51,010 nt of DNA from a virus. The stretch covers positions 1 through 51,010 of the IMG/VR virus record IMGVR_UViG_3300031576_000064; one strand, given 5' to 3'. The first letter of the stretch is position 1. Each line of letters starts with the position of its first letter. Under the pieces are notes generated by a model. It was not told the DNA's origin. It was given only the letters and a program-made list of their open reading frames with translations, and did no database searches. Of this stretch, positions 1 to 51,010 are shown in pieces. Both the position numbers and the translations under genes were made by a program.

Positions 1-352
<352 letters not shown>

Positions 353-356
<4 letters not shown>

Positions 357-664
357 CCCGCCACCGACCGCCTAGCAGGATCGGATGGTGCTCAACGTGT
401 GGCTTTTGGGGCGCGCTAGAACCCGATCGCAAGTGCTCGCAGTGTGGCGGCCCGCAGACCGCGCTCGACGTGGTTCCGCGCGGCGGCGCTCGCGTGGTGA
501 GGGCGGCGAGAATCTATGCCGGTGCATTCGACTACGCGCTCTTCCGCGTCGCGAGCCCGATCTGGCAGACAGTCGCGCGCTCGTTAGACACGCTGGCAGC
601 CGAGGCGCGCTTGTTCGCGCATGCCCGTGCGAGCGAGTTGAAAACGCCGCGGTCGCGGCGATGA
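353..664 (+). CDS. Small zinc-ribbon protein
   Basis: 103 aa. The ATG overlaps the preceding stop (ATGA), which decides the start over an upstream in-frame ATG at 317. Residues 13-30 carry two CxxC pairs (CSTC and CSQC), a zinc ribbon. The rest is Ala/Arg-rich and helical with no recognised catalytic motif. It is the second gene of a run of short overlapping accessory genes. Its 3' end holds the GAAAGCGAGGGAG element that serves as ribosome site for the next gene. Function unknown. Confidence 0.65.
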
Positions 665-677
665 AAGCGAGGGAGTG

Positions 678-866
678 ATGAACAAGAGCTACATCGGTGA
701 TGGTGTCTACGTCGAACACGACGGGTATGCGCTCGTGCTCACGACCGAGAACGGCGTGCGCGTGACGAACCGGATCGTGCTGGAGCCCGAGGTCTACGGC
801 GAACTGCTCGCATACGTCGGGCGATTGCACCGGCTGGCGACTGGTACGGAAGCGAGGGACACATGA
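678..866 (+). CDS. Conserved small phage protein
   Basis: 62 aa from ATG 678; the GTG three bases upstream is less likely because GAGGGAG sits about 4 bases before the ATG. The sequence (IGDGVYVEHDGYALVLTTEN, then NRIVLEPEV) resembles a short family common in phages of GC-rich bacteria and known only as hypothetical. It is predicted to be mostly beta strand with a C-terminal helix. Stop overlaps the next ATG (ATGA at 863-866). No function can be assigned. Confidence 0.75.
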   Translation: MNKSYIGDGVYVEHDGYALVLTTENGVRVTNRIVLEPEVYGELLAYVGRLHRLATGTEARDT

Positions 867-1162
867 GATCGGGCGACGTGGTTCTGCACAGACCATCGGG
901 CGAGAATTGGTTGCTCGCGTACGGCAACGACGACAGCGGGCGAGACGAGGTTGCGCCGTGCGGCTGGCCGCTCGGGATCGTTCGGCCATCGGACTGCGAA
1001 CTACTCGACGCGGCGAGCGACGAGAAGCACGTCGAGACGCTGCTCTTGTGCGCGAGGATGCGACCCAACGAACGTGGGTGGACCGACCTGCGCACGTCGA
1101 TGGCGCGAGACATCCTCACGCGGCGCGGTATCCAGTGGGAGACAACGGAAGCGAGGGAGTGA
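863..1162 (+). CDS. Conserved hypothetical phage protein
   Basis: 99 aa, starting with MRSGDVVLHRPSGENWLLAY. This opening (a 'GD-V-RPSGE-W' strand pair followed by a CGWP segment and a C-terminal helix) is familiar from hypothetical phage proteins, but no activity is established. It is preceded by GGAAGCGAGGGA at 848-859 as ribosome site. It ends TTEARE, encoded by the next copy of that same element, and its stop shares one base with the next ATG (TGATG). Confidence 0.7.
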   Translation: MRSGDVVLHRPSGENWLLAYGNDDSGRDEVAPCGWPLGIVRPSDCELLDAASDEKHVETLLLCARMRPNERGWTDLRTSMARDILTRRGIQWETTEARE

Positions 1163-1533
1163 TGAAGACGAACGACGAGCAATCCTACCAGGACTGGAGG
1201 GCAACGAATCAAGGCGACCCGTACGGAGCGTGCATCTTCGCGTACGCGGAAGCATGGGCAGACGCGATGGAGGTCGAGCTCGCGAACGGTGCAACTATCG
1301 CCGACTGCGCTCTACGGCTGTCGCGCGAAGTGGACCGACGGACCGAATTCGGCGTGACCGGATTCATGTATGGCGCAGCCGTATCGATCCTCGCAAAGTG
1401 CTGGACACACGGCGAGGAACTGCGGCGATGGCACAATCTGAGGACGCAGTTCGGCAACGAGGGCGAGCGCGCGAATGAGAGCGGAGGAACGCTGAACCCT
1501 GCGCTCCTGAACATCGGACCGCGAACCCCATGA
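1162..1533 (+). CDS. Hypothetical phage protein
   Basis: 123 aa from ATG 1162, one base overlapping the upstream stop, with GGAAGCGAGGGAG before it. The region around residues 20-85 is helical, acidic and Ala-rich (FAYAEAWADAMEVEL, RLSREVDRRTEFGVTGFMYG). It resembles small helical phage accessory proteins but has no diagnostic motif. Function unknown. The following 13 bases hold another copy of the ribosome-site element. Confidence 0.6.
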   Translation: MKTNDEQSYQDWRATNQGDPYGACIFAYAEAWADAMEVELANGATIADCALRLSREVDRRTEFGVTGFMYGAAVSILAKCWTHGEELRRWHNLRTQFGNEGERANESGGTLNPALLNIGPRTP

Positions 1534-1546
1534 AAGCGAGGGAGAC

Positions 1547-2200
1547 ATGAGCGCACTGACCAATGTATCTACCAACCATGCTCACCATGCGCTGCGAGCG
1601 GCCGTGCTCTCTGCATTACCTACGCTGTCCTGGCGTCATCACGGAATTGGAGTTTTGCAGGCGTACCTCGTCGAACATGTCGAGCCAGAAGTGCGTGTAC
1701 ATATCTGGCATCCGGCCCTCTTGAAAACCGGCATGGACGCTAGCGGAGATGTCCACGATCACAGGTTCAGTATGTACTCACACGTACTCGTCGGGACCGT
1801 TGCACACGAGGAATGGCTCACGACGCCGAAGGCTGACGGTCCGTATACAACGATGCTTTTGACACATGCGCGGGCGGCTGCTGATTCGGCGTACCACGGC
1901 CCGACGATGCCAACGGGAGAGAGATTCGACGCCACTGTCAATCTGATGTTCATTGAAGCAGGAAGCATCTACTCCTACCCAGCTCGTTGTTTTCACCGCT
2001 CGCCGGTCATTGGTCTTGCGGTCACAGTCGTCGAGAAGCACCACCAACGATCGGAAGCGGCGAGGCTACTACACCCGGTCCACATACCGCCAGTGATGGC
2101 GTTCGGACACGAGATAGGCCATTCGCTCGTCGCGGAGATCATTGCAGAGGCCCGCGCAGCACTAGGTGGCAATAAACAGAATCAAGGAGTCAAACCATGA
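1547..2200 (+). CDS. Cupin-like metal-binding protein candidate
   Basis: 217 aa. Around residues 68-75 it reads GDVHDHRF followed by MYSHVLVGTV, and near residues 140-160 IEAGSIYSYPARCFHRSP. The two His-containing strands with an intervening beta-rich core suggest a cupin-type jelly roll with a His metal site. This is inference from the HxHxF pattern, not a family match. Base composition looks less GC-rich than neighbouring genes, and ordinary codons with A/T third bases are more frequent, which suggests separate acquisition. It starts after GAAAGCGAGGGA and overlaps the next gene by ATGA. Confidence 0.55.
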   Translation: MSALTNVSTNHAHHALRAAVLSALPTLSWRHHGIGVLQAYLVEHVEPEVRVHIWHPALLKTGMDASGDVHDHRFSMYSHVLVGTVAHEEWLTTPKADGPYTTMLLTHARAAADSAYHGPTMPTGERFDATVNLMFIEAGSIYSYPARCFHRSPVIGLAVTVVEKHHQRSEAARLLHPVHIPPVMAFGHEIGHSLVAEIIAEARAALGGNKQNQGVKP

Positions 2201-2919
2201 CCGAATCAGGCCGATGGGTAGACGTTGCGGGCGCGGACATCCGCGTGGGCGATCGGGTGCGACAAGAGTACACGGACATCACAGTCCGCGAAGTCGATCG
2301 CGACACGCGATGTTTCCGTGACACTTATGGAAGGTGGCACGACGATTACGGCTGGCAACGCCTGGAGCCGGTGCCCGCTGCGCCGGATTGCCGAGGCAGT
2401 TCACTGCCGGATGGGCACCTGTACCCAGGAGAAACGGTCGAACGATACGACCGCCATCCAGGATGGCGGACACGCCGCGCTGACGGCACAGGTATACTGT
2501 GGACCGCTGACCGCGAGCGCGCCAATCCGACACGTGCCGTCTGTCCGACGTGTGCGCGGAAGGCGGCACAGCGCGTGAACACGACAACCTCGTTACCACC
2601 GGACGTGCTCACCGTGCAGTATGTCGATCTCACGCCACCGCCCCCACCCGACCCGCTCGCCGCCGTGCGCGCGGAGGCCAAGCGCCTGCTCGCGGAGGGC
2701 GTCGATCCGAGGGCGGTGCTCGGGGCGTGGGACTCTAAGCCGTCCGGCTCTGTCGACGAATTCGTCGAGCGCGTCGATGATCTCCTGCAACAGTACGGGA
2801 AGCGCGGGCAGGCTGAGAATACCGAGCGCGCGCGCACCGCCCGCTGCTACCACGGGCGGATCGGCGCGACGTGCGGTTACTGTATCGAGATGGCGAAGAG
2901 GAGCGACGCCCGTGAGTGA
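2197..2919 (+). CDS. Hypothetical multidomain accessory protein with C-terminal CxxC
   Basis: 240 aa. The N-terminal part (residues 1-60) is a small beta domain (DIRVGDRVRQEYTDITVREV, YGWQRLEPV). The middle holds a CxxC (VCPTCARKA), then a Pro-rich linker TPPPPPDP. Next comes a helical segment, and a short C-terminal motif CYHGRIGATCGYC that could bind zinc. It looks like a composite of small phage modules. No enzymatic motif was seen. The start is fixed by the ATGA overlap, and the C-terminus overlaps the GTG of the next gene by 8 bases. Confidence 0.6.
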   Translation: MTESGRWVDVAGADIRVGDRVRQEYTDITVREVDRDTRCFRDTYGRWHDDYGWQRLEPVPAAPDCRGSSLPDGHLYPGETVERYDRHPGWRTRRADGTGILWTADRERANPTRAVCPTCARKAAQRVNTTTSLPPDVLTVQYVDLTPPPPPDPLAAVRAEAKRLLAEGVDPRAVLGAWDSKPSGSVDEFVERVDDLLQQYGKRGQAENTERARTARCYHGRIGATCGYCIEMAKRSDARE

Positions 2920-3214
2920 CGACTCTCGCCGTTGGTTTTGGTTGAGCTTCTACGCTGCGTCGCGGGCGGCTGATCGCGGCAAGCGCGTGCAACAGCCTTT
3001 CTGGTCGTGGTGTAGCGGCGAGACAATGGAAGAGCCGCCGCGATTCACTATCTGCTGTCTCGTCGAGGACGTCCCCGACGAATCCTCCGCGTGGGCACTC
3101 GTGCGCGCGTGGTTTAACGTCGGCGAGATTCGATTCTGCGAGGAGCGACCCCGCGGCTGGAATCCGAATGCGGGCGGGCGCTTTCCAGGCTACGTGCCGC
3201 CGGAGACGCCATGA
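2912..3214 (+). CDS. Hypothetical protein
   Basis: 100 aa from GTG 2912, chosen because it follows GGAGCGACGCCC and sits just before the upstream stop. The sequence begins MSDDSRRWFWLSFYAASRAA. It is rich in aromatic residues and contains TICCLVEDVPDESSAWALVRAW, suggesting an alpha/beta fold. It ends FPGYVPPETP. The next gene starts on its stop (ATGA). No family recognised. Confidence 0.6.
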   Translation: MSDDSRRWFWLSFYAASRAADRGKRVQQPFWSWCSGETMEEPPRFTICCLVEDVPDESSAWALVRAWFNVGEIRFCEERPRGWNPNAGGRFPGYVPPETP

Positions 3215-3567
3215 GCTACGACGCTTCCGACTGCGACCCCGTCGCGCTCTACCGCGAGGAACGTCCGCGTGCGCGCAAACCGCACCGCTGCGACGCATGC
3301 CGCGAGACGATCCGGCCGGGCGACGTGTACATCCGCTGCCGCTCGCTCAGCGACGGGCAGTGGAACGAGATCGCCCGCTGCCTCCGGTGCGAGGCAATCT
3401 ACCAGCACCTCGGCGAGCGCGGGGCCGGCGATCTTGTGCCAGACTGGACGCTCGACTGCGGCGAGACGTACGAGGATCATTGGGATGAGCCGCCACCGGA
3501 CGAGATCGCCGCGCTCGCGTTCGTCACGCCGGACGAGATGCAACGAAGAAGTGATTCCCGTGAGTGA
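3211..3567 (+). CDS. Conserved phage zinc-binding protein
   Basis: 118 aa. It contains HRCDACRETIRPGDVYIRCRS followed by ARCLRCEAIYQHL, two CxxC pairs about 30 residues apart that form a treble-clef or ribbon zinc site. Further on are LDCGETYEDHW and PPPDEIAALAFVTPDE. This arrangement is common in short phage proteins of unknown role. ATGA overlap with the upstream gene fixes the start; the C-terminus ends SDSRE and overlaps the next GTG. Confidence 0.75.
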   Translation: MSYDASDCDPVALYREERPRARKPHRCDACRETIRPGDVYIRCRSLSDGQWNEIARCLRCEAIYQHLGERGAGDLVPDWTLDCGETYEDHWDEPPPDEIAALAFVTPDEMQRRSDSRE

Positions 3568-3844
3568 CCCATGCACGCACTGCGGACTCGGCGGAGACGG
3601 CGAGTTTGAGACCGTCGCCGCGCACTGCCCACGCTGCGGGATCGCGTACCGCTGGGAGGACGACTGCGATCACATCGCGAACATCGAGATCGAACGTCGC
3701 GAGCGAGCGGAGCAGACGCTCGCCCGTGTCCGCCGCGCGTGCGAACTGTGGGCCAGCGAAGTGCTGGCGCACGAGCCACCCGAAGCGCATGCGGCAGCGC
3801 GGTTCGCGCGCGAGATTCTCGCGGTGATCGACGAGGCGAAGTGA
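3560..3844 (+). CDS. Small zinc-ribbon / helical protein
   Basis: 94 aa from GTG 3560, overlapping the upstream stop by 8 bases. CTHCGLGGDGEF followed by AAHCPRCGIAYRW gives a compact four-Cys zinc ribbon at residues 4-30. A long amphipathic helix follows (IEIERRERAEQTLARVRRACEL). Stop and next ATG share one base (TGATG). Likely a nucleic-acid or protein-binding adaptor; function unknown. Confidence 0.6.
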   Translation: MSDPCTHCGLGGDGEFETVAAHCPRCGIAYRWEDDCDHIANIEIERRERAEQTLARVRRACELWASEVLAHEPPEAHAAARFAREILAVIDEAK

Positions 3845-4059
3845 TGATCCTCCGCCGCCCCATCGCCATCGCCCGCGAGCACGTGCGCGTCGGCTCAGAC
3901 GCGATCGAGATCCGCTTCCGCAACGATGGCGGTTGGTTCCTGCTCGCCGCGCTGCACCCGAGCGAGCCGCACGACACGCGACTGCGCGCCGAAGCGCTCA
4001 CGCACGCCATCGCATACGCGATCCGGCGGGACAGAGCGCAGAGGAGGAAGAAGAGATGA
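3844..4059 (+). CDS. Small hypothetical protein
   Basis: 71 aa, start fixed by TGATG. It contains RVGSDAIEIRFRNDGGWFLLAALHP and a basic C-terminus (RRDRAQRRKKR). The basic tail may contact nucleic acid. Stop overlaps the next ATG (ATGA). No recognised family. Confidence 0.55.
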   Translation: MILRRPIAIAREHVRVGSDAIEIRFRNDGGWFLLAALHPSEPHDTRLRAEALTHAIAYAIRRDRAQRRKKR

Positions 4060-4205
4060 CTGCCAATCGACGATTCTGTTTACTGCTGCGTGCGGCCATT
4101 GATGACACGCGCGGATCGGCTACATGGATGCGGGCGCTGTGGCTCATTATCACGGCGCTGGCGGCGGCTATTGCTGTGTGGTGTGGAGAATCTAGACGAC
4201 CATGA
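4056..4205 (+). CDS. Small single-span membrane protein
   Basis: 49 aa, start fixed by ATGA and a preceding GAGGAGGAAG ribosome site. The basic N-terminus is followed by one hydrophobic segment (MRALWLIITALAAAIAVWCG, about residues 25-44), predicted to span the inner membrane. Stop overlaps the next ATG. Role unknown. Confidence 0.5.
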   Translation: MTANRRFCLLLRAAIDDTRGSATWMRALWLIITALAAAIAVWCGESRRP

Positions 4206-4756
4206 CCCTCCGCTCTGACATCCTCGCGGTCGCGCGAGAGCTCGGAGAGGGCACGCACGAGGACGTAGTGGTCCGCTGTTTCGAGCGCTGGCCCGAGCGG
4301 TTCGGGTTCACGCCGTCGCGTCGGTTACCGGACAGCAACGTCGTCTACCCGCGCCTGTCCGTGCTGATCGCGCGCGGTCTGCTCGTGCATACCGGCCCGC
4401 ACCGATGGCGAGTGCCAGGATTCCATCGCACGCCTCGGATCAACCTCGCGGCGCCCAACCTCGTCGTGCAGACGATCCGCGAGCGCGATGCGATAGTTGC
4501 CGCGCCGGCACCCGAGCCACCGCCACGGCCTGTCGGCCGGCCGACGCATGCGGTGCTGGTGAACGGCGTCGAGGGCGGGCGGTACTCCGACCCCGTGAGC
4601 GCCCAGCGCGCGGCCGATCGCTTGCCGTACAGCGTGCGGAGCGTCCGCGTGGTGCGAATCGCGGATGGCGCGGTGATCGCGCAGCGTGGCGCGTGGAGCG
4701 GGATGGACGCGGCACGGTTCGCGCGGATCGCGGCGCGTGGAGAGGCGGCGGAGTGA
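4202..4756 (+). CDS. Winged-helix-like hypothetical protein
   Basis: 184 aa. The N-terminal 70 residues (LRSDILAVARELGEGTHEDVVV, then RLSVLIARGLLVHTGPHRWRV) look like a winged-helix domain, with helices followed by a beta wing. A Pro-rich linker leads to a C-terminal beta segment (THAVLVNGVEGGRYSDPVSAQRAADR) of unknown type. A DNA-binding role is inferred from the winged-helix shape only. Its stop shares a base with the methyltransferase ATG (TGATG), so the two are translationally coupled. Confidence 0.55.
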   Translation: MTLRSDILAVARELGEGTHEDVVVRCFERWPERFGFTPSRRLPDSNVVYPRLSVLIARGLLVHTGPHRWRVPGFHRTPRINLAAPNLVVQTIRERDAIVAAPAPEPPPRPVGRPTHAVLVNGVEGGRYSDPVSAQRAADRLPYSVRSVRVVRIADGAVIAQRGAWSGMDAARFARIAARGEAAE

Positions 4757-6876
4757 TGGCGCTAGACTTATGCGCCGGTGCGGGCGGCATGTCGCTCGGA
4801 CTGCAACGTGCTGGCTGGGACGTTCGCGGCGTCGAACTCGATGCCGATGCGTGCGAGACACACCGCGAGAACGTCGGACCGTGCGAGCAAGCGGATCTGT
4901 GGGCGTGGCATCCGTCGCATGATGTGGCGCTCGTTGCTGGCGGCATCCCATGTTTCGCCGCGGGCACAATGATACTCACGGAGAGTGGGTATCGACCAAT
5001 CGAGCAGCTTGTCATTGGTGACATGGTACTCACGCACCGCGGGCGCTGGAGACGCATCACGAGCACAATGCGCCGTGACGACGTGCCGCTGCGTCGCGTA
5101 TGCGCGCAGGGCGTCCCCGGTGTAGTCACGACCGACGAACATCCGTTTTATGCGCGCGAACGCGGCCGTCTTTGGGACAATGCGCGCCGCGTGTATGTGC
5201 GTACATTCCGCGATCCTGCATGGTTCGCGTCGATGCGTCTCTCACGATCCCATTATCTCGGGCAAGTACTGCCGCCTATGATCGTTGATGCGCGCGCTCT
5301 AGAATTCTGGTGGCTCGTCGGACGCTATCTCGCCGATGGATGGATCGTTGACGGCAGACGACGCAGCGGCATCACAGGCAAGCGCGGAAGCCGCGTCAAC
5401 AGTTGGCTGCATAAGGTTGTGATTTGCTGCGCCCACGATGAGGCCGTTGACTTGAAGGCTCGCATCGCGGCGGCAGGATTCAGCGCGTCTGAGGTGCACG
5501 AACACACGACACAAAAGTTTCACATCCACTCTCGGGCATTCGTTGACTTCTTGCGACCGTTCGGGCGCTACGCACACGGCAAGACAGTCCCCGGTTTCGC
5601 GCTGTCATTGGAGCCGGGCCGCGCGCGCGAGTTGCTGGATGGCTACTTGAGCGGCGATGGGTGTGCCAGGAAATCGCATCCTCGCGCCGGTCGAAGCGCA
5701 ACGACCGTCAGCAAGTCCCTTGCGCTTGGGATGGCACTGCTTGCCCATCGTGCTTATGGCGTGGTCGCCGGCATCTCGCATGCGGCGATGCCGCCGACGT
5801 GTGTGATCAAGGGACGCGTCTGCAATCAGCGCGATCAATACAGCCTCCGAATCCCGCCGAGCAATCGATCCGCATTCATCGACGCGAGCGGGTATGGATG
5901 GAAACAGATCCGGTCGTCCGAACCATGCGGCGTCGGGACGGTCTTCAATTTCTCCGTGGAGAATGACGAATCGTACATCGCCGATGGCGCGATCGTTCAT
6001 AACTGCCAAAGCCACTCGGTCGCTGGCAAGCGCGGAGGGCTCAGCGATCCGCGCGGGCAACTTTTCGTGCCGTTCCTGCGGATCACGCGGGAGGCTAACG
6101 CCCGCGCAATCCTGATAGAGAACGTCCGCGGGATACTCTCGTCGCGCGCGGAGCGCGATGGGTGGACGGCGTTCGCGGAGGTCCGCGAGGCGTGCGTGCG
6201 TGACGGGTGGCACATGGTAACGAGCCTGCTGGACTGCGCGGATCACGGCGTGCCGCAACACCGCACGCGGCTGTTTTTCGTGGGCTTCCGCGACGCCGCT
6301 GCGCTCTCGCGGTTCCGGTGGCCGGTGCCGTCGCACGGACCGCCAGGCAACGTCCTCGGTCTGCAACCGTGGGTCACGGTGGCGGAGGCGCTTGGGTTGG
6401 CGGGACACGGGCCGCTCGGCCGCATGCGGTTCGTTTCCGCGCCAGCCCCTACGATCGCAACCTCCAGGGATGGCAGTTCTGGGAGCGGGATGCGCGCGAG
6501 GCTTTCGCGGTTGCTTGCACCGTCGCCGACGATTCTTGCCGGTACGAAAGGACTTGGTGGAACGGGGCACGATGAACGCGAATCACGGCGTCCGCTCACG
6601 TCGCTCGCGAACGAGCTGGAGCGGGCAGGGCTCTTGGATAGGCCATGCACAACGGTGGATACGCGCGCGGCGGCGTCAAAAGCTGGGCATCACGAGACGA
6701 ACAAATCCGGTGCCGTCCGTCTCACGGAAGCGCAAGGCGCAGCGCTACAATCGTTCCCGCCGGAGTTCGTTTTCCACGGCCGAACGAAGTCTTCGCGCTG
6801 GCGACAGATCGGGAATAGTTTACCGTGGCCAATGGCCGAAGCGCTCGGACGCGCGATCATGCGGGCGTTGACGTGA
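4756..6876 (+). CDS. C5-cytosine DNA methyltransferase precursor interrupted by an intein
   Basis: 706-aa precursor; removal of the 351-aa intein (residues 66-416) leaves a 355-aa enzyme of normal size for the family. It would transfer a methyl group from S-adenosylmethionine to carbon 5 of cytosine in phage DNA, probably against restriction. Motif I is DLCAGAGGMSLGL (residues 4-16). The catalytic motif IV GGIP|CQSHSVAG is split by the intein, motif VI is ENVRG, motif VIII is QHRTRLFFVGF, and motif X is QIGNSLPWPMAEALG. The target-recognition region lies between VIII and IX and its specificity is not readable. Start by TGATG coupling; the stop overlaps a GTG minicistron. Confidence 0.9.
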   Translation: MALDLCAGAGGMSLGLQRAGWDVRGVELDADACETHRENVGPCEQADLWAWHPSHDVALVAGGIPCFAAGTMILTESGYRPIEQLVIGDMVLTHRGRWRRITSTMRRDDVPLRRVCAQGVPGVVTTDEHPFYARERGRLWDNARRVYVRTFRDPAWFASMRLSRSHYLGQVLPPMIVDARALEFWWLVGRYLADGWIVDGRRRSGITGKRGSRVNSWLHKVVICCAHDEAVDLKARIAAAGFSASEVHEHTTQKFHIHSRAFVDFLRPFGRYAHGKTVPGFALSLEPGRARELLDGYLSGDGCARKSHPRAGRSATTVSKSLALGMALLAHRAYGVVAGISHAAMPPTCVIKGRVCNQRDQYSLRIPPSNRSAFIDASGYGWKQIRSSEPCGVGTVFNFSVENDESYIADGAIVHNCQSHSVAGKRGGLSDPRGQLFVPFLRITREANARAILIENVRGILSSRAERDGWTAFAEVREACVRDGWHMVTSLLDCADHGVPQHRTRLFFVGFRDAAALSRFRWPVPSHGPPGNVLGLQPWVTVAEALGLAGHGPLGRMRFVSAPAPTIATSRDGSSGSGMRARLSRLLAPSPTILAGTKGLGGTGHDERESRRPLTSLANELERAGLLDRPCTTVDTRAAASKAGHHETNKSGAVRLTEAQGAALQSFPPEFVFHGRTKSSRWRQIGNSLPWPMAEALGRAIMRALT
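4951..6003 (+). other. Intein with LAGLIDADG-type endonuclease domain
   Basis: 351 codons in frame inside the C5 methyltransferase. Block A begins C1-FAAGTMILTESGYRPIEQL. Block B has T61-D-E-H64. The endonuclease motifs are LVGRYLADG (122-130) and LLDGYLSGDG (228-237). Block F/G is VFNFSVENDESYIADGAIVHN, ending His-Asn. The next residue is Cys, the usual +1 nucleophile. All residues needed for class-1 splicing are present, so splicing is expected. The two acidic LAGLIDADG residues are also present (Asp129 and Asp236), so the homing endonuclease may be active. The +1 cysteine is also the methyltransferase catalytic cysteine. Confidence 0.92.
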
Positions 6877-6932
6877 CCGCTCTCGCGCTCTCGCATGGTC
6901 GGTCGGGACCGCACACGGAGGCATATCAATGA
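6873..6932 (+). pseudogene. 19-codon minicistron, remnant or duplicate start of the 7756 gene
   Basis: GTG at 6873 overlaps the methyltransferase stop (GTGA), and its TGA (6930-6932) overlaps the next ATG (ATGA). The peptide MTALALSHGRSGPHTEAYQ matches the first residues of the gene at 7756 (MTALALFLALSHGRSGPHTEA) apart from a four-codon gap. Most nucleotide differences are synonymous third-base changes. It is either a truncated gene copy or a short leader that couples translation of the PAPS-reductase-like gene. Confidence 0.6.
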
Positions 6933-7759
6933 TCGAGCCAACAAGGCCGTTACACGTGGTAGCATACGGTGGAGGCGTGAACTCAGTCGCGGTGCTCCTG
7001 CGACTCATGGACCTTGGGATCGTTCCACGTGCAATCGTGATGGCCGATCCGGGCGACGAACATCAAGAAACGTACGACTATCGTGACACGATCGTCATTC
7101 CGTTTCTTGCTAAGTGCGGCTACCCGACCATTGAAACGATAAGCCGGAAGAGCGAGGCGCTGTACCGGCCGCGCGCCAAAAACACAAAGCAGAGCACGTT
7201 GCGGGAAGAGTGCATCCGCACGCACTCACTCCCGTCTATTGCCTATGGCTGGAAGAAATGCTCTCAGAAGTACAAAATCGAAGTGCAGAATTGGTACTAC
7301 GATCGACAGCCGTGGGCACACGCCGAATGGGATGCTGGCAACCAGATCGTCAAGGTAATCGGTTACGATGCTGACGAGCCAAATCGCGCGCTACCCACAT
7401 TCGCCAACGACATGGAGCACGCGCGATTCCGACCGTATTATCCTCTCCTCGATGCGCACATGGGTCGCGATGAATGCGAGCGCTTCATCGCCGCGCACGG
7501 TTTGCCAGTCCCGCATAAGTCGGCGTGCTGGTTCTGCCCATCAAACCAGCTCGACGAATGGCGCGAACTGAAAGCACGGCACCCAGAACAGTACGCTGCC
7601 GCGTGCGAGATGGAAGCAAACGCGCACATCACGACGCCGGATGTCGTCGGACTGCTGCGCGCGGCACCCCACGGCAAACGGCAGTTGCGCTTGTGGGACG
7701 GCAGCAATCCCGGCGTGAATCCTGCGCAGTTATTGTTGCCGTGCGAGTGCTCATTATGA
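6929..7759 (+). CDS. PAPS-reductase-family PP-loop protein
   Basis: 276 aa. YGGGVNSVAVLL at residues 13-24 is the ATP-binding PP-loop of the adenine nucleotide alpha hydrolase/PAPS-reductase fold, followed by VMADPGDEHQETY. A KKCSQKYKI segment and a late CWFCPSN (CxxC) could bind a metal. Proteins of this type are frequent in phages. Some members of the fold activate or thiolate substrates by adenylation, but the substrate here is unknown. GGAGG before ATG 6929 supports the start. The gene is flanked by two copies of the same short sequence (6873 and 7756), suggesting it was inserted. It is distinct from the cysH at 50151. Confidence 0.75.
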   Translation: MIEPTRPLHVVAYGGGVNSVAVLLRLMDLGIVPRAIVMADPGDEHQETYDYRDTIVIPFLAKCGYPTIETISRKSEALYRPRAKNTKQSTLREECIRTHSLPSIAYGWKKCSQKYKIEVQNWYYDRQPWAHAEWDAGNQIVKVIGYDADEPNRALPTFANDMEHARFRPYYPLLDAHMGRDECERFIAAHGLPVPHKSACWFCPSNQLDEWRELKARHPEQYAAACEMEANAHITTPDVVGLLRAAPHGKRQLRLWDGSNPGVNPAQLLLPCECSL

Positions 7760-8148
7760 CCGCGCTCGCGCTATTCCTCGCGCTCTCGCACGGCCGCAGC
7801 GGACCGCACACCGAGGCGGTCGCGCGCGCGATCGAACGGGCGGCGCATACCGCGGCGTACCGACGCTCGCTCGTGGCGATCGAGTGGGTTGAGTGCAGGC
7901 TCACGCTCTGCCGCTGCGCCTTCGGTGTGATTCGGCTGTGCGGCACGACGGACCTCGACCGCGCCGCGCGCGTTGCGCTCGCGATTTATCGGCGCGGAGA
8001 GCGAGTCTGTCGCCATACCCGGAGTCCTGGCGCTCGCTGGTACTACCTCGGATCATGCCGTCGTACGCGCGCCGGTCTGCGATACGAGCGCACGTTCCGC
8101 GCTGTTCTCCGGTCGCTACGTCCCGTCGCTGTTCGCCGCAGTCGGTAG
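7756..8148 (+). CDS. Possible lysozyme-fold (lytic transglycosylase-like) protein
   Basis: 130 aa, ATGA-coupled to the upstream gene. After an N-terminal helix, AIEWVECRLT (residues 41-50) places an E-C-R where soluble lytic transglycosylases have E-S-R. FGVIRLCG follows, resembling the GLMQL segment, and WYYLGSCRRTRAGLRYE sits near the end. This suggests a lysozyme-like fold with catalytic Glu46 and a possible role in cell-wall cleavage. The match is weak. It is the last rightward gene of this run and overlaps the convergent gene at 8116 by 33 bases. Confidence 0.4.
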   Translation: MTALALFLALSHGRSGPHTEAVARAIERAAHTAAYRRSLVAIEWVECRLTLCRCAFGVIRLCGTTDLDRAARVALAIYRRGERVCRHTRSPGARWYYLGSCRRTRAGLRYERTFRAVLRSLRPVAVRRSR

Positions 8149-8730
8149 CGCCGTCACGGTCGCGAGCTGCGCGTTTGGCTTGCGCACCGCCTTCGCTTTC
8201 CCGAGCGCGGCTGCCTGATCGCTGCACAGCGCGTCGTACTTCTCGACGCTGTTGTGCTCGTGCAGCGCGCGGGCTTCTTCCTCGGCCGACGTCGCACCAC
8301 GCAGCGCACGCGACGTGATCCATACGCCGTCCTTCGCATGCGACAGCGTGTGGTGTCCGATGCACTTCGTCGGCCGCGTGTCCTTCACGATCCGATAGCG
8401 CGCGGGTGCCGTACCTCCGAGTCGCTCGATCAGCCAGTCCCACGAGCCGCGCACCTTCTTGACGCTCGTGCCCGGATGCTCTCCGGGCTCGTGGCAGTCG
8501 ATCACGTCGCATTGGCCGACAGGCATCTCGGCGATCAACGCCGCGCGCTGCTCCAGTCTCGTGCGCGCCGCGTTCGCAGATTGCAGCGCGGCGGAGTCTC
8601 GCCGTTCGCCTCTGCGGAATAGTCGCCCAAGCACGCTGCGAAATATCGCGATGGCTACGGCCAACACCGCCGATCCGACCGCACCCCAGAACATCACGAG
8701 CACCACGGTTTCAATCGTTTCTGAGCGCAT
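8116..8730 (-). CDS. Membrane-anchored hypothetical protein
   Basis: 204 aa. A strong GGAGGAG precedes the ATG at 8730. One transmembrane segment at about residues 8-32 (VVLVMFWGAVGSAVLAVAIAIF) is followed by a basic stretch, a helix and a soluble region with CDVIDCHEPGEHPG and CIGHHTLSH, Cys/His clusters that may bind metal. It is the last gene of the long leftward operon, next to other small membrane proteins, so a lysis or envelope role is possible but not shown. Confidence 0.6.
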   Translation of the reverse strand: MRSETIETVVLVMFWGAVGSAVLAVAIAIFRSVLGRLFRRGERRDSAALQSANAARTRLEQRAALIAEMPVGQCDVIDCHEPGEHPGTSVKKVRGSWDWLIERLGGTAPARYRIVKDTRPTKCIGHHTLSHAKDGVWITSRALRGATSAEEEARALHEHNSVEKYDALCSDQAAALGKAKAVRKPNAQLATVTALPTAANSDGT

Positions 8731-8755
8731 CGTCTCCTCCTTACGAACAAGCGAG

Positions 8756-9067
8756 CTACGGGCAGCGCCCGCCGTTGCATCGGAACTCGGCGGTGCGCGT
8801 GAGTGTCAGATCGCGCGGGTTGAATCGGTAGTCGATCCGCGTCCCACGGTCGCACAGGTACAGACGAATGCCGTGTGCTTCGTGCGGCGTGCCGATGCCG
8901 CGCGAAAGCCGGGTCGGCAGACCGAAGATCGTTGCGAATCCGCTGGTGCATGCCGCGAGATTCGGTGGTGCCTGCCCCTCGGCCATGCCGATCAGAAGTC
9001 CTGATCCAAGCGCTACCGCCACGAGAACCATCATCTTGACCCACGCCTGAGCAAACAAAAAATTCAT
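8756..9067 (-). CDS. Small secreted or membrane-anchored protein
   Basis: 103 aa from ATG 9067, preceded by GGAGGA; this start is preferred to the upstream in-frame one at 9115 because of that site. The N-terminus MNFLFAQAWVKMMVLVAVAL is a signal anchor or signal peptide. The mature part has four Cys (AACTSGF, LYLCDRGT, RCNGGRCP), suggesting disulfides outside the cytoplasm. It sits among lysis-region genes; function unknown. Confidence 0.6.
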   Translation of the reverse strand: MNFLFAQAWVKMMVLVAVALGSGLLIGMAEGQAPPNLAACTSGFATIFGLPTRLSRGIGTPHEAHGIRLYLCDRGTRIDYRFNPRDLTLTRTAEFRCNGGRCP

Positions 9068-9078
9068 GTCTTCCTCCG

Positions 9079-9159
9079 TTACAGACGCGCGAACGCGTAG
9101 AGCGCGACCACGCACAGTCCGCAGGCGATCCCTACCACAAGTCCAAGCTCCTCGCTCAC
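9079..9159 (-). CDS. 26-aa hydrophobic peptide
   Basis: GTG 9159 overlaps the stop of the upstream gene (GTGA). The peptide MSEELGLVVGIACGLCVVAL continues YAFARL and stops at TAA 9079. It is almost entirely one hydrophobic helix, so a very small membrane protein. The overlap and its place among other small membrane genes support it, but length alone makes it uncertain. Confidence 0.45.
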   Translation of the reverse strand: MSEELGLVVGIACGLCVVALYAFARL

Positions 9160-9362
9160 CGCAACCACTCCCAGCGGCCGTCGCCGAGCGACGTCATCTC
9201 GGCCCGCAGAATCGCATCGTACAGGGCCGTCGTCGTGCCGCGCGACACGTCCACCGGCCCGATCCGCACCGCGTCGTCTGTCACGTCGACCTGCACGTCG
9301 CGCATGCGCGCCAGGTCGATCACGAGCCGGATGCGCTCGGGTAGATCAGCAATGCTCGCCAA
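9156..9362 (-). CDS. Small hypothetical protein, TTG start
   Basis: 68 aa if begun at TTG 9362, which has GGAGAG about 10 bases upstream; no ATG fits. The sequence ASIADLPERIRLVIDLARMR then VQVDVTDDAVRIGPVDVSRG and LYDAILRAEM looks like an alpha/beta domain. A longer reading up to 9569 would lie inside the neighbour and is low-complexity Arg/Ser, so it was not used. Role unknown. Confidence 0.5.
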   Translation of the reverse strand: MASIADLPERIRLVIDLARMRDVQVDVTDDAVRIGPVDVSRGTTTALYDAILRAEMTSLGDGRWEWLR

Positions 9363-10254
9363 CGGTTGTGCTCTCCGGGTGGCAGTCAATGTCGTCGTCG
9401 CATTCGACTTCCGGTCCGAGGTACACGACGGCTGCGCCGACGGCCTTGCCCGCGACCATCGCGTCGTGCTCGCGGGCGAGCAGTTCCATCGCTGCGATGC
9501 CTGCCTCGTCGCATCGCGTCGGCGTCGCCCAGAAGCACGCGATCTTGTAACCGCGCGCCACCGCGACAAGATCGTCTGTCGGAGTGTGATGCGCTTGCAG
9601 GTGCACCTGCCATGACAACCCCTCGCCCGGAGCGCGAATCGTGTGCTTCACAATCGCTCGGTCGAGAGACTGTCGCGAGCGCCGGTCGCGAGTCTGCAAC
9701 GCGCCCTTCGGCGCAGTGCCGGAGCCTGCCGCGTACACCTGTGGGAAGTGCAGTGCGATCGGCGATTCAGGTCCGAGAAACGCCTTCCACGGGAACGTCG
9801 AGTGACCGCCCCAGAAACGCTGCTTACCCTGCGCGTCTTTGTACCCAACGGCCTCGATGGTGTCGTAGCTCGTGAAGCCGAGCTTCACGCTCGGGTGCTT
9901 GTCGTGAAGCTGCGCCACCGCACCGCGCGCGATGTCCGCCGCGCCTGGTCGATCCTTCCACCTGCCCTCGCAATCGAGCACAACCACGTCGACGTTCGCA
10001 CGCGCGGCGGCTGCAACGGCACGAAGCCACAATGGCGTCGGGTCCGGCCCGTGCCCGTCGCCGGGGACGCCCCACCACACGCGCATACCAGGATACCAAA
10101 GACGCAGGTTTGCCGTTGCCGTCGGGCCACGCGCTTCGAGCACGAGCGGATCGACGTGCAGTTGAGCGATCTGCGGGCGCACGCGATCGAGCACCGCGCG
10201 CACGGTCGGATCGTTGTGCGGCGCATTCCAAATTGTGGCGCATACCTCGGTCAT
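9346..10254 (-). CDS. TIM-barrel hydrolase-like protein, endolysin candidate
   Basis: 302 aa, with GAGGAG before ATG 10254. The pattern of alternating strands and helices (LRLWYPGMRVWWGVPG, VDVVVLDCEGRWKDRPG, VKLGFTSYDTIEAVG, ALHFPQVYAAG, YKIACFWATP) resembles the beta/alpha barrel of GH25/GH18-type glycosidases. The D-C-E in VVLDCEGRW could be the acidic catalytic pair. It lies between small membrane proteins, as endolysins often do. The family is inferred from shape only; a non-enzymatic virion protein remains possible. Confidence 0.45.
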   Translation of the reverse strand: MTEVCATIWNAPHNDPTVRAVLDRVRPQIAQLHVDPLVLEARGPTATANLRLWYPGMRVWWGVPGDGHGPDPTPLWLRAVAAAARANVDVVVLDCEGRWKDRPGAADIARGAVAQLHDKHPSVKLGFTSYDTIEAVGYKDAQGKQRFWGGHSTFPWKAFLGPESPIALHFPQVYAAGSGTAPKGALQTRDRRSRQSLDRAIVKHTIRAPGEGLSWQVHLQAHHTPTDDLVAVARGYKIACFWATPTRCDEAGIAAMELLAREHDAMVAGKAVGAAVVYLGPEVECDDDIDCHPESTTVGEHC

Positions 10255-10397
10255 CTCACGTCTCCTCGATCGTCCTGCATACGTCGCCGATCACTCGGCT
10301 TCGTGCGCTTGTGTTTCGCATGCCGTTCGTCCTTGTGCGGCTTGCAGAGTAGGCAACCCGCGCGCAGGTGTTTCGGCCGGCGTCGCTTGTGGTTCAC
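10251..10397 (-). CDS. Small basic CxxC protein
   Basis: 48 aa from GTG 10397 (GTGA overlap with the upstream peptide) to TGA overlapping the next ATG. It reads NHKRRRPKHLRAGCLLCKPH then KDERHAKHKR. The 'HxRAGCLLCKPHK' core is familiar from short phage hypothetical proteins and may bind zinc or RNA. It is highly basic. Function unknown. Confidence 0.6.
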   Translation of the reverse strand: MNHKRRRPKHLRAGCLLCKPHKDERHAKHKRTKPSDRRRMQDDRGDVR

Positions 10398-10501
10398 GGG
10401 CGATCGTCCTCGGTGCGCACCGGCGTCGCTTGCCCGCCGCGTACCGTCACGACCAGCATCACGGCGACGACGGCGAGTAGCAGGATGGAGGCGACGGTCA
10501 T
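10394..10501 (-). CDS. 35-aa single-span membrane peptide
   Basis: ATG 10501 overlaps the upstream stop (ATGA), and its own TGA overlaps the next GTG. MTVASILLLAVVAVMLVVTV is one hydrophobic span, then RGGQATPVRTEDDRP is a short soluble tail. Topology resembles small holin-like or spanin-like accessory peptides. Overlaps at both ends support it as a gene. Confidence 0.55.
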   Translation of the reverse strand: MTVASILLLAVVAVMLVVTVRGGQATPVRTEDDRP

Positions 10502-10698
10502 CGTTTCGACGCCCTTCGCGTGTTCTCTCGCCAGCGCCGGAAGCTCTCCGCATCGATCACGATTTCCTCTCGCACCGGGGGACGAGGCCCGTCTCCTGCG
10601 GTCGCGATCCTCTCGGCTAGCCGCTGCGCGGCTTCACGGAGTTTGCGCGTGAGCGGGTCATCGTCGGCCGCCTCGCGTGGTTTGTGATGCACGCTCAC
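10498..10698 (-). CDS. Small hypothetical protein
   Basis: 66 aa from GTG 10698 (GTGA overlap). Charged and helical: DDDPLTRKLREAAQRLAERI, then EEIVIDAESFRRWRENTRRA. It is probably cytoplasmic. No recognised domain. Confidence 0.5.
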   Translation of the reverse strand: MSVHHKPREAADDDPLTRKLREAAQRLAERIATAGDGPRPPVREEIVIDAESFRRWRENTRRASKR

Positions 10699-10886
10699 GT
10701 CCGCCCCGCCATCTGCGCCGTCATCCGCACGCGATTCCGCGCGGCTTTGTCCGCACGCTGCGCCCTCTCGGCTCGGCGGCGTGCCGCGCGGTTGGGTGTG
10801 TTCGGCATGAGGCAAGCGAGTTGCTCCGCCTGATTGCGCGCGAGCGCCTCAGCAATCTCGTCGGGTGTGCGCTCTCTGACGGTCAC
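10695..10886 (-). CDS. Small basic hypothetical protein
   Basis: 63 aa from GTG 10886 (GTGA overlap). TVRERTPDEIAEALARNQAE then PNTPNRAARRRAERAQRADK. A short acidic/helical N-terminus is followed by an Arg/Ala-rich helix. The 'PNTPNRAARR' style of tail is common in small phage proteins. Function unknown. Confidence 0.5.
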   Translation of the reverse strand: MTVRERTPDEIAEALARNQAEQLACLMPNTPNRAARRRAERAQRADKAARNRVRMTAQMAGRT

Positions 10887-11062
10887 GTCCAGCTCCTCGC
10901 CCGCAGCGTCGCCTTCGCCACCGCGCGGCGGTGTGCGCGGTTCCGACCGGAGTGGCTCGGCGTTACGACCACGATGCTCGCGTTCAGAATCTCGCGCTGA
11001 GCGCGTCGATCGCAGCGGATGTGGCGTCTGTGCTCTGGTTGCTGCGCTGCTTGCTTGTTCAC
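10883..11062 (-). CDS. Possible small basic protein
   Basis: 59 aa from GTG 11062 to a TGA overlapping the next GTG. It is very rich in Arg and His (NKQAAQQPEHRRHIRCDRRA). The only support is the stop-start overlap at both ends; the codon pattern is plausible but the composition is what an antisense or shifted frame of this GC-rich DNA could also give. Confidence 0.4.
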   Translation of the reverse strand: MNKQAAQQPEHRRHIRCDRRAQREILNASIVVVTPSHSGRNRAHRRAVAKATLRARSWT

Positions 11063-11295
11063 GTCCCGCCCCGTTCCCGCAGCTTCGCGTCGATGTCCGC
11101 GTCAACGCCGCGCCAGTCGATCGCTCGGATGCGTTCGATCTCGCGGATCGGGTCGCGCCCTGCCGCCACGAGCTCGGCCACGAGCGCGATCCCAGCGCCG
11201 ATCCCGCCAACGATCCCGCCCCACGGGCCAGGCAGAGCCGGCGCGAACGTGCGCACGGCACCGCCAAGGCCCGCGAGAAACGCCTCTGGCTTCAC
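11059..11295 (-). CDS. Holin-like small membrane protein
   Basis: 78 aa from GTG 11295 (GTGA overlap). A hydrophobic Gly/Ala-rich centre (GPWGGIVGGIGAGIALVAEL) is followed by an amphipathic charged tail (IREIERIRAIDWRGVDADID). One or two membrane spans plus a charged C-terminus and the position next to a zinc/lipobox protein fit a holin or holin-associated role; this is inference. Confidence 0.5.
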   Translation of the reverse strand: MKPEAFLAGLGGAVRTFAPALPGPWGGIVGGIGAGIALVAELVAAGRDPIREIERIRAIDWRGVDADIDAKLRERGGT

Positions 11296-11879
11296 TGCGC
11301 GCCTCCATCCTGCGCTGGAATTCCAGCGCATCCCGGATCACCTGGGATCGGGTCTAGCTCGGCGTGTCCGCCGGCACGCAGGGCGCAGCGCAGGTCGCGC
11401 ACGCCGCCGAGCACCTGCTCCACTACTCGCCCCACGTCTGGCGTACAGGCTGTCCTGTCGCCGTTCGTCCGCGCGCACCGCTCAATCGCCGTGGCCCACC
11501 GATCATGCAGCGAGCGCAGCGCATCGTGCGCTACCACCACGGGCCGCCACGACGCCCGCACCGCGTCCACGGCCCCGCGCGCGGCAACGCCGTCGCACTG
11601 CGCGGTGCTCGGGCAGTAACGGTCAAGCGCGGCGTTCTGCTCGCGCCGATACTCGGCCAGCAGTTCTCCGCCCGCAGCGTTTACCGTGCGGCCGAGCGTG
11701 TCGGCCGTGCGCGACTGGATCGCCAGCGAGGACACCGAGCACGACGCCGTGAGCACAAGCGCCAGTGCGAGCAATCGGCGCGATGCGTCGGGCACCCAGT
11801 ACCCGCAGCCGCCGCACCACCACGACGAAGCACGACGCTCCATCGGGTGTCGGCAGTACGGGCAGGTCCAGTGTGGCAT
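11292..11879 (-). CDS. Zinc-ribbon / lipobox-containing protein, start uncertain
   Basis: 195 aa if begun at ATG 11879 (MPHWTCPYC). The first 30 residues hold CPYC and CGGC, a zinc ribbon. Then comes RRLLALALVLTASC, which looks like a lipoprotein signal with lipobox LTAS-C, and a helical Cys-containing domain. A zinc ribbon before a signal sequence is odd. A GTG at 11795 (VPDASRRLL) would give a normal lipoprotein of about 167 aa, and may be the true or a second start. No clear ribosome site decides it. The C-terminus carries one copy of the 16-bp palindrome. Confidence 0.5.
   Translation of the reverse strand: MPHWTCPYCRHPMERRASSWWCGGCGYWVPDASRRLLALALVLTASCSVSSLAIQSRTADTLGRTVNAAGGELLAEYRREQNAALDRYCPSTAQCDGVAARGAVDAVRASWRPVVVAHDALRSLHDRWATAIERCARTNGDRTACTPDVGRVVEQVLGGVRDLRCALRAGGHAELDPIPGDPGCAGIPAQDGGAQ
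11312..11329. repeat. 18-bp perfect palindrome, copy 1 of the CGCTGGAATTCCAGCG element
   Basis: The sequence GCGCTGGAATTCCAGCGC is its own reverse complement. The inner 16 bases recur exactly at 39239-39254 and 40072-40087. Here it encodes GIPA near the end of the 11292-11879 gene. Confidence 0.85.
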
Positions 11880-11997
11880 CGAGGTTAGGCGCGCGTGGCA
11901 GCGACGAATCACAACGGGCATGTCAACCGAACGGAGGGGAGGAACTGCCCCGCGCGCAACGGAAGCCTACCGCGTACGTCGCTCGCAATGCAACCGC

Positions 11998-12324
11998 CTA
12001 TGGCGATGGCGGAGAAGCTGGAGGCGGCGGGGTCGTCGTCGGCCGCCCATCATCACGCCATTTCGGCTGGCCTCGCCCGAGCTGCCACACGGCGGCCAGC
12101 ACGACCTGCCGCACGACAGCTCCGGCGCACAGAATCCGAACCAGCCCGACGAGCCGTGGGAAACGCGTCTCGGCTGCGCGCCGCTTCAACTGCGGCACCG
12201 CACGCCACACCGCGTCGGCGAGCGAGCCCCACACGACCCAATTCGCGAACACGGCGACGACGATCTTCCCGGTGCGCGAACCGAGCAGCGAGACGAGCAG
12301 GCGGATCGCTTCGAGGTTGTTCAC
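11998..12324 (-). CDS. Small membrane protein
   Basis: 108 aa from GTG 12324 (GTGA overlap). Two hydrophobic stretches (GKIVVAVFANWVVWGSLADAV and ILCAGAVVRQVVLAAVW) with a basic loop are followed by a Pro/Thr-rich tail. It fits a two-span inner-membrane protein of a lysis or tail-associated module. About 118 bases downstream hold no convincing gene. Confidence 0.55.
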   Translation of the reverse strand: MNNLEAIRLLVSLLGSRTGKIVVAVFANWVVWGSLADAVWRAVPQLKRRAAETRFPRLVGLVRILCAGAVVRQVVLAAVWQLGRGQPKWRDDGRPTTTPPPPASPPSP

Positions 12325-12623
12325 GTCGTCCTCGGCGGCAACGGTGGCGTCTGCACCGTCGCATGTCGTCCCGTCGGCTCGCGGTCGTGCTCGCGCTGGA
12401 GCGCATCGACGCGCGCGGCAAGCGACGCGAGCCCGACTTCGAGCGCGGACAGTTTCCCATCTCGGTGCTCAACCCGCTCCTCGATCGCGTCGAGCCGGCG
12501 AATCGCCTCGTCGAGCAGCGCCGCAGCACGAGACAGCCGCCATGTAACGCTGACCAGTGCGCCAAGTGCCGTAACGAACAGCGTCGCCAGCAGAGTCGCG
12601 AGCCAGATAGGGACGGCGATCAT
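12321..12623 (-). CDS. Membrane-anchored coiled-coil protein
   Basis: 100 aa. N-terminal span IAVPIWLATLLATLFVTALG, then a long heptad-like helix (LLDEAIRRLDAIEERVEHRD, KLSALEVGLASLAARVDAL). This layout resembles short phage hemolysin XhlA-type or spanin-like proteins. ATGA overlap with the next gene fixes its downstream neighbour. Function unproven. Confidence 0.6.
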   Translation of the reverse strand: MIAVPIWLATLLATLFVTALGALVSVTWRLSRAAALLDEAIRRLDAIEERVEHRDGKLSALEVGLASLAARVDALQREHDREPTGRHATVQTPPLPPRTT

Positions 12624-12880
12624 CCGATCACCTCTTCTGCAACCACTGCCAGCGTTACGGCGACCACGCGCGTCCGCAGCGCTGTCGGGAGCGCAGACTC
12701 GACGTCATCGACGACGTACACGGTCCGCGCGAGTTTGTCCGTCTGCGTCTCGCGGTGATGCAGCGTGACGCCAGATCCAAGCGCGATCGTGTGATCCGTT
12801 CGCAGCCCTGGCCGCGGATACCCTAGCGCGGCGTCGATCGTCGCGGCCTCGGCCTCGGATGCGAGAACTATGGCCCTCAT
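12620..12880 (-). CDS. Conserved hypothetical phage protein
   Basis: 86 aa from ATG 12880, which overlaps the stop of the lectin-like gene. It begins MRAIVLASEAEAATIDAALG YPRPG, an opening familiar from short proteins near phage tail-tip genes. It is followed by beta strands. No function known. A longer reading to 12913 is rejected because of the ATGA overlap. Confidence 0.65.
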   Translation of the reverse strand: MRAIVLASEAEAATIDAALGYPRPGLRTDHTIALGSGVTLHHRETQTDKLARTVYVVDDVESALPTALRTRVVAVTLAVVAEEVIG

Positions 12881-13923
12881 GCGACAGTCACTCCATATTC
12901 TCTGCCGAGCCAACGCTCAACGCTTTGTACGTCCGCCGCAGAAAGCTGCGAGTTGTAGACGATGAACTCGAACATGGCACTGGCGACACTCAGCGACCCA
13001 TTCTGGCGCCCTCCAACGGCGACAGAACCGCCATGGTTCGCTGCGCTCGCAGCGGCAGCGAAACTGCCAGACGCGAACTGCGTTCCATCTTTGCGGGCGT
13101 AGAACTCCGGCGAGGCACCTGTCTTCAGTCCAACCGAAAAAACATAGTTCGTGTTGGCTGAGACGGCCGTCGCCGGCAGAAACAAGCGCGTGCCGGCTGC
13201 GTTCGTCACGATGTGAAACAGACTAGGCGACAATACCGCTATCCGCACGCCTGGATTTGAGACTTCCGCGTTGTTGGTACCGAAGAACTCCCATTGTGCC
13301 GGTACTGGTGATGGGACGCGTATCGCGTACACGAGCGTGCCGCCCGTGCCATCGTGCAGGGGATTGAGCGCGCCAGCCGTCGCGTTCGTGAGCACGTCCG
13401 TCGTATCGCTCGTGTCGATCGTCGGCCTGCCGTTGGCGCTCGTGTTCTTCGGATTGCGGACCGGCTGATTCGCCGCCGTTGCCTGCGAGAGGTTCAGCGC
13501 GTTAGGTGACATGTCGTTCCACTGCGAGCACGTGGCGCGGTACACGTTGTCGTTCGTGTACGTGCCGACCGGAAACGTGACCGTGATGTTCGCCGGACCG
13601 AGCGTGACCGTCGCGGCAGTCAGAACCGCCGACGCCTCGAACGTCGCACCGTCGTTCACGCTCCACCGGAAGTCAGCCGTCCCGCGCGCCCCCGTCGTCG
13701 TGATCTCGATACGCAACCCGGATGCCACCGGCAGTGCGCCGTCAGTCGTTGCGATCGTCACGACCGGCGGTGCCGTGCCGGTCGCGAGCGGCGTGCTACC
13801 GAGAGTCGCGCCCTGCGACGCCCGATACCACGCGAACAACCCCGCGACGTGCGCCGGGTTGAACGGCTGCCGAAACGGCGCACCGTGTACTCTCCCGCCG
13901 CGCTGTCTGCCGCGCGCTGACAT
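12877..13923 (-). CDS. LamG/concanavalin-like tail-tip protein
   Basis: 348 aa from ATG 13923, sharing one base with the upstream stop. The N-terminus FNPAHVAGLFAWYRASQGAT and the C-terminal FEFIVYNSQLSAADVQSVER, then WLGREYGV, are typical of LamG-type jelly-roll domains that bind glycans. A middle region (SGLRIEITTTGARGTADFRW) looks like a separate beta module. It lies after the tail genes, so it is probably a receptor-binding or fibre-associated virion protein. The longer frame up to 14724 runs through another gene and is not used. Confidence 0.7.
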   Translation of the reverse strand: MSARGRQRGGRVHGAPFRQPFNPAHVAGLFAWYRASQGATLGSTPLATGTAPPVVTIATTDGALPVASGLRIEITTTGARGTADFRWSVNDGATFEASAVLTAATVTLGPANITVTFPVGTYTNDNVYRATCSQWNDMSPNALNLSQATAANQPVRNPKNTSANGRPTIDTSDTTDVLTNATAGALNPLHDGTGGTLVYAIRVPSPVPAQWEFFGTNNAEVSNPGVRIAVLSPSLFHIVTNAAGTRLFLPATAVSANTNYVFSVGLKTGASPEFYARKDGTQFASGSFAAAASAANHGGSVAVGGRQNGSLSVASAMFEFIVYNSQLSAADVQSVERWLGREYGVTVA

Positions 13924-14270
13924 CACCAGACCTTTATGAACAACAGTTCTGGCGTTCCTGCCGCTGACAGCTTCACGTTGTACGTCGTGTCGGGAGACAC
14001 GTAGAGCAACTCCTTTTGCGCAGCGGGGTAGAGTTGGATGTCCACCGTGCCGCTTCCGCTTGCTGGCAACGTCGGCGCTCCAGCGAACGAGCCGTACGCG
14101 AAAATCGTAGGGTCTGCCGACTGGAGTATCACCCAGTAGTGCCCGACATCCAACGTGATCGTTACGTTGGTCGTGCCGTTCATCGTTGCGCGGAACAGCT
14201 TGCTCCGTATGTGCTGCGGAAACACCGCAAGAAATGCCCCGTCCTGCTTGCTCGGATCGTTCGCTGCCAT
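13923..14270 (-). CDS. Small beta-rich structural protein
   Basis: 115 aa, with AGGAG before ATG 14270. MAANDPSKQDGAFLAVFPQH then alternating strands (NVTITLDVGHYWVILQSADP, GTVDIQLYPAAQKELLYVSP). It looks like a compact beta-sandwich virion protein, possibly tip or decoration. Immediately upstream of the lectin-like gene. No family recognised. Confidence 0.6.
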   Translation of the reverse strand: MAANDPSKQDGAFLAVFPQHIRSKLFRATMNGTTNVTITLDVGHYWVILQSADPTIFAYGSFAGAPTLPASGSGTVDIQLYPAAQKELLYVSPDTTYNVKLSAAGTPELLFIKVW

Positions 14271-14348
14271 GATCGCTCCTTCGTTGCAGCGCGTAGTCGG
14301 GCAGGCCGAGCGCGGTGCCGTAGGCTACCACGCCACCCGCCGTGCGCG

Positions 14349-15437
14349 CTAGACCTCGTTGTCGTGCAGCGAGATCGCCGACACGTAGGCAGTGCCGCCG
14401 CCCGCTACTTTCTCCTCGATCTCGATGAACGCCTCCTGGTTCGTGCCGCTCGTCGCAATCGTTACCGCGCCGGTCGCAATCGTTCCGTGCGCAGCGGCGA
14501 GCGGGCACACGATGTCGTTGTTCGTCGCCGCACCACCGACAGGCGTCGTGATGATACGCACTTGCAACTCCCCTCCGGCTGACTTGTACCGCACGCGAGC
14601 AGTGAGTTGATTCGCCGTGCTCGTGCCGTACAGCCTTTTCGCTCGCGTGTACCAGCGCGGTCGCGTCGCCGCGCCAGTAAAGTTCCACGTCGGGTTTGCG
14701 AACGCGGCGCTCGTCGTCGACCATGCGTTCGCGTCCGAGTCCATCGAGCAGATGTTCAGCGGGAAACGCCTGACCTTCGATCGTGCATCGTCGAGCTGCC
14801 CGATGATCCGCTCGAAGCCGGCTCCACCATCACTCGCTGCCGATGCGCTCCCGGAGAACAGGTAGTTCCCACCGCGCGGCCACACCCACGCAACGCCAGG
14901 ATCTGTGCTCGGCGCTCCAACGGGATCGGTCGTGACACGCGCGATTTCCTCTACGCGCATGCTGAAGATCCCTTTCGACGTGCCGGTGTGGCTCGCCGTC
15001 GTAACGACCAGCTCATAGCCGGTGCCGACCGTCAGCCCCGAAACATCGAAGTATCGGAAGTACCTGTCTGGCGTTCCATCCGTGCTCGTCGCCGTCGCGA
15101 TCCCGGTCGTGCCATCCAGCACCGTTGACGTCCCGGCGAGCGTGCCGGCTCCACCAACGCTAGGACTGACGGTCATGCGGTCGCCAACGCTGGTTCCAAC
15201 GTTCGGCCGCACACACAGGAGTAGAGCGACTGCGCCGGGTGATCGAACGTACCGGATCGCAGTCGTTCCGTTCACCGTCGGCAGTCTCGTGACGCTCGCC
15301 ACCTCGTGCTTGCAGTAGCCCAGCAGGTAGCCGAGTTGCTCGACCCACACGCCGCCAACCGGGAAGCCAACGGGCCTGGCAATCCGCACGCCTGGGAACG
15401 ATGATGCAACGTGATGATCCGGTGCCGGTTGTCCCAT
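14349..15437 (-). CDS. Putative tail structural protein
   Basis: 362 aa. Thr/Ser/Gly-rich beta sequence (MTVSPSVGGAGTLAGTSTVL, VTTASHTGTSKGIFSMRVEE), with two probable jelly-roll regions. It sits between tail and tip genes, 3 bases from the upstream gene. It is likely part of the tail tip or side fibre. No enzymatic motif seen. Confidence 0.6.
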   Translation of the reverse strand: MGQPAPDHHVASSFPGVRIARPVGFPVGGVWVEQLGYLLGYCKHEVASVTRLPTVNGTTAIRYVRSPGAVALLLCVRPNVGTSVGDRMTVSPSVGGAGTLAGTSTVLDGTTGIATATSTDGTPDRYFRYFDVSGLTVGTGYELVVTTASHTGTSKGIFSMRVEEIARVTTDPVGAPSTDPGVAWVWPRGGNYLFSGSASAASDGGAGFERIIGQLDDARSKVRRFPLNICSMDSDANAWSTTSAAFANPTWNFTGAATRPRWYTRAKRLYGTSTANQLTARVRYKSAGGELQVRIITTPVGGAATNNDIVCPLAAAHGTIATGAVTIATSGTNQEAFIEIEEKVAGGGTAYVSAISLHDNEV

Positions 15438-15440
15438 CGT

Positions 15441-16145
15441 TCATGTCTCCGTCAGTTCGTACGCGCTTGCGCTGACCCATCCCATCGTCGTCGCGCCGCC
15501 AGCATGTTTGAATCCGAGCCACAGGTAGCATACCTCGCAATCCGCCGCACCGTCAGCGGCGGACGGGTGCCTGTATCTGCCTGCGGATGCGAGCACGAGA
15601 TCAAGCGTCTCGTGCGTGAGAGCAGCGCTCGTGATCGTCTTGGTTGCAAGCGCGAGGTATCCGTTGCGTGGCGGAGACTCTGATGCCGTCGCGGCAGCGT
15701 AGATTTTCAGCGATGCCACGCCGTCGGAATAGGCCGTGACCCATACGCGAATCTTCGGCGGGAGATGCAGCGCTCTTCCGTTCGTGCTCGTTGCGTCGTC
15801 ACGCCCGCGCGTGAGCATGAACGGCCCGTCAAAGTTGCACGTGTAGTTCGCGTAGATATTCCACGCAATCTCCATGTGCGTCCCGATGCGCTGGTCGCTA
15901 GGCGGAACGTGCTCATTGAGGTTCTCATATCCGTTGTCCGTCGGCTTCGGCAGGTCGCCTGGACCGAGCCACGTGACCAAGTGTCGACCACTCTCGCGGT
16001 GCAGCACATTCAGGTTGTGCGTGATGATATGCGCTGTGCCAGCGTCCAATGGCCGCCCGTCCTGTACGAGCGACGAGGCTGCTGCCGCGACGGGATGCTT
16101 GATGTACGCCGACGCACCACTCACAACTCCAATCTCACGTGCCAT
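15441..16145 (-). CDS. Putative tail-tip/virion protein
   Basis: 234 aa. After an N-terminal MAREIGVVSGASAYIKHPVA the rest is beta-rich with aromatic clusters (MEIAWNIYANYTCNFDGPFM, LPPKIRVWVTAYSDGVASLK). Context, downstream of large tail genes, suggests a virion protein. Family not recognised. Confidence 0.55.
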   Translation of the reverse strand: MAREIGVVSGASAYIKHPVAAAASSLVQDGRPLDAGTAHIITHNLNVLHRESGRHLVTWLGPGDLPKPTDNGYENLNEHVPPSDQRIGTHMEIAWNIYANYTCNFDGPFMLTRGRDDATSTNGRALHLPPKIRVWVTAYSDGVASLKIYAAATASESPPRNGYLALATKTITSAALTHETLDLVLASAGRYRHPSAADGAADCEVCYLWLGFKHAGGATTMGWVSASAYELTET

Positions 16146-16154
16146 GAGTGCACC

Positions 16155-18950
16155 TCACGGAACCCACCTGTAGCCGTCGTCTGTACCAGCCAAGATCTTG
16201 CGCGTTGCACGATCGCAAACAAACGGCCAATCCTTCTGTGCGGTCTGCAACCCAGCAGTATTGTACGGAGAGTATGTGATATCGACGATCCCGCCGGCAC
16301 CGATGGCAGTGCCGACCCACGCCGGTATCGCAGCCGTCATCGTGATGACCCTGGTCGCCGTGTTCACGGTGGAGACGATCATGTCAGCCGTTTGCGGCAC
16401 CGTTACGTCTCTCTCGACGAATCGTACGCGATCACTGGCCTTGATGTATCCAGTCCCACCGTCGTCAGCAACGGTCGCTCTCGTCGCATTCGCGTAGCCG
16501 CTGAGATCTGATCCTGCGTAGTCTGTAGACGAGTCATCCATCGCCGCGATGTACCCTGGTCCTGCGCACGTCGCATCCGCGCCGGACACCGATGAGACGC
16601 GCACACACGGAGACCACCCGGCGAGGTTGCCGAGCGCAGGCCACCGACGCAGTTTCACCTTCATGGACGCGCCCTCGCGACCCGCGCCCGCGCGACCGCC
16701 GATCTTGATTGTGCGTCCTAGCACAACACCACGCTGTGTCGTCACGCCGCGCCCGCCGCTGGCGTTCGGAGTCAGCCACTCGCTCAGCGTGATGATCTCG
16801 CCGAGATATACGTTGCTAACCTGCCTGGCATCGATCGCAACCTCACGCTCTTCGGCGATGTCTCCGTGCAGGGATAGCACGCGCCGAAACAGCGTATCCG
16901 CCACGTACCTCGCGCCGCGTGTGCGAATGTGTCGCAGCGCGCTGATTTTGAGCCCGCGTGGCTCAATCTTGATCGTGTCGCGCGCTCCGAATTTCTGCAC
17001 CGATCTGCCATCGGTGAGCACGAACCGCATTGATTCAGGTTCGTCAGCCACCTTCACATCTGCCACGTTCGCGATGCCGTCGGGTATCTGCATCCACGTC
17101 GGATTGCCTGGCATGTTTGCCGTCGTCACCGTGTGGGCACTGTCGCTGACGTCGCTGCGCAGCGGAGGATCAATCGGCTCTATTGACAGACGCGAGCGTC
17201 GAATGGCGATGAACGCTCCGGTGATCCTCAGATTGTCGAGCAGCAGTGTTCCGAGCGTCTGCTCGCCGTTGAGCAGCCAGTCTCGCCCCTGTAGCATCGG
17301 TGGCGATCGGAGCGCAACCTGGAGGGCGTTCTCGAACGTCCAGTCACGGGAGTCAATGTCGATCTCCTGCGGCGTGCCGGCGAGAATCGTATCTCCGATG
17401 ATCGACTTCTCGAAGCCGTAGACCCAGTCGGTACAGTCGATCCTGATTACGAGGACGAACGGTATGCCGCCGACGAGAAAAAACCATCCGTCAGGACCGG
17501 GTGCTGCGAACACGCTTTGTGTTCTACGCTCGGTGTCAGTTGCTCCGTTTGCATGTCTGACCACGCGGCCCTTCACCGTGCGAAGTGAAGCATCTACGAC
17601 GGCGAGTGTTGCGCTGTCGCGGATGTAACTGGTGGGATCGATGATCACACGCTCGCGCTCTCCAGACGATTGGAGCACGGCAACGGCAACGGTGTGGCGC
17701 CACCCCTGGCTCGACGGCGGCGTCGTGCCCCACGTCGTCGGCAACGTCGCAACGCTATCCATGCGGAACTCGGATAGCGCGTTCGATCTGCCGTCGAAGC
17801 CCTGTATGGCCGTCGGTATCGGGAGAGTCACGCTCGTCTGGTTGCTGCTCAGCGTTCCGCCGAGATACGACTGCCCCAACACCCTCGCCGCGCTTGCGAT
17901 TCGCGTCGCACCTGAAATCACCAGCCTGGCCGTGACCGCTCCGGCGTCAGTCTGTCGGAACATCGGATCACCAGTGATTGCCCCGCCCGGCGCCGCTGCC
18001 ATCCGCTCGAACATTCTGGTTTGCATCGCGCCGCAAAGCGCATCGAGCGTTTCGTAGTTAGTGCCTGGCGTAAGCTGAGCATTGATCTGGCTCCGCTCTG
18101 TGCCTGCGATCAGCGCTTGAAACGACCAGCTCAACGGCATCCCGGTCCACGAGTTCGTCCGGTATCCCTGGAGTCTGCATGCTTCCGTCGGCAGCCCTAG
18201 CCGCACGTCCCATATCTCTTGTGTGACGTGGTCGCACGCCAGCTCCCAGCGCGTCCCATCGTTCGCGAGACGAGGCGCCCGTGAACACAGTCCACGCCAC
18301 AGCGGAACCGGGTCTGTCATCGTTCCGCCGCTCACCGCTCCGGCCCACAGGATCACACGTCGGCGAGCTGCCCACGGCAGTGCCGTCCAAACCTCGGGCC
18401 GAAGCTCTGCGTCGGCATCGTACTTGTGCGTTCTGGCCTTTGAGCCGAGCACGCCGCGCTTGCCGATTGTCAACGTGTTTCCGGCGCGCGTGCTGATCCT
18501 GATTGCCTCACGGCCGATCCACACTGTAAACGGAGCCCCGCCGAACACAGAGCCATCAGCGACATCGAACGTGCCGACCAGCAACGTGCTGCTCAGCGTC
18601 GCGACAAGCGGACTCGAGCTCGGTGTGCGCGCGGCCAGCCATGACATCAGGTTGTTACCGTTCGCATCTCCAGACGTCGCAATGGCATCGTGAACGCGAA
18701 ACGTGATCGCGGATACGTCGCTCGTGGCCTTCACGATGTCGACGGTTTCGCTCCACTCGAATCCGTCTGTGTCGTCCAGGTACCCTGCCGCTACCGTTGG
18801 CTCCAGATCTGATATCGGCCAGTCGTCGTCACGCCCGCTCGTGAACGAGAACGCGGTCACGCCCGCCGTCGTGAACACGTACGGACACGCCTCGACCGTG
18901 AGAACGAATCCGATCGGGCCGCCAACGGTGAGGTCAGAGTACGCAGCCAC
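16155..18950 (-). CDS. Large tail hub/tip protein
   Basis: 931 aa from GTG 18950. The first 200 residues read like a strand-rich tail-tip domain (FVLTVEACPYVFTTAGVTAF, YLDDTDGFEWSETVDIVKA). The central part contains LWAGAVSGGTMTDPVPLWRG and VRLGLPTEACRLQGY. Size, position after the tape measure and a distal-tail-like gene, and beta-rich content fit the tail hub/baseplate protein (gpJ-like role) that forms the tail tip and may carry the host contact. No peptidase motif was seen. Confidence 0.65.
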   Translation of the reverse strand: MAAYSDLTVGGPIGFVLTVEACPYVFTTAGVTAFSFTSGRDDDWPISDLEPTVAAGYLDDTDGFEWSETVDIVKATSDVSAITFRVHDAIATSGDANGNNLMSWLAARTPSSSPLVATLSSTLLVGTFDVADGSVFGGAPFTVWIGREAIRISTRAGNTLTIGKRGVLGSKARTHKYDADAELRPEVWTALPWAARRRVILWAGAVSGGTMTDPVPLWRGLCSRAPRLANDGTRWELACDHVTQEIWDVRLGLPTEACRLQGYRTNSWTGMPLSWSFQALIAGTERSQINAQLTPGTNYETLDALCGAMQTRMFERMAAAPGGAITGDPMFRQTDAGAVTARLVISGATRIASAARVLGQSYLGGTLSSNQTSVTLPIPTAIQGFDGRSNALSEFRMDSVATLPTTWGTTPPSSQGWRHTVAVAVLQSSGERERVIIDPTSYIRDSATLAVVDASLRTVKGRVVRHANGATDTERRTQSVFAAPGPDGWFFLVGGIPFVLVIRIDCTDWVYGFEKSIIGDTILAGTPQEIDIDSRDWTFENALQVALRSPPMLQGRDWLLNGEQTLGTLLLDNLRITGAFIAIRRSRLSIEPIDPPLRSDVSDSAHTVTTANMPGNPTWMQIPDGIANVADVKVADEPESMRFVLTDGRSVQKFGARDTIKIEPRGLKISALRHIRTRGARYVADTLFRRVLSLHGDIAEEREVAIDARQVSNVYLGEIITLSEWLTPNASGGRGVTTQRGVVLGRTIKIGGRAGAGREGASMKVKLRRWPALGNLAGWSPCVRVSSVSGADATCAGPGYIAAMDDSSTDYAGSDLSGYANATRATVADDGGTGYIKASDRVRFVERDVTVPQTADMIVSTVNTATRVITMTAAIPAWVGTAIGAGGIVDITYSPYNTAGLQTAQKDWPFVCDRATRKILAGTDDGYRWVP

Positions 18951-18953
18951 CCG

Positions 18954-19856
18954 TCAACTCCTGGTTGCGCTGGCGTTCCAACGCAGCTTCCATCCGCGGA
19001 TGTTGCGAGACCTAGACCAGTTCCTCTGCGTGAGCGCGAGCTGCAAAGCCTTGCGCGATGATGCGTCGAGATAGCACTTGTCGTACGTCGTCGTCGATCC
19101 GCTGACGTGCGACTGGAAATCGCCGAACGCTACTCCTAGCTCACGCTGGCCGGCAGTGAATACCGTGTCAGCCACAGACCACGGATTCGTGAACGTCGTC
19201 GTCATCGTCGCGCTCGGCTGCTGCCGTCTCCCGACCGCACCCTCGATGTTCGTCGCGTGTCCATCTGTTGTTGTGTAGCTCAGCCCTGCGATGTCCGCTG
19301 ACTCGTACGGGTGAAACTGCGACTCGAACGTGCGCGAGCGCTGGACATATCCGCTGTTGAATTCGTAGACGGTCCCGTCCGGCATGTTCTGCGCGGCGAC
19401 GCCGGTGAACTCCGGCATCCATCCGGTGTCGTCAGAGCGGTTGATCAGGTAGATGGTGTGTGACGGGTGATGGTCCGCCTGCGCGTAGGTGCTCGCCGCA
19501 GTGCTGCCGATGTTCGCATCCCATCCGAGGATGTTCCGGATGATCGCGCCGTTCGCGTGAGCCGCCGTCCAGTTGATCGACCATGTCCCGGCTGTGTTTG
19601 TGATCTCGACCTTGCCGTTTGCCGCCATTCGCACGAGCCACGCTCCGGCGAACAGCGTTTGCAGGTAGGCGAGCGTTTGCACGGCGACGGTGTGTCCAGT
19701 CCCTGCGGCAGACGCGCTGGCGAGGTAGTGACGATACCACTGCTGCGCGACCGTCTTATCGGTGTCCACAGCGCTGACAGTCAGCCGCACAGTGACATTT
19801 GCCGTCGCAATCTGGAGCGGCTGGTAGATCGCTGTGCTGATGATGTGTGATGGCAT
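18954..19856 (-). CDS. Distal-tail-like structural protein
   Basis: 300 aa, immediately after the tape measure. Beta-rich with YESADIAGLSYTTTDGHATN and a C-terminal REL-GDFQSHVSGSTTTYDK segment. Position between tape measure and the large hub gene matches the distal tail protein of siphoviruses. The assignment rests on gene order rather than motif. Confidence 0.55.
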   Translation of the reverse strand: MPSHIISTAIYQPLQIATANVTVRLTVSAVDTDKTVAQQWYRHYLASASAAGTGHTVAVQTLAYLQTLFAGAWLVRMAANGKVEITNTAGTWSINWTAAHANGAIIRNILGWDANIGSTAASTYAQADHHPSHTIYLINRSDDTGWMPEFTGVAAQNMPDGTVYEFNSGYVQRSRTFESQFHPYESADIAGLSYTTTDGHATNIEGAVGRRQQPSATMTTTFTNPWSVADTVFTAGQRELGVAFGDFQSHVSGSTTTYDKCYLDASSRKALQLALTQRNWSRSRNIRGWKLRWNASATRS

Positions 19857-19859
19857 CGG

Positions 19860-21761
19860 TTACGCCGCCAGTGAGTTCTCGATCTCACGCATGGAGATCG
19901 GCACGCTACCACGCGCCGCGGCGAAATCGGTCGCGCGGCGAACCGTGTCCTGAACGTCCTCTCGTGTAGCAAGCGCACTGTTGACGTTCAGGTTGATTAT
20001 CGTCGGTCCTGCCTGCCCGCCGCCAGCGCCGATCGTACCTGGCGACGCGGGGCCGCGTTCCGCCGCGCCAGACGGCGCAGCCGAAGCGGCGGCCGGTGGT
20101 GCAGTTACAGCCGCGCCGACACCAGCGGCAACAGCGATGCCGGCGAACATTGCGCCTGCCGCAGCGTGCTGCGCAGCCTGCGGGAAACGCAACGTCGCCG
20201 TGGCAGCGATGGCAGACGCGAACTCGAACAGCGATCTGACCGCACTCTCAGTCGCGAGGTTGAGCAGCGTCTCGTGCGCGATGCCGCGCAACGCCTCGCC
20301 AACAGTCTCGCGTCCCGTGATGAGCGCGGATAGATGCGACTTGAACGAGTTGGTCATCGTATCGAACGCACCACGAACAGTGCGCGCGGCAAGCTGTGCC
20401 GTAGTGCCAGTGCCGCGCATGATGTCCGAGAAGCTCGTCTGGAACTGCACGCCTGCGTTCATCCGCTGCTCGTTGTCACGCCGTTCTGTTTCGTCATCTT
20501 CAGCCTTGCGCGCTAGTTCCTCTGACCTCCGTTGGTTCCGCGCGGCAATCGTCTCGTCATCTCGACGTCGTTGGTCACGCTTCATCTGCTCCTGGCGCTC
20601 ATCTGCCGCCGCGTTTTCTTCTGCCTGCGCTCTTTCCTCACCTTCTCTGCGTCCAGTGAATTGGTTATAGACCCACTCCGCAGCGATCCTACGCTGTTCT
20701 GCTATCTGCTCCGGTGCGACTCGTTCACGACTAACCCCACCGCCGCCGCCTCGTCCAGCAGGACGCGCAGCAGCTAACCTATCCTGAGCTCCTGGTGTGA
20801 AAGCAGCGTCGAGTGCTGCCTCCTGCGCTGCCGTCTCTGTGCGCTCTGCACGTGCCCTTGCAAGCGCCTCATTGCCCTGACGCACCAGATCAGGCGTAGC
20901 ACTCAAGACATTGACCAGGGATGCACCCCGGTTCAGGTTGAATGCTGCAACAACACGCGCGGCATTGTCCATCCTGCCAATCTGTGCCTCTGTCAGACCG
21001 TGCCTGCGCAGAGTAGCAGCGATACGGTCGCGACCTGCTACTCTCTCGGCTGCTTCCTGCTGGGCGATTGTCGCTGTTGGTATTGTTGCTAAACTCACAA
21101 CGAATCTGCCAGCTGCCATGGCACCGTTGATCAGATCATGTCCGACCTCGCGAAGTGCACGACCTAGTCCGTCGATCGACTCGCTAGCAGTGTTTGTCGG
21201 TGGCTGTGCGTTACGCTGAGCCTGCGCGAACTGTTCTGTCGCGAGCCGGAATGCGGTGGTCCTGTTTTCGCCTTCCCGCAGCGACACGCCGAATCTACGG
21301 AGGCCGCCTGCCTCGCCTTGCCGTAACGCGTCCGTTAGCTGTTGTAGTGCCTGTGTTGTGTCGGTGCCGGTCGCTATGGCGTACTCTCTGGCACGGCGCG
21401 TGATCGCGGCGAGCTGCTCATCCGTAATCCTGATGCCAGCCTGAACGAATCCCTGTTGAGCGCGGTACGCCTCCTCGGCCGATACCGCGCCGCGCGTTGC
21501 CGCTGACACGAGCGAATACGCCTCGCCGAGATTACGCACGGCCGTTGCATGGCGCTCTGCCTCGCCGATTGCTCGGCCCATGCCCTGCAACACGCCTACG
21601 AGTGTCTGCGCGTTCTGCGACGCGAACGCGAAACTCGCCGATGCCGACGTGAACGCGTTGCTCATCCCGCTGGACGTCTGTCTCGCACGGTCATCTATGC
21701 GCTGTAGCGCCGCACGTAACTGCGACTCGTCCAGCGCAAGCGTGAACTCCAGATCAGCCAC
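19860..21761 (-). CDS. Tail tape measure protein
   Basis: 633 aa from GTG 21761. Long helical protein: an N-terminal coiled region (ALDESQLRAALQRIDDRARQ), Gln/Ala/Arg-rich repeats, a charged rod (QMKRDQRRRDDETIAARNQR) and hydrophobic stretches near residues 500-560 (IAATATLRFPQAAQHAAAG, GIAVAAGVGAAV). This combination, plus its place right after the frameshifted chaperone, defines the tape measure, which sets tail length. At 633 aa the predicted tail is short to medium. Confidence 0.85.
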   Translation of the reverse strand: MADLEFTLALDESQLRAALQRIDDRARQTSSGMSNAFTSASASFAFASQNAQTLVGVLQGMGRAIGEAERHATAVRNLGEAYSLVSAATRGAVSAEEAYRAQQGFVQAGIRITDEQLAAITRRAREYAIATGTDTTQALQQLTDALRQGEAGGLRRFGVSLREGENRTTAFRLATEQFAQAQRNAQPPTNTASESIDGLGRALREVGHDLINGAMAAGRFVVSLATIPTATIAQQEAAERVAGRDRIAATLRRHGLTEAQIGRMDNAARVVAAFNLNRGASLVNVLSATPDLVRQGNEALARARAERTETAAQEAALDAAFTPGAQDRLAAARPAGRGGGGGVSRERVAPEQIAEQRRIAAEWVYNQFTGRREGEERAQAEENAAADERQEQMKRDQRRRDDETIAARNQRRSEELARKAEDDETERRDNEQRMNAGVQFQTSFSDIMRGTGTTAQLAARTVRGAFDTMTNSFKSHLSALITGRETVGEALRGIAHETLLNLATESAVRSLFEFASAIAATATLRFPQAAQHAAAGAMFAGIAVAAGVGAAVTAPPAAASAAPSGAAERGPASPGTIGAGGGQAGPTIINLNVNSALATREDVQDTVRRATDFAAARGSVPISMREIENSLAA

Positions 21762-22721
21762 GACGCGCCTCCATTTCGTCGCGCATCTTCTGTGCGGCTC
21801 GTCGCTCGGCCTCCGCCTTGCACGCCTCTACGCCAGCATCGATCTCGTCAACGGCGTCCAGCAGGGCAGCCGGCGGGTTCGGCTCGACGTTGCGAATACC
21901 GCCACGCCTGCGCCAACGCCACGCACGCATCGCCCGGTGCACATCGTCACGGTAAGCCATCACCACAGGGCACGTCGTCACGTCAGACAGGTCCGCCCCC
22001 GTCAGCCGCTCCACCGCAGCGATCGTCTCGCCGCGACCGCCGTCGCGGTCACACGGGCCAACCGCACCGAACGATGGCTCCCCCATCGCGATCGGACACC
22101 GCCAACCGCGAGCGAACTCATCGGCGATGCGCTGCTTCTCTGTCCGGCCGTCAGGATCAGGTTCGCGCTCCGCGTCGTGCTTCAGCGAGCAGCCGCACGG
22201 GTGCATCTGCATCGCGTCGCGCAGCAGTTCCGAGCCTACATACGCGGCCAGACGAAAGGGCCGCGGGCAGCTCTCGGCAACCTCGCCCTCTGGTACGCAA
22301 CGCTCCCGATCTCGTAGACCGTGAGCAACCCGAACTCCGCCGCAACCGTGTCGATCCACTCGTCGTTCCCGACCATCGTGCCTTTGACGCTCTTGGCCAG
22401 CTTCCCTGCCGGCTCCAGTCGTGATCCGTCCGCGCGACGAATCTCGTGGCACGATGCCATGAACGACATCACATGGCGGAACGTGTCTCCGCTGAACGTG
22501 TCGACCACGCTCGCGATATACGTCGCGCCAAGAGGCTTGACCACAAACAGCGTCGGAGTAACACCGTCTCTCAAACGAAGCACGGCGACGTCGCGCGTGC
22601 GACGATACTCCGCGAGCCTCTGCGTTCCGGCCTCCGGTCCGTCTGCGTCGCCGTCGATTGCCGGGTCGGTCCATGCGTCGTTCGTCGCCAGGACCTCGAA
22701 CGGTCCGAATGTGTCAGCCAT
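21754..22721 (-). CDS. Tail assembly chaperone, frameshifted long form (gpGT-like)
   Basis: 322 aa predicted: 156 residues of the short form, then -1 shift at 22254-22260 into the frame beginning RLAAYVGSELLRDAMQMHP and ending MRDEMEARRG. The T part has a Cys/His cluster (MHPCGCSLKH) and a long charged helix. The T frame has no good start of its own; an ORF start at 22674 would overlap the short form in an Arg-rich shadow. The stop overlaps the tape measure GTG. Confidence 0.7.
22236..22721 (-). CDS. Tail assembly chaperone, short form (gpG-like)
   Basis: 161 aa, with GGAGG before ATG 22721. MADTFGPFEVLATNDAWTDP then a mixed alpha/beta body, in the usual place between the major tail protein and the tape measure. 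It is inferred to coat the tape measure during tail assembly. Five codons before its stop lies the heptamer CCCTTTC, which moves some ribosomes into the -1 frame. Confidence 0.75.
   Translation of the reverse strand: MADTFGPFEVLATNDAWTDPAIDGDADGPEAGTQRLAEYRRTRDVAVLRLRDGVTPTLFVVKPLGATYIASVVDTFSGDTFRHVMSFMASCHEIRRADGSRLEPAGKLAKSVKGTMVGNDEWIDTVAAEFGLLTVYEIGSVAYQRARLPRAARGPFVWPRM
22254..22260 (-). promoter_or_regulatory. -1 frameshift slippery heptamer CCCTTTC
   Basis: Read 5'-3' on the minus strand, C CCT TTC fits X XXY YYZ in the gpG frame and re-pairs as CCC TTT in the T frame. The zero-frame stop follows five codons later. Confidence 0.75.
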
Positions 22722-22765
22722 TGTCTCTCGCCTCCTGCGCGGTGTCGTGCCGTGTGCGGCGTCTG

Positions 22766-24025
22766 CTAGATCAGAAAAAACCTCACTGGCGACCGCGACC
22801 TGTCGGTCGCAGTACCTGTCGTCGTGGTGTCGGTCTTCGACTCCAGCGCCAACTCTGTCCACAACTGCTCCCCATCCTCGATCATCTTCGGCTTGCCAAC
22901 GATCTCAGCGGACGGCATGTCGAATCCTGCCCACCGCTGCGCTGTGGTGGCTCCGGCCGTCGCTGCGCAGAACAACGTGTGGTCGTTCTGGTTCGTCCAG
23001 TTCGTGTCGTCGATCACGCGATCAGCGCGAAACCTCACAGTCGCCTTGCCGAACGGTCGACCGCCCTTGCTGCGGAATGCAGTCGTCTTTCCCTCGGTCC
23101 CGCCGAGTTCTTCGCTGTAGCCCATGCCGAAGTCGAGTTCCGTCTCAACGCTCTTGAGCGCGTATGCCGTGCGAGTCAGATCGCTCGACAACTGGAACAA
23201 CGTGAGCGTCGATCCGGTCACGGCGAATGGCGCAGTCGTGCTCTCCGTTGCCGCAGCAATCGAATACCCAGCAGCCGTCGGACCCGTCCACGTCGCGCAC
23301 TCAAGGTCGAAAGTCCACTTCATCAATTCGTTTCGCTGCATCGTGAGCTTCGCCTTGCCGATGCAGCCGAGCATCTGCCACTCGTAAGCCGCGATGTCCG
23401 TCGCGCCGCCAGCAAGCGCTCGACGCACGCCGAGTGACTGTGCATTGTTCTCCGTCGGAGCGTACGTGTAGGAGTTCACCACCCGCAGACCATCCCCAGG
23501 CGGTGCACTGAGGATCGGTCGCAACGTGAGCGCATCGGTCGCTCGCGTGATGACTCGTGTGAGTTCGTAGTTGCCGGCCGTGACCTCAACGGCGATGATC
23601 GTACCGGCCGGGAAGTTCGCGCCTGTCCCTACCGACACGTTGATGATCGTGGCCGTCGATCCAGCCGCAACGACAAGCGACCCGACCGCGGCGTTCTCGC
23701 TGCCGAACATCGCATTGAGCGCGATGCCAAGCGGATGCGTCGCCGTCGCACCGCTGGCATCCAAGCGACCGGTCACGCCACCGACCGCCTTGCAGTAGTA
23801 GTCAAACTTCACGCGCCCAGCCTTCAGTCCGAGCACGGGCTGCCGGTGATCGTACAGGTTGACGCTCTCGTCCATGTTCGCCAGATGCGCCTGCTCGATG
23901 CCGGACACGTCGAACGATCCAACGACAGGGAACGCCCGCGTGAACGTCGGTGCAGTCCCGATCGCCGATGCCTGCACGCCAAGATAGGTCGCCGCGTCAC
24001 GTGCCCGGATGTCTACCTGTGCCAT
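22766..24025 (-). CDS. Major tail (tube) protein
   Basis: 419 aa. MAQVDIRARDAATYLGVQAS, then VDASGIEQ-type strands, ends RSRSPVRFFLI. Gly/Thr-rich beta sequence, placed directly before the chaperone pair, as the tail tube gene is in siphoviruses. The extra length over a minimal tube protein suggests an added surface domain, perhaps in GTIIAVEVTAGNYELTRVIT. The upstream ribosome site is weak. Confidence 0.75.
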   Translation of the reverse strand: MAQVDIRARDAATYLGVQASAIGTAPTFTRAFPVVGSFDVSGIEQAHLANMDESVNLYDHRQPVLGLKAGRVKFDYYCKAVGGVTGRLDASGATATHPLGIALNAMFGSENAAVGSLVVAAGSTATIINVSVGTGANFPAGTIIAVEVTAGNYELTRVITRATDALTLRPILSAPPGDGLRVVNSYTYAPTENNAQSLGVRRALAGGATDIAAYEWQMLGCIGKAKLTMQRNELMKWTFDLECATWTGPTAAGYSIAAATESTTAPFAVTGSTLTLFQLSSDLTRTAYALKSVETELDFGMGYSEELGGTEGKTTAFRSKGGRPFGKATVRFRADRVIDDTNWTNQNDHTLFCAATAGATTAQRWAGFDMPSAEIVGKPKMIEDGEQLWTELALESKTDTTTTGTATDRSRSPVRFFLI

Positions 24026-24082
24026 CGTTCGTTCCCGTTACCTCACTGTGCGTGCGGTCGCCGCTCGGGCGTGACCGCTGCG

Positions 24083-24160
24083 CTATCCTCGTCGCGACAC
24101 TCGCTTGCGACTGCGCGACGCAAGCTGCTCGAATTTTTCGCCGCTACCAAGCCTAGCCAT
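24083..24160 (-). CDS. 25-aa basic peptide
   Basis: ATG 24160 has GAGGAG at good spacing. MARLGSGEKFEQLASRSRKR then VSRRG. The MARLGSG...F..L opening resembles the start of short basic phage proteins that are usually longer, so this may be a truncated relative. Between its stop and the major tail gene lies a GCGGTC/GACCGC stem-loop (24054-24078). Confidence 0.5.
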   Translation of the reverse strand: MARLGSGEKFEQLASRSRKRVSRRG

Positions 24161-24171
24161 CTGACTGCTCC

Positions 24172-24717
24172 TCACGGTGCGTACGCGCCAGGCAACGTAG
24201 CACGAATCCTCGCGCGGTAGGGGATCGACAGCACCGCCAGACTAGGCGACGCCACAACGGCAGGCTTCTCGCCAGGCGTCGGGTGCAGGTCGTACAGCAC
24301 CGGGTCGAGGCCGTCGAGATTCGCGTACCACGTCAACACCGAGAGGATGTCGTGGACGTCTGTGCCGGCTCGGTCGCGGATCGCGTCGAGCGTGCCTGCG
24401 CCTGTCTGCGACGTGTTGCCCTCCGCCATGTCACCACCGGCGTTCGTGAACCCATAGGCCACACGGATCGTGACGGCAAGCTCGTAGAGCGCGAAGTTGT
24501 CCAGCGGGTTCACCGGGTCCATCTCAGCCGGCATGCCGACGTCAACCTCGAACGCACGCTCGGCGTTGTCCGTCGCGATCTGCGATGCCGCCTCTGCCAC
24601 GAGGTCCAGGTCAGGCGACCGCCGACGAAACCGTCCCGTTGCCATCGTCCTGCCGCTGCCAGTCTCGCCTGTGAGCAGCTTCTCGATACGGGTGCGAATA
24701 GGAGATGCAAGGCTCAT
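24172..24717 (-). CDS. Tail terminator / completion candidate
   Basis: 181 aa. Mixed alpha/beta: LASPIRTRIEKLLTGETGSG, FALYELAVTIRVAYGF, VLTWYANLDGLDPVLYDLHP, SLAVLSIPYRARIRATLPG. The length, the strand-helix pattern and the position just upstream of the major tail protein fit the tail terminator (gpU-like). Inference from context. Confidence 0.55.
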   Translation of the reverse strand: MSLASPIRTRIEKLLTGETGSGRTMATGRFRRRSPDLDLVAEAASQIATDNAERAFEVDVGMPAEMDPVNPLDNFALYELAVTIRVAYGFTNAGGDMAEGNTSQTGAGTLDAIRDRAGTDVHDILSVLTWYANLDGLDPVLYDLHPTPGEKPAVVASPSLAVLSIPYRARIRATLPGAYAP

Positions 24718-24722
24718 CGCAA

Positions 24723-24944
24723 TTACGCCGGCTTCGTTGCGAGTCGTACGGCAGCGACGAACTGCTCAAGCGGCTCGATGCACCGGATCGTCGTTGCCAC
24801 CACGTCGCCGCAACGATCAACATCCAACGTCTCAGAGAGGTTTCCCGAAACGCCAAGCACCAGATCGAGCGCAAGCGCAGCACAGGTTTCCGGCGGGAAT
24901 TCCAGCAGGATTCGTCGTGTTGCTTTCTTGATCTCTCCGCCCAT
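24723..24944 (-). CDS. Small neck-region protein
   Basis: 73 aa from ATG 24944, which shares one base with the upstream stop. GGEIKKATRRILLEFPPETC then a strand/helix region ending VAAVRLATKPA. Lies in the head-to-tail joining region. Function unknown. Confidence 0.55.
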   Translation of the reverse strand: MGGEIKKATRRILLEFPPETCAALALDLVLGVSGNLSETLDVDRCGDVVATTIRCIEPLEQFVAAVRLATKPA

Positions 24945-25810
24945 CACGCCCTCGCAATGCTGATGCTGCGCGTCCATCCCTCGTGCCGCTCGATCGCGCC
25001 GTCCTGATCGTCGTCGACCGCGTGCGCCGCCAGCGTGCGGTTGAGTTCGTCCGTATAGCGACGAGCGTAAAGCTCTCGCTGGTCCTTGCGTTGCTCTCCG
25101 CCAGGCTCTTCGATCAGCGCGCGCACGAGATATTGGTGCGGCACCGTAAGATCAATCGCGCCGACAAGCGCGCCAGGATCTTTCTGCCCAGCGACCTCGT
25201 GCAACATCATCTCCCATGCCTGATCACGAAGCTCAGGAAACCACGTTCCCTCGCTCAATCGCCGCCGTGCAAGCGGATCAAGCCCGCTCAGTTTCTCCAG
25301 CGTGAGGAACGTCTGAAGCGCGTATCGCACCACGTCGTAGTCAACGATCGCCTTCGGTCGCGTCGCCGCACTGATCGTGTACGTGATCTCGATGCGATAG
25401 TGCCGGCCGGTGCTCGCGCTGTTTCCAGCGGTCACGGCGCACTCGCACCGCGTTGACTGGAACGTCGCGCCGCTCGCCTGCGCCAGACGCAACGGACGCA
25501 CGAGCGTAAGTGTCGTGCCGCTGATCGACTTGACCGTGATGCGCTCGCCGCCAACATCCTCCCTACCGCCGATCAGGTATGTCCTGCCGACTGTCACGTT
25601 CGCCGCGCTGACCACAGGAACGGTCGTCGCCGCGCTGGCAGCGGCGCTGCTGAGCGTCGTGTTGACGCTCTCGATCGTCACTGCCGTCGATGCCTGCGCG
25701 GTACCTCCGCTCGGATTGAACGTCGTGAACGTCGCCCCGGCATCGGGCCGCTCGTCAAGATCAACAGCGAGCGTGGCACCGACGTCTTTCTGAATCCATC
25801 GGTACGCCAC
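24944..25810 (-). CDS. Head-tail joining region protein
   Basis: 288 aa from GTG 25810. The N-terminal half is beta-rich (ATFTTFNPSGGTAQASTAVT, YLIGGREDVGGERITVKSI), and the C-terminal half is helical (FLTLEKLSGLDPLARRRLSE, HEVAGQKDPGALVGAIDLT). The gene lies between capsid and tail tube genes, so a neck or adaptor role is likely. Family not recognised. Confidence 0.5.
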   Translation of the reverse strand: MAYRWIQKDVGATLAVDLDERPDAGATFTTFNPSGGTAQASTAVTIESVNTTLSSAAASAATTVPVVSAANVTVGRTYLIGGREDVGGERITVKSISGTTLTLVRPLRLAQASGATFQSTRCECAVTAGNSASTGRHYRIEITYTISAATRPKAIVDYDVVRYALQTFLTLEKLSGLDPLARRRLSEGTWFPELRDQAWEMMLHEVAGQKDPGALVGAIDLTVPHQYLVRALIEEPGGEQRKDQRELYARRYTDELNRTLAAHAVDDDQDGAIERHEGWTRSISIARA

Positions 25811-25813
25811 GTT

Positions 25814-26572
25814 CTACGCCTTCTGTTTTTGTGCAGCCTCGGCAGTGGCAAACGCCATCGCCGTAGCAACGCTCTCGTCAGCGAGCATCTTCGGCGTGAC
25901 CTCCTCGACCATCCAGTGATCGATCTGCTCATCTTGCCGCACGTACTGCACGACGCCTGTCTCGCTGTTCCGCACCTCGATCGTACGCTCCCGTCGGCGG
26001 TACCGTCGTTCCGGTATCCCGTACCCCCACTTTCGCAGGATCGTCACCGCATCGTGAAAACTCACCGCCACGGGTTGCGATCCGACGTCAACGTGAACGT
26101 AGAGCGACTCGCCGCGCGACTGCCGCGCAGTCCGCATCGGTCCGCTGTACTGCCGAGAGATTTCAGACGGTACCTCCGACACACCGCCAAGCCGGTCCTT
26201 CACGTCACCGCCCTTCGTCAACACCTTGCATCGCAGCACTTTCCCGCGCAGTTCATCCGCAAGGATTCGACCATCCGCATCCCAGTCGATCGGCACCGCG
26301 CCAGCCACAAGCCGCAGAAGCCATGGGCTGTAGCCGCCGAGGATCTCCGCCGCGATCTCTGGCTTGGCCAAGAGCGGCAACGCAAGCTGCTGCGCCCATT
26401 CGTCGGACGTGAGCACGCTACGGAGCACCGCCTTGTTCTCTCGCGCCAGACGAGCGATCTCGTTGCGCACGTACTCCGATCGGTGAACCAGCGTCGGCGG
26501 TACGCGATGCCAGTCCGGCAGGAATTCCGGCACAGCGTTTGGACCAGCTACCTGCGCGAGTGTCTCGATCAT
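25814..26572 (-). CDS. Neck/connector region protein
   Basis: 252 aa. Helical N-terminal half (EYVRNEIARLARENKAVLRS, LPLLAKPEIAAEILGGYSP), then a beta half (ESLYVHVDVGSQPVAVSFHD, YRRRERTIEVRNSETGVVQY), and a Gln/Ala-rich tail AFATAEAAQKQKA. Its place after the capsid genes suggests a connector or minor head protein. No motif decides between these. Confidence 0.5.
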   Translation of the reverse strand: MIETLAQVAGPNAVPEFLPDWHRVPPTLVHRSEYVRNEIARLARENKAVLRSVLTSDEWAQQLALPLLAKPEIAAEILGGYSPWLLRLVAGAVPIDWDADGRILADELRGKVLRCKVLTKGGDVKDRLGGVSEVPSEISRQYSGPMRTARQSRGESLYVHVDVGSQPVAVSFHDAVTILRKWGYGIPERRYRRRERTIEVRNSETGVVQYVRQDEQIDHWMVEEVTPKMLADESVATAMAFATAEAAQKQKA

Positions 26573-26618
26573 GGTTGCCTCGTGCGCGCGACGGTATGGC
26601 CGTGCGGCGCGGTGTTGT

Positions 26619-26987
26619 CTACACGCCGATGATCAGGAACCTGAACGTGCGCGCCGACAAGTCGGTAGTCGCTGCAACTTCTGCGTCCGCCGCAGCGGTC
26701 ACGTCGCGAATCTTTACCTTCCCTGCGGTCGGACTGTGCGCGGCAGTCGGCACGTACGTGCAGAGGAACTGATCGTCCGCGGCAGTCTCGTTGCCACAGA
26801 AGACAATCCCGAAAACCTTCGTGAAGCCCTGTGCCTGCCCGAGATTGCCAGCAGTCGACAGGTCAGGAATCGTGTCGCCGCCAGTCGCATACGACGCCGA
26901 GCCAGTCACCTTGCCGATCACGACCTTGATGCCGAGCGCATCTGGTTCTGCCAGCACGTTCGCCGCCGTCAATGCCATCGTTCCCAT
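26619..26987 (-). CDS. Small beta-rich head protein candidate
   Basis: 122 aa from ATG 26987. It begins GTMALTAANVLAEPDALGIK and is rich in small residues and strands (VVIGKVTGSASYATGGDTIP, DLSARTFRFLIIGV). It sits directly downstream of the major capsid gene, where decoration or head-stabilising proteins are often found. A hairpin lies between the two genes. Function inferred from position. Confidence 0.5.
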   Translation of the reverse strand: MGTMALTAANVLAEPDALGIKVVIGKVTGSASYATGGDTIPDLSTAGNLGQAQGFTKVFGIVFCGNETAADDQFLCTYVPTAAHSPTAGKVKIRDVTAAADAEVAATTDLSARTFRFLIIGV

Positions 26988-27010
26988 GTTCGTTCTTTCG
27001 TTTCCTGTAG

Positions 27011-27039
27011 CGGGTCGCGCCGCGCGTGCGTGCGACCCG
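27011..27039 (-). terminator. Stem-loop after the major capsid gene
   Basis: CGGGTCGC pairs perfectly with GCGACCCG across a 13-base loop. No T run follows on the minus strand, so it may be a partial terminator or an mRNA-stabilising hairpin that sets the capsid transcript apart from the downstream gene. Confidence 0.4.
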
Positions 27040-27059
27040 TGTTGACGCGCGGACTGCCG

Positions 27060-28028
27060 CTACGCCGTAACTCCGGTGAGCTTGCCGTGCTTGTTGCGGC
27101 TCGTGACTTTGAGCGCGCAGGCGAACGAAACCACCGTGGTTTCGTCGTCGTTCGTCTTGCCCATTTTCTCGACGGTCACGTCCCTGTGCACCACGAGCTC
27201 GATGTCCTCAAGTTCCATCATGTACAACTCGGTCGTTGTCGTGCGCGGCGTCGCAACGATCGGAATTCCGTTCCACGACACCCCACCCTGTGGCGTGACC
27301 ATGTTTCCCATGTCGAACTTCTGCCCGCTCATGCTCGGCGGAACGAACCGAATCAGCGACGTCGTCGCGCTCGCACCTGTCGTGCGAACGTGATTGGTCA
27401 CCTGGTTCGGCGCGGTGAAGATGATGCTCGGTCGCGCACCGCGCGCAACGCTGCCTGACGTCGAGTTGATTAGATCTTCGTACAGATCCTCAAGCATCGT
27501 GATCGAGTGCGCTCCGCCAACAGCTGTCTCCCGCGACGCCCAGATCGTCGTCGTCGCCGAGTTGATGCCAGCGTACGTCCCGGAGCTGTCGATGATCGAC
27601 GCAAGGCCCTGATCCTGCGTGGCGTTCCACAACGTCTGCTCGACGAGATCAAACATGTCCGCCGTCGCCTTCTGAATCTCGATCGCGAGCACGTCCTCGT
27701 ACGTGCCGCGGTTGCGGACCTGATCGTTGACGTGGCCGCTGTGCCCGGCGACGGCTCGCGTGTAGAACACGGCGAGCGACGCCTGCGCGTACGTCTGCCT
27801 CCCAGCTACCGGGAGCGCCTGGGCTTCGACGTAGACCTCGGTCGCGGTGTTCGCGGCGGTGATGAGATTCCAGACGATCGGGCTTGATCCGCCTGACTGC
27901 GAGACGCGACCGCGTTCGCGAAGCGCGTTGAGCAGCGCTGTGTCGCGAAATGGCAGGTCGGCCGCCGAGCCGACGACGTTGGGGCGAACGAGTGACGATG
28001 AGATGCCGGAGTTTACGAGCTGAGCCAT
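27060..28028 (-). CDS. Major capsid protein
   Basis: 322 aa. MAQLVNSGISSSLVRPNVVG, then AADLPFRDTALLNALRERGR, and a C-terminal beta domain (VTPQGGVSWNGIPIVATPRT, ELYMMELEDIELVVHRDVTV, VVSFACALKVTSRNKHGKL). This end, with a strand-rich P-like domain and 'F-CALKVTSRNKHGKL', is typical of HK97-fold capsid proteins. The scaffold-like gene lies just upstream. No separate protease was identified. Confidence 0.8.
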   Translation of the reverse strand: MAQLVNSGISSSLVRPNVVGSAADLPFRDTALLNALRERGRVSQSGGSSPIVWNLITAANTATEVYVEAQALPVAGRQTYAQASLAVFYTRAVAGHSGHVNDQVRNRGTYEDVLAIEIQKATADMFDLVEQTLWNATQDQGLASIIDSSGTYAGINSATTTIWASRETAVGGAHSITMLEDLYEDLINSTSGSVARGARPSIIFTAPNQVTNHVRTTGASATTSLIRFVPPSMSGQKFDMGNMVTPQGGVSWNGIPIVATPRTTTTELYMMELEDIELVVHRDVTVEKMGKTNDDETTVVSFACALKVTSRNKHGKLTGVTA

Positions 28029-28041
28029 GGCCGCCAGTGCA

Positions 28042-28704
28042 TCAGTTCACGCGCCCCGGCCCGCTCGGTGTGGCGGTCTGAGTCCCGTGTTGCTGCGCGA
28101 CGGCCTGATGCGTGAGCTGTCGTGCGTAATCTGTCAGACCAGCGTCGGTCGTGAGGTCTGCTTTCGGCGCGGCACCCGGTGCGGATGCTGGAAACGGCGA
28201 AGCGCCGCTGCCTGCCGCGACCTGCGGCTTGCGAAAATGCGCGTTCGCGTCGAGGAAAGTTTTGATGTGCGTCTCGGCACCAATCTTCGGATCGGCCGTC
28301 GTCACGACCTCGCCGGCTTCTGTCAGCGAGAAGTCGTCTACCAACAGCCTCACGACCTGCTCTGCGTTCACCGCGCCCGCGCGCTCGGCGAGATTCAGCG
28401 CGGTGAAGCGAATACGCTCGCGGTTGTGTGCCTCGGCGATGCGCTTTCGATCCTGCTCGAGTTCGTCGATCTTCGCCCGCGACTTCGTGTCGCTCGCCTC
28501 GAACTCGGCGAGCTTTGCACGTAGTGTGGAGAACTCCTCTGTCGTCGGTCCCTGCGGCTGCGCCGGCACTGCCGGCGGCGGCGCAAGCGGTAGCTGTTTG
28601 TCAGCGGCTTTCGTCACGGCCTTAGTATCCGCCGTGCGCGCTGAGTTTGCAAGCGCCGCGGCAATCGCGGCAGCATGAGCCTTGCGGAATGCCTTGATGC
28701 CCAC
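28042..28704 (-). CDS. Scaffold-like protein
   Basis: 220 aa from GTG 28704. A coiled-coil central region (TLRAKLAEFEASDTKSRAKI, DELEQDRKRIAEAHNRERI) is flanked by Ala/Pro-rich low-complexity ends. The basic first 20 residues could anchor it to the capsid. It lies immediately upstream of the major capsid gene, the usual place for a scaffolding protein. Inference from composition and order. Confidence 0.65.
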   Translation of the reverse strand: MGIKAFRKAHAAAIAAALANSARTADTKAVTKAADKQLPLAPPPAVPAQPQGPTTEEFSTLRAKLAEFEASDTKSRAKIDELEQDRKRIAEAHNRERIRFTALNLAERAGAVNAEQVVRLLVDDFSLTEAGEVVTTADPKIGAETHIKTFLDANAHFRKPQVAAGSGASPFPASAPGAAPKADLTTDAGLTDYARQLTHQAVAQQHGTQTATPSGPGRVN

Positions 28705-28705
28705 G

Positions 28706-29026
28706 TCACGCAGCCTCCGCCGCTGGCTTCTCTGACGGCTTCTCTGCCGGTTTCTCGGCAGGTGCTTCGTCTTCCGGCATCATCATCGCCTCGTACATCG
28801 CCGCCAGATCAGCGAGCGAATATACCCGCTCGTCGTCGTCGACCATCACGGCGACAGAACCGTCCGGCTTGAACGCGAACGCGATCATCGCGGCATCCAC
28901 ACCCCCGGCATCCATCGCCGCAGCCGTCGCCGTCTCGATGATCTCGGTGCGCAGCATCGCGCGCTGCTCGTCATCCAACGCCGCGATCGACTCCGCCGTC
29001 AGTTCCGCCGTGAGCATGTGCTCCAT
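28706..29026 (-). CDS. Acidic head-region protein
   Basis: 106 aa. Acidic, with many Met and Asp (ESIAALDDEQRAMLRTEIIE, VDDDERVYSLADLAAMYEAM) and a tail of repeated EKPA units (AEKPAEKPSEKPAAEAA). It might assist scaffolding or act as an internal head protein. No family recognised. Confidence 0.5.
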   Translation of the reverse strand: MEHMLTAELTAESIAALDDEQRAMLRTEIIETATAAAMDAGGVDAAMIAFAFKPDGSVAVMVDDDERVYSLADLAAMYEAMMMPEDEAPAEKPAEKPSEKPAAEAA

Positions 29027-29344
29027 CTAAACCGCTCCTGCCGTGAGAGCATGCACACGGTTCCGAATTTGTGTCAACAAGTCGGCCAGCCGACGCTCCA
29101 TCGTGATGCGCTCGAACGGCAGCGAGTACGTGTCTGACACGCTGACGGGATGCATGCCGACCCGGTCGCTCGTGATCTCGAACTTGCGGCAGCGCTCCCA
29201 CCTGTTGTCGCTGTGCGCAGACAGTCGCGGTAGGTACGTGATTCGCACGCGACACCCTGGCGCGTTGTGCCGCAGAAACGCAAGCGCATCGTCGTGCTTC
29301 CAGATCAGCTCCCTATCGCCGTGGTCGTCAACCGTGACGGTCAC
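29027..29344 (-). CDS. Head-region hypothetical protein
   Basis: 105 aa from GTG 29344 (GTGA overlap). VTVDDHGDRELIWKHDDALA then CRVRITYLPRLSAHSDNRWE and TMERRLADLLTQIRNRVHAL. Mixed alpha/beta fold. Position suggests a minor head or assembly factor. Confidence 0.5.
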   Translation of the reverse strand: MTVTVDDHGDRELIWKHDDALAFLRHNAPGCRVRITYLPRLSAHSDNRWERCRKFEITSDRVGMHPVSVSDTYSLPFERITMERRLADLLTQIRNRVHALTAGAV

Positions 29345-29664
29345 GCAATCCTCCGCCCGTTCACCCGTGCACCACGCGGCGCGAGGATCACGTCCGATCC
29401 GGCGTGCTCACGCATGGCATCGAGCGCAACACGCGCGAGCTTGACGTACCGCTGAATGTCAGGCGGCGCGTCACCAGGAAGCTTCGCCTCAGCGATCCTA
29501 CCGAGCACAACCTCGGCCAGCGCGATCGACGCGGCTACGCCCCAGCCTGTGAGAATCCCGTTCGCAAGCCCAACGATCTTCGCCAAGCTCTCGCGCTCGC
29601 CGCCTTGCTGCTGCGCCATCGCAAGCGCGCGTTCGGCCTCTGTCGCTGCTGCCACGTCGGTCAT
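29341..29664 (-). CDS. Head-region hypothetical protein
   Basis: 107 aa. Helical (TDVAAATEAERALAMAQQQG, ILTGWGVAASIALAEVVLGR), with a DIQRYVKLARVALDAMREHA segment. ATGACCGAC start with the upstream stop overlapping. Function unknown. Confidence 0.5.
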   Translation of the reverse strand: MTDVAAATEAERALAMAQQQGGERESLAKIVGLANGILTGWGVAASIALAEVVLGRIAEAKLPGDAPPDIQRYVKLARVALDAMREHAGSDVILAPRGARVNGRRIA

Positions 29665-30128
29665 CTCCTGCGAGTTTGCACTCGCGCATCGCCGAACGCA
29701 AGACGCAATCTGCCGCTCAGCACGCCGATACGGCTGTGACCCTTGCGCCTCGCGTACTCCGTCGATAGCGCACGCATCGGTACGTCAGGCGGACCCGCGC
29801 TGCCGCTGCGTCGGAAACGCTGGACGATGTGCGAGAGCACACCCTCGCCGATCCCATCAAACGCAGGCGTGAGATCCGCACGATGGTGTCGAATCAGCGC
29901 AACGGCCGAGCGCTTGAATACCCGGATCGCAGCCGTGCGCATCTCGTTCGTAACCGCAAGGAAATCACGATCGCCGTCCTTCAGGTATTCGACGAGATCC
30001 GCGTTGGTCGGACCCTGTCCACCGCGCGCAGGTAACGTGATCTCGATGGCCCACGTTCCGCTTAGTTGCCGAGCGAAATCCTCCAACCGCTGCTGCATGC
30101 GGTTGACAACGCGGACCGTCATGCTCAC
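29661..30128 (-). CDS. gp10-like minor head/neck protein (paralogue 1)
   Basis: 155 aa from GTG 30128 (GTGA overlap); ATG 30122 is the alternative. Contains GDRDFLAVTNEMRTAAIRVF, SHIVQRFRRSG and the closing ALSTEYARRKGHSR, then LSGRLRLAFGDA. The last part resembles the 'L-Y--KG...L-SGRL' end of HK97 gp10-type proteins. The same string of motifs occurs in the C-terminal part of the upstream gene, so the two are tandem paralogues. Confidence 0.55.
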   Translation of the reverse strand: MSMTVRVVNRMQQRLEDFARQLSGTWAIEITLPARGGQGPTNADLVEYLKDGDRDFLAVTNEMRTAAIRVFKRSAVALIRHHRADLTPAFDGIGEGVLSHIVQRFRRSGSAGPPDVPMRALSTEYARRKGHSRIGVLSGRLRLAFGDARVQTRRR

Positions 30129-31021
30129 GACACCCGCACCGCCGCGCGCTTCACCGCCCCGAGCAACGCGCCAGTCTTGATCCCGATCATCGTCGAGTAG
30201 CGTGACCGCGATTTCCACCGACGATACACGTCGTTGAGCGGTGCCAGGTCAACGTCCACGCCCTGCCGCTCGAACCGTTGCACGATCCACTCCCGCACCG
30301 CGTCGGCCGCGATGTCTCGCGCCTCCCTCTCGTTCCAGTCGGTCCCGAGCGCATCCTCGATCTTCTCTCGAACGTGCACCCGTAGCTCGCTAGTGTCTGC
30401 GAGAAAATCTCGCCCCTGTCCGGCAAGGATCGTCAGCAGTTCCTCGTTCGCTAGACCGGAGTAATGCCTACCAGGAACGCTGACCGCGAAGCGCATGCTC
30501 GTCGCGAACCGCTGCGCTTCCTGCGCAACGTCCGGCATCTCAGGTGCCGCACGCTCGCCAGCCTCCGGCACGGCTTGCCCGAGGATGCGCCGTAGAAAAT
30601 CCGCCTCGCGGTGCTGCTGCGCAACGCCCGTCGCGAAGTCCACCTCGCGCACGAGCGCGTATCCGCGCAAATCCGCCACGCGGCTCGCTTCCATCGGATC
30701 GGTGTGCAATTCGCGCAATGGGCGTCGCGTCAGAATGCGCGTCAGCGGCGAGGCCAGCTCGCCAACCGCAGCCTCGCGCACACGCACCGCACCCAGCCTG
30801 AATCCTCCGATACCACCGCCAGCTCCTGCCGGTGTCGACGGCGGTGGCAGCCGACGATTCCCGCCGATGCCGGTTGTCGTGATCGTACCGTCAGCACGTA
30901 GCGACATCTCGACCAACCCACCGAACGTTTCCTCCGTCACACCGACTCGAACACGTGAGCGCGGCATGCCGATCCGTCGTCTCAGCGCACCGGCCAGCAT
31001 ACCCGCTACAGGCGGCGGCAT
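30125..31021 (-). CDS. Minor head protein with gp10-like C-terminus (paralogue 2)
   Basis: 298 aa. The N-terminal part is beta-rich and Pro/Gly-rich (VGVTEETFGGLVEMSLRADG). The C-terminal 105 residues (GQGRDFLADTSELRVHVREK, EWIVQRFERQGVDVDLAPLN, DVYRRWKSRSRYSTMIGIKT) repeat the motif order of the next gene. It lies directly after the portal gene, fitting a minor head or morphogenesis protein. Function inferred. Confidence 0.55.
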   Translation of the reverse strand: MPPPVAGMLAGALRRRIGMPRSRVRVGVTEETFGGLVEMSLRADGTITTTGIGGNRRLPPPSTPAGAGGGIGGFRLGAVRVREAAVGELASPLTRILTRRPLRELHTDPMEASRVADLRGYALVREVDFATGVAQQHREADFLRRILGQAVPEAGERAAPEMPDVAQEAQRFATSMRFAVSVPGRHYSGLANEELLTILAGQGRDFLADTSELRVHVREKIEDALGTDWNEREARDIAADAVREWIVQRFERQGVDVDLAPLNDVYRRWKSRSRYSTMIGIKTGALLGAVKRAAVRVS

Positions 31022-31024
31022 CGG

Positions 31025-32659
31025 CTACTCCGTTACGGGCGGAACGGATGCGCCGTTCGTTGGTGACGCGGTGCGCTGCCTCTGCTCTGCAATCTGCGCC
31101 TGCCTCGCCGCATCGAACACCGCGGCATCCTGGCCCATCATCGCGCGAACCGGCTTGAGCCACTCGTCGATCTGATCGTCGCTCGCGTTCAGCGCTGCGT
31201 CGAACACCTGCCGCAACGCCGCGAGCTTCGGCTCGGCTCCGGTCTCAATCGGCAGACCCAACACGCTCAGCGCGTTGCGGATATCCTCGCCGATGTCCGG
31301 CAGCGTGAACCTCCGAGCGTACGTCACCACCGGATCGAACGGCCGCGACACAAGCCTCCCGATCAGCGAGAGCATCCGCACCTCGTAACGCTGCATGTTC
31401 CGCGCAAACCTCGACGCCCGCGAGTTGAAGTCGCGCGACCGAATCCTCAACGCCTCGCCGCTCTGAACCTGCGCGCTCTGATCCGCCGCAACCTCTAGCC
31501 CGGTCGTACGGAACGCCAGCGCCACGCGGAACACGCACGATTCGCGCAACTCGCGACTCGACTCGCTCGACGGCGCAATCCACTGCGGCGCGCCCGTCTC
31601 GCTGTTGTACGGAATCGCCGTGTTCATCCCGAGCGCGAGGCGCGTCTGCGAATCCATCTGCCCGCCGGTGCGGCCGAGCGGGATCGTGAGCTGCGGGAAC
31701 CCGGCCTTGCGGTGAATCTCCGACTCCCACGAGAGTTTGTTGTACACCTCGCGCGCCAGGTCCGCAGCGTCGTCGATCAGCGAGATACCGAGCGGCCAAC
31801 GCGAGTCAGACACACGACGGAAAAACGCAAACTCAACCGGAATTCTGCCACCGAGTTGAGACGGCAACGGCCCGCTCATCTGCCTTCCGTCTGGCGAGAA
31901 CGCAGGCGTTACCGTCCCAGCTGTCCTCGCGCCGTACAACGTGGACGCGCTTCCGCCGATCGTCGCGTCAACGACGCTCCATCCTCCTGGTCCAGCAGCA
32001 CTGTCCGCACGCCACACACGCACGCGGATCGTCTGCTGCGTCGGCGCAACAAGATCCTGCACGTACGGCGACTCGGCGTACGCAAACTCCGTCACCTGCC
32101 CGTGCTCGTCCGCGTCGATCCATGCCCACGACGTCGGAGGTACGATCACGACGAACGGCCGCACGCCCATCGCTGCCTCGGCCGCCGCGCTCGCCGCCGG
32201 ATTCGCCGCCGGTGTGTCGACGACGGTCGCGACACAGCCGTACGTCGCAGCCCATCGCGCAATCTCTTCCGCGTGCTCGGCCCACGAACTCCCGCGCCCG
32301 TCAACGTCGTCGAGATACGCTGCGATCGGATCGACCTCACGCCGCACGCCGCCGGTCACACTCTCGGCGTATGCATCAACGATCGGCTGGCACACGTTCA
32401 CGAACGACGCAAGCGCAAGTCGCGACAGAAAGTTCGCGTCGTTCTCAAGCGGGTGCGGAATCAGGTAGCTCGTGTACCGCTTGCGCTCGCGTAGGTCGAC
32501 GACGCCCTCGGATTTCTCGTACGTCTCGTAGAGCGTCTGATCCGTAATGCTCGTGCGCGACGGGCTGCGGTAGCGCTCGCCGCCCCAATACGAATCGTGC
32601 AGGAACGCCCAGCGCGCACGCATGCGATCGTACGTCGCACCTCCATCGTAGCCGCTCAT
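31025..32659 (-). CDS. Portal protein
   Basis: 544 aa. SGYDGGATYDRMRARWAFLH leads into helical regions (FVNVCQPIVDAYAESVTGG), a long central strand/helix body (PFVVIVPPTSWAWIDADEHG), a stem-like helix (DAADLAREVYNKLSWESEIH, RKAGFPQLTIPLGR), and a C-terminal helical tail. Length and place right after the terminase genes support the portal, the dodecameric DNA channel and packaging motor dock. Resembles the DUF4055/SPP1-gp6 style by shape; not verified. Confidence 0.75.
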   Translation of the reverse strand: MSGYDGGATYDRMRARWAFLHDSYWGGERYRSPSRTSITDQTLYETYEKSEGVVDLRERKRYTSYLIPHPLENDANFLSRLALASFVNVCQPIVDAYAESVTGGVRREVDPIAAYLDDVDGRGSSWAEHAEEIARWAATYGCVATVVDTPAANPAASAAAEAAMGVRPFVVIVPPTSWAWIDADEHGQVTEFAYAESPYVQDLVAPTQQTIRVRVWRADSAAGPGGWSVVDATIGGSASTLYGARTAGTVTPAFSPDGRQMSGPLPSQLGGRIPVEFAFFRRVSDSRWPLGISLIDDAADLAREVYNKLSWESEIHRKAGFPQLTIPLGRTGGQMDSQTRLALGMNTAIPYNSETGAPQWIAPSSESSRELRESCVFRVALAFRTTGLEVAADQSAQVQSGEALRIRSRDFNSRASRFARNMQRYEVRMLSLIGRLVSRPFDPVVTYARRFTLPDIGEDIRNALSVLGLPIETGAEPKLAALRQVFDAALNASDDQIDEWLKPVRAMMGQDAAVFDAARQAQIAEQRQRTASPTNGASVPPVTE

Positions 32660-32692
32660 GCTCGCGAGCCTATCACTGATCGTGAGCCGGCG

Positions 32693-34003
32693 TCACCGCG
32701 CACGACCATCCACCGTCGTCAGCGCCATCACGGCGTATCGTAGCGCGTCCATCGCGTGATCCGGCGTGTTCTGGTTCGGCTCCTCGGTCGCCGCGCCCTT
32801 CACCTCGCGCCACACGTACCCCTCGACCTCGCGCACGGTATTCACGCATGCGTCGCTCACGACGAGACCCGGCGCACCGGCCCCGCGCTGTTGGAGCATC
32901 GCGATCGACACACGCCGGATGCCGTCCGCTACCGAGTTGTCCGCGTTCTCAACGACGGGTCTGCCGCCCAACGCCAGCCGCACCGCCGTGATGTTGTCCG
33001 GCTCGCTAGGGTCCGCAACGAATCGCTCCACCGGCGCGCACGACTTGCGCATCGCCTTCGCGATCCGCAACCAACCTACATCTGTCACGAGCAAATCACG
33101 GTGATACTCCTCGGCGAACACGACGAGCTGCCCGGTCCCAGTCGCACCGACGGCGAGCATCACACCCGGAGCAACACGTCCCCAGTCCACGCCGACCACG
33201 ATGCACCTGAAGTTCCAGCGATTCCGTCCGGCATCGTACCAGCGCCGCCTCACCTCGTCCGCCGGCACGAGATGCCACGGCTGCCCGTTCCGCGTGCGCT
33301 GCCATTCATCGTACACGCGGCCGGCCAGCGCCTCGAACGCAGCCTCATACTCCTGCCGGAACACGCGCCCAGGCAACGTCCGCTTCGCCTCTGCGATGTC
33401 GCTCTGCGGAACGAATCCACCGTCCGCCGTCGTGTAGATCCACGATCTCCACTCGGCGTCATGCTGCGGCCCTGGCTGCCCGCGATCGAAGGCGTCTTTC
33501 AGATGATTGTGACCGCGCGGTTTTCCGCACAGCAATGCCCGCCCGTTGCGATCCGCAAGCGTCGGGCGAATGCTCTTCTCCCACGCCGCGAGCTTCATCT
33601 TCCCGAACTCGTCCAGCACCACAGCGACAAGCCCCACGCCCTCGAGATGCTCCGGGTCGTCCGACCCGCGCAGCGCAATCTTCCGCCCGCCAGGCAGCGT
33701 CACAGTCAACTCGCTCTCGTTCTTCGCCACACGCATCCCGCGCGTCAGCCCGACCAGAATGTCCCACGCAATCGCCTTCGCCTGCACGCGAAACGGCGCG
33801 ACGTAGTACCCGAGCGCACCGTCCTCTCGCGCGCGAACCTCACGGATCAACCACAGCAACGCGAGCACAGTCTTTCCAAACCGACGCCCACTGACGAGCA
33901 CAAGAAACCGCTCCCGCGCTCGCCAGATCGCAGCCTGCCGCGGCGTCAACCTCCACGTCTGCCGGCCCGGCTCGACACGCGGACCGACTACGGCCGGAGT
34001 CAC
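32693..34003 (-). CDS. terL: Terminase large subunit
   Basis: 436 aa from GTG 34003 (GTGA overlap). Packaging ATPase: Walker A SGRRFGKT (residues 38-45), Walker B VAVVLDEFGKM with Asp131/Glu132, coupling region nearby. The nuclease domain begins IVVGVDWGRVAPGVML, with a second acidic motif VADPSEPDN and a final PDHAMDALRYAVMAL. All core motifs of the phage terminase are present. It drives DNA into the head and cuts it; headful packaging would agree with the circular closure of this sequence. Confidence 0.92.
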   Translation of the reverse strand: MTPAVVGPRVEPGRQTWRLTPRQAAIWRARERFLVLVSGRRFGKTVLALLWLIREVRAREDGALGYYVAPFRVQAKAIAWDILVGLTRGMRVAKNESELTVTLPGGRKIALRGSDDPEHLEGVGLVAVVLDEFGKMKLAAWEKSIRPTLADRNGRALLCGKPRGHNHLKDAFDRGQPGPQHDAEWRSWIYTTADGGFVPQSDIAEAKRTLPGRVFRQEYEAAFEALAGRVYDEWQRTRNGQPWHLVPADEVRRRWYDAGRNRWNFRCIVVGVDWGRVAPGVMLAVGATGTGQLVVFAEEYHRDLLVTDVGWLRIAKAMRKSCAPVERFVADPSEPDNITAVRLALGGRPVVENADNSVADGIRRVSIAMLQQRGAGAPGLVVSDACVNTVREVEGYVWREVKGAATEEPNQNTPDHAMDALRYAVMALTTVDGRAR

Positions 34004-34431
34004 GACCGCTCAACTCCGTCCGCCGGCAGCTCCACCACGAGCATCTCTCCAGCAGCGCCATCGTTCGTCGTCCCTCGCCGAATCGCTTCCGTCTCAGCAC
34101 GGAGCTTGTCAATGCGGGCGCTGGATTCACGCGCGCGTGCTTCGCGTTCGACGAGCCACGAAGCCGCCTTCCAGTCTGTCACTACGGCATCGTCGATGAC
34201 CTTGATCCAGCGCTCCTCCGCAGCAGCTCGAGCGGCGCGCATGGACGTCGCGAACTCGATGTACACATCGTCGCCGTCCGCGCCAGCATCGCCACGCTCA
34301 ACCCATCGGTGCGCTGTCACGCGGTCGATCCGGTTAGCCTCGGCCGCAGCTTTGATCGTGTTGCCGTTCCTGACGCTCAACACGATCGCCTCCATGATCG
34401 CGGTGCGTTGCTCTGGTGAAGACGGTTTCAC
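34000..34431 (-). CDS. terS: Terminase small subunit
   Basis: 143 aa. The start is GTG 34431 without a clear ribosome site. VRNGNTIKAAAEANRIDRVT AHRWVERG is a helix-turn-helix for pac/cos recognition. Then comes a coiled-coil (SMRAARAAAEERWIKVIDDA, REARARESSARIDKLRAETE) for oligomerisation. First gene of the leftward arm, 541 bases from the divergent regulator. Confidence 0.8.
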   Translation of the reverse strand: MKPSSPEQRTAIMEAIVLSVRNGNTIKAAAEANRIDRVTAHRWVERGDAGADGDDVYIEFATSMRAARAAAEERWIKVIDDAVVTDWKAASWLVEREARARESSARIDKLRAETEAIRRGTTNDGAAGEMLVVELPADGVERS

Positions 34432-34511
34432 GATGTCATCGCCCGCGCGTGAGGTTGCTGCGGTGACGCATCGTGGAGCCTACCACGTGGCGGCGGCTGC
34501 TGGTGGCGATC

Positions 34512-34525
34512 GTTCCACGTGAAAC
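34512..34525. other. parS-like site
   Basis: GTTCCACGTGAAAC equals the core of chromosomal parS sites (GTTNCACGTGAAAC). Read from the window; chance occurrence in GC-rich 51 kb is unlikely. Confidence 0.6.
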
Positions 34526-34639
34526 TGTACGGTTGTGTGTTGAACTGTGACCTCCTCAGGCTCATACGACCGAGTTGCATGCTGTGCATGCAGTTGTATG
34601 CAGGCCATACATACAAACTTTGCCTAATGATTACTGACA

Positions 34640-34838
34640 GTTCTAAGTGTTGTATGCAAAATCACGTACCCTCGCCACCCATCCGCACACGCGGTGGATC
34701 GCGTGGTTTGCCAGACTCTCGTAGAGAGAGAGAGAGTAAATCTATTGTTTACGTGGAGGAGCCATATCTAGACCTGTTTTTGTTGGCGCGTGTGCGGTGC
34801 CGGCCGGGGTCTGCAATTTTGCATACAACACTTAGAAC
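34640..34838. repeat. 23-bp perfect inverted repeat, arms 34640-34662 and 34816-34838
   Basis: Each arm starts or ends with GTTCTAAG / CTTAGAAC and holds one TTGTATGCA motif. The spacer is 153 bases. Likely operator pair for a regulator, or a structural site. Confidence 0.8.
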
Positions 34839-34935
34839 AATGCGGGATCGTTGAGAAAAGTTTGTGTGCAGCGGTTGCGGCAGCTTGCATACACAGCATA
34901 CGAACTCTGACGCCTGGAAGACTTTCATCACGTGC

Positions 34936-34964
34936 TTGACATGGAGGTTGGACGTGTGTATCAG
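34936..34964 (+). promoter_or_regulatory. Rightward sigma70-type promoter
   Basis: TTGACA at 34936-34941, 17-base spacer, TATCAG at 34959-34964. Predicted transcription start near 34971, two bases before ATG 34973, so the mRNA would be nearly leaderless. Confidence 0.55.
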
Positions 34965-34972
34965 TCTGCTCT

Positions 34973-35194
34973 ATGAACGAACCAGCCGAGTACGTCGTTG
35001 TGTCCACAACGGTGACGAGGGCGCAACGTCACAGGCTCGACGAGCTTGCGTTGGCGGCGAGCGCTCCAGGCGCGATGGTGTCGAAGGCGGGGATCGTCCG
35101 CTGGCTGATCGAGAGGTGGCTTGCGGACGGCGGAACGTTGCCGACGAGCGGGCCGAAGCCGCGGGCTGACCGTTCTGTGGGTGTCGAGCCGTGA
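34973..35194 (+). CDS. Ribbon-helix-helix regulator
   Basis: 73 aa. EYVVVSTTVTRAQRHRLDEL then AASAPGAMVSKAGIVRWLIE gives a beta strand followed by two helices, the Arc/CopG ribbon-helix-helix DNA-binding fold. It is the first gene of the rightward arm, expressed from the promoter at 34936. It may bind the repeats in the control region and regulate both arms. ATGA/GTGA overlap with the helicase couples their translation. Confidence 0.7.
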   Translation: MNEPAEYVVVSTTVTRAQRHRLDELALAASAPGAMVSKAGIVRWLIERWLADGGTLPTSGPKPRADRSVGVEP

Positions 35195-36750
35195 TCGAGT
35201 TGCGTGACTACCAGCGGGCGGCGAGCGACGCTGCCTGCGAGGCGCTGGCGCGTTCGTCGCGTCCGTTGCTGGCGATGCCGACGGGGACTGGGAAGACGAT
35301 TGTGTTTGCGGACGTGTGCCGGCGGCGACGGGAGGCTGGGCGTTCGCTCGTGCTGGTGCCGCGGATCGAGTTGGCGAAGCAGGCGGTGGAGAAGATTCTG
35401 GCGACGACGGAGTTGACGTGCGGGATTGAGATGGGGGAGCGGCGAGTGGACAAGGGCTCGCTGCCTGACGTGACGGTGGCGAGCGTTCAGACGATGGCGA
35501 GGGAGCGGCGGAGGGAGGCGTTTGCGCGGGATGCGTTCGCGACGATTGTGGTGGACGAGTGCCATCATGCGTCCAGTCCATCGTATGGGTCGATTCTGGA
35601 ATGGTTCGATGGGGTGCCGTGCGTTGGTGTGACGGCGACGCCGGATCGTGGAGACGGGATTGGGCTCGATGCGGTGTTCACGTCGATCGCGTTTTCGTAC
35701 GAGTTGCCAGAGGCGATCCGAGACGGATGGCTTGCGCCGATTACGGCGAAGCTGGTGCATTTGCGGGACTTGGATCTCGCTGGCGTGCGGACGGTGGCTG
35801 GGGATTTCAACGAGCGGCAGCTGGCGGATGCGGTCGACCCGTTGCTGGATTCGATCGCGGCTGGCGTGCTGGAGTTGCGAGGCGAGCGGCCGACGGTTGT
35901 GTTTTGCGTGACTGTGGATCACGCGGATCGGATGGCGAGGTTGCTCAACGCGCGTGCCGGCAGAGAGGTAGCGCGGCACGTGAGTGGCGAGATGCGGATG
36001 GACGAGCGTGAGCGGAACCTGCTGGAATTCCAACGTGGATCGTTGCCGATTCTGACGAACGTGGCGGTGCTGACGGAGGGGTGGGATGCACCGCGGTGCG
36101 CGTGCATTGCGTTAGCGCGTCCGACGAAAAGCCGGGCGCTGTACACACAAATGGCTGGGCGGGGGACGAGGTTGTCTCCCGAGACTGGCAAGACGGACCT
36201 GCTGTTGTTGGATTTTGTGGGCAATGCGGGGAAGCACTCTCTGATCGGTCCGCTGGATCTCATGGGCATCGTGATCGAGTCGGGCGCGGGTGCGGAGATC
36301 GCGGCTGCGCTTGATGGTGCTGGGCTTGGATTGATCGACGGCGTGGAGGCTGCGAACGCACGCGCGCGCGATGCGGTGAAGGCGATGGCGAAGGCGCAGC
36401 GAACGACGCGGGAAGTTGACCCGATGGGCAAACGCGGTCGTGACGGTCGGGTGTGGAATCGGTCGGCTCCGGCGTGGGATGGGCCGGCGACGGAGAAGCA
36501 GCTTGTGCTGCTGGAGCGAGCCGGCATCGTGATTCCGAACCTGACGAAACGTGATGCGAGCGATCGGATCGACGTGGTGATGTCGCGGCGGGATGCTGGG
36601 CTCTGCACGTTTCGGCAGGCGAAGATTCTCTCGCAGTTCGGGTTGCCGACGGACGAGACGGCGTTCGTGCTGGCGGGCCAGTGGATCGACGCGATCAAGC
36701 GGAACGGATGGTCGCTACCGAATGGATTGGTCGTTGACACTGCGGCGTGA
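35191..36750 (+). CDS. SF2 DNA/RNA helicase
   Basis: 519 aa from GTG 35191 (GTGA overlap). Motif I LAMPTGTGKT (Walker A residues 29-36), motif II VVDECHH (Asp122-His125), motif III GVTATPDR, then the C-terminal domain with VVFCVTVDHADR, LTEGWDAPRCACI and motif VI QMAGRGTRL. ATP-driven unwinding; related to the UvrB/type-I-restriction helicase style often found in phage replication regions. A C-terminal extension after about residue 380 has no known domain. Confidence 0.88.
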   Translation: MIELRDYQRAASDAACEALARSSRPLLAMPTGTGKTIVFADVCRRRREAGRSLVLVPRIELAKQAVEKILATTELTCGIEMGERRVDKGSLPDVTVASVQTMARERRREAFARDAFATIVVDECHHASSPSYGSILEWFDGVPCVGVTATPDRGDGIGLDAVFTSIAFSYELPEAIRDGWLAPITAKLVHLRDLDLAGVRTVAGDFNERQLADAVDPLLDSIAAGVLELRGERPTVVFCVTVDHADRMARLLNARAGREVARHVSGEMRMDERERNLLEFQRGSLPILTNVAVLTEGWDAPRCACIALARPTKSRALYTQMAGRGTRLSPETGKTDLLLLDFVGNAGKHSLIGPLDLMGIVIESGAGAEIAAALDGAGLGLIDGVEAANARARDAVKAMAKAQRTTREVDPMGKRGRDGRVWNRSAPAWDGPATEKQLVLLERAGIVIPNLTKRDASDRIDVVMSRRDAGLCTFRQAKILSQFGLPTDETAFVLAGQWIDAIKRNGWSLPNGLVVDTAA

Positions 36751-36808
36751 TGCGCTGTAGCTGTGTGGTGTCGGCGTGCTGCCGACGGGAAGGGTGTTCG
36801 TTGTCCTC

Positions 36809-36881
36809 ACTCGATGCACGTCCGTTTCTGCGCTCGCGGCTACCCTGGCGTGCGCGGACAGCACTCGGGCGTGCATCGAGT
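36809..36881. repeat. 12-bp inverted repeat, arms ACTCGATGCACG and CGTGCATCGAGT
   Basis: Arms at 36809-36820 and 36870-36881, 49-base spacer, in the about 150-base gap between the helicase and the replication gene. Possible operator, hairpin, or replication-related site. Confidence 0.5.
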
Positions 36882-36901
36882 CGGGCCAACGACGTGCAGA
36901 C

Positions 36902-38866
36902 ATGACAGCGCGCAGAGAATCGGATGGGATGAACGACGAGGAAATTCTCTGCTCGGCGCTGATCGCGTCGCCTGGCGAATTTGCATCGATTGCACGACGG
37001 CTTCGCGCGGCGCATTTTGAGGATTCGTCGGTCGGCAGGCTGTACGAAGCGATCGGCATGGCGAGCGTTGGCGCGACAGAGAAGCTGACGGCGGATGCGA
37101 TCGTGTCGAAGCTGGACGCTCGCTCATTGGCAGCGCTCGGCGGTGTGCGGTGGGTTGAGCGCGCGGTTGCGAACGCGGTGAACGGCTGGCCTGTGGAGAC
37201 GGCGGCGAATGCGATCATCGCGCGGGCTGCGGAGCGGCGGGCGCTCGACTCGGCGTCGAAGGCGGTCGATGCGCTGAGCAAGGGGCAAGTGAAGCCCGCG
37301 CTGATCTACGCGGCGGACGTTGCGAAGCAGCTTGAGGGTGACGATCCGTGGAGCGAACCGACGCCGTTGGATCAGCGTCCTGTGCCGGAATTCCCGCTCC
37401 GATTGCTACCGCCCGTCGTGCGGATGTTCGTCGAGGAGTTGTCGACTGCGACGCAGGCGCCGACTGATCTTGCGGCGTTCTCTGCGCTCGGCACGCTGAG
37501 TGCGGCGATGCGCGGGAGGTTCCGCGTGCGGTGCGGCTCGGCACACATCGAGGGGCTGAACCTGTACCTCGTGGCGGCGCTGAACAGCGGCGAGAGGAAG
37601 TCTCCAGTGTTCGGCCGAGCGATACGGTCGTTGTGGCAGACGCAGGAGGAGATGAACGCGAGCGTCGCCAAGCAGATCGAGGAGTATCAGACGCGCCGCG
37701 AGTCGATCGCTGCGAGGTTGAAGTCGTCGCGGTCTGCGTTGACGAAGGCGAAGGATGATGTGCGAGAAGCGGCAGCCGAAGAGGTCGCGCGGATCGAATC
37801 GGAGGCAGCGACTCTCGGTCCAGTGCCTCGCACACACCAACTCGTCGTTGACGATGCGACGCCGGAGGCACTGGAGATCGTGTTGCGCGATAATCGCGAG
37901 CGGGCGGCCGTGCTCGCAGCGGAGGGCGGCGACCTGTTCGCGATGATGGCAGGCGGGTACACGAAGCTCGTGAAGCTGAAAGTCTACCTGTCTGGCTACT
38001 CGTGGGAGACGATGGTCACGACGCGAGTAGAGCGTGCTGGGTTCATGCTGCGGCATCCGTGCATGACGGTCTGCACGACGACTCAGCCGCAGACGCTCGC
38101 GGTGCTCTCGCAGAAGACCGAGCTTCGGGACCGCGGAATTCCAGCGCGGTTTTTCTACGCGATCCCGCGTAGCGCGATTGGCAAGCGTGACGTTGATCCG
38201 CCAGGAATGTCTCGTGTCGCACGTGACGCATGGGACTCGCTCGTGCGCCGGATGGTGCTGTGGCCCGATCCTGTCGACGAGCGCGGCATGCGCGCACCGA
38301 TGGACTTGGAGCTTTCGGAGGGTGCGCGCGAGGCGCTGATCGAGTTCAAGCGCGACGTGGAGCCGAGGCTGGCGGACCCGAACGATCTCGGCGGCATGTT
38401 CGGCTGGGAGCACAAACTCGTCGGCAACACGATGCGGCTGTGCGGCATTCTGCATCTCGCGTGGGCACACGAAAAACATGAACCTTGGCGCATACAGATC
38501 GACGCGGAAGAGGTTGAGGCGGCGCGAGAGTTCGCGATGCGCTACGCGGTGCCGCATGCGAGGGTCGCATTCGATGTGATGCAGGATTCTCCATCGCATG
38601 AGTCCGCGCGCCGGCTGCTGGCGAAGCTCGCGGAGAAGCGCTTCGCGCGCATCGACAAGCGCACCGTGCACAAGCTGATCGCGTCTCGCAACGCCTACGC
38701 GAGGGACGTTGACCCGACGATCGCGCTACTGGAAGCGCATGGGTTCATTCGGCCGACGCGTGACCTGACTGAGCCGTTGCCCCCGACGCTGACGAGACGA
38801 CGACCGCAGGCGGAGCGCTGGCTTGTCAACCCGGTGTGGTTGGCGATGGCGCGGAATGCGTCGTGA
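36902..38866 (+). CDS. DnaB-N / DUF3987-like replication protein
   Basis: 654 aa from ATG 36902; ATG 36929 is an alternative. The N-terminus EEILCSALIASPGEFASIAR, then DARSLAALGGVRWVERAVAN, looks like the DnaB N-terminal helical domain. The rest resembles the DUF3987 type: FPLRLLPPVVRMFVEELSTA then TQAPTDLAAFSALGTLSAAM, VAALNSGERKSPVFGR (a P-loop-like SGERKS), a coiled coil, GGDLFAMMAGGYTKLVKLKV and FMLRHPCMTVCTTTQPQTLA. Probably a replication initiator or primase/helicase loader. The closing RusA overlaps it by GTGA. Confidence 0.65.
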   Translation: MTARRESDGMNDEEILCSALIASPGEFASIARRLRAAHFEDSSVGRLYEAIGMASVGATEKLTADAIVSKLDARSLAALGGVRWVERAVANAVNGWPVETAANAIIARAAERRALDSASKAVDALSKGQVKPALIYAADVAKQLEGDDPWSEPTPLDQRPVPEFPLRLLPPVVRMFVEELSTATQAPTDLAAFSALGTLSAAMRGRFRVRCGSAHIEGLNLYLVAALNSGERKSPVFGRAIRSLWQTQEEMNASVAKQIEEYQTRRESIAARLKSSRSALTKAKDDVREAAAEEVARIESEAATLGPVPRTHQLVVDDATPEALEIVLRDNRERAAVLAAEGGDLFAMMAGGYTKLVKLKVYLSGYSWETMVTTRVERAGFMLRHPCMTVCTTTQPQTLAVLSQKTELRDRGIPARFFYAIPRSAIGKRDVDPPGMSRVARDAWDSLVRRMVLWPDPVDERGMRAPMDLELSEGAREALIEFKRDVEPRLADPNDLGGMFGWEHKLVGNTMRLCGILHLAWAHEKHEPWRIQIDAEEVEAAREFAMRYAVPHARVAFDVMQDSPSHESARRLLAKLAEKRFARIDKRTVHKLIASRNAYARDVDPTIALLEAHGFIRPTRDLTEPLPPTLTRRRPQAERWLVNPVWLAMARNAS

Positions 38867-39276
38867 CCATTCGTCTGCTCGGGCCAATGACGGCGCACGA
38901 CCTTGTCACGGGCCAGACGTTCGTGACGCTGCCGCTGCGGCTCGTGAGCGAGGCGAACGTTCGCGAGCACTGGCGACCGAGGGCGAAACGCGCGGCGACG
39001 CAGCGGTCGATTGCGCGCATGCTCGTCGGGCAGGCGATCGGCGGACGGAACTTGCCGGCGATCGTCACACTCACGCGTATCGCTCCGCGTGAACTCGACG
39101 GCGACAATCTCCAGCGCGCGTGCAAGGCCGTGCGCGACGGCGTCGCCGATGCGCTCGGTTGCGACGACCGCGATCCGCGAATCAACTGGCAGTACGCTCA
39201 GGAGCGCGCTGGCGTGAACGAGTACGGTGTGCGTATCACGCTGGAATTCCAGCGCGCTAGTGACTCTGCGCAATGA
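38863..39276 (+). CDS. rusA: RusA-family Holliday junction resolvase
   Basis: 137 aa from GTG 38863. LPLRLVSEANVREHWRPRAK, then PRELDGDNLQRACKAVRDGV and ADALGCDDRDPR. The RusA signature D-xD-N-L-K--D and the later DD (Asp79, Asp81, Asp92, Asp101/102) bind the metal. It resolves recombination or replication junctions before packaging. Ends LEFQRASDSAQ, where a copy of the 16-bp palindrome lies. Its 3' end overlaps the convergent gene by 20 bases. Confidence 0.85.
   Translation: MTIRLLGPMTAHDLVTGQTFVTLPLRLVSEANVREHWRPRAKRAATQRSIARMLVGQAIGGRNLPAIVTLTRIAPRELDGDNLQRACKAVRDGVADALGCDDRDPRINWQYAQERAGVNEYGVRITLEFQRASDSAQ
39239..39254. repeat. 16-bp palindrome, copy 2
   Basis: CGCTGGAATTCCAGCG, exact match to the core of the copies at 11313-11328 and 40072-40087. 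Here it codes LEFQR in RusA. Confidence 0.85.
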
Positions 39277-39451
39277 CGGCTCGCATCGCGGCGTCGCACT
39301 CGGCGGCAGCGATCTTTCGCTCCACGAGTTCGGCTACGCGGAGCCACCCATCGCGGCAATCAGCAGCGAGTGATCTCCACATACCGACCACATCGGTTTG
39401 TTTCCAGTAGGCGCACATGATCTCGGCTGCAAGCCGTTCGCGTGGCGTCAC
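39257..39451 (-). CDS. Small conserved phage protein
   Basis: 64 aa from GTG 39451 (GTGA overlap). It reads TPRERLAAEIMCAYWKQTDV then VGMWRSLAADCRDGWLRVAE. The 'TPRERLA...W' opening recurs in short phage proteins of unknown role. It is the last gene of the leftward regulatory block. Confidence 0.6.
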   Translation of the reverse strand: MTPRERLAAEIMCAYWKQTDVVGMWRSLAADCRDGWLRVAELVERKIAAAECDAAMRAVIAQSH

Positions 39452-39642
39452 CTGATCGGCTCCCGTGCTCTCGTGTCGGTCGCAACGATCGGCTCCGGCG
39501 GCTCCGTGAGGATCGTCTCCGCCGCGCGCAGACAATCGTCGGCTTCGCGCAGCGCGGCTCGGTAGCGTGGGCCACGAGCGTCGGCCGGAGAGGTCAGGCG
39601 GGCGTGACGGATCGCGCGGCGGATGGATTCGAGCGGCGTCAT
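39448..39642 (-). CDS. Small helical protein
   Basis: 64 aa from ATG 39642 (ATGA overlap). TPLESIRRAIRHARLTSPAD, ARGPRYRAALREADDCLRAA, ETILTEPPEPIVATDTRAR. All helical, no motif. Part of the repressor operon. Confidence 0.55.
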   Translation of the reverse strand: MTPLESIRRAIRHARLTSPADARGPRYRAALREADDCLRAAETILTEPPEPIVATDTRAREPIR

Positions 39643-39908
39643 GCCGCGACTCCGAGAGCACGGAGACGCACACCGACACGGCGGATGGCGGCACGCTCGA
39701 GCTGCCCAACGCGCGTGCGGTCGACGCCCAGGATCTCCGCTACCTCGCTGGTGGACATCCCGCCGCGCTCGGCCAGGCGCAGCACGCAGGACTCCAGCGC
39801 GGAGCCGGTATGCTGGCGGCAGTCGACGTGCGGGCAGACGCGCGCGGCTGTACCGAGTCCGAGCGCGACGCACTCGCCGTACGTGCGCGGGCGGTCGAGC
39901 GGTGTCAT
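39639..39908 (-). CDS. Sigma-region-4-like HTH protein
   Basis: 89 aa from ATG 39908. An N-terminal Cys/His part (TYGECVALGLGTAARVCPHV DCRQH) is followed by LRLAERGGMSTSEVAEILGV and DRTRVGQLERAAIRRVGV, the helix-turn-helix of sigma factor region 4. Such proteins, common in phages, may modulate transcription. In the same operon as the XRE repressor. Confidence 0.7.
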   Translation of the reverse strand: MTPLDRPRTYGECVALGLGTAARVCPHVDCRQHTGSALESCVLRLAERGGMSTSEVAEILGVDRTRVGQLERAAIRRVGVRLRALGVAA

Positions 39909-40033
39909 TCGCGTGCCTCGGTGGCGCACTCGGCGCACGGATGTTGCGGCACCGCGGCAACGATGTGCGTATCGTCGCACGCCTCGCAGTGCTCGCGTGC
40001 CTCGGTGGCGCACGGGTTGGCTGGTGTGGTCAT
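39905..40033 (-). CDS. 42-aa Cys-rich protein with internal repeat
   Basis: ATG 40033 and TGA both overlap neighbours (ATGA at each end). TTPANPCATEAREHCEACDD then THIVAAVPQHPCAECATEAR E. Four Cys plus His suggest a zinc finger. The unit CATEARE occurs twice, encoded by two 21-bp direct repeats (39909-39929 and 39994-40014). Confidence 0.6.
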   Translation of the reverse strand: MTTPANPCATEAREHCEACDDTHIVAAVPQHPCAECATEARE

Positions 40034-40260
40034 TCGTCGGACTCCTCTGCCGGACCGATCCACTCGTTCAGCGCTGGAATTCCAGCGTGCGCGAGGATCG
40101 AGGAGAGCGCGTCGTCGATCTCACGCACGTGCTGCGCGACGGCCGCGCGCACTGGACTGTAGCGCGGCTGGCCGGCGACGATGTCCTCGGCCCAGCCGTG
40201 GATTTGCCGACGAACATCGCGAGCGTACTCGCGTGCGCGTTCGCGGGCAGCGGGGGTCAT
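40030..40260 (-). CDS. Small helical protein
   Basis: 76 aa from ATG 40260 (ATGA overlap). TPAARERAREYARDVRRQIH, GWAEDIVAGQPRYSPVRAAV, HVREIDDALSSILAHAGIPA. Contains copy 3 of the 16-bp palindrome, coding GIPA. Function unknown. Confidence 0.55.
   Translation of the reverse strand: MTPAARERAREYARDVRRQIHGWAEDIVAGQPRYSPVRAAVAQHVREIDDALSSILAHAGIPALNEWIGPAEESDE
40072..40087. repeat. 16-bp palindrome, copy 3
   Basis: CGCTGGAATTCCAGCG, exact match to copies 1 and 2; only 833 bases from copy 2. Confidence 0.85.
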
Positions 40261-40502
40261 CGCGCCGGCTCCGGGTCGATCCGCACGGAGACCTGCCCCC
40301 ATGTCGCGGGCTCCACGCCGAGCACGTCACGGATGCGGGCCGCTGTGACGGCGTTCGGGCGGCGGTATCCCTGTTCGTACTGCCCGAGCGTCTGCGCTTC
40401 GATTTGGCAGCGGTAGGCCGTCTGCGTGAGCGTCAGGCCAGCGGACACGCGGGCTTGCCGGAGGCAGTGGCCGGCTTCTCGGTATGGTCGTTTGGTTGCC
40501 AT
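40257..40502 (-). CDS. XRE-type repressor
   Basis: 81 aa from ATG 40502. REAGHCLRQARVSAGLTLTQ, TAYRCQIEAQTLGQYEQGYR, RPNAVTAARIRDVLGV is a five-helix XRE/Cro DNA-binding domain, with a short tail. ATG 40514 is an alternative, but the predicted transcript start near 40503 favours 40502 as a leaderless message. It likely binds the palindrome at 40533-40557 and controls its own and the rightward promoter. No integrase accompanies it. Confidence 0.75.
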   Translation of the reverse strand: MATKRPYREAGHCLRQARVSAGLTLTQTAYRCQIEAQTLGQYEQGYRRPNAVTAARIRDVLGVEPATWGQVSVRIDPEPAR

Positions 40503-40509
40503 GCGCCGG

Positions 40510-40580
40510 AACATAGCGCACGAAAAAGTACAGCGCAAGTACGATTAGCACTTGCGCACGCGAATGGCGCGTGCCATATT
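40510..40580. promoter_or_regulatory. Symmetric divergent promoters sharing one operator
   Basis: Palindrome arms GCGCAAGT (40533-40540) and ACTTGCGC (40550-40557), 9-base spacer. Each arm contains a -35 TTGCGC. Leftward: TTGCGC, 17-base spacer, TATGTT (40515-40510). Rightward: TTGCGC (40552-40557), 17-base spacer, CATATT (40575-40580). A repressor on the palindrome would cover both -35 boxes. Confidence 0.7.
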
Positions 40581-40621
40581 CTCTCCTGCGCTCGCACTGC
40601 GCGGGTGCAACGGAGGAAACG

Positions 40622-40825
40622 ATGGGCAAGCAGGTAACAGATGATCCGGTCATCACGGATGGCGAGGGCGACGCGGCGCTCGATGCGTTGCGCGCGGAAC
40701 TCGCGCGCATTGCGGTCGAGCGATCGAAGCTCGACGACGAGTATGCGCGGCTCAGACTGCGCGAGAACCGCGTCAACCGCTCGATACGGTCACTGACTGG
40801 CGCGAGCGAGCGAGGCGCGTCGTGA
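40622..40825 (+). CDS. Small coiled-coil protein
   Basis: 67 aa from ATG 40622 with GGAGGAA before it. GKQVTDDPVITDGEGDAALD then LRAELARIAVERSKLDDEYA and RLRLRENRVNRSIRSLTGAS, a coiled coil. First gene of the second rightward operon, overlapping recT. Possibly a recombination accessory factor. Confidence 0.6.
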   Translation: MGKQVTDDPVITDGEGDAALDALRAELARIAVERSKLDDEYARLRLRENRVNRSIRSLTGASERGAS

Positions 40826-41922
40826 GTGCGGAGATTGAACGCCGAGGCATCGGCAGTGCCGGCGCGCTGGAGCCGACGAGCTTCGCCGAGATCACACAGC
40901 TTGCCGCATATGTGGCGAAGAGCGGGTTGTTCGCGGTGAAAACCGCGGAGGCGGCGGCGGTCGTGATGCTCACGGGTGCATCGCTCGGCATCTCGCCTGT
41001 CGCGGCACTTCGTGGCGTGCACGTGATTCAGGGTCGCGCCGCGCTCGATGCGACGCTGATCGCTGGGCTTGCGCAGCGACACCCGGACTGTGAGTTCTGG
41101 ACAGTGCGCGAGTGCAGCAACGAGCGCTGCACGATCGAGACTCGCCGACGCGGTAGCGATCCAGTGACGCGCACGTGGACGCTTGACGACGCGAAGCGCG
41201 CTGGACTCGCGGGCAAGGACAACTGGAAAAACTACCCCGCGGCGATGCTGCGAGCGCGCTGCACAGCAGAGCTCGCGCGCATGGTTTATCCCGACGCGCT
41301 GTTCGGCGTGTACGACCCGGACGAACTGGCCGACTCACGGCCAGAGAAGCCGCGCACGATCGCAGCGGCGGTTGCTCGCAGTGAGCCGGCTGCTGCGCCT
41401 GCCGTCGATGCGGAGTTCATCGTGCATCAATCGCCAGTCGCGTCATGGCTCACCGCGATCACGGATGCGGTCAACGTCGCCGCGCTGACAGGAATCGGCA
41501 GAAGTCTGCGCGACGAGCCAGCGACGATCCGTTCGGCCGTGCGTGCGGCATACGAAGCGCGGCTCGCGGAACTGCGAGGACCGACCAACGACGGGAACGA
41601 CTCGAAGCGCGCGCGCAAGCCAGCGCCTGAGTCCGCGCCTGCAGACGAGCCGGAGAACGTGAACGCCGATCCTGCGCCCGCCCAGCGAGTGCGCGGCGAG
41701 TCTGTGGCGCTGATGCAGTGGCGCGAGCACATCGCCGGCAAGAGCGCGCCGCAAGCGGTGGCGAACTCGTGGGCGGCGCATCGCGCGGAGTTCGGCGGCG
41801 ATACTGACGCGGCGCACGCAATCACATGCACGAGGCTCGCTGCGTTCACGAGCGTGAGCGATCCGGTCGTGATGCTGGCCGAAGCGTGCATGCGGCACGA
41901 CGCGAAAGCGAGGGTGGCGTGA
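40822..41922 (+). CDS. recT: RecT-family single-strand annealing protein
   Basis: 366 aa from GTG 40822 (GTGA overlap). Typical phage RecT segments: SFAEITQLAAYVAKSGLFAV, LTGASLGISPVAALRGVHVI, WTLDDAKRAGLAGKDNWKNY, PAAMLRARCTAELARMVYPD, GVYDPDELADS. It pairs complementary strands during replication and repair, with the nuclease at 42855 as partner. After residue 200 there is a long variable Ala/Pro-rich tail. Confidence 0.8.
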   Translation: MSAEIERRGIGSAGALEPTSFAEITQLAAYVAKSGLFAVKTAEAAAVVMLTGASLGISPVAALRGVHVIQGRAALDATLIAGLAQRHPDCEFWTVRECSNERCTIETRRRGSDPVTRTWTLDDAKRAGLAGKDNWKNYPAAMLRARCTAELARMVYPDALFGVYDPDELADSRPEKPRTIAAAVARSEPAAAPAVDAEFIVHQSPVASWLTAITDAVNVAALTGIGRSLRDEPATIRSAVRAAYEARLAELRGPTNDGNDSKRARKPAPESAPADEPENVNADPAPAQRVRGESVALMQWREHIAGKSAPQAVANSWAAHRAEFGGDTDAAHAITCTRLAAFTSVSDPVVMLAEACMRHDAKARVA

Positions 41923-41929
41923 GATTCGA

Positions 41930-41994
41930 TGGCGTGGCCGGGCGCGGTCGGGCAGGGCTGGGCAAGGCACGGCGGGGCTGGGCCCTTCGGGGCA
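41930..41994 (+). repeat. NGGCN pentamer array, 13 units
   Basis: Read in fives from 41930: TGGCG TGGCC GGGCG CGGTC then GGGCA GGGCT GGGCA AGGCA, then CGGCG GGGCT GGGCC CTTCG GGGCA. Eleven of thirteen fit NGGCN. It lies between recT and the ParB-like gene, in a 93-base gap. The G runs could also form a quadruplex. Confidence 0.7.
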
Positions 41995-42015
41995 TGACGT
42001 GAAAGTGAGGGCAGC

Positions 42016-42858
42016 ATGAATCGCATCGATATCAGGAACGGGGCAACGATCACAGTCGAGAAAATCACGCCAGCATTGGCCGACAAATACCTCGGCATGA
42101 TGCGCAGCAACCGAGGGCTGTCAAAGCACCTCGTCGCGTCATTCGCCAGCGATATGGCTGCACGCCGATGGTCTCTCGCCGGAGAACCCATTGGCTTCTC
42201 CCCAGATGGGGAACTCCTGAACGGACAGCATCGGCTCCGTGCGATCGTGCAATCGCAGGTGAGCGTGGAGATGTTCGTGATGCGGCATGCGCCGCAGGAT
42301 ACGCCGTTCGACAGAGGTCGATCGCGAACGCTTGGTGACGTCCTTCGCATCCGCGGAATGCAGAACGGCAACGCAGTGGCAGCGTGGATCACTGTACATT
42401 TCATACTGCGAACAGGAGACATTGGCCATCGCGTGACAGAGCATGAGTGTGATTGGTGGCTATCCACTAGAGGAGAAGCGCTTGAGTTCGGGCATCGCAT
42501 CATCTCGCCGCTGAAATATACAGGCCTTGGAATAGCACCGACAGTGGGGGCGATCCTGTTCGCGCACCCATCATCTCCAGAGCGTATAGATGAACTTGCC
42601 CAACAATTCGCAACTGGCGCTGGACTTGAGAAAAGGTCTCCTCTGTTGACGTGTCGCAACTACCTACTAGCCAGACGCGGGAACGGTGCACGAATCGTCA
42701 CAATTGCCAATGACAACAGGATGACGATCGCAAAAAAAGTGCTGCGTGCGTTTCAACTAGCAGTGGAGAATAAATCGCTGGCGAAGGTTCATCTTACGCA
42801 TGAGGGACTGGCGTTTTTCGAAAAGTGGCACGTGATGAATGAGATGAAAAAACAATGA
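42016..42858 (+). CDS. ParB-like / DGQHRL protein
   Basis: 280 aa with GAAAGTGAGGGCAGC before ATG 42016. SKHLVASFASDMAARRWSLA then GFSPDGELLNGQHRLRAIVQ holds the LNGQHRL signature of phage ParB/sulfiredoxin-like proteins. VMRHAPQDTPFDRGRSRTLG follows and the rest is helical. Role in phages unknown; some relatives bind nucleotides or DNA. Visibly poorer in GC than neighbours, so probably acquired separately. The nuclease overlaps it by ATGA. Confidence 0.6.
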   Translation: MNRIDIRNGATITVEKITPALADKYLGMMRSNRGLSKHLVASFASDMAARRWSLAGEPIGFSPDGELLNGQHRLRAIVQSQVSVEMFVMRHAPQDTPFDRGRSRTLGDVLRIRGMQNGNAVAAWITVHFILRTGDIGHRVTEHECDWWLSTRGEALEFGHRIISPLKYTGLGIAPTVGAILFAHPSSPERIDELAQQFATGAGLEKRSPLLTCRNYLLARRGNGARIVTIANDNRMTIAKKVLRAFQLAVENKSLAKVHLTHEGLAFFEKWHVMNEMKKQ

Positions 42859-43973
42859 ATCTCCCCACAGCATCCTCCCTCCCTCGCGTGGTCGCGTGCC
42901 CGGCGTCCCACGTGCTCCCGCACGCTCCGAGCGAGGATTCGCCTGCCGCGGCAGCGGGTCGCGAGCGGCACGCGCGCATCGCCGACGTGCTGGCGGGTCG
43001 CGCGGCTCGCGAGTCGATCCCGTGGGACGTGAGGGAGATTCTCGGGATCACCGATGGCGACGCCGTTGCGGTCGAGCGCGCGTACCGGCTGCGGCTCGAC
43101 GACGGCTCGGTCACGGTGCTGGGCGACGAGCTAGGTCGCGCGTACCCCAAGCGCGAGCCAGGCGCGATCGACGGGACGGCGGACGTCGTAGTCCGCCACG
43201 CGACCGGTCGCACGGCGCTCGTGGATTGGAAGGGCCGTTCGGGCGCGCAGCCCGTGCGGGAGAACTGGCAACTCCGCACGCTCGCTGCGATGGCTCGCGC
43301 GAACGTGGTGGCGATCGTGGCGCTCGACGGCGAGGAGTTCCAGATCGACGCCGCGGCGTTCACCGTCGCGGATCACGAGAAGACGCTGGACGTGCTGCGC
43401 CTGACCGCGCGGATAATCGGCGCGCACCGCGACCGCATCACACTCGGACCGCTCGGTGTAGAGCACGTCCACCCCGGCGATCACTGCCGGTACTGCCCGG
43501 CGCGCCCGCACTGCCCGGCGTACGGAGAGGAGGCGCGGTCACTCGCGACCATCGCCGACGCGCAGCCCGCGACGCTGGACAGACTGCGCGCGGAGATCGC
43601 CGCCGCACCTGGCGACTGGTACGTCCGTGCTGGCCGGATGCGCGAAATCACCGACGCCGTGTGGAGCATGCTCGACTCGCACGCGCGCACAGTGGAGCCG
43701 ATCACTCTGCCAGACGGCCGCACTGCTCGGCGCGTAGACGAGGAGCGCCGGTCGATCGACGGCTGCCGCGCGCTGCCGGTGCTGCATGACGCAGGACTCG
43801 ACGCAGCGATCACGCAGGAGACATCGTTCGCGGCGATCACGCGCGCGTGGAAAGCCGCGCATCCCACAGCGAACCGCGGCGAGCATGCGCACGCGCTCGC
43901 TGCGATCGAGGAATCGCTCGCCAGCGTCGGTGCGATCAAGACAGGCACGCGCCCGGCGTGGAGGGTGAAGTGA
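42855..43973 (+). CDS. RecB/Cas4-like PD-(D/E)XK exonuclease
   Basis: 372 aa. RLPRVV-type start with CPASHVLPHA, RERHARIADVLAGRA (His39), IDGTADVVVRHATGRT (Asp110), ALVDWKGRSG (Asp124, Lys126), NWQLRTLAAMARANV (Gln139). A C-terminal Cys cluster CRYCPARPHCPAY could hold an iron-sulfur cluster or zinc. Likely the nuclease partner of RecT. Overlaps the next short gene by GTGA. Confidence 0.8.
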   Translation: MNLPTASSLPRVVACPASHVLPHAPSEDSPAAAAGRERHARIADVLAGRAARESIPWDVREILGITDGDAVAVERAYRLRLDDGSVTVLGDELGRAYPKREPGAIDGTADVVVRHATGRTALVDWKGRSGAQPVRENWQLRTLAAMARANVVAIVALDGEEFQIDAAAFTVADHEKTLDVLRLTARIIGAHRDRITLGPLGVEHVHPGDHCRYCPARPHCPAYGEEARSLATIADAQPATLDRLRAEIAAAPGDWYVRAGRMREITDAVWSMLDSHARTVEPITLPDGRTARRVDEERRSIDGCRALPVLHDAGLDAAITQETSFAAITRAWKAAHPTANRGEHAHALAAIEESLASVGAIKTGTRPAWRVK

Positions 43974-44062
43974 CGCCGCTGAACGGATCGAAGCTCGTGC
44001 GTTCCGTCGAGATCGAGACTGGCGTTGCGTGGTCAACGCGCGGGAGGAACGGACGTGAGTGA
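43970..44062 (+). CDS. 30-aa peptide
   Basis: GTG 43970 overlaps the nuclease stop (GTGA) and its TGA lies past the next GTG, an 8-base overlap. TPLNGSKLVRSVEIETGVAW then STRGRNGRE. It carries the GGAGGAA ribosome site of the helicase inside it. Supported by the overlaps only. Confidence 0.4.
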   Translation: MTPLNGSKLVRSVEIETGVAWSTRGRNGRE

Positions 44063-45449
44063 CGCATACCGTGAGTTCGTTGCGCGCAAGTCACAACTCG
44101 ACTCCGACGGCGGTTTCGCGCCGGTGTTCATGCCGAGATTCCTGTTCGACTTTCAGGCCGCGCTCGTCGAGTGGGCAGTGCGCAAAGGGCGCGCGGCACT
44201 TTTCGCTGATTGTGGGTTAGGCAAAACACCGATGGCGCTGACGTGGGCGCAGAATGTCGTGCAGCACACGAACGGTCGTGTGCTGATCCTCACCCCGCTC
44301 GCGGTCGGCGCGCAGTTCGTGACCGAGGCGGAGAAGTTCGGCATCGAGGTTCACCGCACAACGGACGTTGGCGGGCCTGGGATCTACATTGCAAACTACC
44401 AGCGGCTGCATCGTTTCAACGCGAGCGACTTCGCGGGCGTGGTGTGTGACGAGTCGAGTATCCTCAAAAACTTTGACGGTTCTACGCGCGCAGCAATCAC
44501 CGAGTTCATGCGCGAAAGGCCCTATCGTCTGCTCACGACGGCGACGGCCACTCCGAATGACGTGACGGAACTCGGGACATCGAGCGAGGCGCTCGGGCAG
44601 CTTGGGCATATGGACATGCTCAATCGGTTTTTCAAGAACGATCAGAACACCTCCGACGTCGGACGGAAGTGGACAAACCACGGCGGCGGCGGCCCACAGT
44701 GGCGCTTCAAGGGCCACGCCGAGCAACCGTTCTGGCGCTGGGTTTGTTCGTGGGCTAGGTCGCTACGCAAGCCGAGCGACCTCGGATTCAGCGATGAGCG
44801 TTTCGTTCTGCCGCCGTTGAACGAACGCGAGCACATTGTCGGCGCGACGAAGCCGCGCGATGGCATGCTGTTCGCGCTACCGGCACAAGGACTCACGGAA
44901 CAACGTCAGGAGCGTAGACACACGGTTGCTGAGCGTTGCGCGAAGGCAGCGTCGCTCGTTGTCGGCACGCGGCAACCCGCGATCATGTGGGCGCATACGA
45001 ACGCCGAAGGCGATCTCATGGAGTCGCTCGTGCCTGACTCGGTGCAGGTCAGCGGCGCAGATAGTGACGACGAGAAGGAAGAGAAGTTCGCCACATTCAT
45101 CGCTGGAGAGAAGCGCGTGCTCGTCATCAAACCTGCTATCGGATGCTTCGGACTGAACCTACAGAACTGCGCACACATGACGGTATTCGCAGGATACAGC
45201 TTCGAGCAATACTACCAGGGCGTGCGGCGCTGCTGGCGCTTCGGGCAGACGCGCTCAGTGACGGTCGATCATGTTGTCTCAGACGGAGAGGGCGAGGTGT
45301 TGGCAGCGCGACGACGCAAGGCGCTCAACGCTGACAGACTCTTCGAGTCCATCGTCGAGCACATGAGAACAGAACTGCAACTCGGGCGTGGCACGTACGG
45401 CGACAAACCAGAGGAGCTACCGCAATGGCTGTGTTCGATCAGCGCGTGA
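44055..45449 (+). CDS. SNF2-like SF2 helicase
   Basis: 464 aa from GTG 44055, behind GGGAGGAAC. FDFQAALVEWAVRKGRAALF then ADCGLGKTPMAL (Walker A 52-58), VLILTPLAVGAQFVTEAEKF, motif II VVCDESSILKNF (Asp132-Glu-Ser-Ser), LTTATATPND, C-terminal motifs VSGADSDDEKEEKFATFIAG, KPAIGCFGLNLQNC, YQGVRRCWRFGQTRSV. An ATP-dependent DNA translocase of the phage SNF2 type. Its end overlaps the methyltransferase by 25 bases. Confidence 0.85.
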   Translation: MSDAYREFVARKSQLDSDGGFAPVFMPRFLFDFQAALVEWAVRKGRAALFADCGLGKTPMALTWAQNVVQHTNGRVLILTPLAVGAQFVTEAEKFGIEVHRTTDVGGPGIYIANYQRLHRFNASDFAGVVCDESSILKNFDGSTRAAITEFMRERPYRLLTTATATPNDVTELGTSSEALGQLGHMDMLNRFFKNDQNTSDVGRKWTNHGGGGPQWRFKGHAEQPFWRWVCSWARSLRKPSDLGFSDERFVLPPLNEREHIVGATKPRDGMLFALPAQGLTEQRQERRHTVAERCAKAASLVVGTRQPAIMWAHTNAEGDLMESLVPDSVQVSGADSDDEKEEKFATFIAGEKRVLVIKPAIGCFGLNLQNCAHMTVFAGYSFEQYYQGVRRCWRFGQTRSVTVDHVVSDGEGEVLAARRRKALNADRLFESIVEHMRTELQLGRGTYGDKPEELPQWLCSISA

Positions 45450-46438
45450 CGGATCGATGGGCAGTGTACAATGGAGACTCGTGCGAAGTGCTGCCGATCT
45501 TACCGGCCGGCAGCGTGCACCTGTCCGTGTATTCTCCGCCGTTCGCCGGACTGTACCACTACAGTTCGAGTCCGCGCGACCTGTCGAATGCGCGCAACCG
45601 CGACGAATTCTTCCGGCACTATGAGTTCATCGTCGCGGAACTTCATCGACTGACAGTGCCGGGGCGCGTCTCGTGCGTGCACTGCGCTGACATCCCGAGC
45701 GGTAACACCGGATGCGACACGCTCTATGATTTGCCTGGCGACATCATCCGCCTGCACGAACGTCTCGGCTTCAACTTCGTTGCGCGGTACGCAATATGGA
45801 AAGAGCCGTTGACCGTGCGCAATCGCACGCTTACGAAATCGCTTGCGCACAAGTCGATCGTCGATGATTCGTCTCGGTGCTCGAACGCGAGTGCGGATTA
45901 TCTGCTCGTGTTCCGGCGATCCGGCACGAACACAATTCCGATCGTGCATCCCACTGGATTGCAGGAGTACATCGGCGACCGCAAGATGCCGGCCGCACTG
46001 TTGAGTTTCCGAAACTGCAAAGGCAAGCAGACGGAGAACCGTTACTCGCATTGGATATGGCGACAGTACGCGAGTGCATTCTGGGATGACGTGCGGCTCG
46101 ACCGCGTGCTGCCGTACCGAGAGGCAAAGGACCAGGAAGACGAGAAGCACGTTCACCCATTGCAACTCGATGTGATCGAACGCGCGCTCGTGCTGTGGAG
46201 CAATCCGGGCGAAACGGTGTTGACTCCGTTCATGGGCGTCGGGAGCGAGGTCTACGGCGCGGTGCGGAACGGTCGCCGCGCAATCGGGATTGAGCTCAAG
46301 CCGAGCTACTACCGGCAAGCGATCCGCAATCTCGACTACGCTGCGGACGAGGCGCTCGCGAGTGAGAAACAAACTGCGTTCGCGTTCGAGTCGGACTCGA
46401 TGGACGACGAAGCTCCAGTCGCCACGGAGACGGCATGA
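45425..46438 (+). CDS. N4-cytosine/N6-adenine DNA methyltransferase (beta class)
   Basis: 337 aa. Catalytic motif SPPF at residues 37-40 comes before the SAM-binding motif (VLTPFMGVGSEVYGAVRNG, RRAIGIELKPSYYRQAIRNL), the order of beta-class enzymes. SPPF/Y is usual for N4-cytosine enzymes but also occurs in N6-adenine ones, so the base is left open. Expected to modify phage DNA. Ends on the ATG of the Cas6-like gene (ATGA), so it is co-translated with the CRISPR-type operon. Confidence 0.82.
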   Translation: MAVFDQRVTDRWAVYNGDSCEVLPILPAGSVHLSVYSPPFAGLYHYSSSPRDLSNARNRDEFFRHYEFIVAELHRLTVPGRVSCVHCADIPSGNTGCDTLYDLPGDIIRLHERLGFNFVARYAIWKEPLTVRNRTLTKSLAHKSIVDDSSRCSNASADYLLVFRRSGTNTIPIVHPTGLQEYIGDRKMPAALLSFRNCKGKQTENRYSHWIWRQYASAFWDDVRLDRVLPYREAKDQEDEKHVHPLQLDVIERALVLWSNPGETVLTPFMGVGSEVYGAVRNGRRAIGIELKPSYYRQAIRNLDYAADEALASEKQTAFAFESDSMDDEAPVATETA

Positions 46439-47331
46439 CCACCTGCCCTCACTGCGCCACGGAGTTCGTCCCGCGCGACGGCAAGCAGGTCACGTGTGGT
46501 GCGGACCGCTGCCGGTGGCGCAGAGCATGGGAGCTGATCAAGCGCCGGCCCGATGTCGTCGCTCGCAATCGAGCGCGCTGCCAGCGATGGGCCGCGACGC
46601 ATCGGAACGTGCACACTCCGCAGCCGTGGCTCGTGGGTCCGCCGCCGTTCGCGCCGTACCTGCCAGGCGGGGCGTGCGAGATTACGATTTCCCCGGTGCC
46701 GCGCTGGCCCATCGAGCTACGCAACGCTCGTGCGCTGCACGGCGTACTGACTGCGCTGACGAAGCGCCGGCACGGCCAGCACCCGGCGTGGTCGCTGATC
46801 CCGTGGCAGTCCGGGTGGGCGGTCTACTGGTACGGCGACGACGATGCGCGGCGGTTCGCCGGCACGAGACACGCGATCAATCTGTTCCATGCGGATCGTG
46901 AGATTAGGTTCTCGCACCTCGCGCGGTTCCGCGCGCCCGTCGTGACGCGCCGCGGACGCACGCGACTCCGCGTCGATACGATCACGCCAGCAACGCTGTC
47001 GCGGCATGGGCACAAGACGGCGCTGTTGCCGCTCACGAGCGAGGCGATTGAGAAGAGCTTGCGCGCGCTTGGCGAACGGTTCGGGATCGATTCGCCGGTC
47101 AAGGCCGATCCCGTGCGGCACGAACTCCGTCGCGCACTCGTGAGCGTCGGCGGGCACTGGCAGCGCGGCACGGCTAAGCCAGGACTCGTGGTCGCGTGGG
47201 AGGGATGGTTCGAGGCGGACTGCAACGCCCCGGCCGCGTGGCTGATGCGCGTGGCGGAGCGCGTGGGATTCGGGGGAACGACAGCGATCGGGTTTGGTCG
47301 CGTGCGCGTGAGCGAGGTAGATCGTGCGTAG
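46435..47331 (+). CDS. Cas6-like RAMP protein with N-terminal zinc ribbon
   Basis: 298 aa. Residues 4-26 form a zinc ribbon (CPHC and C21/C26). The body has a ferredoxin-like pattern: CEITISPVPRWPIELRNARA, LHGVLTAL (His102), GWAVYWYGDDD, then IRFSHLARFRAP, LRVDTITPATLSRHGHKTAL and a C-terminal glycine loop VGFGGTTAIGFGRV (278-290). That loop and the 'LHG' position resemble Cas6-type crRNA endonucleases. It directly precedes csf1. Type IV-B loci normally lack Cas6, so this is either a lineage-specific addition or another RAMP subunit. Catalysis is unproven. Confidence 0.55.
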   Translation: MTTCPHCATEFVPRDGKQVTCGADRCRWRRAWELIKRRPDVVARNRARCQRWAATHRNVHTPQPWLVGPPPFAPYLPGGACEITISPVPRWPIELRNARALHGVLTALTKRRHGQHPAWSLIPWQSGWAVYWYGDDDARRFAGTRHAINLFHADREIRFSHLARFRAPVVTRRGRTRLRVDTITPATLSRHGHKTALLPLTSEAIEKSLRALGERFGIDSPVKADPVRHELRRALVSVGGHWQRGTAKPGLVVAWEGWFEADCNAPAAWLMRVAERVGFGGTTAIGFGRVRVSEVDRA

Positions 47332-48286
47332 CGCATCGCAACTCCTGCACGCTGCGCTTGGCGCGCCGCGCTTCGCCGGATGCGACGACCATACCGACGC
47401 ATGCTGGGTATGTGGTGGACTCGCCGACCGCACGATGCCGCGCGCCGACTGGATGGGCGCACAGTTCGTCGGGCAGAACCGCGCGCGCGCATGGTCATCG
47501 CCGCGCGTGTGCGAGCCGTGCGCGTGCGTGACGGCGTGGACGACGCCGGCAACCATGCCCGTGCCGGGACGCGCGTCGAAGCCCGGCGCGAAACGCGACC
47601 TCATGTGGCGGTTGTTCAGCGTGCTTTACGACGATGGTCACGTGACCGTCGCGAACAAGGGCGACAAACCGGCTATCCGCGCGTGGCTCCGCGCGCCGAA
47701 GCGGGGGCCGTGGTTCGCCGCCATCGCGGACAGCGGGCAGAAGCACGTGGTGCCATGGGCTCCGGTCAACGGCGCGCGTGGCACATCGCGCGTGCTGTTC
47801 GAGGAGATGGAAGTCACGCTCGGCGACTGGCGACTCGGCGACGACATGACCGCGCTACTCACCGCCGGCCCGAGTAAGGACGAGATCGCAGCGGGCGAGT
47901 ACCGCCCGCAGAACTGGCAACGATGCCAGAGCGCCATCGAATCGTTCGAGACATCGTGGTCGAGCACGCGCGCATCGCCATGGTGGCTGCTCGCGCTGTG
48001 GCTCTCGCAACGAGACGAGGCGGCGGTGTCCGCCAGAATGGAGATAGAGAATGCTGAACGAAGAGCAAAGGCGAAGACTCGAAGCACTCGCAGTGCCGGT
48101 GATTCTGGCGCTGCGGGCCGAGTACCTCGGAAGCGGAAGTCCGAACGTGCTGAAGCACTGGGACATCCTGCACGACAGGATGCGCCTGTCCGCGAGACAA
48201 ACGGCGAACGCGGAGGAGTGGATCACGCTGTTGCGACGCCGGTTGTGCCTGAGCGCGCCGACGGTCCGCAGCTCGACCTGTTCTGA
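47324..48286 (+). CDS. csf1: Csf1-like (Cas8-type) type IV CRISPR protein
   Basis: 320 aa from GTG 47324, overlapping the Cas6-like stop by 8 bases. Zinc-finger pairs Cys27/Cys30 (ACWVCGG) and Cys63/Cys66 (VCEPCA), then WAPVNGARGTSRVLFEEMEV, the Csf1 pattern of N-terminal Cys4 followed by a mixed body. Identification rests also on its order before csf2 and csf3. The last 78 residues are encoded by DNA also used by cas11 in another frame, look low-complexity, and end QLDLF, the consensus of a sliding-clamp-binding peptide. Confidence 0.7.
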   Translation: MRSASQLLHAALGAPRFAGCDDHTDACWVCGGLADRTMPRADWMGAQFVGQNRARAWSSPRVCEPCACVTAWTTPATMPVPGRASKPGAKRDLMWRLFSVLYDDGHVTVANKGDKPAIRAWLRAPKRGPWFAAIADSGQKHVVPWAPVNGARGTSRVLFEEMEVTLGDWRLGDDMTALLTAGPSKDEIAAGEYRPQNWQRCQSAIESFETSWSSTRASPWWLLALWLSQRDEAAVSARMEIENAERRAKAKTRSTRSAGDSGAAGRVPRKRKSERAEALGHPARQDAPVRETNGERGGVDHAVATPVVPERADGPQLDLF

Positions 48287-48440
48287 CGCGCTCGTGAGTG
48301 AGGCGCGAGATATCGATGCGGGCGCGACGTTTTGCGCGCTCGTTGAATCACGGTGCGCGTTGCTGATTGCGCGCGCCAGAGTGCAGGCGGATACACAACG
48401 AGCGGCCGACGCCGCCGCAGCAACGAGGGAAACAGAATGA
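48051..48440 (+). CDS. cas11: Cas11-like small subunit candidate
   Basis: 129 aa, helical: NEEQRRRLEALAVPVILALR, HWDILHDRMRLSARQTANAE, EWITLLRRRLCLSAP, SRCALLIARARVQADTQRAA. Starts inside csf1 (236-base out-of-frame overlap) behind GGAGATAGAGA, and overlaps the csf2 start by ATGA. Position between Cas8-like and Cas7-like genes and the all-helix content match the small subunit of type IV-B complexes. No sequence signature exists, so the call depends on context. Confidence 0.55.
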   Translation: MLNEEQRRRLEALAVPVILALRAEYLGSGSPNVLKHWDILHDRMRLSARQTANAEEWITLLRRRLCLSAPTVRSSTCSDALVSEARDIDAGATFCALVESRCALLIARARVQADTQRAADAAAATRETE

Positions 48441-49501
48441 CAACGACGACCACGGATACGCACACAGATACGCAGACCGATGGACCGCGCCAGGCGCGCG
48501 GCGCTACGCACGCACGCTACGAGATGATCTTGGAAGCTGTCGAGCCGATCGCTCACGCGGAAGGCACGATCGGCAATGCGTCGATCTGCATGCAGCGGAA
48601 GATTCGCCAGCCTGACGGTACGATCATCCGCGTTCCGATTGTGACGGCCGATGCGATGCGCCATCAGATCCGCGAAGCCGGAGCGTACGCATTGCTAGAC
48701 GCCGCGGGGCTACTAGATGGCGCAGGACCGCAGCTCACGGAGGCAGCGCTGCGCCTGTTGTTCAACGGCGGCATGCTCACGGGGCGCGGTGATGCGAGCG
48801 CCGTAAAGCTCACGGAGTTCCGTCGGATGATCGAGACGCTGCCGACGCTCGCGTTGCTCGGCGGCTGTGCGAACAATCACCTCGTGCAGGGGCAGCTCAT
48901 CATCGGCGATGCGATGCTTCTCTGTATCGAGACGCAGCACTTCGCGTCGCCGTGGGCAATCGAGTGGCTCACCGCGTGCGACACGCGACTCGTGTCGCAT
49001 CGCGAGCACATCGACGAGGAGCAGCGTGTGCGTTTCGATCCGACGCGGAACAAGCACACTGCGCGATTGCTCGATGCCGGCGCGCGAGATCACGTGGCGC
49101 GCGAACTGGACGCGAGTGAAGCGGCGCACGACGACGACAACGCCGTGGCGCGCGAACGCACGAAGTCGACGATGATGCCACGGACAGCGGAGGTGCTGGC
49201 TCCTGGATCGCTGTTTTTCTGGAGCGTCGAGGTCATCGCGTACACGGAGCTTGAGCTTGACACTTTTCACACGGCGCTTACGTCGTTCATGGCGAGGATG
49301 CGCGTGGGCGGCAAGCAAGGGACCGGACACGGTTTGCTGCGCGCGGTCGTGGGGAATCGTGTCGCGTTGGCAAGACCGAGCGAACGCGCCGAGACGATGG
49401 ACATGACCGCGCTCGCCCCGCGCATCGGGGAGTTGTTCCGCGCGCATGCGAAGGAGCACTCGGCTGCGATCCGCGCCGCGCTCTCTACGGTGGATGCGTG
49501 A
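48437..49501 (+). CDS. csf2: Csf2-like (Cas7-type) backbone protein
   Basis: 354 aa. After a Thr-rich start: YEMILEAVEPIAHAEGTIGN, RVPIVTADAMRHQIREAGAY, EAALRLLFNGGMLTGRGDAS, then LPTLALLGGCANNHLVQGQL and IIGDAMLLC. Later RMRVGGKQGTGHGLLRA (loop 291-299). These are the hallmarks of type IV Csf2/Cas7: the 'SGNALR'-like helix, 'LF-GG' and 'LPxLxLLGG' segments, and a Gly-rich loop. Six or so copies would line the guide RNA. Confidence 0.82.
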   Translation: MTTTTTDTHTDTQTDGPRQARGATHARYEMILEAVEPIAHAEGTIGNASICMQRKIRQPDGTIIRVPIVTADAMRHQIREAGAYALLDAAGLLDGAGPQLTEAALRLLFNGGMLTGRGDASAVKLTEFRRMIETLPTLALLGGCANNHLVQGQLIIGDAMLLCIETQHFASPWAIEWLTACDTRLVSHREHIDEEQRVRFDPTRNKHTARLLDAGARDHVARELDASEAAHDDDNAVARERTKSTMMPRTAEVLAPGSLFFWSVEVIAYTELELDTFHTALTSFMARMRVGGKQGTGHGLLRAVVGNRVALARPSERAETMDMTALAPRIGELFRAHAKEHSAAIRAALSTVDA

Positions 49502-50154
49502 GTCCGCTGCACGTGCGTGCGCTCGTGCCGCAACAGATCGTGCTGCGCGGCAACGGCACGCTCGCGCTCGACGCCCTGCTCATGGCAGCGGTGTGCAAGC
49601 GCGATCGGATTCCTCCGATCACGGTGGCGCGCGCGGAGGGTTATGCGCCCGCTCCCGAAATTCCGATTGCGCGCAGCGAGCACGACCCGCGCATTCACCT
49701 CGCGACGCACGCACGACCGAAGCTCGTCGAGCACGAGTTGCGATTCAAGAACCGGCGCTTCCCAGTGCGCGAGGCGCTGCGGCTGTCCGCGATGTCTCGT
49801 GTCGATCAGAGCGCAGGCCCGCAGAAGTCGTATCGGATTCCGTACTCGGCCGGCTTTGTGGACTGCGGAGCGATCGATTGGTGGTGCGTGGGCGATGCGG
49901 ACGGCGTGCGCGACCTGCTATCGTGGATCACGGGACTCGGCTCGCACGTCGCCGTCGGGTACGGCCGCGTTGACGAGTGGACCATCGAGTCGTGCGAGTC
50001 GTGGGATGGATTTCCGCTCGTGCGCGACGGAGTACCGCAGCGCGCGTTGCCGCTCGATTGGCCCGGCGTAACGGAATCTGTGGTGGGATTCGCTGTGCTC
50101 GAACCGCCGTATTGGGAGCGTGCGCGCGAAGAACCGGCGATGGTGGCGGTATGA
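49498..50154 (+). CDS. csf3: Csf3-like (Cas5-type) protein
   Basis: 218 aa from GTG 49498 (GTGA overlap). LHVRALVPQQIVLRGNGTLA, LDALLMAAV, IPPITVARAEGYAPAPEIPI, RFPVREALRLSAMSRV, GLGSHVAVGYGRVDEW (146-161) and late AVLEPPYW. The opening 'ALDALL' and the 'GYGRV' strand are typical of Csf3, the Cas5-like subunit that caps the 5' handle of the guide. Overlaps cysH by ATGA. Confidence 0.78.
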   Translation: MSPLHVRALVPQQIVLRGNGTLALDALLMAAVCKRDRIPPITVARAEGYAPAPEIPIARSEHDPRIHLATHARPKLVEHELRFKNRRFPVREALRLSAMSRVDQSAGPQKSYRIPYSAGFVDCGAIDWWCVGDADGVRDLLSWITGLGSHVAVGYGRVDEWTIESCESWDGFPLVRDGVPQRALPLDWPGVTESVVGFAVLEPPYWERAREEPAMVAV

Positions 50155-50936
50155 GTAGCTTCGGCGCGATTGCGGCGATGCCGGCTGATCGCGAGGTCTA
50201 CGAGCTGCACGCGCGTACGAGTGCGTTCGTGCGGCGAGTCGCGGTCGCTCGATCATTCGCGCGCGAGGCGTTCACGCATGGCGGCTGCGTGATCTCGTCG
50301 TCGTGGGGAAAGGACTCGACTGCACTCTGCGATCTCGTGCTCGACACGGTAGGGCACGTGCCGATCCTGCACCTGGCGAGCGTGTATCGACTGCCGGGAT
50401 GGGAGCGCGTGCATGAGCACTTCGCTGCGCGCACAGACGTGCATGTGATCGACCCGAAGCGCACGCTTGCTGAGACAATCGCGTGGCTGCGCGACGTTGG
50501 ACTCGGGTTCGAGCGCACGCGCTCGCAGAGCAAGATTTCGCACCGTGCGAAGTCCGACTCGGGAGCGCACTGGTGCGCCGAGCGCGGCGTGCGCGTGCAG
50601 TTCCTCGGCATGCGGATCGACGAGGGCGGCCCACGCGCTCGCGTGCTGCGTTCGCGCGGCGCAGTGTATGCGCGCGCAGACGGATCGGTGATCGCGTGTC
50701 CGCTCGCCAGGTGGACCTCGCGCGATGTGTGGGCGTGGATCGTGTCCCGCGGCCTACCGTACCACCCGCTGTACGACTGCGAGACACACGGGCAGACTCG
50801 CGAGACGCTGCGAAACACCGGATGGCTCACGACGATCGACGTGCCCGACGGCCGCCTGGTGTGGTTGCGGTCGCACTACCCGGAGCAGTGGCGGCGGATC
50901 ACAGCGGAGTTCCCTAGGCTGGGGCAGGTGTCGTGA
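50151..50936 (+). CDS. cysH: CysH-like PP-loop protein of the type IV-B operon
   Basis: 261 aa. VISSSWGKDSTALCDLVLDT (PP-loop 49-56, with W in place of the usual G: SSWGKDS for SGGKDS), VPILHLASVYRLPGWERVHE, AHWCAERGVRVQFLGMRIDE, CPLARWTSRDVWAWIVSRGL, YDCETHGQTRETLRNTGWLT. PAPS-reductase fold with the later ACPLxxW segment. A cysH gene adjoining csf1-csf2-csf3 is the trademark of type IV-B CRISPR-Cas; its biochemical role there is unknown. Different from the family member at 6929. Confidence 0.8.
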   Translation: MSSFGAIAAMPADREVYELHARTSAFVRRVAVARSFAREAFTHGGCVISSSWGKDSTALCDLVLDTVGHVPILHLASVYRLPGWERVHEHFAARTDVHVIDPKRTLAETIAWLRDVGLGFERTRSQSKISHRAKSDSGAHWCAERGVRVQFLGMRIDEGGPRARVLRSRGAVYARADGSVIACPLARWTSRDVWAWIVSRGLPYHPLYDCETHGQTRETLRNTGWLTTIDVPDGRLVWLRSHYPEQWRRITAEFPRLGQVS

Positions 50937-50968
50937 TGGCCCGCTGCGTGCACGGAGGCGGAGCATGA
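50936..50968 (+). CDS. 10-codon minicistron (doubtful)
   Basis: ATG 50936 shares a base with the cysH stop (TGATG), and its TGA overlaps the next ATG (ATGA). MARCVHGGGA. It may only serve to bring ribosomes to the next start, which has GGAGGCGGAGC upstream. Confidence 0.25.
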   Translation: MARCVHGGGA

Positions 50969-51010
50969 GCACCCTAGCGGGCCTGTGGACAGAGCATGAG
51001 GCTGCGGAGC
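50965..51010 (+). CDS. 5' part of the Ala-rich protein gene that continues at position 1
   Basis: ATG 50965 behind GGAGGCGGAG. The 15 codons MSTLAGLWTEHEAAE plus one base run off the end and continue in frame at positions 1-356 (C + AG = CAG). Total 402 bases, 133 aa. This join shows that the molecule closes on itself. Confidence 0.8.
   Translation, partial: MSTLAGLWTEHEAAE

Follow-up and report, generated by a model that had tools for sequence, protein, structure and literature searches.

The window, that is, the whole stretch of DNA analysed here, is a linear IMG/VR record of 51,010 bases, taken in its entirety. Close to its 3' end, between positions 46435 and 50936, six genes on the plus strand (Cas6-like, Csf1, Cas11, Csf2, Csf3 and CysH-like) almost certainly form a type IV-B-like CRISPR-Cas effector operon. 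The comparison of related loci shows that a QLxLF motif in the tail of the phage Csf1 proteins is under selection; it is the consensus for binding to the bacterial sliding clamp. We lean towards reading the operon as the source of an IV-B-like RNA-binding complex that would have its own RNA-processing RAMP and would dock at the replication fork via the host DnaN.

Composition and class of the operon

A sequence-only reading of the window had proposed these six genes, and they were found at or near the positions that it gave, all on the plus strand. Every subunit had a profile match; those of Cas6 and Cas11 were modest, the other four strong. The gene for the Cas8-like large subunit, csf1 (47324-48286), was identified by the PADLOC typeIV_Cas8 profile (1.6e-21, residues 12-234) and by its relatives in phage loci; the protein consists of a core, approximately residues 12-234, followed by a tail. 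The reading had let its proposal depend on whether the proteins starting at 48437 and 49498 match Cas7 and Cas5 families, and such matches were found. The first, csf2 (48437-49501), encodes the Cas7-like backbone (PADLOC, 1.6e-43), and its product aligned with the phage IV-B Csf2 profile over 310 columns (hhalign, 99.7% probability, E 2.8e-26). Its best solved relative is the IV-B Csf2 7jhy. In the Csf2 tree, the window protein formed a deep and lone branch, too long to be placed exactly. The second, csf3 (49498-50154), encodes the Cas5-like subunit (PADLOC, 2e-29; TIGR03116, 3.3e-16).

The small subunit gene cas11 (48051-48440, 129 aa) was recognized by PADLOC Cas11_1_IV (8e-4) and has the position and frame of cas11 in the relatives. 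It begins 236 nt inside the 3' end of csf1, out of frame (+1), and a Shine-Dalgarno-like GGAGAT (48040-48045, plus strand) is found in the sequence for this internal start. The same nesting was observed in most phage relatives, where the overlap measures about 120-250 nt; the frame is +1 in all but the loci L175 and L176 (+2). Nesting is absent from the plasmid loci L003 and L102 and from phage SPI1; there, cas11 stands apart from csf1 or overlaps it only slightly. The claim that all genes are linked by ATGA/GTGA-type overlaps held for cas11/csf2, csf2/csf3 and csf3/cysH and failed for cas6/csf1, which overlap by 8 nt, and for csf1/cas11. A fourth overlap of this type (ATGA) joins cas6 to the DNA methyltransferase gene, directly 3' of which the operon lies.

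The last gene (50151-50936) encodes a CysH-like protein (CasCysH; Pfam PAPS_reduct, 8.7e-16). In a tree, it fell into a Cas-CysH group together with plasmid and phage IV-B CysH proteins, locus L111 being the nearest, and apart from phage CysH and genuine reductases. The group keeps the P-loop/GKDS motif, SSSWGKDST in the window protein, and is devoid of the SIGC..CT or CxxCP cysteines found in reductases and phage CysH. The retained P-loop and the missing cysteines fit the view, put forward in PMC8175902, that CasCysH does not function as a reductase. A second phage CysH (6929-7759) was considered as a member of the system and rejected, as it groups with ordinary phage CysH.

With regard to class, the csf1, csf2 and csf3 core, Cas11 and the Cas-type CysH are all features of type IV-B. 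Type IV-B has been described without cas6 or a processing enzyme (PMC8175902, PMC7937560), a trait that the window does not share. Since a Cas6-like gene is present, the operon is classed as an IV-B-like variant and not as plain IV-B; the earlier designation as a type IV-B-like phage operon is borne out to that extent by the profiles, the gene order, the Cas-type CysH clade and the phage relatives. No DinG-type helicase was found among the operon ORFs and Cas11 is present, so the operon is not IV-A. No HD domain was reported for the large subunit, which matches Csf1 and not a Cas10-like HD subunit, so IV-C does not apply either. Type IV-A (Csf1-3, Csf5/Cas6, DinG, array) shares csf1-3 and a putative processing enzyme with the window, but it has DinG and an array and lacks Cas11; the window, by comparison, encodes Cas11 as well as CysH and lacks DinG.

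The C-terminal tail of Csf1

The tail that follows the core of the phage Csf1 proteins is a product of the cas11 overlap. In the window it ends in QLDLF directly before the stop codon (codons 48269-48283, plus strand), a canonical beta-sliding-clamp-binding pentapeptide. The relatives carry QLSLF, QLTLF, QLALF, QLDLF, QFDLF, QYSLF, QLSMF and similar peptides at or near the C-terminus. A C-terminal QLxLF is the consensus for bacterial sliding-clamp binding and recurs in transposases of mobile elements (PMC4549789).

Because the nucleotides of the motif also encode Cas11, an overprinting null was tested by random synonymous recoding of Cas11 in 28 distinct loci, which are related, so that the counts are not independent. 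QxxLF was present in 19 of the 28 loci, while selection on Cas11 only would yield 0.58; for the strict form, 8 were observed and 0.07 expected. For the window alone, the chance of obtaining the motif by overprinting was approximately 0.005 (strict) to 0.018 (QxxLF). The motif was located within the last 45 residues of 16/27 Csf1 proteins and of 0/208 other ORFs of at least 200 aa (Fisher 5e-18, which is not a true probability because the loci are related).

The motif could be a by-product of overprinting, its nucleotides being kept for Cas11 and merely read by the csf1 frame, and in many relatives the codons that give it do belong, in the cas11 frame, to a conserved stretch, F-I-N-S-L-C-S. This explanation is nevertheless very improbable. 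Shuffled Cas11 codons almost never yield the motif, and the window retains a perfect motif although its Cas11 has changed at these residues (VRSSTCSD). The distant pair L175/L176 uses the other overlap frame (+2), and its Csf1 still ends in QLELF. Furthermore, the codon identity of cas11 at positions with the same residue among relatives was 0.56-0.61 within the overlap and 0.36 past the end of csf1. In a Rhodovastum plasmid, Csf1 has no tail and the separate Cas11 ends in QLELFEAA.

From its peptide, the Csf1 tail probably docks on the clamp (host DnaN). The conserved clamp-type tail thereby points to the replication fork as the predicted site of the complex. The tail is absent from the IV-B phages L119/L164, L161, L168 and L114 and from SPI1, so clamp docking would not be obligatory for all of them. 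No link between IV-B and the sliding clamp was found in the open literature, which is weak evidence of its absence.

The Cas6-like gene, the RNA and the proposed function

The first gene of the operon (46435-47331, plus strand) encodes a RAMP protein of 298 aa (P0001) that matched Cas6 profiles (NCBIfam TIGR01877, 1.4e-6; PADLOC Cas6, 3.6e-7). It has an N-terminal zinc-finger-like extension (C4-C7-C21-C26) and a C-terminal, Cas6-type G-rich loop, GFGGTTAIGFGRV. When whole records of the relatives were searched, Cas6 was matched in three out of 32 (L174, L175 and L176), and the idea of a gene restricted to the window was rejected. In these three loci the gene lies inside or beside the IV-B operon, its position in the operon varies, and its product is a clear Cas6 (E down to 1e-16). 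Their Cas6 proteins share an invariant IHD, which possibly includes the catalytic His; at about the same place, aligned by eye, the window protein has RRHG. A processing-type RAMP appears to have been gained by a few phage IV-B operons, perhaps more than once.

For a role of the Cas6-like protein in guide processing we see an even chance. It might instead be a RAMP of another role, for example an extra subunit of the complex. The Cas6 match is confined to the C-terminal half of the protein and its scores are below the curated cut-offs; the N-terminal half is without a match and carries the additional zinc finger, and AlphaFold gave unusable models for the protein alone and with three relatives (pLDDT 38 and 34). 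On the other hand, the best profiles are all Cas6, the G-loop aligns with its counterpart in the unambiguous Cas6 proteins encoded by other phage IV-B operons, and the His of the window protein sits where these have theirs. A non-processing role is conceivable, though doubtful.

No CRISPR array was found across the 51,010-base window. The repeats detected were Gly-rich ones at the beginning of the window together with a single 24-nt pair, with a start-to-start distance of 84, at 39909 inside an ORF. Since only 74 bases follow the operon on the contig, an array might lie beyond the contig end. No adaptation genes were found among those window proteins that were scanned against profiles, which comprise part of the ORFs of a possibly incomplete record. 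Likewise, no array was seen in the scanned stretches of relatives, including the operon surroundings of the cas6-bearing loci L174-L176 (for L176, the whole record).

These results bear on an IV-A-like role, in which the complex would be guided by RNA against plasmids or other phages and its own array would be lost past the end of the contig. The Cas6-like gene and the linear contig that ends 74 bases after cysH would fit such competition between elements, and an IV-B virus with a mini-array has been published (PMC10848311). We regard it as unlikely, given the array-free scans of L174-L176 (the whole record for L176) and an operon without a DinG-type helicase. The suggestion in the sequence-only reading that plasmids or rival phages are the target was neither borne out nor contradicted by the results.

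In the solved IV-B complex, Csf2 and Cas11 form an RNA-bound filament to which Csf3 and Csf1 are attached (PMC7937560). By analogy, the operon would produce a ribonucleoprotein in which a Csf2 backbone is wound on the RNA with Cas11 alongside; Csf3 would sit at one end and Csf1 would be the large subunit. The Cas6-like protein would probably trim the RNA of this complex, derived from the repeats of an array beyond the contig end or from host repeats. Through its QLDLF, the Csf1 tail is predicted to bind DnaN, the sliding clamp of the host, and would so bring the complex to replication forks. The DNA acted on there could be that of the phage, of the host or of a competitor, and the CysH-like nucleotide-binding protein would be the acting partner.

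Another proposal is that the complex serves as a guide sponge, coating small RNAs or crRNAs of the host unselectively and blunting RNA-guided defence, with Cas6 and the tail being secondary. The one IV-B complex that has been purified assembles on heterogeneous RNA, and a function as a sponge was put forward earlier (PMC7937560, PMC8175902); the window, moreover, has no detected array. But a sponge leaves the CysH-like gene unexplained, a point also made in PMC8175902, and equally the Cas6-like gene and the selected clamp-type motif of Csf1. We consider this role rather unlikely. In its general form, the fork-docked reading would make the phage IV-B-like systems replication-fork machines, with Csf1 docking on the clamp, Cas6 supplying the RNA and the CysH-like protein modifying or marking nucleic acid. 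This generalization is tentative and we would not expect it to hold in full; if true, it would give type IV-B its missing function. The Cas6-like gene and the conserved peptide that predicts DnaN as partner make the role of IV-B, its RNA and its link to CysH amenable to experimental testing.

Relatives and carrier phage

When Csf2 alignments were used as queries, 32 further distinct IMG/VR contigs with an IV-B Csf2 were retrieved, most of them with the gene order csf1-cas11-csf2-csf3-cysH. Single-protein scans with P0004, P0005 and P0001 gave no viral relatives, and a 396-genome sample of one phylum added few more type IV Csf1 proteins. The sequence-only reading had regarded a phage as a notable carrier of such an operon, an assessment that no longer stands: IV-B in tailed viruses of Bathyarchaeia has been published (PMC10848311, also PMC11656645), PMC10848311 also refers to type IV systems in prophages and in several phages that are lytic, and IV-B recurs in no fewer than 32 other IMG/VR contigs. 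Phage-borne IV-B is already known and recurrent, not new, and phages are suggested, besides plasmids, as a major home of type IV-B systems.

Known type IV-B systems (Mycobacterium sp. JS623, PDB 7jhy; Rhodococcus plasmids) share csf1, cas11, csf2, csf3 and the Cas-type CysH with the window, and in both no adaptation genes, array or DinG were seen, for the window's adaptation genes among the proteins scanned. Compared with the plasmid systems, the window has the extra Cas6-like gene, the nested cas11, the QLDLF tail of Csf1 and a tailed phage as carrier, and its Csf2 is only about 25% identical to plasmid IV-B Csf2. The IMG/VR phage IV-B loci (L110-L124, L149-L177) have the csf1-cas11(nested)-csf2-csf3-cysH order of the window and the clamp-type tail; unlike the window, most have no cas6, with L174-L176 carrying one. 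Fuxivirus, a tailed Bathyarchaeia virus, has a genome that likewise holds the IV-B genes together with CysH, but differs in its host and sequences and in having a mini-array, and the part of the report consulted describes no cas6 (PMC10848311). The isolated Skermania phage SPI1 (KR011061) contains csf1-cas11-csf2-csf3-cysH, annotated as hypothetical genes, and unlike the window it has no cas6, no nested cas11 and no tail motif.

That the window belongs to a tailed phage is marked by the terminase large subunit (32693-34003; phrog_2, 3.5e-34). This gene, the portal protein (31025-32659; phrog_145, 1.3e-41) and the major head protein (27060-28028; phrog_9953, 1.5e-18), all three on the minus strand, share the 51,010-base record with the operon, as had been expected. 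Type IV Cas7 was absent from the relatives identified via the methyltransferase and the terminase. On the plus strand, an early module comprises helicases, RecT-like and exonuclease genes and the DNA methyltransferase. The helicase upstream of the operon (44025-45449) matches the phage DNA helicase families phrog_62 and phrog_16. The GC content of the operon by codon position is similar to that of the remainder of the phage, and the coupling of the methyltransferase gene to the operon argues against an assembly chimera. The flanking phage DNA methyltransferase (45425-46438, plus strand; phrog_67, 2.3e-38; Pfam N6_N4_Mtase) belongs to a family that is common among phages.

IV-B and IV-B-like loci in an isolated phage and a metagenome-assembled genome

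A complete csf1-cas11-csf2-csf3-cysH set was found at positions 6831-10464 of Skermania phage SPI1, where the annotation gives hypothetical proteins only. As an isolated phage with the full IV-B set, SPI1 offers a tractable model. A single Ignavibacteria MAG was found to hold two differing IV-B-like Csf2 loci (L109 and L133), and in L109 cysH adjoins csf2.

Cas6, repeats and the clamp-type motif

Clear Cas6 genes were detected in or adjoining the operon of three phage IV-B loci, L174 (5975-6622), L175 (7437-8084) and L176 (7090-7794), their position relative to the operon not being alike in all three. In L163, the stretch 1494-1659 upstream of another phage IV-B operon holds a 28-nt palindrome-like repeat, GACTCATCGGACAAAATGTCCGATGAGT, in several copies that are nearly identical and look like iterons within a coding region. 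In the Rhodovastum atsumiense plasmid, the separate Cas11 (L003, 7444-7914) ends in QLELFEAA; the clamp-type motif (QLxLF-like, after the beta-sliding-clamp-binding consensus) is carried here by Cas11, whereas in the phages it lies on another subunit.

Divergence and other genes of the window phage

The window phage (1-51010) is deeply divergent. The top matches of its portal in the phage collection, Nitratiruptor phages, were about 23% identical. No tRNA was found in 1-51010. An 823-aa protein (4405-6876) combines a DNA-methyltransferase part (residues about 534-822) with an N-terminal part for which phrog_36001 and phrog_26446 (family label: anaerobic ribonucleotide reductase) are the matches. 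A second PAPS-reductase-like gene of the same phage (6929-7759) groups with ordinary phage CysH.
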